Assembly: GCA_039961735.1 (NCBI GenBank)
Contig: JABRVX010000051.1
Span: 1-38,251, forward strand
Direction: 5' to 3'
Source: Fimbriimonadia bacterium
Lineage (GTDB): Bacteria; Armatimonadota; Fimbriimonadia; Fimbriimonadales; JABRVX01
DNA length: 38,251 nucleotides
The first letter of the stretch is position 1, and the number at the start of each line of letters is the position of its first letter. Below, one piece after another: positions 1 to 38,251 of the stretch. The notes beneath the pieces were generated by a model. That model was not told where the DNA came from. It did no database searches and saw nothing but the letters and a program-made list of their open reading frames with translations. The position numbers and the translations under genes were made by a program.

Positions 1-28
1 ATGCCTCCGCCGCATGCGGCGGAGGCAT
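1..28. repeat. 28-bp perfect palindrome at window edge
   Basis: The first 28 bases equal their own reverse complement: a 12-base arm on each side of a central CATG. In RNA this would fold into a very stable GC-rich hairpin, but no T-run follows, so a classical intrinsic terminator is not shown. Frame 1 stays open from base 1 to a TGA at 43-45, so the palindrome may lie inside the tail of an upstream gene cut by the window edge, or just after it. Its function is unknown. Confidence 0.6.
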
Positions 29-78
29 CGGAGCGGCAGGTGTGAGCGGCCGGGAGGCAGAACCCGATAGCACAAGCA

Positions 79-1152
79 ATGCTGTTTCCATGGACGGTCG
101 CCTTCGGGTTCGCGATGGGAGCCGCGGCGGGCAGCTTCACGAACGTGCTCATCTGGAGGCTGCCGCGCGGCCAGTCCATCCGCGAGCCGCAGTGGAGTTA
201 CTGCCCGAGCTGCAACACTCGCCTCACCTTCCTCGACCTCGTGCCGCTGATCAGCTTCCTCTTACTCGGCGCGCGATGTCGGCACTGCCGCAAGCCGGTG
301 CCCTGGCGCTACTTCTGGGTGGAGCTCGTGTGCGCATCTTTCTGGGCGCTGCTGTGGTGGCAGAACATGGTGGCGGCGTGGGAGCCCGCGACGTTCATCG
401 CGCTCGCCCTGTTCGGAACCGCTCTGGTCGCCATCGTCTGGATAGACTTCGAGCACTACATCATTCCGGACCAGCTAAACGCCTGGCTGCTCCTGGTGGG
501 CCTAGCACTCGGCGTCTATCGTCTCGCCACGCACGACCCGACTGCATGGGCGCATCTGGGCAGCCTGCGGCTGCCCGCGTTCCTTCTCGGGGCCTGGACC
601 GGAACACTGATCCTGTGGGGTATCGGAGCCTTCGGACGCATCTTGTTCCGCAAGGACGCCATGGGCCACGGAGACGTGAAGATGATGCGCGGAGCCGGCG
701 CCCTGCTGCCGATGGACATGCTGCTGGCCTCCATCGGCATCGCGGTCGCTCTCGGAGCGGTTCTGGGGGCTGCGATGCTCATCTACTTGCGCTCGCGTCG
801 CAGTTCGGAAGAGCAAACGGAGCCGGAAGAGGAGCAGCCCCCTGAGCCTCCGGAACCCCTCGCGCTTCTTCCAATATGGTTGCTCTACTATCTGCTCTGG
901 CTGGACTTGCTGCCTCTCTTCGTGCCCAAAGTGGGTGCCGCAGTGGATGGGTTCGTTCTGCGGCTATCCAAAAAGGTCGCGCCGGACGCAAAGCTGGAGG
1001 AGGATGAAGCCGAGGAGGCTTTCCAGCCGACGCCGACCACCATCGCCTTCGGCCCGTTTCTGGCGATGGGGGTTGCAGCGACCCTCTTGCTAACGCCGCA
1101 AATCCGAGCGGCCATCCGCGCATACCTGCACTGGATCACGGGAGGTAACTAA
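79..1152 (+). CDS. pilD: Prepilin leader peptidase / N-methyltransferase (PilD, A24 family)
   Basis: This inner-membrane aspartyl protease cuts the leader from type IV prepilins and methylates the new N-terminus. The N-terminal domain shows GSFTNVLIWRLP (18-29) and two zinc-type cysteine pairs, C42/C45 and C67/C70. The two catalytic aspartates are D123 (WIDFEHYIIPD) and D199 (GHGDVKMM). The end GPFLAMG (325-331) is the usual family C-terminus. At 357 residues it is longer than the usual 250-290. The extra length is an insert at about 240-320 with an acidic, Pro-rich stretch and a hydrophobic segment (261-283), placed between the second catalytic loop and the last helix. ATG 79 is the only start in frame after a TGA at 43-45, and no good ribosome site precedes it. 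The pilin genes that follow are its likely substrates. The assignment is secure. Confidence 0.95.
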   Translation: MLFPWTVAFGFAMGAAAGSFTNVLIWRLPRGQSIREPQWSYCPSCNTRLTFLDLVPLISFLLLGARCRHCRKPVPWRYFWVELVCASFWALLWWQNMVAAWEPATFIALALFGTALVAIVWIDFEHYIIPDQLNAWLLLVGLALGVYRLATHDPTAWAHLGSLRLPAFLLGAWTGTLILWGIGAFGRILFRKDAMGHGDVKMMRGAGALLPMDMLLASIGIAVALGAVLGAAMLIYLRSRRSSEEQTEPEEEQPPEPPEPLALLPIWLLYYLLWLDLLPLFVPKVGAAVDGFVLRLSKKVAPDAKLEEDEAEEAFQPTPTTIAFGPFLAMGVAATLLLTPQIRAAIRAYLHWITGGN

Positions 1153-1185
1153 GCTTACTGGGCTGGTGCGGGCTCGAACGAAGGC

Positions 1186-1194
1186 TGGTATTAT
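1186..1194 (+). promoter_or_regulatory. Candidate extended -10 promoter for the pilin operon
   Basis: TGGTATTAT fits an extended -10 element (TGn followed by TATTAT, one mismatch to TATAAT). No convincing -35 box is seen 17 bases upstream, which extended -10 promoters can tolerate. Transcription would start near 1201, giving a leader of about 160 bases before the pilin-like gene. Confidence 0.35.
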
Positions 1195-1200
1195 GCATGG

Positions 1201-1342
1201 GTTTGCTGCGGTGCCTGACGGACCAATCGAAAAAGAGACGGTCACCAGGAGAAAAAAGCCGCGTTCCGGCGGGAACAGCGCCCGTGTACGCTCAGTCTAA
1301 CGGGTAAGGTCCCACGGATATCCGAAATCAGTTCTCAAGAGA
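1201..1342 (+). promoter_or_regulatory. Structured 5' leader of the pilin operon
   Basis: This is non-coding sequence between pilD and the first pilin-like gene. Visible structures are GTTCC/GGAAC around a GGCG loop (1263-1276), CCCGT/ACGGG around a 14-base loop (1281-1304), and the palindrome CGGATATCCG (1315-1324). A run of purines with AAAAAA precedes the first hairpin. I could not match it to a known riboswitch, and a c-di-GMP class I fold was considered and not found. It may be a regulatory leader, but that is inference from the spacing and hairpins alone. Confidence 0.3.
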
Positions 1343-1360
1343 ATGAGGGGATTCCCCAGG

Positions 1361-2137
1361 ATGAAAAGGCACGCCTTTACGCTCATAGAGCTTCTCACGG
1401 TCATCGCAATCCTTGCGATCCTCGCAGCGATCATCTTCCCCGTGTACGCCCGCTCCAGGCAAGAGGCCCGAATGACCCAGTGCATGTCGAACCTGAGCAG
1501 CATTCATTCGGCGCTGAAGCTTTACCACCAAGATTATCAGGCTTATCCCATCATCCTGATGGGGTATGTGGAGCGTTACTCGGGAGGCGGCATCGTCCCG
1601 CCGGACAAACTGGTCAACTCGCCCCTGTACAAGGACCGGGTAGACACCATCGCCACGTTCAAGTGCCCGATGAACAAGACCGAACGGGGCGACGTGGTGG
1701 TCCAAGCCGTGTATCCTCGGGTCCAGCATCTGGTCAACGGACAGTGGCGCGCGGCCAACAACCTCGCTGGGCAGATTGTCCAATACCCCGGAGGCGGTAA
1801 CGCCGAGTTCTACGCCTACGACAGCTACGACATCGGGCTGATTCGCTCGCCTGCCGACGGCTCACCGATTTACGAGCTTCATTACATGCTGTTCTGGACG
1901 GACCTCGGCCTATCCGGCGGGGGCAGGGATGATGACCTCCGGCAGCTCGGCTACCGCTTCCCGGACGAGAGCGCCATCGTGACTTGGTGTACCTATCACC
2001 GCGATTACGGCGCCCCGGGCAACACGGAACCGAAGCGCGAGAAGGCAGACATCGTGTTGACCCTGAGCGGCACGGCCAAGAAAATGGACTCGCTAAACAT
2101 GGCGCTGCGCGGGTTCGGCAACGCCGAGAACTTCTAG
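1361..2137 (+). CDS. Type IV pilin-like / pseudopilin protein (258 aa)
   Basis: A short basic leader (MKRHA) is followed by a classical class III N-terminus, FTLIELLTVIAILAILAAII, with Glu at mature position 5. The predicted cut is after Ala5, not Gly; Ala at -1 is common in Armatimonadota and Planctomycetes pilin-like proteins. The rest is a soluble globular domain of about 225 residues with one likely disulfide-capable pair region. The C-terminal third (from about residue 205, DESAIVTWCTYHRD) resembles the many pseudopilins of unknown role in these phyla. ATG 1361 is preferred over ATG 1343 because GAGGGG at 1345-1350 is a well-spaced ribosome site and the longer form would put extra residues before the basic leader. 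Being the smallest and first of the pilin set, it could be the FimU-like initiator or a filament subunit. Which one cannot be told from sequence. Confidence 0.88.
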   Translation: MKRHAFTLIELLTVIAILAILAAIIFPVYARSRQEARMTQCMSNLSSIHSALKLYHQDYQAYPIILMGYVERYSGGGIVPPDKLVNSPLYKDRVDTIATFKCPMNKTERGDVVVQAVYPRVQHLVNGQWRAANNLAGQIVQYPGGGNAEFYAYDSYDIGLIRSPADGSPIYELHYMLFWTDLGLSGGGRDDDLRQLGYRFPDESAIVTWCTYHRDYGAPGNTEPKREKADIVLTLSGTAKKMDSLNMALRGFGNAENF

Positions 2138-2171
2138 CAACGGCCTGCGCGGCTGGGCCAGCGACTTGTGC

Positions 2172-2193
2172 CCCGGTCCTCGAGAGGACCGGG
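2172..2193 (+). terminator. Intergenic hairpin after the first pilin gene
   Basis: CCCGGTCCT and AGGACCGGG form a 9-bp perfect stem around CGAG, between the first pilin-like gene and the PilV-like gene. There is no T-run; the next gene's ribosome site starts two bases later. It is better read as a processing or stability element, or a partial terminator that sets pilin above minor-pilin expression, than as an operon end. Confidence 0.5.
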
Positions 2194-2194
2194 C

Positions 2195-2200
2195 TGAGGA
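2195..2200 (+). promoter_or_regulatory. Ribosome binding site deciding the GTG 2206 start
   Basis: TGAGGA lies 5 bases before GTG 2206. The in-frame ATG at 2218 has no comparable site, so GTG 2206 is preferred; either start gives a valid prepilin leader. Confidence 0.55.
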
Positions 2201-2205
2201 CGAAT

Positions 2206-4119
2206 GTGAGTGGACATATGTGGAAACGGCGGATAGGCGGCGCCTCGCTCGTCGAGGTGCTGGTGGTCATCGTGATCCTGGTCGTCGGGATCTTCAGTAT
2301 CGTGCGCTTGTTTCCGGGCGGCTTCCTCGTTCTCGAACGCGGCAAAGAGCAGGCGATGGCCGCGCAACTCAACAAGCAGATGCTGGAGCGCCTGAAGGGG
2401 CGGCTGGAGAACCTGCCCGAGGGCATCTACCCCGTGAAGTACACATTGGTCGGCGGGAGATTGGTGCTAGAGGTAGACCCCGAAACGCGACCGGACGACC
2501 TAGGGTACTGGGAGACCGACGACCCGGATTTGATGGGGCAGATCGACCCCCATTACACCAGCGACGTCAACCGGATCCGGCGAATCATCGGCGAAAGTCT
2601 GCGCATTCCGGCGCCGAAGCCGATCGGTTCGGACCTGACGGACCCCCGGTACATCGGCGGTCTGTACCAAGTGCAGTTCGCTCCGATCCTGTACGACCCG
2701 AGGGTGTTTGTTGTCTACAGTACGCCGCTGCAGCGCCGGTGGGTCAGTCGAAGCAGTCACACCGATCCCGTTGCCATCGGTCGCGTGCGCCGCATGGTTC
2801 AGGAGTACTACCTGGACCCGAACTTGGGCGCGATCTGGCTGCCGGTCTCGCCGACACAGAACATCACCTATAAGGTGGACGTATCGGTGTGGGTAGAAGC
2901 CAATGGGCGGTTCGAACGACACGACTACATTGATATTCCGCTGACTACCGATCCCAGCATGCTGGTCAGTGCGGACGGTTTCTTCCCTCCACCGCCAGCC
3001 CTGAACGCTATCACGGGCTTTGACTTGAAACCTCTCATCGTCCAGGCTGGCGAGCAGTTCCATTCCATCATATGGAACTCGGTTCGGGTCGCTCGAACCT
3101 TTACCGAGATCCCGGTCGACTCAGACTGGAATCCAGACGATCCGTATCAGTACAAGATGCTGAACTACTCGCTCGGACTAGTGCTCTTCAACCCGGCGGG
3201 ATACGAGTTCCGTGAGCTACGCAATCGCCAGATGGTGCCACTGCAGGCTACCTTCAACTACGACGTGCTGGATTGGCACATCATCGTAGACGAGCGGCGT
3301 GTCGGCGACAAAACCCCCCACAACATCAAACTGACGTTGGACCGTATCAAGCGCATCGGGGACCTGAACAACGACAATACACGATTCCAGGGAATCAACC
3401 TCCAGTTCGACGGCCGCGATCACGATCTGCTCATCGTGGATGTCGCTGACGGTTCGGTGATCGTGAACCGTCCTAATCGGCAGTCTTTCGACTTCGACGC
3501 CCTCAAGGGTATCGTGCGGCTCACTGACGAAGTGCTGGTATTGCGGCCCGATAACACGGAAGAGCTGCGCTCGCCCGCCGGTCGCACCTATCGCTTCTTG
3601 TATATGGGTCACGACGATTGGGGCGTGCAGGTCCAAAAGGCCCCTGCCACCTACAACGTCGTCTACGGGCTGCCGGCATCGAGAAATCTCGGCATTCGTC
3701 AGGCGTATGTGCCGAGCGACCGGCCCGGAACTCGCATCTACTTCCCCCAGTGCGACCTCGGCAAGCGAGTCGTGATTCAGGAGTACCGTTACATTGCCCG
3801 AAACGGTAGTAAGCAAGTCGGACGCAGCGAAGACTTCGTCATCCTCGCGCCACGCCCGGGTGACGCCATACAACTGCCGTACATCGACATCGCGGACGAC
3901 TCGCACCATCCGGATGCCGACCGCTTCGACTTTGAAAGCACCGGTAGCCCGGTGGATGCCATAACCGGAGTGTCGCTGAAGGTGCGCGTGGTGTGGGCGC
4001 CCACCCAACGGGAACGCTCGGCAGAGGCACGCGCCAACTCCTACCCGAGCCTGCGGTTCCTCCCCATGTGGCGCAAGATAGATTTCGATACCCATCTTAC
4101 GAGGGAAGTGGCGGACTGA
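2206..4119 (+). CDS. Oversized PilV-like minor pilin (637 aa)
   Basis: A 12-residue leader ends in RRIGG and is followed by ASLVEVLVVIVILVVGIFSI, a type IV prepilin N-terminus with Glu5. The Val-rich hydrophobic helix that starts ASLVEV is typical of PilV/GspI-type minor pilins. The remaining 600 residues are a very large soluble region with no domain I recognise; minor pilins are normally 150-250 residues. The region has beta-rich, Tyr/Asp/Pro-containing segments and repeated short phrases about values and positions such as LIVDVADGSVIVN, suggesting several beta-sandwich modules. It ends in a TGA sharing its A with the next gene's ATG, so the two are translationally coupled. The role, as a minor pilin near the pilus tip, is inferred from N-terminus and gene order. 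Confidence 0.82.
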   Translation: MSGHMWKRRIGGASLVEVLVVIVILVVGIFSIVRLFPGGFLVLERGKEQAMAAQLNKQMLERLKGRLENLPEGIYPVKYTLVGGRLVLEVDPETRPDDLGYWETDDPDLMGQIDPHYTSDVNRIRRIIGESLRIPAPKPIGSDLTDPRYIGGLYQVQFAPILYDPRVFVVYSTPLQRRWVSRSSHTDPVAIGRVRRMVQEYYLDPNLGAIWLPVSPTQNITYKVDVSVWVEANGRFERHDYIDIPLTTDPSMLVSADGFFPPPPALNAITGFDLKPLIVQAGEQFHSIIWNSVRVARTFTEIPVDSDWNPDDPYQYKMLNYSLGLVLFNPAGYEFRELRNRQMVPLQATFNYDVLDWHIIVDERRVGDKTPHNIKLTLDRIKRIGDLNNDNTRFQGINLQFDGRDHDLLIVDVADGSVIVNRPNRQSFDFDALKGIVRLTDEVLVLRPDNTEELRSPAGRTYRFLYMGHDDWGVQVQKAPATYNVVYGLPASRNLGIRQAYVPSDRPGTRIYFPQCDLGKRVVIQEYRYIARNGSKQVGRSEDFVILAPRPGDAIQLPYIDIADDSHHPDADRFDFESTGSPVDAITGVSLKVRVVWAPTQRERSAEARANSYPSLRFLPMWRKIDFDTHLTREVAD

Positions 4120-6074
4120 TGATAGGTACTCGCAGTCACCGCTTGGCCCGAACCGGCTTCACGATGGTGGAGATCCTGGTGGTGCTCGCCATCACGTCGG
4201 TGCTGATGTTGCTCGTGTTCGGGCCGATGATCCAATCGTTCAACACGACGCGCTCCGCACAGGCGGAATCGGAAGCGCAGGACCTGGCACGACGCCTGAT
4301 CGAGCAGATATCTACCGATCTGGCGAATGCTACCTATGTGCGCGACAACAGCGCCCCCGAGGCCTCGATCGACATCGTGTTACCTAACTCGTTGTTCGCC
4401 ACGAACCGACCAGAAGGCCAGCGGATCCTGCGTCTGCCTTATGCGAAGATTGACTTCTTCCCCCCTGCTCAGGGTGATCCGAACAACCCGGAGTACAACC
4501 CCTACATAGACAAGACCGACCCGACGCTGAGAAACCGTGCCCCCATCGGCAAGTTGGCCCTGCCGCTGGCGCGAGGGGTGTCCATGGTTCGCTACTTCGT
4601 CGGGCTGGCCGATCCGTTCTCCGAGTATCGTAACTCCAGCGAGGATCGCTTCGCCGTTGCGGGTAGGGCAGACAATACCTTCGTATTGTATCGTGCCGAG
4701 ATCGTGCCGAGACTGAGCGATGGTAGTGTCAATACGGACTTTTTCGAAGTGGGCCCCGACGGGCAACCCCTACTCGATGACCCGTTGTTCTTTACGGTGC
4801 TTCAGAACGATTCCAACGAGAAGCGAAACCGGGTTGCCAACTGGCTGCGAGCATCACAGGTTATCACGCCGCTGGATCGCGTGGACCTGATCCAGATCGT
4901 ACGTGACCAGAAGTCGCAGGAGCCAGTGTTCGACGATTCCGGTCGGCCGCAGGTGCTGCCGCTGCTAACCATGCAGCCCTCGAAGGTGGACGACGAGCCT
5001 GCATCGCCGCACAACACTACCAGCTTGGGGGAGGAGTTTCCGGAGAAAATCCCATCCGGCTTCCGCACCAAGAGTGGTGGCTGGACGGAGACCTATCGTA
5101 TCACCGTTTGGCGCGATGCGCCGACGGGCTCTCAAGACGTGTACTGGACCGAAGACGAGATGCGCAATGGGCGTTGGGTCAAAACCGTGTGGCATCGGTA
5201 TCCTACGGGCGGGTCGGGTACTGCTCAGGAGCGCGTGTTCGACTTGACCGAGTACATGGATGGCTTGCAGCGTGGCAATCCGAGATTGGACTGGGCAATC
5301 CAGCCTGGCATAACATCGGACCCGATGGCGTTCGTGGTCGACCCGGTTTCCGGCAAGATCGTGACCAACCTGCCGAGAGAGCATTTCAACCCTGATGCAA
5401 CCGAATGGCTGCCAAGCACCGGCCCTGCGCTAACGTATCTGCAGGACACGAACCCCGATCCGACGACCATCAACGGCGCTTTCAACTACCAGTATCGCAA
5501 GTACCCGCAGTGGGGACGAAGGATCGAGCGGTTCGTGCGCATTCGAGACGATGCCACCTCGGTGGTCCGCGGCGATCCCAACTCGCCGCTGTCCCTGTGG
5601 TCGAGCGCATCCATCGCGCCAGGGTCGGAGAAGGTGTTCGGTCCCGATCAGAGGCCGGGGCCTAATTACGGGAACACCGTGCTCTATCGCCGCGTGCCGA
5701 CACTGGATGCCGAGCCCGGGCCGAACGAGTATAGGATCAACTACACCGACCTGCCGTACGATCCCGCAGCGCTCGCCGGCATCGGTTTCAACGTTAACGA
5801 TCCGGACGTGAAGGCGTTCATCCTACCACGGTTCGAGGCCGGCTACATCAAGTTCTATTCGGACCCGAACTATCCGATGCCCGGTGGAAGCCGTAACATT
5901 CGCATCACCTACCACTTCCAGCTCAATCGGCCAGGCGACGTGTTCACTGTGGATTACGCGACGAAGGAAGTGGTTTTGGTGTCGCTGGCCATCCGGCGCT
6001 ACGATGCGTCCAGAGGTCGCCCTCACATGGTGAGCCTGACTAACCGCGTGAACGTGCGCAACTTCCTTAAGTAG
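4119..6074 (+). CDS. Oversized PilW-like minor pilin (651 aa)
   Basis: The leader MIGTRSHRLARTG is followed by FTMVEILVVLAITSVLMLLV, a canonical type IV prepilin start with Gly at -1 and Glu5; this N-terminal form resembles PilW/GspJ. After the membrane helix comes an amphipathic stretch (STRSAQAESEAQDLARRLIEQ begins near residue 45) typical of the alpha1-C helix. About 580 residues of beta-rich extracellular sequence follow with no recognised domain. The ATG overlaps the stop of the preceding gene by one base and GAGGGAAG at 4101-4108 can serve as ribosome site. It is far larger than known PilW proteins (about 250-350 residues). The assignment to the minor-pilin tip set is by N-terminus and order, not by the large domain. 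Confidence 0.82.
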   Translation: MIGTRSHRLARTGFTMVEILVVLAITSVLMLLVFGPMIQSFNTTRSAQAESEAQDLARRLIEQISTDLANATYVRDNSAPEASIDIVLPNSLFATNRPEGQRILRLPYAKIDFFPPAQGDPNNPEYNPYIDKTDPTLRNRAPIGKLALPLARGVSMVRYFVGLADPFSEYRNSSEDRFAVAGRADNTFVLYRAEIVPRLSDGSVNTDFFEVGPDGQPLLDDPLFFTVLQNDSNEKRNRVANWLRASQVITPLDRVDLIQIVRDQKSQEPVFDDSGRPQVLPLLTMQPSKVDDEPASPHNTTSLGEEFPEKIPSGFRTKSGGWTETYRITVWRDAPTGSQDVYWTEDEMRNGRWVKTVWHRYPTGGSGTAQERVFDLTEYMDGLQRGNPRLDWAIQPGITSDPMAFVVDPVSGKIVTNLPREHFNPDATEWLPSTGPALTYLQDTNPDPTTINGAFNYQYRKYPQWGRRIERFVRIRDDATSVVRGDPNSPLSLWSSASIAPGSEKVFGPDQRPGPNYGNTVLYRRVPTLDAEPGPNEYRINYTDLPYDPAALAGIGFNVNDPDVKAFILPRFEAGYIKFYSDPNYPMPGGSRNIRITYHFQLNRPGDVFTVDYATKEVVLVSLAIRRYDASRGRPHMVSLTNRVNVRNFLK

Positions 6075-6098
6075 GAGCCGCGAGGAGTGAGTCCGATC

Positions 6099-8819
6099 AT
6101 GACAGCCAATGGAATGAGAACCGATCGAGGACAGACGCTGATCATCGCGCTGTTCGTGGTGTTCGTTATGCTGTTCCTCGGACTCGTGTTCGTGGGCATC
6201 ATCGGGCGAAACCTGTTCTATGCCCAACGCAACACGCAGTCCATCTCCGCCGAGAACTTCGCGGAGAGCGGTATCCGCTATGCACACATGATGCTCCGAA
6301 CCAGCCCCGAGGGGGCGGATTGGCGTCCCGTCCCCGCAAACCTGCCGCCGACCCAGCAGGACGATCCGGACTACCTGTGGCTTCGGGCCCCCGATCCCAA
6401 CATTCCGAACGACTTCGGCGGTCCACCCAGAGGCCCCGGCGATCCCGGCGGCGACGGATCCTTCACCCGGCTCAACTTCGACCAGGGACGCGCGCTGATT
6501 CGGTTGACGTACGCCCCCAAGGTGGACGACCCACTATCACGCTATATCAAGATCGAGTCGGTCGGTCGTATCGGCGAGATGAGGCCTAACGACCCCACGA
6601 TGAAGCGCGGCGTCACCGCGAGGACTTTCCGCCTGAAGGTCGCCTATGCGATGATCGGGATCACCGACTACGCTCGATTCATCACCAACCTCGACCGTAA
6701 GCCGCAGCCGGCGGACCTCGGGATCCCTGTCAACTTCGGTGCTATGTTCGGCGCGGGACAAGTGTCGGTGCCCATGTTCCTCGGTGACCCGGTTGCCTAC
6801 TCGCAGTTCGTCGGGGGGTTGCAGACGCGATCCTACGGAGGGCCTCTGCGAGTGAATTCGGGCCTACGCATTTGGGGGGATCTGCGCATCTACCTCAACC
6901 CCGACTTCGGAGACAAGGTGGAAGTAGCGGGTGACATCGAGTTCGCGACGGCGAGCTCGTCGGGACGGTTGCTGCGTCATGATATGCTGGGTCTGATCCT
7001 GATGCAGCGGAGTGCGAGCCCCGTCTTCAACACGTATCAGGGAATGGTTCGAGACGGCCGGCGGCAGTCCGACACACAGAACTATCCGCGCGGCATCGAG
7101 TACCTCGATCCACCTATCATCAATGAAGTGGATGGCGTGGGTCGGGAGCGGTATCTCGCGGCAACCCGTCACACGGGCCTATGGATTCGTGGTGCCGACG
7201 GACGCTACTTCAACACTGGGGACCTCGGATACGGCGAAGGCGTTTACATTGATAACTCGTCGGACCGCCAAGACGATGTCACCTCTTTCGCCGGTGGACG
7301 CAGCCTGCGCAACGAGTGGCTGAAGCCCAACGTAGACAGCCCCTACTGGCAGGGTCCGTACTACGTACCGCCGGGCTGTTATATCCAACTGATACCGGCG
7401 ACGCCGCAGGTCCCGGGCGGATTCCGCATCATACGTAACATCCGCGACGACGGCCAACGCTGGCGCACCCCGCTCAATGAACCGACCCCGCGCCATTCCC
7501 TTCGGTTCTTCATCGAGAAGGATCCGAACAGCCCGACCGGCGCTATCATCTGGAACGAACTGGGTGGACGCGATGCGGCGACAACATTCAATGGTGTTAT
7601 CTATGCAGAGGGCAATGTCCGTGTCCGTGGCATCATCCCCGGGGGACACCAGCTCACGATTGTAAGTGGAGGCACCATCTACATCGAAGGTAGCATCATC
7701 AAGGGGCGGCTCGCCAACGAGGGTGTCGGCGAGGAGTCGTGCGCGCTGGCTCTACTAGCGAAGGACTACGTGTGCCTCAATACCACACAGTTCGTCGGTC
7801 CCGCATTCGATACGCCCCTCAACTTCGAGCCGGACGCTCTGGACGTTATTGCCCCCTATCACGTGACGGTGGAGCAGAACCGACCGTTCAACGCGATCTG
7901 GGAATTCGGCGATGACCCGAACCAATACACAGGAAGCGGGAGGTACCCGCGGTTGTATGTCCGACATGCCGCGCAGTCCGGTGGTGCCGCGTTCATCAAC
8001 CTACTCGTCAACTATGGTTTGAACCCGGCGGGCTCTGAGTACCTGTTCGATAACGCACCGCCTAACTATGCCGGCGTGTTCTACGGAACCCAGCAGAAGA
8101 TCCCTACCTACGGCCTCGCCGACGCCGCGACGCAGGTTTTCCCGAGATATGAGCACCGTTCGTTTGGTCTTGCCCCACCGGCAGACTACGGCGGATACCC
8201 ACTGCTAACGAGCGGTGAGCTGAACACCATGACCTTCCAGAGCGACGCGCGGATCGCATCTCGAGGGGGCAACCGACCGTACTTCCTCAGCCGCCTTGCC
8301 ATCCAACCGATGGATGTTCGCATCGAGGCGCTGATCTATGCCCAGAGCGGCTCGTTCTTCGTCATTCCTGGGCCTTGGTTCAACGCCAACCCGAACGATA
8401 GGCGCGAACTTTACTCCAATGAGTTGGCACGCCTCAACGCGTTCGGCGTCTACGCCGACTTCCCGTTCTATGCCGAGCCGCTGGATATCAAGGTAACAAT
8501 CCGCGGAGCTGTCTCCGAGAACTTCCCACCACCGATTGCTGACCAGACCGAGTGGTTGCAGCGGTGGGGCTGGATTCCGAAAGAGTACGGCGAGTCGGGT
8601 GTTACCATCCCGGACCAGCACGTTCCTGCGGACTTCCAGAACCGAAGTTACGTCCCGAACCTTTATATCGTTTACGATACGACCTTTGCCTCGGCACGTC
8701 CCGCCGGCTTGTTCGCGCGCGATCCCATGCGGGTGGATCGCTACGGCCGAATGCTGCCTGCGGTACCCAGACTGCCCGTAAGCCCGAGGCTTCTGTACTT
8801 TGGTGAGGTGCGTCCATGA
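6099..8819 (+). CDS. PilX-like protein with DUF4900-type middle (906 aa)
   Basis: The N-terminus has RG at 10-11 followed by QTLIIALFVVFVMLFLGLVF and then the AENFAESGIRYA helix, which fits the PilX_N type. Mature position 5 is Ile, not Glu, as in PilX/GspK-like proteins that cap the filament tip. Further on, stretches such as FNGVIYAEGNVRVRG (about 498-512) and GGTIYIEGSI (about 524-533) resemble DUF4900, a family of pilus-locus proteins with parallel-beta character. ATG 6099 is preferred over GTG 6087 because GAGGAG (6082-6087) would overlap the GTG but lies 11 bases before ATG. The TGA overlaps the next ATG by four bases. Family assignment of the N-terminus is firm; the biological role is inferred. 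Confidence 0.82.
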   Translation: MTANGMRTDRGQTLIIALFVVFVMLFLGLVFVGIIGRNLFYAQRNTQSISAENFAESGIRYAHMMLRTSPEGADWRPVPANLPPTQQDDPDYLWLRAPDPNIPNDFGGPPRGPGDPGGDGSFTRLNFDQGRALIRLTYAPKVDDPLSRYIKIESVGRIGEMRPNDPTMKRGVTARTFRLKVAYAMIGITDYARFITNLDRKPQPADLGIPVNFGAMFGAGQVSVPMFLGDPVAYSQFVGGLQTRSYGGPLRVNSGLRIWGDLRIYLNPDFGDKVEVAGDIEFATASSSGRLLRHDMLGLILMQRSASPVFNTYQGMVRDGRRQSDTQNYPRGIEYLDPPIINEVDGVGRERYLAATRHTGLWIRGADGRYFNTGDLGYGEGVYIDNSSDRQDDVTSFAGGRSLRNEWLKPNVDSPYWQGPYYVPPGCYIQLIPATPQVPGGFRIIRNIRDDGQRWRTPLNEPTPRHSLRFFIEKDPNSPTGAIIWNELGGRDAATTFNGVIYAEGNVRVRGIIPGGHQLTIVSGGTIYIEGSIIKGRLANEGVGEESCALALLAKDYVCLNTTQFVGPAFDTPLNFEPDALDVIAPYHVTVEQNRPFNAIWEFGDDPNQYTGSGRYPRLYVRHAAQSGGAAFINLLVNYGLNPAGSEYLFDNAPPNYAGVFYGTQQKIPTYGLADAATQVFPRYEHRSFGLAPPADYGGYPLLTSGELNTMTFQSDARIASRGGNRPYFLSRLAIQPMDVRIEALIYAQSGSFFVIPGPWFNANPNDRRELYSNELARLNAFGVYADFPFYAEPLDIKVTIRGAVSENFPPPIADQTEWLQRWGWIPKEYGESGVTIPDQHVPADFQNRSYVPNLYIVYDTTFASARPAGLFARDPMRVDRYGRMLPAVPRLPVSPRLLYFGEVRP

Positions 8820-11800
8820 CGCGAACGCTACTAGCCGTCCTCGGGGTGTTGTTGGCTGCGTTGCCTGCTATATCGCAGCCAGCGGTGTACGGTGAAGCGA
8901 GAAACGCCATTCGCGCTGGTATCTTGCTGGTGCCGTCTACCGGCAGCACCTCGTCACCCGGCGGCACGAACGCAGACCCGTACGTCTTCTACAACCTGAT
9001 GATGAGACAGGACTTGCTGCCGGGCGGGTGGGACTTCTACAACCCATATGCTCCATCTGTCGTGACGCAGAGGGTGTATGATCGCTGGCGAGCCATCATG
9101 GGACGGGCGCCCTTCGCCGTCGGTGACCGCGTTCAGAGAAGCATGGCGCCCTATTGGGAGGTGTATCTCGACGACCTCTCGGACAAGCAGCTGTCCAACT
9201 ATGACATCCTACTGATCCACGCGCCGGGAACGTTGCGTTTCTCGCCGGATCAGAGAGAACGCCTGCGCAGGTTCGTGGACTCGGGAGGCGTGCTGTGGTT
9301 CGACAAGGCGACGAGCCAAACCGTTGACGGCAACTCCGGCTTCCCGCTGACGTTCGGAGTGTCCAGTTCAGGCGGCAACCCGCAGCTGGTCAATCCCACA
9401 CACCCGCTGCTCAACTACCCGCACAAGCTGACTGTGGGGGAGGCCACCTTTCTCGGTTCACACCGCGGTTCCCATGCGATCACGCCGTGGGGGGCTGCAG
9501 GGGAACAGGGCTTCGCGGACTTCAAGCGGATGACGCCCATCGTGCTGAACTCGGCGGGCGGTGTCATTATGCACGCCGATATGGGCTCCGGGCACTTCGT
9601 ACTCACGGCGTGCAACGTGGTCTCGAACATCAATGAGCCAGCCGGTGGCACGACGACTGGGCTGGGCCGTAACAGCGGTCCGTTTGCAGGCACGAACTTT
9701 CTGAACATCCCGACTCCGGAGCTTAAGTTCGCATACAACCTCGTGGGGCTGACTGGTAGTCACCGTCAGTTCGGCAAGGGCTCGCGAAAGCTCAACGCGA
9801 CGTTCGAGGATATCGGTGCGCCTCTACTGGGTAAGTGGAGCACACCCTTTACACCGCAAAGCACTTTCGAGTACCACGGCCGTCTCTACAAGAGCCCCGT
9901 GTTCTTCAAAGGATTGCTCATCGTCTCGACTAACACCGAGGTACTCGCCTTCGACGCACAGCCGATGCGTGACTTGGACGGTGACGGCAATCCGGACGAC
10001 GGCTTCCCGGACCTGAGTCAGGGCACGCAGGCCGACCTGGTATGGCGCTTTCAAGTTCCGGGAGCATCGCTGCTGTCCGCACCGCTCGCAGTGGAAACAC
10101 CCACCGAGGCTTCCCAGGGCTTTCAGCCACCTGTCAATCAGGTATGGGTGATGGACCAGGACGGTGCCGTGTACGTGCTAAACGCCTTCCCCGTGCGAAA
10201 CCGGCGCTTGGCCGATACGCAGCAAACAGGCGATTGGAAGCGCATCGATCCGCCGCGCGATGACATGATTCCCTTCTCGCTGCCCAAGCAGCCGAATGCG
10301 CTCACCTACTCGGACGGCATGATTTTCGCTGCGGCAGGAGCACTGACAATCACCAACCAAGTGCGTGGTGGGATCGCGTGGGTGATATCACCCAAGGTCG
10401 CACGCATCGTCTCGACAGGGTTGGACCCGGATAGCTACTTCGTTGCGCAGGGCGCGAGAGCAGTTCCCGGCACGAACCCCTTCGTTACGGCCCCTACTGT
10501 CGGCTATGTCCCGCAAGCCGAACGCGGCGGGGCATCCGATCAGGTCGTGTATATCGGAACCGAGCGCACTACGACGGGTGGTCGAGGCGGTCCTGGTTTC
10601 GCGGCACTGTGGTTCCGCACACGCGGCGAGAAGCTACGCATGGACGGCTATGCGTTGGAACAAACCAAGTTCAAGTGCCTCGCCGCAAACCAGAACCTGA
10701 AAGTCTTCTTCACGACCCCGGGCGAGTTCGAGGAGTTGAACCCGCGGTTCTACGGCTACAGGCAGTCGGATGGGGCACCTGTCGTGTTGCCCGATCCGAT
10801 CGTGGGAGCCGTGCCCGGCGAGTTCATCTTCCAGGGCGACTGGCGAAACGTGGACATCTACGCCGACTACACCATAGACTGGTCGGCGCGTGACTTGCAG
10901 TCGGGCAACCTGAACAAGATCGCCCGTACGGTCATGGTGATGCCGGACGAGTCCACACCGAAGCAGGAGATCATCGGTTCGCTCACCCTGGCACCCAATG
11001 GCAACCTCTTCCTCGTGTCCAGCAATGTGGATGTCACGTCCGATCCGAAGTCGGGTGGTGGATCGCTGTTTTGCTTCCAGGAGAGGCTGAACAACACCAG
11101 ACTGCTGTATCGGTGGCAGTTGCATCACGGCTACAACCATATTCTCGGAGGCACTAACAAAGTCACCGTTCCGCCCGTGATCGTGGATAACGACCCGCTG
11201 ACCAAGATTCCGCCGCTGAACAATTTCTTGGACCGGCCAATGACGAAGATGCACTTCCACGGTAGCCCGGTCATCCATAACAATATGTGCTACGTGGTGG
11301 CGTCTGCGCGAAAGAACCTGGGCTTCTTCGAGTTGCCTGTCACCATTCTGCTGGCCTTCGACGCCGACCCGCAGCCAGCCGAGATTCGCGTCGGCGGACC
11401 CATCCTCGGAACGGAAGGCGACATCGAAGTCTCACAACCCGATCCGGCGGTGAGCCTCAGCAAGGATGAACCTACCGGTTTCAACCGACTGAGCAACCGG
11501 CAAGGACAGGGCGAGATCGAAGTAGATGCCGCCGCGGGCATCATCCGAATCAGCAACTTCTCGACCAGCCCGAGGGGAGAGGTGCGAAACAGCATCAGCC
11601 TGAGCCAGCCGGTGGCCGTGCGTGTTCCCGGTCAGCAGCCGTTCTTCGTGGATCCGAACGCCACCGGCAACCGCTGGTCGCCGCTCCGGTGGTTCATGAC
11701 CTTCAACGGGTTCACGAACGAAGCACCCGCGATGGTCACTGGAAACACCCTGTATCTCGCCGGTGGCTGGAGCCTCGAGAGCTTCATCTGCCCGCCGATG

Positions 11801-13390
11801 CGAATCCCTCCGGCCTATCGTGCAATGGTGATCGCGATGGACGCGGACATCCCTACCAACGACGAGTTCCTGATCAACGACCCTCTGGTGCCCACCAACA
11901 CGCACAGCAACCGGCAGCTCGCCTACTTGCTCATTCTCCCGAACGGCCGGCCACGCTTCAATACCCACATCCGGTGGCCCTCCAACGAGGGGCTGACCAG
12001 CATGGAAGACTTCTGCATCCGAGTGCGTCAGTCGCGCCTCGGCAATAGCCAGAGGGCGCTCGGTGTGATAGGAGGCGACGGGCTGCTCGCCGCGTGGGCA
12101 CCCGACGGCACATTCATCTTCGAAAGAGCCCTCACGCTGGTGACCGATCAAGGCCGCCTCATCGAAATTGACAACCAGGGCTTCGTCAATTGGACTTCCG
12201 AAAACACCTATGCCGGAGCGGTCAATCAGGGGAACCTGTTCCTGAAGATCGTGCAGCTCACGAATCCGACCAAAGCGTACAAGCTGGGCTGGAACGAATA
12301 CCTCGTGGCCGATACGGGAGCCAACCGTATCGTGCGAGTGGACCGTGCGGGCGCCGAGGTGCGCACCATCGAGGGCTTCACGTTCGACCAGCAGATGCTC
12401 GCGGCGGGGAAGCTGTATGGCTTCACTCCGGGAGACCCGCTGAACCTGAGGCAGCCGCGTGACGTGAAAACCTGGACCGACTTCGTGCCAAGCGATGTGA
12501 ACCCGTTCTCGGTGAAGTCCGATCTCGAGTTCTGGATACATTACCTGATAGCAGATACAGGTAACGGTCGTCTGGTCGAGGTGGTCGACCGGTATGTCGC
12601 TGACCCGAACACACTCGCGGTGGGAGCTCCCGTCTCTGCGGAATCGATAGGGCAAATCGTCTATCACAGCCCGTTGAATGCAATCGGCCGCAAGTATCGT
12701 TACCACGCAGTGGATAGGACCCAGACCGGCGTGGACGCGTCGGGGCTTGCCACCTTCGCTTACGTGGCGGCAGTGGGAAACTGGGAGGCGACCGGTGCAG
12801 CCGTCGGCACCGACCCGTTCGGCAGCGACACACAGCTCCAGGCGTACAGCGGTGCCGGCGCGATCATCGTAGAGTACTTCGACCAGACGCTGGACCAGAA
12901 GGACAGAGTGATCGTTATCCATCGGGTGCGCATGCCCGATGGCACGCTGAGACCCTTCGTTAACCCATCGTCCGTACACGCGACCCCGCTACGGTGGGAC
13001 TCGACAACCGGACGCATCGTATTCTCGATCCTTATCGCGGACAATCAGGGAGTGATCGAGATCGCTCCGAACGCCTCGAACCCCAGGGAGTGGGACGTCA
13101 TCTGGAACATGAGCAACGAGAACTACTTCACTCTCCGAGGTGTGTCGTTGCTCGCCAGCGGCGCTCGGAAGCTGGCAAACGGGAACATTCTCATCACCAA
13201 CGCATATACCGGTCAGAAGCCGAATTTCACGGACTTCACGGGTGAGGTGGTGGAGATCCGCTACAGCGATTACAACCCCGGCCAGCCCAACAATGGCTTC
13301 AGCATGGCGGCAGGCTCCGTGAGGGCGGAGATCCCGCCGCTGGTCGGCGCACGGCAACTGAAAACTCCGCTGTTCGCGGACAGGCCGTAG
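8816..13390 (+). CDS. Giant secreted beta-propeller protein in PilY1 position (1524 aa)
   Basis: A signal peptide (residues 1-20) leads into a region (about 125-270) with a glutamine-amidotransferase-like Rossmann fold look: YDILLIHAPGTLRFS, then RLRRFVDSGGVLWFDKA. From about 335 to the end come repeated beta-propeller-like blades, including VWVMDQDGAVYVLNAF and LLIVSTNTEVLAFDA. An EF-hand-like calcium loop is present at D386, D388, D390, N392, D394 (DLDGDGNPDDG). It starts in the stop of the PilX-like gene (ATGA), so it is translationally coupled to the minor pilins. PilY1 of Pseudomonas also has a C-terminal propeller with an EF-hand-like calcium site and the same gene position, but its von Willebrand A domain is not seen here. 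It is best called a PilY1 analogue; true homology is untested. Confidence 0.75.
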   Translation: MTRTLLAVLGVLLAALPAISQPAVYGEARNAIRAGILLVPSTGSTSSPGGTNADPYVFYNLMMRQDLLPGGWDFYNPYAPSVVTQRVYDRWRAIMGRAPFAVGDRVQRSMAPYWEVYLDDLSDKQLSNYDILLIHAPGTLRFSPDQRERLRRFVDSGGVLWFDKATSQTVDGNSGFPLTFGVSSSGGNPQLVNPTHPLLNYPHKLTVGEATFLGSHRGSHAITPWGAAGEQGFADFKRMTPIVLNSAGGVIMHADMGSGHFVLTACNVVSNINEPAGGTTTGLGRNSGPFAGTNFLNIPTPELKFAYNLVGLTGSHRQFGKGSRKLNATFEDIGAPLLGKWSTPFTPQSTFEYHGRLYKSPVFFKGLLIVSTNTEVLAFDAQPMRDLDGDGNPDDGFPDLSQGTQADLVWRFQVPGASLLSAPLAVETPTEASQGFQPPVNQVWVMDQDGAVYVLNAFPVRNRRLADTQQTGDWKRIDPPRDDMIPFSLPKQPNALTYSDGMIFAAAGALTITNQVRGGIAWVISPKVARIVSTGLDPDSYFVAQGARAVPGTNPFVTAPTVGYVPQAERGGASDQVVYIGTERTTTGGRGGPGFAALWFRTRGEKLRMDGYALEQTKFKCLAANQNLKVFFTTPGEFEELNPRFYGYRQSDGAPVVLPDPIVGAVPGEFIFQGDWRNVDIYADYTIDWSARDLQSGNLNKIARTVMVMPDESTPKQEIIGSLTLAPNGNLFLVSSNVDVTSDPKSGGGSLFCFQERLNNTRLLYRWQLHHGYNHILGGTNKVTVPPVIVDNDPLTKIPPLNNFLDRPMTKMHFHGSPVIHNNMCYVVASARKNLGFFELPVTILLAFDADPQPAEIRVGGPILGTEGDIEVSQPDPAVSLSKDEPTGFNRLSNRQGQGEIEVDAAAGIIRISNFSTSPRGEVRNSISLSQPVAVRVPGQQPFFVDPNATGNRWSPLRWFMTFNGFTNEAPAMVTGNTLYLAGGWSLESFICPPMRIPPAYRAMVIAMDADIPTNDEFLINDPLVPTNTHSNRQLAYLLILPNGRPRFNTHIRWPSNEGLTSMEDFCIRVRQSRLGNSQRALGVIGGDGLLAAWAPDGTFIFERALTLVTDQGRLIEIDNQGFVNWTSENTYAGAVNQGNLFLKIVQLTNPTKAYKLGWNEYLVADTGANRIVRVDRAGAEVRTIEGFTFDQQMLAAGKLYGFTPGDPLNLRQPRDVKTWTDFVPSDVNPFSVKSDLEFWIHYLIADTGNGRLVEVVDRYVADPNTLAVGAPVSAESIGQIVYHSPLNAIGRKYRYHAVDRTQTGVDASGLATFAYVAAVGNWEATGAAVGTDPFGSDTQLQAYSGAGAIIVEYFDQTLDQKDRVIVIHRVRMPDGTLRPFVNPSSVHATPLRWDSTTGRIVFSILIADNQGVIEIAPNASNPREWDVIWNMSNENYFTLRGVSLLASGARKLANGNILITNAYTGQKPNFTDFTGEVVEIRYSDYNPGQPNNGFSMAAGSVRAEIPPLVGARQLKTPLFADRP

Positions 13391-13472
13391 CGACCCGGGA
13401 GTGCGAAACGGAACATGAGACGCTTTGCTCGCGTCAAGCAGAAAAGTGGACTTGAGTTTAGGTGATTGGCTG

Positions 13473-16400
13473 ATGAAGCATACTCGATGGCTAATCGGCA
13501 TGGCCATGTGCGCCTTTCTAGTCGGTGCCGGCGTCGCTCAAAACGACTGGCCGGTACATCGCGGCAACCAGCAACGCACGGGTCTGAACGATAAGGCCGA
13601 CGGACCAAACCTGACACAGCTCACCTGGTGGTGGCCGCTGAGAAAGTACGAGCTGCCCACCGTGGCGGTGGACAACGACAACTCCGATGTACCGCCTCTC
13701 GTCTCGCGCACCGGCACCTGGGTCGTGCCGGACCCCGAGAACCAAGCGATCGGTTTTGTGGGAGAGGACTACGAGTACGCCGGATGTGTCGCGGCACGCT
13801 CTGTCGACGACCCGACCGACGGCGCGGACCGTACCTTCCGCTGGACGCTACGCCCCCTCGCCACTCAAGTCGCACACTATGCGCTGTACGTCCAGTTTCC
13901 CTCGAGCGGCACCACGCTGCCGGGCAATACCCGGGTTACTCCTAATGCCCTCGAGGCCGTGTATAAGGTGGAATGGACGCAAGACGGCGTGTCTCGCTCA
14001 CGGGTGTACAGGGTCTCTCAGACCGTAGGAGGCTACAAGATTCGGATCGGTGGCGCGGCGGTCTTCCCGGCGTCCAGCACATCGCCCGTCTACCTAACGC
14101 TGTACAACACCGTTCCCGTGGAGGACAACGGCTTCGGCGAGATCGTGCCTATCGAGAACCCCGACAACGCCATCGTCGTGGCGGATGCTGCCTACCTGGC
14201 CAATCCACCTGCTAGCGCTCAGTCCTCACCCGTGGTGGTCCACCGGGGCGGCATCCCACACATCTACATCACCCGCAACATAGGCAGTGTCGATCCGAGC
14301 GACCCGAGCGGCGTAGACGCGCAGACTCAGGGCGAGCTAGTTTGCATCGTACCGCCCACCCCCACCGTGCCGGAGGCGGTGGCGAAGTGGGTGTGGAGCC
14401 CATCGCAGCAGTCCAACGTGAACAACGTGGTGGATGACACTTCGAGCGGATTCAAGAAGGATTCCGCGTGGGTGCAGGCCACCGAGACCGCAGGCGATTT
14501 CTACGGTGAGACCAGCTACGAAACGACCGTCACCACTAGCGCGAACCAATCGGAGTGGAACAACGCACGTTGGGAGCCGAAGCTGAGCGCATCGGACAAC
14601 TTCGATATCTATGTGTGGTTCCCGTCCTCGGGGGAGACACACCTCAACACACGCAACGCCCGGTACATCGTTCACTACTTCGATCCGGACGACGGGTTGA
14701 CCGAAGACGTAATAGACAACGTCAACCAGGAAGAGGGGGGAAAATGGGTTCGGATCGGTAGCCGCTCCTATCCGAACGACCCCGAGCGCGGGCAGCTGTG
14801 GCTCGAGATCGTGAACTACTCACCCGACACGGGTGATGCCGGACGGTACGTGCAGGCCGACGCGGCGATGTTCGTCGGAGGCTACCAAGGTAGTATGGTC
14901 ACTACTCCGACGACGGCAAACGTCCGCGTCAAGATGCGGGATGGCAGTACACAGAACCGAGACGTCGTCTTCGTAGCAGATCAAGCCGGTTACATCTACA
15001 TGGTGGATGCCATCGGCGATCGAGGGCACACGTGGGCCTACTGGTCCTATCCCTCCACCCCTAACACCAACGATCCGAATTGGGAAGATCCTAACAAGGA
15101 CGCCGACAACGGCGCGCCGACGATAGGTGGGTTCCTTCGTACTACGGCGACGGTGGCGCGCGTGGGCAACAAGGATATCCTTTTCATCGGCAGCACGAAC
15201 GGACGCATGTATGCCATAGACTGCGAGGGCCGAGGCGATTACGACGAGCGGACCGCCACCACAGGCACCACGAAGCGCATCTGGACCTATCCCGATGCCG
15301 TGCCGGACGTGGACAAGAGCAAAGAGAAGAACTACGCTTCGGTCGTAGTAGGCTCACCCGCCTATAAGGATGGCGTTGTGTACTTCGGCACCACCGAAGG
15401 ACGCATTTACGCGTTGGATGCAGCGGGTGAGGGCAACGGTACTACGAGGGAGAAGTGGATCTACCCGGGCCGCGCCCTCGACGGGCAGACCGAAGAGGAC
15501 CCGATCGGGGCCATCGTCGGTACGGTGTCCGTAATCACGACGGGGGACGGCGCCAACCTGGTCGTCTTCGGAACCGCACCGTACCAGTTGGCTCCCGGCG
15601 ATCGCTACAGTGGTAGGGTGATTGCACTCGATGCCGATGGCTCGTCCAACCGGCGCACTACACGGCGTTGGGTGTATCCGCCGCTGGGTGATACCACGCA
15701 GGTCGGCAATTTCTCGTATGGCGGCCCCTGCTATGTACCGGATATCCAGGTGTATCAGAGCGTCTCTGCACGATACGACGTGGTGTATATAGGGGCCGAA
15801 GACGGGCGCGTCTACTACATCAACGCGCGCAATGGCGAGTTGCTGTACCGCAGCGAAAGGGGGCTCGGTGGCGCGATCCGTTCCGCACCGACATTCGCGC
15901 AGGTGGTGCCACACGAGCAGCTTCCTCCCTCGCGTGACAGCATTATTATCTCGACTGCGGCCGGTGACCTGATCGCGCTCAATGCACGCGAGTACGGCAC
16001 TCTCAGCCCAGACCGACTGGGTGAAGCCCACTGGGCCGGTCAACTGACTGAGCAGGCCGAGTTCTTCGGCTCCGTAGCGATCGCCAACGGGTTCATGTAT
16101 GCGCTCGCATCGAACGGCCGCCTGTACGCGTTCAGCGATCAGGCCGCACCGTCCGACTATGACGAGGGCTGGGAGCCGTTCCAGGAGACCGAACCGCCGG
16201 ACCAGAGCGACGATATTGACCTGAAGGATACTATCGTAAAGCGAATCAGCCGAGAGAGCTACAACCAGCTGCGAGCGCTTACACCCGGTAGCACCTCACC
16301 TACACCCTATGACCTGAACGTCGTCAACGAGACGATACTCGAGTGGGGCTCGACGATCTACCTGGTCGCCTACAACTTCTACATCGAGAACGAGGGTGGA

Positions 16401-19400
16401 ACTGTCACCTTCCAGCTCAAAGGACCTAGTAACACGCCGCGTGTCAGCGCGCCCGTGAAGCGCTACGCCGAGAACAACCCGGCACGCAAGCCATGCTTTG
16501 CAGTGTATGCCTACGTTGTCCAGGGCTCGAGGCAGGCCCCGTTCACACCGGGTGAGGAGTACTGGGTGGAGGCGACCGTACGCCCGCCTTCTGGGACAGC
16601 CGTCGGCCCATTCGAAATGGAGCCCAAGCCCCTACTGATCGCCAACCCGCTCGCTGTGCGGGTGCTGAACCCGAAGGGCGGAGCGGCCAACTCTGAGATC
16701 GGCTGGACCGTCAACAGCACGGACAACTACGTGAAAATCAACGGCAGTGGCGGCAAGGAGAACACCGTCATCGCCAATCAGGGCGAGATCAATCACGGCA
16801 TGCGCGGCTCCACCCTCATCGAGGTCGCCGATAGGAGCCTGCTGCTCTACTCCACCGGGCGCTCTCTACGACAGGTGATGGGAACACGACTGGACCTGCA
16901 GTTCCGTGGTGGCGCGGCGGCCATGTACAAACCGCTGCCGTGGGACATTCCGCCGGTCGGCTTCCCGAACCCGAGCCCCGACTATCCGGACATAGACCGC
17001 CGACAACTCGGCCTCTGGTCCGACCCCCTCGGCACGCGGAACAACCTCGTGAACAACGCGGTCGGCTTGCCCAACCCACTCGGCGACGAGACGGCGCGCT
17101 CGCTCGTCGGCCTCCCAATCGAACTGGAGACCGACGTGCCGATGTATCAGCCCGCGAACATCCGCGACGGGTACCTCGCCAAGGTGTACGTGTGGGTGGA
17201 CGTGGACAGCGACAAGCGGATCTCGGGCGTCAGCACCTCAATCGTGACAGACCTGCCCACCGCGGGCGCCGAGGCTTACCGCTCCCTCAGTACGTCGCTG
17301 AACATTCCGCCGGACGAGAAACTTGCCATTGTGGAGCCCACGATTGACCTCGGACAGCTCGCACACGGTGTTGGATGGACCCCGGAGCCACCGCGAAGCA
17401 ACAACAACAAGTACTTCCATAGCTCCTGGGTCGACCAGACCAGCGGCCCCTACAACGCGTTCTTCAAACCGTTCACGGTGCTCAGCTACAGCAACGTGAA
17501 CATGCTGAACCTGAGGGTCGCCTCGCTGCTGAACCAGTTGCCGGTTTCGGGACCGGTAAGCGACCCGCCGCTGCGTCCGGTCGGGTTCTTCGGCGACGGC
17601 CTGAACCCGCTCGCATGGCTCGGCGCGGATCAGGCGCTCGTCAGCAACTTGGACCCGCGGTTCCAGTCCGCGGTCACCTTGCACAAGCCGCGACCCGGCG
17701 ACCGTAGCCCGACGTCGCTGCGCATCCCGGACGCGCCGTACGGCACCACCGACCCGAACGCGGACCCGCCAATGCTCGGCGTCGCGGTTCCCATTGGCCA
17801 GCCCGTCGGCACCTACACCCAATACATTCGCGTCTTCGAGGACCTGTACAACGGGCGCAACCTCGCACTGGACATCGACCCGGTGACGAACCGCGCCTTC
17901 GAGACTATCTCCGAGCCTGCGCCTCGCGTGAAATTCACCGTACGCGAAAGCCGCTTGACGAGCGACACGGAGCCTGGGTCGCTCTATCAGTTTGACTACC
18001 CGCCCACGAGCACGAACCCGTTCCGGTACGCTAACGTCGCGTCAGCGGCATATCGAGACCGCCGCACGGGCGAGATGGTGGTCGCGTTCTCCTCGCAGCG
18101 CGAGAGTGCTACCGACCTGAACGCTCCAGCGGGAGCAGTCGGCAACTGGTCCATCTACACGGGCCGACTCGGAGTGCAGCAAGCGCAGTTCCACGGGACC
18201 GTGCCGCCGCCGCTCCTCGACCTGTACGCGTGGCGAAACGCTGCCAGCGACAAGTGGTGGCAGTTAGGTGGCGGACCCTACCCGGGAACCAGCCCCGACA
18301 GCCTGTTCACGGAACTGCCAGGTACCATCGTGCCTAACTCCGCACAGTACTTCGAGCCCACATTCCCGGTGAACATCAACGACATGCCCAGGCCCTACCT
18401 GTTCTGGCAGGGCTCGGTGAAGAAGCTGTTCCAGGGCCAGGAGTATACGGAGTACGCGACGTTCTATTCCGAGATATCGCCCTCCACCGGACGCTTGGGC
18501 ACCATCCACAAGGTGACCGGCGACACCGGCGGGAGTGCCATAGACGCTGCCATGCCTCGGTACCGGCCTGTCGTGCTGGGTGGCGGCACCGGTGCGCGCA
18601 TTTTCTGGTACGGCGGGACGACAGGCCGCTACAGCCTGTTCGTAAACGAGACTCCTTCCGTGGATAATCCGAACTCGTGGAGCCGCCCGGTCAGGATAGG
18701 CATCCCATCCAGCCTCGCGTCGGCCAAGGACCCGTACCCGGTTGCAGGCCCTGCGGGCCGCATCGACCTCATCTACAGCGGCGTGATGAAAGACCGCAAC
18801 ACGAACGAGCTGTTCCTGGCCACCTACGGCCCGGAGGGTCCTGGTGGATTTATCAACTGGGAGCGTCCTCGTACCAGGGCCCGCATCAACAGTGAGGTTG
18901 CAGTGTTGGACACTGCACGCGGCAACGTGTGGCGGACACAGGGCATTGACTGGGCCATCGGGGGCCCGGGGTCCGGCCTCGACGTTGCGGTGAACGGTCG
19001 CTCCATTCTGGGTGAAGGTGAGCGGGACAGCTCGAACGAGCGCATCCGATATCGGTCGCTGCTGGGTGGGTACGTGGTGGTCGACCCCGCGGCGGGCACC
19101 ATCACCTTCCCGAGCATCGCGCCCGGGCCGCAGGACATCGTGACGGTGTCGTACACCCCCCGCGTGATGCGCCTAACGCCCAGCAACCTCGGCGGGCACA
19201 CCGAGCCTGTGCAGTTCGTGGACAGCCGGCCCATCGGCAATCTGGCGTACACGTTCCGCAGTACGGGGACAGCCGCACAAGCAAACGACTACGTGCCGGT
19301 GGACCGGCGATGGGTGCTGTACAAGCGTGGAAGCACGGCGCCCGGTCAGCCCATGACCCCCTACTACCAGACGTATCGAGTCGGAGTGAACCTGCCGACT

Positions 19401-19772
19401 CCAGCGGCGGTGGGAACCACGGTGAGCGTTGGAGGGAATACCAGCTTCTACACCGTGGACTACACACGCGGCAAGGTGTACTTCACTCTGGCTGACGCAG
19501 GACGCAGCGTTAACATTGCTTACGTGGCCGCCGGTGGGGGAAGCCATCAGGTCTCTGCCACGGTTGACTGGATCGCCGAGTCTGAGGAGACTACGGTGCC
19601 CATCGAGCGAAGTATCGCCGAGTCGCAGCTTTGCGCCTTCGCCGATCCCAGCACCGAGCGGGGAAGGCCGGACTTCATCTGGCTGTTCTGGTCCAGCACA
19701 CGTAACGGAGCTTCCGACGTGTACTTCCAGACCATCAGCCCACGATTCGACATCGTTCCTGCCGGAAGATAG
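13473..19772 (+). CDS. Giant secreted protein: golvesin-like modules plus PQQ-type propeller (2099 aa)
   Basis: The signal peptide MKHTRWLIGMAMCAFLVGAGVAQ is followed by NDWPVHRGNQQRTG, the typical opening blade of PQQ-like propellers. Two modules at about 70-246 and 321-471 resemble the golvesin/Xly carbohydrate-binding-like domain: beta-sandwich text such as YALYVQFPSSGTT or FDIYVWFPSSGET, a GGxxxRIG strand, and a closing VVADAAYL or QADAAMFVGG. Propeller blades follow at about 480-890 (GRMYAIDCEGRG, GRIYALDAAGEG, GRVYYINARNGE, GRLYAFSDQ). A beta-sandwich region (about 946-1068) and a long C-terminal half of unknown type come next, with an EF-hand-like DVDSDKR at D1243-D1247. ATG 13473 is chosen over upstream TTG 13425 because it begins a proper signal peptide and AGGTGAT (13460-13466) precedes it. 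It is probably a surface adhesin or pilus-tip partner; its ligand is unknown. Confidence 0.75.
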   Translation: MKHTRWLIGMAMCAFLVGAGVAQNDWPVHRGNQQRTGLNDKADGPNLTQLTWWWPLRKYELPTVAVDNDNSDVPPLVSRTGTWVVPDPENQAIGFVGEDYEYAGCVAARSVDDPTDGADRTFRWTLRPLATQVAHYALYVQFPSSGTTLPGNTRVTPNALEAVYKVEWTQDGVSRSRVYRVSQTVGGYKIRIGGAAVFPASSTSPVYLTLYNTVPVEDNGFGEIVPIENPDNAIVVADAAYLANPPASAQSSPVVVHRGGIPHIYITRNIGSVDPSDPSGVDAQTQGELVCIVPPTPTVPEAVAKWVWSPSQQSNVNNVVDDTSSGFKKDSAWVQATETAGDFYGETSYETTVTTSANQSEWNNARWEPKLSASDNFDIYVWFPSSGETHLNTRNARYIVHYFDPDDGLTEDVIDNVNQEEGGKWVRIGSRSYPNDPERGQLWLEIVNYSPDTGDAGRYVQADAAMFVGGYQGSMVTTPTTANVRVKMRDGSTQNRDVVFVADQAGYIYMVDAIGDRGHTWAYWSYPSTPNTNDPNWEDPNKDADNGAPTIGGFLRTTATVARVGNKDILFIGSTNGRMYAIDCEGRGDYDERTATTGTTKRIWTYPDAVPDVDKSKEKNYASVVVGSPAYKDGVVYFGTTEGRIYALDAAGEGNGTTREKWIYPGRALDGQTEEDPIGAIVGTVSVITTGDGANLVVFGTAPYQLAPGDRYSGRVIALDADGSSNRRTTRRWVYPPLGDTTQVGNFSYGGPCYVPDIQVYQSVSARYDVVYIGAEDGRVYYINARNGELLYRSERGLGGAIRSAPTFAQVVPHEQLPPSRDSIIISTAAGDLIALNAREYGTLSPDRLGEAHWAGQLTEQAEFFGSVAIANGFMYALASNGRLYAFSDQAAPSDYDEGWEPFQETEPPDQSDDIDLKDTIVKRISRESYNQLRALTPGSTSPTPYDLNVVNETILEWGSTIYLVAYNFYIENEGGTVTFQLKGPSNTPRVSAPVKRYAENNPARKPCFAVYAYVVQGSRQAPFTPGEEYWVEATVRPPSGTAVGPFEMEPKPLLIANPLAVRVLNPKGGAANSEIGWTVNSTDNYVKINGSGGKENTVIANQGEINHGMRGSTLIEVADRSLLLYSTGRSLRQVMGTRLDLQFRGGAAAMYKPLPWDIPPVGFPNPSPDYPDIDRRQLGLWSDPLGTRNNLVNNAVGLPNPLGDETARSLVGLPIELETDVPMYQPANIRDGYLAKVYVWVDVDSDKRISGVSTSIVTDLPTAGAEAYRSLSTSLNIPPDEKLAIVEPTIDLGQLAHGVGWTPEPPRSNNNKYFHSSWVDQTSGPYNAFFKPFTVLSYSNVNMLNLRVASLLNQLPVSGPVSDPPLRPVGFFGDGLNPLAWLGADQALVSNLDPRFQSAVTLHKPRPGDRSPTSLRIPDAPYGTTDPNADPPMLGVAVPIGQPVGTYTQYIRVFEDLYNGRNLALDIDPVTNRAFETISEPAPRVKFTVRESRLTSDTEPGSLYQFDYPPTSTNPFRYANVASAAYRDRRTGEMVVAFSSQRESATDLNAPAGAVGNWSIYTGRLGVQQAQFHGTVPPPLLDLYAWRNAASDKWWQLGGGPYPGTSPDSLFTELPGTIVPNSAQYFEPTFPVNINDMPRPYLFWQGSVKKLFQGQEYTEYATFYSEISPSTGRLGTIHKVTGDTGGSAIDAAMPRYRPVVLGGGTGARIFWYGGTTGRYSLFVNETPSVDNPNSWSRPVRIGIPSSLASAKDPYPVAGPAGRIDLIYSGVMKDRNTNELFLATYGPEGPGGFINWERPRTRARINSEVAVLDTARGNVWRTQGIDWAIGGPGSGLDVAVNGRSILGEGERDSSNERIRYRSLLGGYVVVDPAAGTITFPSIAPGPQDIVTVSYTPRVMRLTPSNLGGHTEPVQFVDSRPIGNLAYTFRSTGTAAQANDYVPVDRRWVLYKRGSTAPGQPMTPYYQTYRVGVNLPTPAAVGTTVSVGGNTSFYTVDYTRGKVYFTLADAGRSVNIAYVAAGGGSHQVSATVDWIAESEETTVPIERSIAESQLCAFADPSTERGRPDFIWLFWSSTRNGASDVYFQTISPRFDIVPAGR

Positions 19773-19776
19773 TGAA

Positions 19777-19813
19777 CCTGCCGCGCGGCCGAGGAGTTCC
19801 GCCGCGCGGCAGG
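19777..19813 (+). terminator. Terminator hairpin closing the minor-pilin block
   Basis: CCTGCCGCGCGGC (19777-19789) and GCCGCGCGGCAGG (19801-19813) form a 13-bp perfect stem with an 11-base loop, starting four bases after the stop of the 2099-residue gene. Only a weak ATTCTT follows, so termination could be inefficient or Rho-assisted. Confidence 0.7.
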
Positions 19814-19890
19814 ATTCTTAGCCCGTTCGTTGAACCTTTCTTTGGCCCCGTCCGTCATGGCTAAGGAAGGCTTCGCCGTTCGCGTCCTCG

Positions 19891-19920
19891 TTGACTTTCG
19901 GCCTCGCTGGGCTGTATAGT
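19891..19920 (+). promoter_or_regulatory. Sigma70-type promoter of the pilMNOPQ block
   Basis: TTGACT (19891-19896) and TATAGT (19915-19920) are separated by 18 bases; each differs from consensus by one base. The expected start is near 19927, about 30 bases before the pilM ATG. It lies between the upstream terminator hairpin and pilM, as expected for a separate transcription unit. Confidence 0.75.
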
Positions 19921-19925
19921 TGAGG

Positions 19926-19940
19926 TTGCCGAAGCGGCAA
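19926..19940 (+). promoter_or_regulatory. Hairpin at the 5' end of the pilM mRNA
   Basis: TTGCCG and CGGCAA form a 6-bp stem around AAG. It falls at or right after the predicted transcription start, so it could protect the 5' end of the message or be an operator palindrome. The pilM ribosome site AAGGAG (19947-19952) lies just downstream and is left free. Confidence 0.45.
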
Positions 19941-19956
19941 ATGGAGAAGGAGCTTC

Positions 19957-21270
19957 ATGGCGAAAACGTTTAGTTCTGCGGTCGGCATAGACATCGGTAC
20001 GGATACGATCAAGATCGCGGAACTCAGAGCAGGCAGGGATAGGCCGACGCTCGCCGCAGTGGCCATCGTCCCCACTCCCAGGGACGGTGTGGATCACAAC
20101 GGCATCTTCGAGCCCGGCGTGGTGGCCGCCGCAATCAAGGCCGCCTTCGCCGAAGCTGGCGTCACGACAAAGCAGACCGTGATGGGCATCTCGGGCCAGG
20201 CTTCGGTCGTGGTCCGAATGCTGGAAGTTCCCAAGATGACTCCCACCGAACTCAAGGAGCACATGCAGTGGGAGATCCAGCGTAACATCCCCTTCGCCGA
20301 GACCACCATCGTCTCCGACTACGCACGCGTATCCACCCCATACGAGCCGCCGGATGCGCAACAGATGGACGTCGTGCTCGCCGTCGCACCGCAGTCGGCG
20401 ATAGATACCATCGTTTCGGTGATGACCGCCGCGGGCCTCGACCCGGTCGGCATAGACGTGCAAGCGATGGCGATTTCGCGTCTCCTATGCCTCGGCGGGG
20501 CGGATGGCCAGCCCCCAGTGATGGTCGTGAACATGGGCAAGAGCACGACCTCGATCGATGTGTACACTGCGGGTCTCCTGAGCTTCCCGCGCGTGCTGCC
20601 GCTCGGCGGCGACACGTTCACGCAGGCTATCGCCGACTCCATGTCGCTCACCATCGAGGAAGCCGAAGACCTCAAGCTGCGTAAGGCCGAGGTGCTGGTG
20701 GACCGGTTGGGCTTCTCCCCGGCAGCTCCGCAGCCTCTGGACTACGCGCCAGAGCCGCAGCCGGAAACGTATCAATCGTACGATCCCTATGTGGACGTCT
20801 CGGACCAGGGCCCGGTGTTCGAGGTGGAGCCCGACGTGGAACTCGCTCCCCCGACGCACGAGGATTACCAGCCCGGCGGATACGATGCGGGTGAACCCTC
20901 CTATGCACCGGAGCCGCCTCCGCCTGCCGAACACTCGCTCGCAAGCTACGACCCCGACACGCAGAGGGTCTTCGACGCGATCATGCCGACGCTCGAGGAG
21001 TTGACATCCGAAGTGAGGCGCTCGGTGGAGTACTTCCGAGGACGCGGCGCGGGTAGCGAAGTGAGCCACATCCTGCTTACCGGCAGAGGCTCGCAGATGA
21101 AGCGCCTTCCGGAGTTCTTCGAGGCTGCACTCGGGCTGCCCGCCAAGCCCTTCGACGTGATCAACCTGGTGCAGCTCGGGATGCGCAGACAGACCGAGGA
21201 TTTCGTAAGGACGAACGCGGCGGCGCTCTCCGTGGCTATCGGAATGGCGCTACACGCGTTCGAGGAGTAG
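19957..21270 (+). CDS. pilM: Type IV pilus assembly protein PilM (actin-like)
   Basis: PilM is a cytoplasmic actin/FtsA-fold ATP-binding protein that binds the N-terminal tail of PilN and ties the pilus alignment complex to the cytoplasmic motors. The phosphate-1 motif AVGIDIGTDTIKIAEL (8-23) is clear. Further family signs are SVVVRMLEVPKMTPTELKEH (83-102), MQWEIQRNIPF (103-113), the second phosphate loop VVNMGKSTTSIDVY (190-203) and the adenosine motif HILLTGRGSQMKRLPEF (371-387). Unusual is a Pro/Glu/Tyr-rich, probably disordered insert at about 253-330 between the last two subdomains; it brings the protein to 437 residues against the usual 350. AAGGAG at 19947-19952 sets the ATG. It is the first gene of a pilM-N-O-P-Q order. 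Confidence 0.95.
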   Translation: MAKTFSSAVGIDIGTDTIKIAELRAGRDRPTLAAVAIVPTPRDGVDHNGIFEPGVVAAAIKAAFAEAGVTTKQTVMGISGQASVVVRMLEVPKMTPTELKEHMQWEIQRNIPFAETTIVSDYARVSTPYEPPDAQQMDVVLAVAPQSAIDTIVSVMTAAGLDPVGIDVQAMAISRLLCLGGADGQPPVMVVNMGKSTTSIDVYTAGLLSFPRVLPLGGDTFTQAIADSMSLTIEEAEDLKLRKAEVLVDRLGFSPAAPQPLDYAPEPQPETYQSYDPYVDVSDQGPVFEVEPDVELAPPTHEDYQPGGYDAGEPSYAPEPPPPAEHSLASYDPDTQRVFDAIMPTLEELTSEVRRSVEYFRGRGAGSEVSHILLTGRGSQMKRLPEFFEAALGLPAKPFDVINLVQLGMRRQTEDFVRTNAAALSVAIGMALHAFEE

Positions 21271-21280
21271 GGGCCGAAGA

Positions 21281-22276
21281 ATGAAGCTCAATCTGCTTCC
21301 GGGATACATACGTCAGGCCAAAAGGAACCGCAACGCGCTGTTTCTGATGGTGATACTCGTCTTCGCCACCCTGCTCGCATTCGGCTACTGGACAATGTCG
21401 GTCAAGCAGCAACTGGCGGAAGCGGAGAACAAAGACAAAGAGCTGACTCCGCAGGCCGAGGAAGTGGTGCGCATCGCCGCAAGCGCCGACCAGATCTACC
21501 AGGACAACGCCATCCTGTTCCGCAACGTCGAGTTGACCTGGTACATCACAGAGCACAACAAAAAGTATCCGCGGCTCTATCGAAAGATGGCCAGCCTGCT
21601 TCCTTCGTACATGCGGTTGGTTTCGATGAGCGCAGGCGACATCGATGTGTCGAAGGGCGCGGAACCCACCTGGCCGGGAATGGCCACGGCCGGAGCCACC
21701 CCTACGCCTCCGCCGCAGCCTCAGCAACCGGCGCCTGGTCCGCCCCAAGGAGGACTCACACAGCAGGTCGCGCAGCAGCCGACCGGCGCATCCACATGCA
21801 CCGTCCGCATGCGCGCGGTACTCGGAAACTACGCCCAGTACTCGGACATGATGATTGCTCTCCTGCGCGACCGCGACTTCGTGCTCCAGGTTGCGCGCGC
21901 AGGCTTCGATCAGAACCAGACGGGTATCGAGGGCCTACAGGACATGGGCGGCCCCACCGCGATTGGCCCTGGCGGGCTCGGTGGCGACACATCTGCTGGC
22001 GGGCGCCCGGCTCCGCCGGGATGGTCCACCGTCGATGTCGTGTGTCAGGTTCGGTTCAATTTGGTGCCGCCGAACCCGCGGAACGCTCTCATGGCAGCCG
22101 CGTCAGGAGGGGGCGCAGGCGCAGCATCCGGATTCGCCGGCGGAGGGGGTGCGCCGTCCGGCATGGTGCCTGGACCACCCGGCCCTGGTCCCACGATGGC
22201 ACCTGGCCCTGGACCGACAGGACCCGGTCCGGCAGCGGGACCACCTAAGGCAGGCACCGCAAGGGAGGACATGTAG
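21281..22276 (+). CDS. pilN: Type IV pilus alignment protein PilN
   Basis: PilN is a bitopic inner-membrane protein whose cytoplasmic N-terminus docks in PilM; it pairs with PilO in the periplasm. The docking motif MKLNLLPGYI (1-10) is present, followed by one membrane helix (about 19-38), a short coiled-coil-prone stretch (40-75) and a ferredoxin-like core including STCTVRMRAVLGNYAQYSDM (171-190) and VDVVCQVRFNLV (251-262). At 331 residues it is well above the usual 180-220. The extra length is a Pro-rich insert at 138-160, a Gly/Pro stretch at 223-247 and a Gly/Pro tail from about 275 to 327. It lies 10 bases after pilM and 3 bases before pilO. Confidence 0.88.
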   Translation: MKLNLLPGYIRQAKRNRNALFLMVILVFATLLAFGYWTMSVKQQLAEAENKDKELTPQAEEVVRIAASADQIYQDNAILFRNVELTWYITEHNKKYPRLYRKMASLLPSYMRLVSMSAGDIDVSKGAEPTWPGMATAGATPTPPPQPQQPAPGPPQGGLTQQVAQQPTGASTCTVRMRAVLGNYAQYSDMMIALLRDRDFVLQVARAGFDQNQTGIEGLQDMGGPTAIGPGGLGGDTSAGGRPAPPGWSTVDVVCQVRFNLVPPNPRNALMAAASGGGAGAASGFAGGGGAPSGMVPGPPGPGPTMAPGPGPTGPGPAAGPPKAGTAREDM

Positions 22277-22279
22277 GCC

Positions 22280-23074
22280 ATGCGAAGAATGACCCTGGCC
22301 CAGATCCTCGCAGGGGGAATCGTCTTGGCGGTGCTCATCGCCACCGGCCTGTACCTGCTGGTCATCTCCCCGACGCAGAAAAAGCTGGAGTATCAGAACG
22401 CCCGAAACGTAGCACTGGAGCAGGTGATTGCGCAGCGTCCGCAGGCGGAGAACCGTGTTCGGCAAGCCAAGGAGGAGCAGGCTGCCGTAGCTGCCGAATG
22501 GGCTAGCTATATTGCGCGGAAGTCGCCTCCAACCAGCGTGATCAACCTCGACCAGAACCGCTGGCGGCTCACCACGCAGTTCCGCTCGTTCCGAAACAAG
22601 CTGCAGGCCGACCTGTTCGCGCATATGCGGAAGACCGGTGTACGTGTGCTTTCGGGCCCGACAGTGCCCGGTGCCGGAGATGATCCGAACCAACTCGTCT
22701 CCAGCTATTTCAACTACCCGACTCTGCCTTATCCCTGTGCGATTCTGCCCATTGGGACGATGCAGGTCTCGGGCACGTTCAGTCAGATTCTTCAGCACGT
22801 AGAAGCTTGGAATCGGCTGCCGAACTACATCGCTCTCACCGACGGGCTGCAGCTCTCGGGAACGTCTCCGAATCTGGTCGGGACCTATTCACTGCTCGTG
22901 CTCGTCTTTCCTAGAGGGGAGTACATCAACGATGAACCCGTCCCGTGGTTCGGAAGCTCGGCGGACGCAGGCGGCGTGCCGATGGGAATGCCGGGAATGG
23001 GCGGACCCACGGTGGGCCCGACGGTTGGACCAGGCGGGCCCGCTGCAGGACCGAAGATGCTTAAGGGACGGTAG
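22280..23074 (+). CDS. pilO: Type IV pilus alignment protein PilO
   Basis: PilO is the bitopic inner-membrane partner of PilN. One N-terminal membrane helix (about 8-30) is followed by a charged coiled coil (31-76: EYQNARNVALEQVIAQRPQ and on). A periplasmic core follows, including ILPIGTMQVSGTFSQILQHV (155-174) and a closing strand GTYSLLVLVFPRG (201-213). The IxVxGxFxxILxFV-like strand-helix is the family hallmark. The last 35 residues are a Gly/Pro/Val tail (GPTVGPTVGPGGPAAGPK). GGAGG at 22264-22268 is the ribosome site. Assignment rests on architecture and the pilM-N-O order, since PilO sequences diverge strongly. Confidence 0.85.
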   Translation: MRRMTLAQILAGGIVLAVLIATGLYLLVISPTQKKLEYQNARNVALEQVIAQRPQAENRVRQAKEEQAAVAAEWASYIARKSPPTSVINLDQNRWRLTTQFRSFRNKLQADLFAHMRKTGVRVLSGPTVPGAGDDPNQLVSSYFNYPTLPYPCAILPIGTMQVSGTFSQILQHVEAWNRLPNYIALTDGLQLSGTSPNLVGTYSLLVLVFPRGEYINDEPVPWFGSSADAGGVPMGMPGMGGPTVGPTVGPGGPAAGPKMLKGR

Positions 23075-23089
23075 GTTGGAGGCAAAGAC

Positions 23090-23929
23090 GTGAGCAACGC
23101 ATCGAGCGGCAACAAGAAAACGGTTCTGATCATCGCCCTGGTTGTGGTGCTGATTGCCGTCGCCGCTGTGGCGGTGATGATGTTCATGCCGTCGGGCGGA
23201 GGCGAGGAGCAAGGCCCGCCGATGGCTGGCGGCTTCGAAGGCATGCCAGCAGGTGACACCATGCAGCCGGGCAGGGAAGCACCCGAGGTGGTCCCAGTGA
23301 CGCCTGTGGCTGGTGTGGCAGTGAAAAAGCGTACTGCCGAAGGAATTCCCGAGGGCTCTGCAGCTTATCCGCGAATTCGATACGTGGCCCGCGCCGACCC
23401 GTTCTCTGTCTTGCCCGTTGAAATGGCAGCTGACGAACGGGCGAGACAGCAGCAACTTCTTGCGATGCTTGGTGACTTTCAGTTGTTCGCTGAGCCGAAG
23501 CCGAAGCCCGTCAACCCGGCGCTGATTCCGGTCGAGCCCCAGCCGTACCGGCGACTATCGGGTATCGTTCGCGGAGAAGCGGTCGCGGCCATCTTGGAGG
23601 TGCCCGGAGTGTCTGACCCTGTGGTGGTGCAACCGGGGGACAAGGTGGGCGAGTGGACCGTCCGCTCGATTGACAACGAGAAACTGGTCTTGGTTCGCTC
23701 GGGCGACAAGCGGCCGAACACGGTAGAGGTGAAGCTCGAGGCTCTGCCCGCCACTTTGGCCTCGTCAGGAACCGGTGTTGGTGCCGGAGGCCCGACGATG
23801 GGTGGCATGGCACCTGGTCCGGGAGCCGGCATCGGAGGACCGACGGTCGGCCCGGGAGCATACGGGCCTCGTGGCGGGCGCGGTCCGGCCGGCATAGGCC
23901 CCAGTGGCGGCGGTGGGCCGAGCCGATAG
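23090..23929 (+). CDS. pilP: PilP/GspC-like protein linking PilNO to the secretin
   Basis: This protein has an N-terminal membrane helix (about 9-33), a disordered Gly/Pro/Glu stretch, and a RADPFSVLP (101-109) segment. A small beta domain follows at about 153-205: RRLSGIVRGEAVAAILEV, then VVVQPGDKVGEWTVRSID and LVLVRSGD. That domain matches the homology region of PilP and GspC, which contacts the N0 domain of the secretin. Proteobacterial PilP is usually a lipoprotein; here no lipobox is seen and the protein is anchored by a helix, more like GspC. The last 45 residues are Gly/Pro-rich, like PilN and PilO. The start is GTG 23090, supported by GGAGG at 23078-23082. Function is inferred from the domain and from its place between pilO and the secretin genes. 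Confidence 0.8.
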   Translation: MSNASSGNKKTVLIIALVVVLIAVAAVAVMMFMPSGGGEEQGPPMAGGFEGMPAGDTMQPGREAPEVVPVTPVAGVAVKKRTAEGIPEGSAAYPRIRYVARADPFSVLPVEMAADERARQQQLLAMLGDFQLFAEPKPKPVNPALIPVEPQPYRRLSGIVRGEAVAAILEVPGVSDPVVVQPGDKVGEWTVRSIDNEKLVLVRSGDKRPNTVEVKLEALPATLASSGTGVGAGGPTMGGMAPGPGAGIGGPTVGPGAYGPRGGRGPAGIGPSGGGGPSR

Positions 23930-23986
23930 ATCGGGAGTAACGGAAGCTTGTTCGCAGCGTATTAGAGTTCGGAGGTGTGTCCTCAG

Positions 23987-24754
23987 ATGAAGCGAAGTTG
24001 GTTCTTGAGCATCACGGCGCTGATGGCGCTTTGGGTCTGCATGGCAGTCGTGCCGGCACAAGCGCAGGGCGAGGAGAAGATGGTTACCATCGAGTTGAAC
24101 CAGGCGGACATTCGGTTCGCCCTGAAGGCCCTGTTCGACCCGACCGGCTATAACTACAGCATTGACCCCGCCATTCAGGGCACTGTGACCGTGCGCCTGA
24201 AGGACGTCCCGTTCTCGGTTGCCCTGCGCAACATCTTGTCGCAGGTCAAGGCCTCATACCGCGTGGTTGGCGGGGTGTACGAGATCGTGTTGCGAGAGGA
24301 GTCGATTGCACCACCACCCGATCTGGGCACGCAGGAGACGCCAGAGCTTGCCACGGAGACGGAGCGGGTGATACGAATCCCGGTGTACCACGCCGATCCG
24401 AACTTCATTTTGGGTGTCATTTCCGGCCGGGCCCCCGAGATCCCTGAGATCACGACGCTGTCCGGCATGGGCGGCGGTGGCTACGGTGGCGGCTACGGCG
24501 GCTACGGCGGTGGTTTCGGTGGTCTCGGTGGTGGCTATGGCGGCTACGGCGGTGGCTTCGGTGGTCTCGGCGGTGGCGGCTTTGGCGGCTACGGCGGCTA
24601 TGGTGGCGGCGGCTTCCGCGGCGGTGGCGGCTACGGCGGCTACGGCGGCTATGGTGGCGGCGGCTATGGCGGTCTCGGTGGTGGCTTTAGCGGCGGTGGA
24701 TACCGCGGTGGCGGCGGCTTCGGTGGTGGCTACGGCGGCGGTTTTGGCAGGTAG
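23987..24754 (+). CDS. Stand-alone STN-domain protein with Gly/Tyr-rich tail
   Basis: A signal peptide (1-27, ending AQAQ) is followed by one secretin/TonB short N-terminal (STN) domain at about 32-103 (VTIELNQADIRFALKALF, then TVTVRLKDVPFSVALRNIL and GGVYEIVLRE). The start of an N1-like segment follows at 128-150 (VIRIPVYHADPNFILGVISG). Instead of a secretin barrel, the protein ends in about 94 residues of Gly/Tyr/Phe repeats (162-255). The STN domain lines up closely with that of the secretin in the next gene, so the two look like duplicates. ATG 23987 is chosen because GGAGG (23971-23975) would overlap the GTG at 23975. It could be an extra ring or periplasmic plug for PilQ. It could also be the remnant of a second secretin, but the intact frame and signal peptide argue that it works. 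Confidence 0.75.
   Translation: MKRSWFLSITALMALWVCMAVVPAQAQGEEKMVTIELNQADIRFALKALFDPTGYNYSIDPAIQGTVTVRLKDVPFSVALRNILSQVKASYRVVGGVYEIVLREESIAPPPDLGTQETPELATETERVIRIPVYHADPNFILGVISGRAPEIPEITTLSGMGGGGYGGGYGGYGGGFGGLGGGYGGYGGGFGGLGGGGFGGYGGYGGGGFRGGGGYGGYGGYGGGGYGGLGGGFSGGGYRGGGGFGGGYGGGFGR
24466..24751 (+). repeat. Low-complexity GGY/GGF/GGL coding repeat
   Basis: About 286 bases consist almost only of ggcggctacggc, ggtggcttcggt and ggtctcggtggt type units, encoding GGYGG, GGFGG and GGLGG. A longer unit (GGYGGGFGGLGGG) occurs twice near the 5' end. Unit sizes are multiples of three, so slippage would change length without breaking the frame. Confidence 0.85.
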
Positions 24755-24792
24755 TACGTAGGCAAACGAACTCACGGAGGAGGAACGAGGAC

Positions 24793-26451
24793 ATGCTCTA
24801 TCGCCTGGCGGTCAGCCTGAGCGTGCTGGTGGGTGTATTTGCCATCAGCGCGGCTCAGACGACCGATGTTTTGAAGTCGAAGGTGACGCTGCACCTACAG
24901 AATGCCGACCTGCACGCAGTGTTGCAGGCGGTGATGCAGCAGACAGGAGCGCAGTTCGTCTTCGTCACCTCCGACGAGGAGTTCGCACCGGTGACGGTGC
25001 GGCTGGTGGACCAGCCTCTCGAAACGGCGGTCAAGTACATCTGTATGTCAGCGAAGGCGGCGTACCGGCTCGAGCCAGGCGGCGTCTTCGTCATTTCTCA
25101 CCTCGGTAGTGTGCTGCCACCCGATGATGAGAGCACGAACCCAGCAAGCCCTACGGTGCCAGTGTCCGCGCCACCCCGCGAGGTGGTAAAGGCACCGGAG
25201 GTCACCACCAAGATCTTCATGAACTCCGCGCACCCCAAGGACGTGATCAACGCCCTGTTCATGCGGGATCGCGAAGTCTACGAGAACTCCGTGGCCATGC
25301 TGCAGTTCATGCTGCACGGGAAGCGCGAGTGGCCGAGACCCGGGCTGCAGACGACCCTTCTCTACGCCGGAGACCCCGTCCGCTCGTACCCGCTCGGCGA
25401 GGACGCCGTCACGCCTGAAGGCGGCACCGTCCCAACCGGAGCTGACCGCTCGGGAGGCGTCAACGTGTTCGGAGCGCAGATCGGACGTGGTGGAGGCATC
25501 GGCCCGACCGGTGGTGGCGGACAGATAGGCGGACCTGGAGGCATCGGCACCGGAGCCGGCGGACAAACTGGAACCGGCCAGGGTCAGCTCCCCAGCGAGA
25601 GTCTGATCCCCGACGGCATCCGCATGATCAGCTACGACCCGACGGACAACAGCATCGTCGTGAAGGGCACCGAGGAAGCCATTGACGAACTGAAGCGATA
25701 CGTCACCATGTTCGACGTGCGTCCGCAGCAGGTGATGGTCAAGGTCGAGTTCGTGACCGTGTTGACAAACCGCTCGGACAGCTTCGGCATCGACTGGCTG
25801 TACCAGCGAGTGAACTTCTCGATGGGCAACACGCCCGGAACGTTCGCGGTCACCGGCGACCCCATCTTCGTAAACTTCTCCTCTGGCAACGTGGTTTCGC
25901 GTCTTCGAGCCCGACTGCTCAGCGGCGAGGGCAAGGTGGTCAACGCGCCGCTCATCACCACGCTGAACAACCAGCCGGCTACCATCCAGTCGGTGCTGTA
26001 CATCTGGGTGCCGAGAGTTCAGACCATCGGCTTTGGTGGCGGTCAGGTGCAGACACAGACCATTCCGGAGCAGGTCACGGTGCCCAGCTTGCTGAGCGTC
26101 GCGCCCCGTGTGAACCGCGATGGCACAATCACGATCTCGGTCGCCCCGCAGATCAGCGAACTCGGACAGGTTCGGAAATTCCCAGATGGAGGCGAGTACC
26201 CGGATCAGACAGAGCAGTCCGCCCTAGTGACCCGTATCATCAAAAGCGGCGAAACCATGGTGCTCGGAGGTCTGACCCGAAAGCAGAACACCACCTCTTA
26301 CCTGCGCTACCCGATCCTCGGCGACCTGCCCATCCTTGGGCAGTTCTTCCGAACGAAGAGCCGAACCATCGAGGAGAGCGAGTTGCTCATCTTCATCACG
26401 CCGTCGGTCATACCGGACGAAGACGGTCAGGGAATGGGCTTCGGCCCGTAG
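24793..26451 (+). CDS. pilQ: Type IV pilus secretin PilQ
   Basis: PilQ forms the outer-membrane pore through which the pilus passes. Residues 1-21 are a signal peptide. An STN/N0 domain lies at about 28-103 and an N1-like domain at about 134-200. A Gly-rich linker (about 228-265) follows, then a secretin N-domain from 272 to 310 (IRMISYDPTDNSIVVKGTEE). The secretin barrel spans about 314-540, with GKVVNAPLITTLNNQPATIQ, LSVAPRVNRDGTITISVAPQ, IKSGETMVLGGL, then PILGDLPILGQFFR and ELLIFITPSVI. At 552 residues it is shorter than proteobacterial PilQ (about 700-770) because it lacks AMIN domains. It is preceded by a strong purine-rich ribosome site, GGAGGAGG. It is the last gene of the pil block. 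Confidence 0.95.
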   Translation: MLYRLAVSLSVLVGVFAISAAQTTDVLKSKVTLHLQNADLHAVLQAVMQQTGAQFVFVTSDEEFAPVTVRLVDQPLETAVKYICMSAKAAYRLEPGGVFVISHLGSVLPPDDESTNPASPTVPVSAPPREVVKAPEVTTKIFMNSAHPKDVINALFMRDREVYENSVAMLQFMLHGKREWPRPGLQTTLLYAGDPVRSYPLGEDAVTPEGGTVPTGADRSGGVNVFGAQIGRGGGIGPTGGGGQIGGPGGIGTGAGGQTGTGQGQLPSESLIPDGIRMISYDPTDNSIVVKGTEEAIDELKRYVTMFDVRPQQVMVKVEFVTVLTNRSDSFGIDWLYQRVNFSMGNTPGTFAVTGDPIFVNFSSGNVVSRLRARLLSGEGKVVNAPLITTLNNQPATIQSVLYIWVPRVQTIGFGGGQVQTQTIPEQVTVPSLLSVAPRVNRDGTITISVAPQISELGQVRKFPDGGEYPDQTEQSALVTRIIKSGETMVLGGLTRKQNTTSYLRYPILGDLPILGQFFRTKSRTIEESELLIFITPSVIPDEDGQGMGFGP

Positions 26452-26472
26452 GACCGACGGAGAATCGAGGAG

Positions 26473-26508
26473 TGGCCGGCAGCAGCGATTGGACGCTGCT
26501 GCCGGCCA
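26473..26508 (+). terminator. Strong hairpin between pilQ and aroK
   Basis: TGGCCGGCAGCAGCG (26473-26487) and CGCTGCTGCCGGCCA (26494-26508) form a 15-bp perfect stem around ATTGGA. It follows the pilQ stop by about 20 bases and ends 10 bases before the aroK ATG. The sequence after it (TCGTCTTG) has only a weak T content. Confidence 0.75.
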
Positions 26509-26518
26509 TCGTCTTGCG

Positions 26519-27046
26519 ATGCCACATAACCTAGTACTACTTGGATTCATGGGGGTGGGGAAGACCACGCTGGGTCGCCTGGCCGCCGTGATGTTGGGAA
26601 CGACTTTCATAGACCTCGATGAGAAGATCGAGGCAGATACCGGCCTCTCCATCCCCGCCATCTTCGAGACTTATGGCGAGCAGTGGTTCCGCGACTTCGA
26701 GCATGCAACCCTCGAAAGCCTGCAGAACGTATCCGGCTGCGTAATCGCGGTCGGAGGCGGCGCGCCTTGCCAGCCGGAAAACGCGGAGTTGATCCGCTCG
26801 CTGGGACTTCGCGTGCTGCTGACCGCCGAGCCGAAGAGTATCTTGGAGCGTGTGCAGCCGATCGAGTCCAGACCCATGTTAGCTAAGTCAAGCAACCCCT
26901 CGAAGCGCATTGCAACTCTGATGGAGCAGCGCATGCCGTGGTATCGTCAGGCGGACCGTGAGCTTCGCACAGACGACATCACGCCGGAGGAAGGCGCGAG
27001 CCGCTTGGCCGAGATGTACATGGAGTGGATGACCCAAGGTGGTTGA
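26519..27046 (+). CDS. aroK: Shikimate kinase
   Basis: This cytoplasmic enzyme transfers phosphate from ATP to shikimate at the 3-hydroxyl, the fifth step of the shikimate pathway. The P-loop GFMGVGKT (9-16) is at the N-terminus. Shikimate-binding residues D34 (IDLDEKIEADTG), R58 (FRDFE) and the GGG at 79-81 are present, and R118 falls in the LID (ESRPML). Length, 175 residues, is normal. ATG 26519 is the only start that fits the fold, yet no ribosome site is visible and the hairpin ends 10 bases upstream, so translation may be leaderless or weak. It overlaps aroB by 8 bases; the next enzymes in this run are metabolic and unrelated to pili. Confidence 0.95.
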   Translation: MPHNLVLLGFMGVGKTTLGRLAAVMLGTTFIDLDEKIEADTGLSIPAIFETYGEQWFRDFEHATLESLQNVSGCVIAVGGGAPCQPENAELIRSLGLRVLLTAEPKSILERVQPIESRPMLAKSSNPSKRIATLMEQRMPWYRQADRELRTDDITPEEGASRLAEMYMEWMTQGG

Positions 27047-28133
27047 GACGATCCATCTCAGAACCCCCGGTGGCAGTTACGACATTCTCGTGGGGGAGCA
27101 TATCCTCCACGCTCTTACGGGCGTTCTCGCCGCCGCTTCGCCCGATGGCGTTGCGGTGATTACCCATCCCAAACTGCTCGAGTGGTACGGCACAGAACTA
27201 CTGCGCGCTATCCGAGATGAGGGACTCGAGCCGATCGTGTTGACCGTCGCGGCTGGAGAGCGTAGCAAGTCCTATGCTTCGGCCGGTGCCCTCTGCGAGA
27301 AGCTGTCGGAGCGTGGCCTCGGCAGACAAGGAGTCATCATTGCCTTCGGGGGCGGAGTAATAGGTGACCTAGCCGGGTTCGTGGCCTCCGTGTACCACCG
27401 TGGCATCCGCTACGTGCAGGTGCCTACCACGGTTCTGGCGCAGGTGGACGCGTCCGTTGGCGGCAAAGTGGGCGTGGACCTCAAGGCAGGTAAGAACCTG
27501 GTCGGATCGTTCCTGCAGCCGCTCGCGGTGATCGCGGATACCACGGTGCTGCGAACTCTGCCGCTCCGCCACCTTCGCAATGGGATGGCCGAGGTGCTGA
27601 AGTACGGGTTCATCTTGTCCGCGCCCTTCGTGGACTTCGTGGTGGGCGTGCGCCGTCAAGTGGAGCGACGAGACCCATCGGTGTTGGCGGAGATCGTGGC
27701 CGCGTGTTGCCGTTATAAGGCAGAAATCGTCGGCGAGGACGAGCGGGACACGACGGGATCGCGTGCGCGGCTGAACTTCGGCCATACCTTTGCCCACGCC
27801 ATTGAAACCATCTTCGATTACCGGCGCATCCTTCACGGGGAGGCCGTCGCAATGGGCATGGTGACGGAAGCGATGATTGCTCGTCGCCTGGGTCTGTGTG
27901 ATGCAGACGTACCCGAGGTGATTCGAACTGCCGTCCTCGCATACACCCTCGGGTGGCAGCCGCCTCGATTGCCCCCTGAGGAACTGGTTGACCTGATGTA
28001 TCGGGACAAAAAGGTCGCGGGAGGTAAGCTAGTGATGGCGTTGCCCACGAGAGTGGGCGAAGTGAAGCTCGTCGGCGACGTCCCGCGCGACGTCGTCATG
28101 GACGTCCTCCGAGAGATGGACTGCGATGGGTGA
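27039..28133 (+). CDS. aroB: 3-dehydroquinate synthase
   Basis: AroB converts DAHP to 3-dehydroquinate, the second step of the shikimate pathway, using NAD and a divalent metal. The nucleotide site GGGVIGDLAGFVAS (104-117) and the PTTVLAQVDASVGGKVGVD stretch (129-147) are canonical. Metal ligands E185 (GMAEVLKYG), H249 (NFGHTFAHA) and H266 (LHGEAVAMGM) are all present, as are substrate lysines in GGKVGVDLKAGKN. At 364 residues the length is normal. The start is GTG 27039, inside the end of aroK, giving translational coupling. The pairing of aroK with aroB is common in bacteria. Confidence 0.97.
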   Translation: MVETIHLRTPGGSYDILVGEHILHALTGVLAAASPDGVAVITHPKLLEWYGTELLRAIRDEGLEPIVLTVAAGERSKSYASAGALCEKLSERGLGRQGVIIAFGGGVIGDLAGFVASVYHRGIRYVQVPTTVLAQVDASVGGKVGVDLKAGKNLVGSFLQPLAVIADTTVLRTLPLRHLRNGMAEVLKYGFILSAPFVDFVVGVRRQVERRDPSVLAEIVAACCRYKAEIVGEDERDTTGSRARLNFGHTFAHAIETIFDYRRILHGEAVAMGMVTEAMIARRLGLCDADVPEVIRTAVLAYTLGWQPPRLPPEELVDLMYRDKKVAGGKLVMALPTRVGEVKLVGDVPRDVVMDVLREMDCDG

Positions 28134-28332
28134 GGCACACAAGAGCCTGATCGGAATGTTCTGTGCGGCCTGGACTTGCTTGCTCGCGGCCGGGCATTAT
28201 GGCGGGCTGGTTGCTCGGGGCTCGCAGGTATGGCTGGACTCCGCGTTGCCCACGCTGACCGTGCTTTATTGGGTTCTGCTCGCCGCATCCGTGGTCTACT
28301 GGTTGTGGACGTGGAGGAGCGGAGCACAGTGA
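28126..28332 (+). CDS. Small two-helix membrane protein (68 aa)
   Basis: I do not recognise this protein. It has two predicted membrane helices (about 8-28 and 43-62) joined by a short loop and ends in a basic tail (TWRSGAQ). It begins in the last codons of aroB (8-base overlap) and its TGA overlaps the GTG of the kinase gene by four bases. This tight packing on both sides supports it as a real gene. Its position directly before the PASTA kinase suggests a membrane partner, but this is only context. Confidence 0.65.
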   Translation: MGEAHKSLIGMFCAAWTCLLAAGHYGGLVARGSQVWLDSALPTLTVLYWVLLAASVVYWLWTWRSGAQ

Positions 28333-30089
28333 TCGGCGATATCCTTCGCTTACGATACGAGATCGAACAACGATTGGGCGAGGGCCCGCTGTTCGTCACT
28401 TACCGCGCACGCGATAGAGTCCGAAATCGGCAGGTCGCGCTAAAGATCCTCCGCCCTGAGTACAGCCATCTTCCGGAACTGCGCATCGCCATCAAGATGT
28501 ACGCCGATACCATGGCGCAGTATCGCTGGCCCGGTGTGGCCACTTGCCTCGGCATGGACGAGCATAACGGCAACCCCTTCTTGGTGTTCGAACTCGCCTC
28601 GGGGACGCCGCTAGAAGAGCGTATGAAACGGTTGGGGCCGATGAGCGTGCCGGTCGCGGTGGACATCGCAATCGGTATCGCCACGGCCCTCGATGCTCCC
28701 CATCGTGCGGGCCAAGCCTTCGGGAGACTTCGCCCAGCCAACGTGTTCGCAAACGTCGAGGGCAGCGTGATGCTCACCGACTTCGGGCTGCGATCCGTGG
28801 CCATGGCGCATCCCGATACGTTCCGCGCTGAGGTAGCCATCGCGGGACCGTACATGGCGCCGGAGCTGTTCATCGGAGGCGAGGAAAGCCCTGCAGCCGA
28901 CGTGTATTCCGTTGGCGTCATCCTGTTCGAGATGTTGACCGGGGAGCGGCCCGTGCGCGTCGCAACGGGGACCGACGCTCACATCATGCCTGCGGTGTCC
29001 ATGCGCACGCTGAACCCTGCCGTGCCTGCTGCGCTGGAGATGCTGGTGGAGAGGGCGACATCCGCCCAACCCAGCGTACGACACAAGGACGCAGTCGAAT
29101 TGCTGCTCGACCTGAAAGCTATTCGGGATTCACTGCGCTTCGGCAAGCCCTCCGAGCGGGCCGTGTTCCGAGCCGGCGCTGCGGAGTCCGCTGCGCCCCC
29201 ACCTGCAACCAGCACGCCTCGCATCGCACCAGGGTCGGAAGCCGCGGTCCATGTCGCCACTCCCACACCGACGACCAAGCCGGTCCTGAAATCCGAACCC
29301 AGACCTGAGCCGGACGTACCGCGCTGGCTCAGCCTCGTCAATATCTCGCTAACGCTGATGGCGATCCTGGTGGTGATGGCCGGCGCCGCCTACCTCTTCC
29401 TTAGCGTCACCAAGCCCCGTGAGGCAACCGTGCCTGCGCTGGTGGGGAAGACGCTGGTCGAGGCGCGTCAGATACTCGCGGAACGCAAGCTGAAGCTTAA
29501 GGTGGCGACCCAGGCCTACAACGATCGCTTCCCGCCAGACGCTATCTTCGCCACAGTGCCTGCAGCCGGCGAGAAGGTCAAGGAGGGCGCGACCGTTGCC
29601 GTGTCCCTCAGCCTTGGTCCTAGGTTGGTGGCCGTCCCCGATGTGCGAAACCTGTCCGAAGAGAGCGCGCGCGCCGCCCTTGCAGAAGTGGGGTTCAAGA
29701 AGGTGACAGTTGTCACGCGCGAGCACAGCACTGAGGTGCCGTCGGGTGCGGTGATCCGTCAGATCCCGCAAGGCGGATTGGAACTCGACCCGTCCCAGCC
29801 CGTGCAGCTCGTGCTTAGCCTCGGCCCGGAGCCGATGGAGCCATCCGAAGAGGGCGCCGTACTGCGGACGTGGCGCATCCCCATCGCCATCCCTGCAGGA
29901 GTCGCGCAGGAGGTGCGGGTGCAAGTCGAGTTTCGGGATGACGTCGGGTCGCGAATCGTGTACGACGCCATACGCTTTGCGGGGGAAGAGTTTGAGGTGA
30001 CCGTAGACGGCTATGGCGACCGAGCCAGAGTGACCGTAAGCTTGGATGGCAAACGAATTTACCGCCGCTACATGGAGCCGGAGTATTGA
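28329..30089 (+). CDS. PASTA-domain Ser/Thr kinase-like protein, likely pseudokinase
   Basis: The cytoplasmic kinase domain (about 8-290) keeps the glycine loop region (LGEGPLFVTYRA), the ATP lysine K39 (VALKIL), N138 and the DFG motif at D151, plus APEL and ADVYSVGVILFEMLTG. The catalytic loop, however, reads FGRLRPAN (131-138): His is Phe131, the catalytic Asp is Arg133 and the Lys is Arg135. The usual C-helix Glu also seems absent. It is therefore probably inactive or atypical. A Pro/Ala-rich linker (about 285-330), one membrane helix (about 337-358) and two PASTA domains (about 364-431 and 432-500) follow, then an 85-residue beta-rich extracellular end. PASTA domains usually sense peptidoglycan or muropeptides. 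The start GTG 28329 overlaps the previous stop, with GGAGGAG at 28313-28319. It is coupled to rpe by a TTGA overlap. Confidence 0.88.
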   Translation: MIGDILRLRYEIEQRLGEGPLFVTYRARDRVRNRQVALKILRPEYSHLPELRIAIKMYADTMAQYRWPGVATCLGMDEHNGNPFLVFELASGTPLEERMKRLGPMSVPVAVDIAIGIATALDAPHRAGQAFGRLRPANVFANVEGSVMLTDFGLRSVAMAHPDTFRAEVAIAGPYMAPELFIGGEESPAADVYSVGVILFEMLTGERPVRVATGTDAHIMPAVSMRTLNPAVPAALEMLVERATSAQPSVRHKDAVELLLDLKAIRDSLRFGKPSERAVFRAGAAESAAPPPATSTPRIAPGSEAAVHVATPTPTTKPVLKSEPRPEPDVPRWLSLVNISLTLMAILVVMAGAAYLFLSVTKPREATVPALVGKTLVEARQILAERKLKLKVATQAYNDRFPPDAIFATVPAAGEKVKEGATVAVSLSLGPRLVAVPDVRNLSEESARAALAEVGFKKVTVVTREHSTEVPSGAVIRQIPQGGLELDPSQPVQLVLSLGPEPMEPSEEGAVLRTWRIPIAIPAGVAQEVRVQVEFRDDVGSRIVYDAIRFAGEEFEVTVDGYGDRARVTVSLDGKRIYRRYMEPEY

Positions 30090-30754
30090 GCGTTCTGATC
30101 GCCCCATCCATTCTTGCTGCGGACTTCGGACACCTCGCCGATGCGGTTGCGCAGGCGGACGCCGCCGGCGCGGACATGATTCACTTCGACGTGATGGACG
30201 GCAAGTTCGTGCCGAACATGACGTTTGGTCCCCCCCTCGTGAAAGCAGTCCGTGCGGTGTCCAAACTCCCATTCGACGTTCACCTGATGGTGGAGCGCCC
30301 CTGGGACCTAATCGAGGCGTTCGCCGAGGCAGGCGCCAACTACCTCACCGTGCACGAAGAAGCCTGCCCCGACCTAGTTCGGGTGCTGTCGCTCATCCGG
30401 CGATACGGCGTCTCTCCTGGCATCTCGCTCAATCCGCATACGGCCGTGGAGTCCATCCGTTATGCCTTACCTGACGCCGACCTGTTGTTGATCATGACGG
30501 TTAGCCCTGGATTCGGAGGACAGGAGATGCTCCGCCCGATGCTGGACAAGATCGCCGCGGCAGCGCGGCTCGTTGCCGAAGTGAACTCCAAGTGCCTCAT
30601 CGAAGTTGATGGGGGCATTGACGTCGACACCGCTCCACTCGTGGTGCGCGCCGGTGCTAGGGTCTTAGTGGCGGGCTCGGCGGTCTATGGCACTCCCTCC
30701 GTCGCGGATGCGGTGCGGCACTTGCGGAGTGCTGCCAACGAGGCGTTGGATTGA
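30086..30754 (+). CDS. rpe: Ribulose-phosphate 3-epimerase
   Basis: Rpe interconverts D-ribulose-5-phosphate and D-xylulose-5-phosphate in the pentose phosphate pathway. The TIM-barrel signatures are all visible: IAPSILAADF (5-14), metal/catalytic HFDVMDGKFVPN (33-44, with H33 and D35), HLMVERP (66-72), MTVSPGFGGQ near 139-148 and EVDGGI with the second catalytic Asp, D175. Length, 222 residues, is normal. The start is a TTG at 30086 that overlaps the kinase stop by four bases; no other start fits because the first strand follows at once. Ribulose-5-phosphate is also the RibB substrate, and the riboflavin genes begin 300 bases downstream. Confidence 0.95.
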   Translation: MSVLIAPSILAADFGHLADAVAQADAAGADMIHFDVMDGKFVPNMTFGPPLVKAVRAVSKLPFDVHLMVERPWDLIEAFAEAGANYLTVHEEACPDLVRVLSLIRRYGVSPGISLNPHTAVESIRYALPDADLLLIMTVSPGFGGQEMLRPMLDKIAAAARLVAEVNSKCLIEVDGGIDVDTAPLVVRAGARVLVAGSAVYGTPSVADAVRHLRSAANEALD

Positions 30755-30756
30755 GC

Positions 30757-31074
30757 ATGAGCCGCCGCCGGCGCATCATCGTATTGTGCCTGGGCCTCGT
30801 GGCTCTGGCGATGGGCGTTGGGTATCCGCTCTTGTTTCCGGCTCCGGCGGCGGACCTGCCTACACGTGAGAAGGCGATGGTTCTTCTCTACGGCCTTACC
30901 TACCTCTTAGCTCTCATCTTGGTACTTGGCGCGATGGCGCTGGTCGCAGCGCGGGAGATACGGGACGTCCTGGACCAGTATCGAGAGGAGCGCAAGTCCG
31001 CAATCCGCAGCCTGATCCACTCGCTCGTAAGACCCAGGCGGCGCGACGGCAGCAATGGTCACCCGCTGGAGTGA
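30757..31074 (+). CDS. Small membrane protein with C-terminal basic helix (105 aa)
   Basis: I do not recognise this protein. A basic N-terminus (MSRRRR) leads to two membrane helices (about 7-27 and 41-64). A charged amphipathic tail follows (about 66-96, REIRDVLDQYREERKSAIRS) and could form a cytoplasmic coiled coil. ATG 30757 is two bases after the rpe stop; a TTG at 30751 overlapping that stop is the alternative start and would add two residues. Its 3' end overlaps the ribD start by 20 bases. No functional link to riboflavin synthesis is visible. Confidence 0.65.
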   Translation: MSRRRRIIVLCLGLVALAMGVGYPLLFPAPAADLPTREKAMVLLYGLTYLLALILVLGAMALVAAREIRDVLDQYREERKSAIRSLIHSLVRPRRRDGSNGHPLE

Positions 31075-32161
31075 GGAGGATCTGCGCTTCATGCGCAGGG
31101 CACTCAAGCTGGCCTCACGCGGCTACCCAGCCCCCAATCCCCTTGTAGGCGCCGTGTTGGTTCAAAACGGCGAGGTGGTCGCCGAAGGGTATCACCGGCG
31201 CGTGGGCACCGCCCATGCCGAGGCCATCGCACTCGAGAAGGCGGGTGCCAAGGCTCGAGGGGCCACGCTCTACGTGACGCTCGAACCGTGCTGCCACCAC
31301 GGGCGCACCCCGCCGTGCACGGAGGCTATCGTCGCTGCAGGAGTCAGCCGTGTGGTTGCGGCAGTGAAAGACCCCAATCCACTGGTGAGGGGGGGCGGAG
31401 TCCGTAGACTTCGTCGAGCGGGGCTGCGCGTCGAGGTTGGGCTGCTCGAGGACGAGGCACGGGCTCAGAACCGTATGCACTTCCACTTCCACAAAACGGG
31501 TCGTCCGTGGGTTACCGTCAAAGCGGCGATGTCGCTCGATGGGAAGATCGCCACGGTCACGGGAGAGTCCAAGTGGATCACCGATGATGACGCCCGCCGG
31601 ATGGCGCACAGGCTTCGTGCCGAACATGCCGCCGTGCTGGTTGGCGCCCGCACCGCGAAGTTAGACAGACCCAACCTCACGGTGCGGATTCCCGGCGTGA
31701 GGGCCAAGCCTCTGCGGGTGCTCCTGGACTATCACCTGCGTGGGCCCGAGGCAAGCACACTGTACGATGGCGAGGCTGAAACCGTCGTGTTCTTCGCCAA
31801 GGCTTCGGTCGTCACACGCAAACGGCTACAGTCACTACCGGTTCGACTGGAGCAGGTGAGGGGGTCGGAAGGCCGTCTGGACCCTAGGGAAGTGCTAGGG
31901 CGCCTCGCCTCTTGGGGTATCACATCCGTACTGGTCGAGGGCGGTGGCGAAGTGATCGCCTCGTTCTTGGAGGCCAGGGTGGTGGACCGCGTCTGCTTTT
32001 TCTACGCTCCCCTGATCATCGGCGGCGCACAGGCCAAGACAGCCGTGGAGGGGACGGGCGTGGAGACGATCGCCCGGGCCGTGCGCTTGCGAAATGCTTC
32101 GATGGTACGAGCCGGGAGTGGGTGGATGTTGGACGGTGAGCCGGACTACCCAATGGAGTAG
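31055..32161 (+). CDS. ribD: Bifunctional riboflavin biosynthesis deaminase/reductase RibD
   Basis: RibD deaminates the pyrimidinone intermediate and then reduces its ribosyl side chain with NADPH, the second and third steps from GTP to riboflavin. The deaminase domain (about 1-145) has NPLVGAVLV (28-36), HAE (zinc ligand H54 and catalytic E56) and PCCHHGRTPPC with ligands C79 and C88. The reductase domain (about 150-368) begins RPWVTVKAAMSLDGKIAT and contains VLVEGGGEVIASF. Length, 368 residues, is normal. ATG 31055 lies inside the preceding small gene and has no strong ribosome site, but the alternative ATG 31091 would remove the conserved DLRFM helix. It is followed by ribE after four bases. 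Confidence 0.96.
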   Translation: MVTRWSEEDLRFMRRALKLASRGYPAPNPLVGAVLVQNGEVVAEGYHRRVGTAHAEAIALEKAGAKARGATLYVTLEPCCHHGRTPPCTEAIVAAGVSRVVAAVKDPNPLVRGGGVRRLRRAGLRVEVGLLEDEARAQNRMHFHFHKTGRPWVTVKAAMSLDGKIATVTGESKWITDDDARRMAHRLRAEHAAVLVGARTAKLDRPNLTVRIPGVRAKPLRVLLDYHLRGPEASTLYDGEAETVVFFAKASVVTRKRLQSLPVRLEQVRGSEGRLDPREVLGRLASWGITSVLVEGGGEVIASFLEARVVDRVCFFYAPLIIGGAQAKTAVEGTGVETIARAVRLRNASMVRAGSGWMLDGEPDYPME

Positions 32162-32165
32162 CACC

Positions 32166-32771
32166 ATGTTTACGGGTCTTATCGAGGCCGTCGGTTCGGT
32201 TGCGGAGCCCCTTCGCAGCGGCAGGCTATGGATCACCGCGCCTTTCGCCGGGGAGTCTGGTCCCGGCCACAGCGTGGCAGTCAACGGCGTTTGCCTCACT
32301 GTCGTCGAGAAGCGCGACGACCGGCTGCTGTTCGAGCTCTCAGAGGAAACGGTCGAGCGCACTGCACTCGGCTCACTGACGGCTGGGACTCGGGTGAACC
32401 TCGAGAGGCCCCTGCGAGCGGATGCGGAACTGGGCGGCCATTTCGTACAAGGCCACGTGGACGGCGTCGGCAAACTGGTGGGAGTGGAGACGCTCGAGGA
32501 CTCCTGGATGTTCAAGTTCTGGGCGCCCACGAACCTTGCCGCAGAGCTGGTTCAGAAGGGTTCGGTTGCTGTAGACGGTATCAGCCTGACCGTCGTGGAC
32601 CTCTTTCCAAACGGCGAGTTCACTATCGCCATCATCCCCTTCACGTTCGAGCACACCAACTTGGGCACCATGCAGCCCGGAACGCCCGTGAACATCGAAA
32701 CGGACATCCTGGGCAAATACGTTCGAAGATTCATGGAGTTGCGGCAATCGTCGCAGGCGGTAGAAGTGTAA
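32166..32771 (+). CDS. ribE: Riboflavin synthase, alpha chain type
   Basis: This enzyme dismutates two molecules of 6,7-dimethyl-8-ribityllumazine into riboflavin and the pyrimidine precursor. It shows the internal duplication typical of the family: MFTGLIEAVGSV at the start of repeat one, SVAVNGVCLTVV in repeat one and SVAVDGISLTVV in repeat two, plus GGHFVQGHVDG between them. Length, 201 residues, is normal. GGAG (32155-32158) is the ribosome site. It works with RibH (34091), which makes its substrate. Confidence 0.96.
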   Translation: MFTGLIEAVGSVAEPLRSGRLWITAPFAGESGPGHSVAVNGVCLTVVEKRDDRLLFELSEETVERTALGSLTAGTRVNLERPLRADAELGGHFVQGHVDGVGKLVGVETLEDSWMFKFWAPTNLAAELVQKGSVAVDGISLTVVDLFPNGEFTIAIIPFTFEHTNLGTMQPGTPVNIETDILGKYVRRFMELRQSSQAVEV

Positions 32772-32772
32772 T

Positions 32773-34077
32773 ATGGGCCACATATTCTGCGAGGTAGAAT
32801 CGGTTCCGATGCCAGACTCGCCCGACGTGTCGCCTAGCCCCTTCGCGAAGATCGAAGAAGCCCTCGAAGACATTCGACAGGGCCGCATGATCATCGTGGT
32901 TGACGATGCGGACCGCGAGAACGAGGGCGACTTCGTGATGGCTGCGGAGAAGGTCACTCCCGAGGCCGCCAACTTCATGCTGACGCATGGGCGGGGTCTC
33001 TTGTGCGTCCCGTGTGACCCGAAGCGGCTGGAACAGCTAGGCATCGGCATGATGGTGGTGGACAACACCGCGAAGCTCGGCACGCAGTTCACCGAGACGA
33101 TCGACGCAGCGAACGGGATCAGCACCGGCACCTCGGCGTACGATCGCGCACTCACCATCCGCCTCATGTGTAACCCAAAGTCTACGCCCGCCGACTTCGC
33201 TAGGCCTGGCCATGTCCTCCCCTTGCGCGCTGCAGTGGGCGGAGTGCTCCGCCGGGCAGGTCATACCGAAGCCGCCGTAGACCTCCCACGCCTGGCCGGC
33301 CTTCAGCCCATCGGCGTGCTCTGCGAGATTCTCAAGGATGACGGAACCATGGCTCGGGTGCCGGAACTGTTGGAACTGGCGCACCGCTTCGGCATGAAGA
33401 TCGTGACCATCGCAGACATCATCGAGTACCGCAGTCGCACCGAGAAGTTGGTCCGCCGTGCGTGTCCCGCCATCGCCTTCCCGACCCACTTCGGGCACTT
33501 CACGCTGCACGTGTACGAGGCAGACACGAACGCCAACCCTTATATCGCCCTCACCATGGGCAGCGTGGACGACGGGGAGCCGGTGCTTACCCGGGTGCAC
33601 TCGAGCTGCACCACTGGGGACGTGCTGGCATCCCTGCGCTGCGACTGCGGAGACCAGGTAGTCGCGGCACTCGGCCTCATCGCTCAGGAGGGTCGGGGAG
33701 TGTTGCTCTACATCAACCAGGAGGGGCGCGGCATCGGGTTGCTCAACAAACTGAAGGCGTATGCGCTGCAAGACGCCGGTATGGACACCGTCGAGGCTAA
33801 CGTGGCGCTGGGGTTCAAGTCGGACCTGCGGGACTACGGGCTCGGCGCCCAGATTCTTCGCGATCTGGGGCTCCGAAAGATCCGGCTGATGACGAACAAC
33901 CCGTCGAAGGTTGCAGGACTGCAGGGCTACGGCTTGGAGATCGTGGAGCACGTTCCTCTGGTTGTTCCACCGAACCAGTACAACATGATGTACCTCCGGG
34001 CGAAACGGCTGAAGATGGGTCACTGGCTGCCTGAGCAAGATGGGCCCGAAGAGGCTGAGCCTTCGGGTCTGTCCTAG
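32773..34077 (+). CDS. ribBA: Bifunctional DHBP synthase / GTP cyclohydrolase II
   Basis: The N-terminal half (RibB) turns ribulose-5-phosphate into 3,4-dihydroxy-2-butanone-4-phosphate; the C-terminal half (RibA) opens GTP. RibB signatures are DDADRENEGDFVMAAEKV (44-61) and GHVLPLRA with the AGHTEAAVDL helix (metal His and catalytic Glu). RibA has the zinc cysteines C279, C290 and C292 (SSCTTGDVLASLRCDCGDQ) and EGRGIGLLNKLKAYALQD. ATG 32773 is one base after ribE; ATG 32809 is an alternative that would give 422 residues and start nearer the conserved part, with GAGG 14 bases upstream. I keep the longer form with doubt. Confidence 0.95.
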   Translation: MGHIFCEVESVPMPDSPDVSPSPFAKIEEALEDIRQGRMIIVVDDADRENEGDFVMAAEKVTPEAANFMLTHGRGLLCVPCDPKRLEQLGIGMMVVDNTAKLGTQFTETIDAANGISTGTSAYDRALTIRLMCNPKSTPADFARPGHVLPLRAAVGGVLRRAGHTEAAVDLPRLAGLQPIGVLCEILKDDGTMARVPELLELAHRFGMKIVTIADIIEYRSRTEKLVRRACPAIAFPTHFGHFTLHVYEADTNANPYIALTMGSVDDGEPVLTRVHSSCTTGDVLASLRCDCGDQVVAALGLIAQEGRGVLLYINQEGRGIGLLNKLKAYALQDAGMDTVEANVALGFKSDLRDYGLGAQILRDLGLRKIRLMTNNPSKVAGLQGYGLEIVEHVPLVVPPNQYNMMYLRAKRLKMGHWLPEQDGPEEAEPSGLS

Positions 34078-34090
34078 GTACACTCCATCC

Positions 34091-34570
34091 ATGGCATCCA
34101 CCGTCTTCGAAGGTGATCTCCGGCACGAAACCGCCCGATTCGGCATTGTCGTGTCCCGATGGAACGACTTGGTGACTCGTAGACTGCTCGATGGCGCCCT
34201 CGGCGCCCTTGCCCGCTACGACGTCGGCGATGATCGGGTCGAGGTGGTTTGGGTGCCGGGATGCTGGGAGACGCCCCTTGCCGCAGATGCACTGCTCAGA
34301 ACGGGCAGGGTCCAGGCCGTGATCTGCGTCGGTGCGATTCTGCGAGGCGAAACGCCACACGCCGAATACCTGGCCTCGACGGTCTCACACTCCCTCAATC
34401 GGCTCGCTGCCGAGCGCGGGATGCCAGTGTCCTGGGGCGTTCTGACCTGCGACACGCTGGATCAGGCCCTCGAGCGTGCCGGGTCGAAGATGGGCAACAA
34501 GGGGGCGGAGGCCGCTTTGGCGGCTCTCGAGATGGTATCGCTGCTCGACAAGGTCAAGCAGGGGGGCTAG
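34091..34570 (+). CDS. ribH: 6,7-dimethyl-8-ribityllumazine synthase
   Basis: RibH condenses the RibB product with the RibD-derived pyrimidine to make lumazine, the substrate of RibE. Seen are the substrate loop SRWNDLVTRRLLDGAL (20-35; the usual Phe is Trp22), VPGCWETP (53-60) and the catalytic His in GAILRGETPHAEYLAS. C-terminal GNKGAEAALAALEM is also typical. Length, 159 residues, is normal for the icosahedral or pentameric family. ATG 34091 is chosen over upstream in-frame ATG 34040, which lies inside ribBA and would add a non-conserved tail. It lies two bases before the protease gene. Confidence 0.95.
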   Translation: MASTVFEGDLRHETARFGIVVSRWNDLVTRRLLDGALGALARYDVGDDRVEVVWVPGCWETPLAADALLRTGRVQAVICVGAILRGETPHAEYLASTVSHSLNRLAAERGMPVSWGVLTCDTLDQALERAGSKMGNKGAEAALAALEMVSLLDKVKQGG

Positions 34571-34572
34571 CG

Positions 34573-35697
34573 GTGAGGCGGGTAGCTGGAATCACCCTGA
34601 TTCTGCTCGCTTTGGGGTTGGGTGCAGTGTTTGTGTTGCGCTACATCGAGGCCTTGACGCCTGCCGACCCACAGCAAGCCCTGGAAGTGCTGGAGCGGCC
34701 CGCCCGCAGGGTATCCCTCGCCGCCCAGCCCGATTTCGTGCAGGCCGTCAAGAAGCTGTCGCCCGCAGTAGTGGCCATTGATGTGATGGGAGTGAGGCGA
34801 CAGGGATTCTTCCTCACCCAATTCGCAGGCCAGGGTTCCGGGGTGGTGATCTCCCCGGATGGGTACGTCGTGACGAACGCTCACGTGGTTCAGGGCGCAC
34901 ACGAGATTCGCGTGCGGACCATCTCCGGAGGCGAGTACGATGGCTTCGTGGTGGGAAAAGACGAGGAGCACGACGTCGCGGTCCTGAAGGTCAGAGCCAA
35001 CAAGTTGGCCTACGCCGAACTAGGGGATAGCAGTACGCTCCAGGTAGGTGAGTGGGTGCTTGCGCTCGGCAACCCGCTGGGATATGAAAATACATTGACA
35101 GTGGGAGTGGTCAGCGCCACCAATCGCCAACTTCGTGAGGCCGGTGCGGGCTTCACGGGGCTCATCCAGACCGATGCTGCCATCAACCAAGGCAACTCGG
35201 GTGGTGCGTTGGCAAACATCCACGGCCAGGTCGTGGGGATCAACACCGTGATCGTCTCGCCCACTGGCGGAAGCATCGGGCTAGGTTTTGCCGTGCCCAT
35301 CAACCGCGTGAAGGAGATCGCCAAGCGAATCATCAGCGGCCAACGTCCGCTCATTCCCTACATCGGGCTCGTACCCTACAGGGGCATCAGCCTCTCTGAC
35401 CCTGGGCTGCGTGAGGCCCTGGCTCAGGAACTGGGTGTTTCGACGGTGCCGAATACCGGTGTGATCGTCGAAAAGGTGTGGCCGTTATCGCCGGCACAGG
35501 AGGCGGGTCTGCGGCCACTCGATGTGATTGTCAGTCTGAACGGACGTGGGCTACGCACCTCGGACGACTTCTGGAACGTGCTAGGTAGCGCGGAAGTAGG
35601 TGGAGTGCTCAAAGCTCGCGTTTGGAGAATGGGAGTCGAAAGGGAGGTTACGATCGCCGTACGGGACTTGCCGCCCAACGTGGACCGTGGCGAATAG
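34573..35697 (+). CDS. HtrA-type serine protease with one PDZ domain
   Basis: This membrane-anchored envelope protease or chaperone has an N-terminal membrane helix (about 4-24). An S1C trypsin-like domain (about 55-255) carries the full triad: H104 (TNAHVV), D134 (EEHDVAVLKV) and S209 (NQGNSGGAL). One PDZ domain spans about 264-365 (GVIVEKVWPLSPAQEAGLRPLDVIVSLNG in parts). It resembles the single-PDZ DegS/HhoA group. GTG 34573 follows ribH by two bases, with the G-run AGGGGGG (34559-34565) as ribosome site. Substrates are unknown; it may police envelope or pilus protein folding. Confidence 0.92.
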   Translation: MRRVAGITLILLALGLGAVFVLRYIEALTPADPQQALEVLERPARRVSLAAQPDFVQAVKKLSPAVVAIDVMGVRRQGFFLTQFAGQGSGVVISPDGYVVTNAHVVQGAHEIRVRTISGGEYDGFVVGKDEEHDVAVLKVRANKLAYAELGDSSTLQVGEWVLALGNPLGYENTLTVGVVSATNRQLREAGAGFTGLIQTDAAINQGNSGGALANIHGQVVGINTVIVSPTGGSIGLGFAVPINRVKEIAKRIISGQRPLIPYIGLVPYRGISLSDPGLREALAQELGVSTVPNTGVIVEKVWPLSPAQEAGLRPLDVIVSLNGRGLRTSDDFWNVLGSAEVGGVLKARVWRMGVEREVTIAVRDLPPNVDRGE

Positions 35698-35720
35698 AGC
35701 CCTATGGCGTCGCGCTCAGC

Positions 35721-37322
35721 ATGACATTTCAGTCGCTGTATGCCGGGAACCCGGTGATGGCCAAAGAGACAACAGAAGCGTTAGGAAAGTTCTTGGAGGT
35801 TCTGCCTCCTCGTGTTCGGGATAGACTGGCGACACGGCCCGACCTGCCGCAACTACTCGAAGTCGTGCTGGACCTCGGCAGGCCCGCCGAGACCCGGTTC
35901 GTGAGCCTGACCGAACGCTGGGAAGATATCGAAGTCACCGATCAAGACATTCAGTACGTGGTCGGGCTGATCGGCGAGTTCGGCAAGGACAATCGAGCGG
36001 GCATCGAGCGAACCCTCCACCGGATATCCGCCATCCGCAACCGCCACGGGCGTATCGTCGGCCTCACCTGTCGCGTGGGGCGCGCGGTGTACGGCACGAT
36101 TGACATCCTGCAAGATATCCTGGAGGCGGGAAAGAGCATCCTACTGCTCGGTAAGCCTGGCGTAGGGAAGACCACGAAGCTTCGCGAAATGGCGCGCATC
36201 CTGGCCGACGAGTTTGATAAGCGAGTGGTGATCGTGGACACCTCGAACGAGATCGCGGGCGACGGAGACGTTCCCCATCCCGGTATAGGCACCGCACGCA
36301 GGATGCAGGTAGCAGAACCGGCAAGACAGCACGAAGTGATGGTCGAAGCGGTCGAGAACCACATGCCGGAGGTGATCGTCATCGACGAAATCGGCACGGA
36401 AGCCGAGGCATTGGCCGCTCGGACCATCGCAGAGCGCGGCGTGCAGCTCATCGGCACCGCGCACGGTCGAACGCTGGACAACCTGATGAGCAACCCGACG
36501 CTGTGCGACCTGATCGGTGGCATCCAGGCCGTCACCCTCTCGGACGATGAGGCCCGACGGCGCGGAACGCAAAAGACGGTGCTGGAGCGAAAGGCCCCGC
36601 CGACCTTCAGCATCGTGATCGAGCTGCTCGACTACGACAAGATCGCCATCCACCATGACGTGCAGCGCGCCGTGGACACCATGCTGCGTGGGAGTCAGCC
36701 CCGGCCGGAGATCCGTGTGCGCAGCTCGCAAGGCGAGGTGGAGGTGGTGCAGAAGCCGGAAGTGGTCGTGGAGATGGCTCCCATGCCACACGAACACCCG
36801 GTTCTGGACTTAGACCGCGGCGAAGCTGCTCCGGTCCGCCCCGTGAACAATCTGCGTGGCGGCGTGATGCGTATCTTCCCGTATGGCGTGGCACGTACGC
36901 GCCTAGAACGAGCCATTCGGGAACGGAGGCTGCCCGCAGTCACCGTGAACGACATCCAACAGGCCGACGCCGTGCTCGCCATACGAACCACTTATCAGCG
37001 TAGGCCACCACGACTGCGAGAGGTGATGGACAAGCAGGTGCCTACCGTCGTGGTCAAGAGCAACACCTATTCGCAGATTGCAGGCGCCCTGGACGACCTG
37101 TTCCGGCTCCCGGATGCACGTACAATGGAGGCCCTGGCTATCAAAGAGGCGGAGGAAGGTGTGGAGCAGGTGCTGACCACCGCCGAGCCGTTCGACCTGC
37201 CTCCGAGAAACAGCTACCTTCGGCGACTCCAGCACTTGCTGGTGGCCAAGCGCAAGCTGCTCTCGGAAAGCGTCGGCGAGGAGCCCAATCGGTACGTGCG
37301 CATCCTCGCAAAGGGAACCTGA
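35721..37322 (+). CDS. SpoIIIAA/Ycf45-like AAA ATPase with C-terminal R3H domain
   Basis: A P-loop ATPase of the SpoIIIAA/Ycf45 group. Walker A is GKPGVGKTT (144-152) and Walker B is EVIVIDEIG (217-225, with D222 and E223); VVIVDTSNEIAGDGD (169-183) and GTAHGRTLDNLM are also typical. After the ATPase domain come a Pro/Glu linker, a segment starting RIFPYGVARTRLERAI, and a final R3H-type single-stranded nucleic-acid-binding domain with R501 and H505 (RRLQH). Length, 533 residues, fits cyanobacterial Ycf45-like proteins. The ATG 35721 choice is uncertain; ATG 35757 is the alternative, and neither has a clear ribosome site. Its role is not established; RNA or DNA binding is inferred from R3H. 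Confidence 0.88.
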   Translation: MTFQSLYAGNPVMAKETTEALGKFLEVLPPRVRDRLATRPDLPQLLEVVLDLGRPAETRFVSLTERWEDIEVTDQDIQYVVGLIGEFGKDNRAGIERTLHRISAIRNRHGRIVGLTCRVGRAVYGTIDILQDILEAGKSILLLGKPGVGKTTKLREMARILADEFDKRVVIVDTSNEIAGDGDVPHPGIGTARRMQVAEPARQHEVMVEAVENHMPEVIVIDEIGTEAEALAARTIAERGVQLIGTAHGRTLDNLMSNPTLCDLIGGIQAVTLSDDEARRRGTQKTVLERKAPPTFSIVIELLDYDKIAIHHDVQRAVDTMLRGSQPRPEIRVRSSQGEVEVVQKPEVVVEMAPMPHEHPVLDLDRGEAAPVRPVNNLRGGVMRIFPYGVARTRLERAIRERRLPAVTVNDIQQADAVLAIRTTYQRRPPRLREVMDKQVPTVVVKSNTYSQIAGALDDLFRLPDARTMEALAIKEAEEGVEQVLTTAEPFDLPPRNSYLRRLQHLLVAKRKLLSESVGEEPNRYVRILAKGT

Positions 37323-37323
37323 G

Positions 37324-37971
37324 GTGCACGACCTCTTCATCACCTTCGAAGGGCCGGAAGGCGGGGGCAAGAGCACGCAGATCGAGAGGTGCTCGGAGTG
37401 GCTGGCGTCCGAAGGCTACTCGGTGGTGTTAACGCGTGAGCCTGGAGGCCAGCACGCACTCGGTGAGGGGGTGCGAAACCTCTTGCTCGGAGGAGAACCG
37501 GTCGTGCCGATTGCCGAGATGTTTCTGTTCCTGGCCGACCGCGCCCAACACGTTGCTCAGGTCATCGTCCCGGCACTCGAACGAGGTGAGATCGTGCTGT
37601 GCGACCGGCACGCGGACTCGACGACGGTGTATCAAGGCATCGCCAGAGGATTGGGCCGGGAGCGGGCCGAGGAGCTGAACCGATTGGCGACCTGTGGATT
37701 GGAACCAGACCTGACCATTCTGCTCGACATCCCACCGGAAGTGGGACTCGCCCGCCTGATCGACTTAGACAGGCTAGACCGTGAGGCACTCGAGTTTCAC
37801 CGAACGGTTCGAGAGGGCTTCCTCGCCCTCGCGGCGGAGAACCCACGCTATTGCGTGATAGATGCATCTCAGTCGCTGGACGAAGTCGCCGGCCGCACGC
37901 GTGAAGCGATCGCTGCACTGCTCTCGGCACGCGGCTATAATAGGGTCACCCCAACCCAGGAGGGCCCATGA
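37324..37971 (+). CDS. tmk: Thymidylate kinase
   Basis: Tmk phosphorylates dTMP to dTDP for DNA synthesis. It shows the P-loop FEGPEGGGKSTQ (8-19), TREPGG (37-42) and CDRHADSTTVYQG (93-105, where His96 replaces the usual Tyr). Length, 215 residues, is normal. GTG 37324 follows the preceding stop by one base. Its TGA overlaps the darA ATG by four bases. The tmk to darA order is also found in Bacillus, where holB follows; that could be checked beyond the window. Confidence 0.96.
   Translation: MHDLFITFEGPEGGGKSTQIERCSEWLASEGYSVVLTREPGGQHALGEGVRNLLLGGEPVVPIAEMFLFLADRAQHVAQVIVPALERGEIVLCDRHADSTTVYQGIARGLGRERAEELNRLATCGLEPDLTILLDIPPEVGLARLIDLDRLDREALEFHRTVREGFLALAAENPRYCVIDASQSLDEVAGRTREAIAALLSARGYNRVTPTQEGP
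37936..37941 (+). promoter_or_regulatory. Candidate -10 box before darA
   Basis: A perfect TATAAT sits inside the end of tmk, 26 bases before the darA ATG. No good -35 box is found at the normal distance. The darA ribosome site AGGAGG (37958-37963) follows. It could give darA some expression independent of the long operon. Confidence 0.35.
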
Positions 37972-38251
37972 AGCTACTGATCGCCGTGGTGCACAACCGT
38001 GACAAGAACAACATCACGGACGCGCTGCTGCGGGCAGGATACAAGTTCACTACCATCGCCAGCACGGGTGGCTTTCTGCGTGAGGGCAACTCCACGCTGC
38101 TGATCGGAGCGGAAAACGACCAGGTAGAGTCGGTGATGGCCCTGCTGGGCGAAAACTGCAAGTCGCGCGAGCAGTACGTGAACGCCCTCCCGCCGGATGC
38201 TGCCCCCATCGGCACCTTCCTGCCCACCACGCCCATGAAGGTCACGGTCGG
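37968..38251 (+). CDS. darA: Cyclic-di-AMP receptor DarA (YaaQ), 3' end beyond window
   Basis: The first 94 residues are seen. MKLLIAVVHNRDKNNITDAL, ASTGGFLREGNSTLLIGAE, and the GENCKSREQYVN stretch match the PII-like YaaQ/DarA family, small trimeric proteins of about 110 residues that bind c-di-AMP. The glycine pair of TGGFL and the loop after it are part of the ligand site in known structures. AGGAGG (37958-37963) precedes the ATG by four bases. The gene runs off the window, so only about 15 residues should be missing. Presence implies c-di-AMP signalling in the host, but no cyclase is in this window. Confidence 0.9.
   Translation, partial: MKLLIAVVHNRDKNNITDALLRAGYKFTTIASTGGFLREGNSTLLIGAENDQVESVMALLGENCKSREQYVNALPPDAAPIGTFLPTTPMKVTV

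Follow-up and report, generated by a model that had tools for sequence, protein, structure and literature searches.

Oversized minor pilins and two giant propeller proteins encoded in a conserved operon of Armatimonadota, a probable type IVa pilus tip complex

The tip complex of a type IV pilus determines what the pilus adheres to and how its growth begins. Knowledge of these complexes comes nearly all from Pseudomonadota, Myxococcota, and a few Gram-positive bacteria. Among the closest described systems are the FimU-PilV-PilW-PilX-PilY1 sets of proteobacteria and myxobacteria; in Myxococcus, the clusters of minor pilin and pilY1 genes are translationally coupled (PMC13190605). A calcium motif of the PilY1 type has been described (PMC8833165), and the loss of Glu5 is the published mark of a tip-capping pilin (PMC10191384). 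Related arrangements include the GspI-GspJ-GspK tip trimer of type II secretion systems (T2SS), ComZ of Thermus thermophilus, the modular pilins, of which the case with the most added domains in a published survey has 860 aa (PMC8179133), and the Verru_Chthon cassette A to D (TIGR02600, TIGR02599, and TIGR02596), a pilin-like cassette with a very large A protein.

The window analyzed here, a stretch of 38,251 nucleotides from a genome of Armatimonadota, order Fimbriimonadales, contains a tight plus-strand operon at positions 1343 to 19772 that encodes a small pilin, PilV-, PilW-, and PilX-like proteins, and two giant proteins, with pilD on one side and pilM-N-O-P-Q on the other (Table 1). The operon shares with the PilY1 systems its gene order, the I-J-K pilin types, the tight packing, and, following pilX, a gene for a large propeller protein that is secreted and carries an EF-hand-like calcium motif; unlike in those systems, the minor pilins are 2 to 4 times larger and two giants are present instead of one. 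The five open reading frames of the earlier note were all confirmed, in order and on the plus strand, and its sizes held within the choice of start codon: the PilV-like protein has 637 aa (GTG 2206) or 633 aa (ATG 2218), the PilX-like protein 906 aa (ATG 6099) or 910 aa (GTG 6087), and giant 2 2,099 aa (ATG 13473) or 2,115 aa (TTG 13425). The small pilin (1343 to 2137) falls just outside the stretch described in that note, which starts at 2206. The PilV/PilW genes overlap by 1 base and the PilX/giant 1 genes by 4 bases, and an overlap was found at the same joints in 35 of 65 and 36 of 76 relatives, respectively. The type IVa pilus genes of the host genome comprise pilD, pilMNOPQ (N, O, and P assigned by position only), pilB, pilC, and pilT. 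A family search with the PilN-position protein gave no significant match. The pilB-pilT-pilC set lies elsewhere in the genome (G000:C52), with PilT scoring above its cut-off and PilB slightly below the equivalog cut-off.

Table 1. Features of the minor pilin operon and flanking pilus genes (window coordinates)
Feature	Position	Strand	Size or basis
PilD-type prepilin peptidase (A24)	79..1152	+	Pfam PF06750 E 7e-28, PF01478 E 2e-14
Small pilin, GspG/GspH-like, FimU slot, Glu5 present	1343..2137	+	264 aa
PilV/GspI-like oversized minor pilin	2206..4119	+	TIGR02523 PilV E 1.6e-5, N-terminus
PilW/GspJ-like oversized minor pilin	4119..6074	+	651 aa, ATG 4119
PilX/GspK-like oversized minor pilin, proposed tip-capping subunit	6099..8819	+	GQTLII N-terminus, no Glu5
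Giant 1, secreted, DUF4159-like N-terminal domain and several beta-propellers	8816..13390	+	1524 aa, ATG 8816
Giant 1 DUF4159 match (residues 120-172)	9173..9331	+	PF13709 E 9e-7
Giant 1 EF-hand-like calcium motif DLDGDGNPD (residues 386-394)	9971..9997	+	motif Dx[DN]xD[GN]xxD
Giant 1 conserved C-terminal tail LxxPxFADR (residues 1514-1524)	13355..13387	+	51-sequence alignment
Giant 2, secreted, Golvesin_C domain and PQQ/BamB-type propeller	13473..19772	+	2099 aa
Giant 2 Golvesin_C domain (residues 319-467)	14427..14873	+	PF25275 E 5e-11
Giant 2 PQQ_2/BamB propeller match (residues 763-894)	15759..16154	+	PF13360 E 6e-8
PilM	19957..21270	+	PF11104 E 9e-42; TIGR01175 above cut-off
PilN-position membrane protein	21281..22276	+	position and syntenic conservation
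PilO-position membrane protein	22280..23074	+	position and syntenic conservation; GspM E 0.02 at best
PilP-position protein	23090..23929	+	position and syntenic conservation
STN-domain protein, Gly-rich tail, split-off secretin N0 domain	23975..24754	+	PF07660 E 2e-6, just under cut-off
PilQ-type secretin	24793..26451	+	PF00263 E 4e-34

The order of small pilin, PilV, PilW, PilX, giant, and giant, which had been proposed from this one operon, is kept in related genomes. The same order with similar sizes was found in 19 further genomes and 80 contigs, the 19 being those in which the flanks were read well enough (some stretches ended at contig or fetch ends), and because order and size recur in this way, chance is excluded. 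Median sizes among the relatives are 654 aa for PilV, 734 for PilW, 1,027 for PilX, and 1,580 for giant 1. Across 291 Armatimonadota genomes, the PilX profile matched 271 and the giant 1 profile 243. A single-sequence query with giant 1 returned no matches from the genome contigs; a PilX alignment query did. Giant 1 was also seen only together with the pilins, with large pilins upstream in all 40 loci with flanks read.

The prepilin character of the N-termini, which the earlier note had read from the sequence, was borne out by type III signals, with Gly or Ala at position −1 followed by a hydrophobic N-terminal helix. The small pilin matched N_methyl (E 9.5e-8) and TIGR01710 (E 1e-10, first 60 residues), and N_methyl was detected in 17 of 18 PilV-like and 18 of 18 PilW-like homologs. 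The PilV-like gene is the longest open frame among the 53 matches to the N-methylation motif in the host genome, and a profile search with the PilW-like protein retrieved the N-termini of solved pilins. Glu5 is absent from the PilX-like protein in all 74 copies and present in 197 of 198 copies of the other three pilins (PilV-like, 66/66; PilW-like, 67/67). This matches GspI-GspJ-GspK, where the I and J types have Glu5 and the K type lacks it; unlike in that trimer, the heads are far larger, giants follow downstream, and the locus holds pilD and pilMNOPQ. The tip role that had been proposed for the PilX-like protein is thus supported by its missing Glu5, a sequence character that marks it as a putative tip pilin.

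The AlphaFold model of PilX (pLDDT 88.4, pTM 0.89) consists of a 57-residue pilin helix (residues 12 to 68) joined to a confidently predicted, all-beta or beta-rich head, with strands at residues 123 to 184 after the helix. Foldseek gave no significant pilin match for the model, and the head had no convincing counterpart among solved structures in the best 50 matches, neither GspK nor ComZ. Although no solved pilin was matched, neither of the refuting outcomes named in the earlier note occurred: the helix leads into a confident beta-rich head, and none of the 40 giant 1 loci with flanks read was without pilins. ComZ is likewise a GspK-like tip pilin made up mostly of a large beta domain, but has 554 aa against 906 for PilX here. 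Modular pilins such as PilB and PilC of Streptococcus sanguinis differ in that PilX reaches 1,113 aa or more (1,113 in the 80-contig set, and longer still in deep lineages) and in that one operon holds three oversized pilins. The best NCBIfam match of the PilW-like protein was Verru_Chthon cassette C (E 3e-7). Membership of PilX in the Verru_Chthon A family was considered and rejected on scores far below the curated cut-offs, as was the case for every match to this cassette; TIGR02600 matched 2 of 51 PilX homologs (best E 0.006) and none of 21 relatives in a search without a positive control.

In the PilY1 slot, the placement of two giants beyond pilX stood, but their identity with PilY1 did not. 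PF05567 was unmatched in 20 giant 1 and 14 giant 2 homologs, and the PilY1 structure 3HX6 was not returned by profile searches with either giant or among the best 50 fold matches of giant 1. The PF05567 profile also matched 0 of 291 genomes in a search without a positive control, so that its absence from the phylum leans also on the homolog, profile-structure, and fold searches. The proteins in this slot are either unrelated to PilY1 or diverged from it to an extreme degree. Giant 1 begins with a DUF4159-like domain, found in 20 of 20 homologs, in contrast to the vWA domain of PilY1. Residues 325 to 1524 were modeled as beta-propellers (pLDDT 86.7), with Foldseek matches to multi-propeller and NHL/EPTP propeller proteins; the top matches, spliceosomal SF3B3 and DDB1, reflect the multi-propeller layout and were rejected as a sign of kinship. 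The EF-hand-like motif Dx[DN]xD[GN]xxD, the counterpart of Dx[DN]xDGxxD in PilY1 and predicted to bind calcium, occurs in 48 of 51 aligned giant 1 homologs. In the tail of the same 51 sequences, P1518 is invariant and A1521 and R1523 are conserved at ≥90%. Profiles of giant 2 matched PQQ/BamB propeller structures.

We consider it probable that the products of this operon form the priming and tip complex of an Armatimonadota type IVa pilus, built on the GspIJK/PilVWX plan, enlarged about threefold, and capped by giants 1 and 2. The PilV-, PilW-, and PilX-like pilins (GspI, GspJ, and GspK types) would come together in the inner membrane and be the subunits from which the fiber starts, with the Glu5-less PilX-like protein at its top; their small N-terminal parts would enter the fiber and their large beta-rich heads would remain at the tip. 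The giants would be exported by Sec and dock on the pilin complex in the manner of PilY1 in other phyla, forming an outermost, calcium-dependent propeller cap that may bind surfaces, polymers, or other cells. From gene content, order, and conservation, the signal types, the Glu5 pattern, the helix-plus-head fold of PilX, and, for giant 1, the calcium motif and propeller fold, we infer physical assembly, docking of the giants, location at the tip, and an adhesive or sensing function, the last having been put forward in the earlier note as perhaps a new adhesive or surface-sensing system. Also counted for this reading were the position of the cassette next to pilD and pilMNOPQ, with synteny throughout Armatimonadota, the stop-start overlap of PilX and giant 1, which has a parallel in the coupled Myxococcus clusters, the pilB-pilT-pilC set, and the fimbriae of Fimbriimonas ginsengisoli. 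A docking-strand role for the C-terminal tails of PilX and giant 1 was weighed and rejected, because most of each tail is ordered in the models of the single proteins; that of giant 1 is confidently folded and thus not obviously free.

It is possible, although unlikely, that the pilin set is a T2SS pseudopilus and that it secretes the giants as cargo or as products anchored at the surface, which would then not be parts of a tip. The I-J-K plan is common to T2SS, the secretin scores roughly alike as PilQ (TIGR02515, E 2e-38) and as GspD, both giants have Sec-type N-termini as judged by eye, and T2SS had been attributed to Armatimonadetes in an earlier survey (PMC6668835). However, in place of a GspL-type PilM/PilN fusion and a T2SS-type operon, the window has a PilM separate from PilN, as in type IVa pili, and the pilMNOPQ order. 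Besides the separate pilB-pilT-pilC set, the genome has another operon that resembles a T2SS and carries GspE/GspF/GspD/PilM-like genes of its own, and giant 1 was never seen away from pilins in the loci with flanks read.

A competence pilus tip, in which the large PilX receives DNA as ComZ does and the giants aid DNA capture or uptake, is similarly improbable. The large inserted beta-solenoid of ComZ, a GspK-like tip pilin, binds DNA (PMC6561018), and single PilX relatives gave weak beta-solenoid matches (FapA and MinC_C), but ComZ was absent from the best 50 Foldseek matches and no DNA-binding family was matched. We know of no competence pilus with propeller giants, which further argues against this role. 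Still less probable is that the giants act as assembly factors in the periplasm or outer membrane, serving like BamB as scaffolds for the secretin or for exporting the large pilins. Giant 2 does have a PQQ/BamB-type propeller, and the giant genes lie directly upstream of pilM-pilQ; however, two deep lineages (G195 and G283) have PilM and PilQ beside their pilins with the giants absent, and the calcium motif and size fit a surface-exposed adhesin better.

Throughout the phylum the I-J-K core is retained with much larger heads, and the proposed cap differs in most members. If the tip complex reading is correct, these bacteria may build a far larger pilus tip than has been studied to date. A bolder form, to which we give somewhat less than an even chance, is a pilus tip of ~6,000 residues in which PilY1 was replaced by two nonhomologous giant propeller proteins, placed in series on an enlarged pilin platform of the GspIJK type, as an independent tip-adhesin solution, with the large pilin heads themselves acting as tip devices in lineages without giants. 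The order has a cultured, fimbriated member in Fimbriimonas; F. ginsengisoli bears fimbriae (PMC4072686).

The oversized minor pilins were confirmed, with the correction that several deep lineages (f6, f17, f18, G195, G281, and G283) carry them without adjacent giants. The giants are therefore not essential to the pilus, and as they are missing from these lineages and from one genus with reduced pilins, all of which keep the pilins, they are an add-on. Lineages with and without giants offer a built-in comparison that can serve as a natural test for telling the fixed components of the priming complex from the replaceable ones. In g30, the reduced genus (G054 and G055), PilV has 262 to 318 aa and PilX 599 to 685 aa. 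A rule that pilins shrink once the giants are lost, suggested by this genus, was rejected, as PilX in the giant-less deep lineages has 884 to 1,329 aa.

The operon containing the cassette lies on the plus strand of the window, with pilD, four pilins and two large secreted propeller proteins (giants 1 and 2) preceding the stretch from pilM to the secretin and then aroK and aroB. The PilV- and PilW-like genes overlap by 1 base and the PilX-like and giant 1 genes by 4 bases. The protein sizes claimed in the earlier note are correct, allowing for start-codon choice. The secretin is apparently divided between two proteins (window 23975-26451), a short one with an STN domain and a glycine-rich tail and a second, the secretin of 552 aa, an arrangement also present in several relatives.

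Features of the pilin operon in the window
Feature	Position	Strand
pilD	79-1152	+
Small pilin, 264 aa	1343-2137	+
PilV-like pilin	2206-4119	+
PilW-like pilin	4119-6074	+
PilX-like pilin	6099-8819	+
Giant 1, 1524 aa	8816-13390	+
Giant 2, 2099 aa	13473-19772	+
pilM, pilN-/pilO-/pilP-position genes, STN-domain protein, PilQ-type secretin	19957-26451	+
aroK, aroB	after secretin gene	+

A search of a named genome collection with the PilX alignment matched 80 contigs, nearly all labeled as Armatimonadota (Fimbriimonadales, Chthonomonas, Abditibacteriota, and others) or as bacteria such as HRbin15/16; two, labeled "Methanoregulaceae archaeon" and "Propionibacteriaceae bacterium," look mislabeled. Median lengths across these contigs were 654 (PilV), 734 (PilW), 1027 (PilX), and 1580 aa (giant 1). 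The window's genome belongs to the order Fimbriimonadales of the Armatimonadota and is the sole member of its family among the genomes compared. Of 61 genomes from this order, 59 had giant 1 and 57 had giant 2. Across the phylum, the PilX profile matched 271/291 genomes (189/194 good ones) and the giant 1 profile 243/291 (174/194 good ones). Gene order was unchanged in relatives read with wide flanks, some of these stretches ending at contig or fetch limits. Large pilins lay upstream of giant 1 in all 20 further loci, which were picked by giant 1 and come mostly from other families; no giant 1 without adjoining large pilins was seen among the giant 1 loci examined.

In N-terminal alignments, Glu5 was found in 64/65 small pilins, 66/66 PilV, 67/67 PilW, and 0/74 PilX sequences. 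According to a review, the subunit lacking Glu5 caps the minor-pilin tip complex (PMC10191384), and the sequence itself thus points to the PilX-like protein as the cap. Its AlphaFold model (pLDDT 88.4, pTM 0.89; 51-sequence alignment) comprises a helix (residues 12 to 68), strands (123 to 184), and a long beta-rich head reaching the C terminus. Foldseek comparison of this model with the PDB returned nothing below E 0.001 and no pilin among the best 50; the weak matches included carbohydrate-binding modules and tailspikes. Single homologs gave weak family matches to FapA/MinC_C, GspK, Verru_Chthon A, and a lectin family. These results make PilX a pilin of the GspK type whose large head is so far unmatched. 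Among 18 homologs each of PilV and PilW, the N-methylation motif was found in 17 and 18, respectively, with no convincing domain beyond it.

The earlier note had placed the giants in the PilY1 slot; that they are PilY1 is not supported. Neither giant matched PilY1 in Pfam or in profile searches against the PDB, and PilY1 was not among the best 50 folds for giant 1, the sole giant folded (residues 325 to 1524, pLDDT 86.7). A search of 291 genomes for PF05567, which had no positive control, gave no match. Giant 1 carries an N-terminal DUF4159-like domain in 20/20 homologs, some of which also gave propeller matches; its fold resembles multipropeller assemblies and single NHL/EPTP propellers (Foldseek), and NHL propellers were also matched by its profile. 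Giant 2 combines a Golvesin_C domain with a PQQ/BamB propeller, and one propeller stretch is common to both giants (96% probability). DLDGDGNPD at giant 1 residues 386 to 394, kept in 48/51 homologs, fits the EF-hand-like calcium-binding motif of PilY1 proteins (PMC8833165). The giants occupy the place of PilY1 yet cannot be classed as PilY1.

Oversized pilins occur without following giants in the deep lineages G061 to G063, G121, G122, G125 (where the contig stops soon after PilX), G195, G281, and G283. Both giants are present in G191, and in G246, G253, and G290 giant 1 is followed by a second long protein. Since several lineages keep the oversized pilins without giants, the core that stays constant is the enlarged GspI/GspJ/GspK-type set (the counterparts of PilV/PilW/PilX); the giants either are often added to it or were lost more than once. 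A second small pilin often lies between PilV and PilW in deep lineages (L184 to L197), which thereby approach the GspG-H-I-J-K layout. The 1.5-Mb genomes G054 and G055 (genus g30) lack the giants and have a reduced pilin-PilV-PilW-PilX cluster with PilB/PilT-type ATPases. Their minor pilins are small (L156 to L159), and flagellar-looking genes were noted by eye in the same stretch (FliD in G054, MotB in G055).

The most likely mode of action follows Myxococcus and Pseudomonas, in which minor pilins prime assembly and finish at the tip with a PilY1-type protein outermost. On the same plan, the fiber would end in PilX as its cap and the two giant propeller proteins, about 6,000 residues in total; the Pseudomonas tip set has about 2,000. 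We infer that the cassette proteins assemble, sit at the pilus tip, and serve in adhesion or sensing. The cassette is less likely to be a type II secretion system (T2SS), given its separate PilM, the pilB-pilT-pilC set found in the genome, and the second, T2SS-like operon that occurs there as well.

Modular pilins and GspK/ComZ-type tips are already known; what is notable in the cassette is its scale, its phylum-wide conservation, and the replacement of PilY1. We found no description of it in searches of an open-access library. The parts consulted of the Fimbriimonas ginsengisoli genome paper list PilB, C, D, Q, M, PilT, and many pseudopilins and do not name a tip complex (PMC4072686).

Elsewhere in the window's own genome (G000), PilB (contig C52, L180:7131-8882) has an N-terminal MshE-type cyclic-di-GMP motif (51.9 bits versus a curated cutoff of 38) and is followed by PilT and PilC; pilus extension may be under cyclic-di-GMP control. 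The second type IV filament operon (G000:C9:207700-215300, L182), with PilM-like, GspD/PilQ-like, GspE/PilB-like, and GspF-like genes plus pilins, is probably a T2SS. The N-methylation motif has 53 matches in this 3.2-Mb genome, spread over many contigs.
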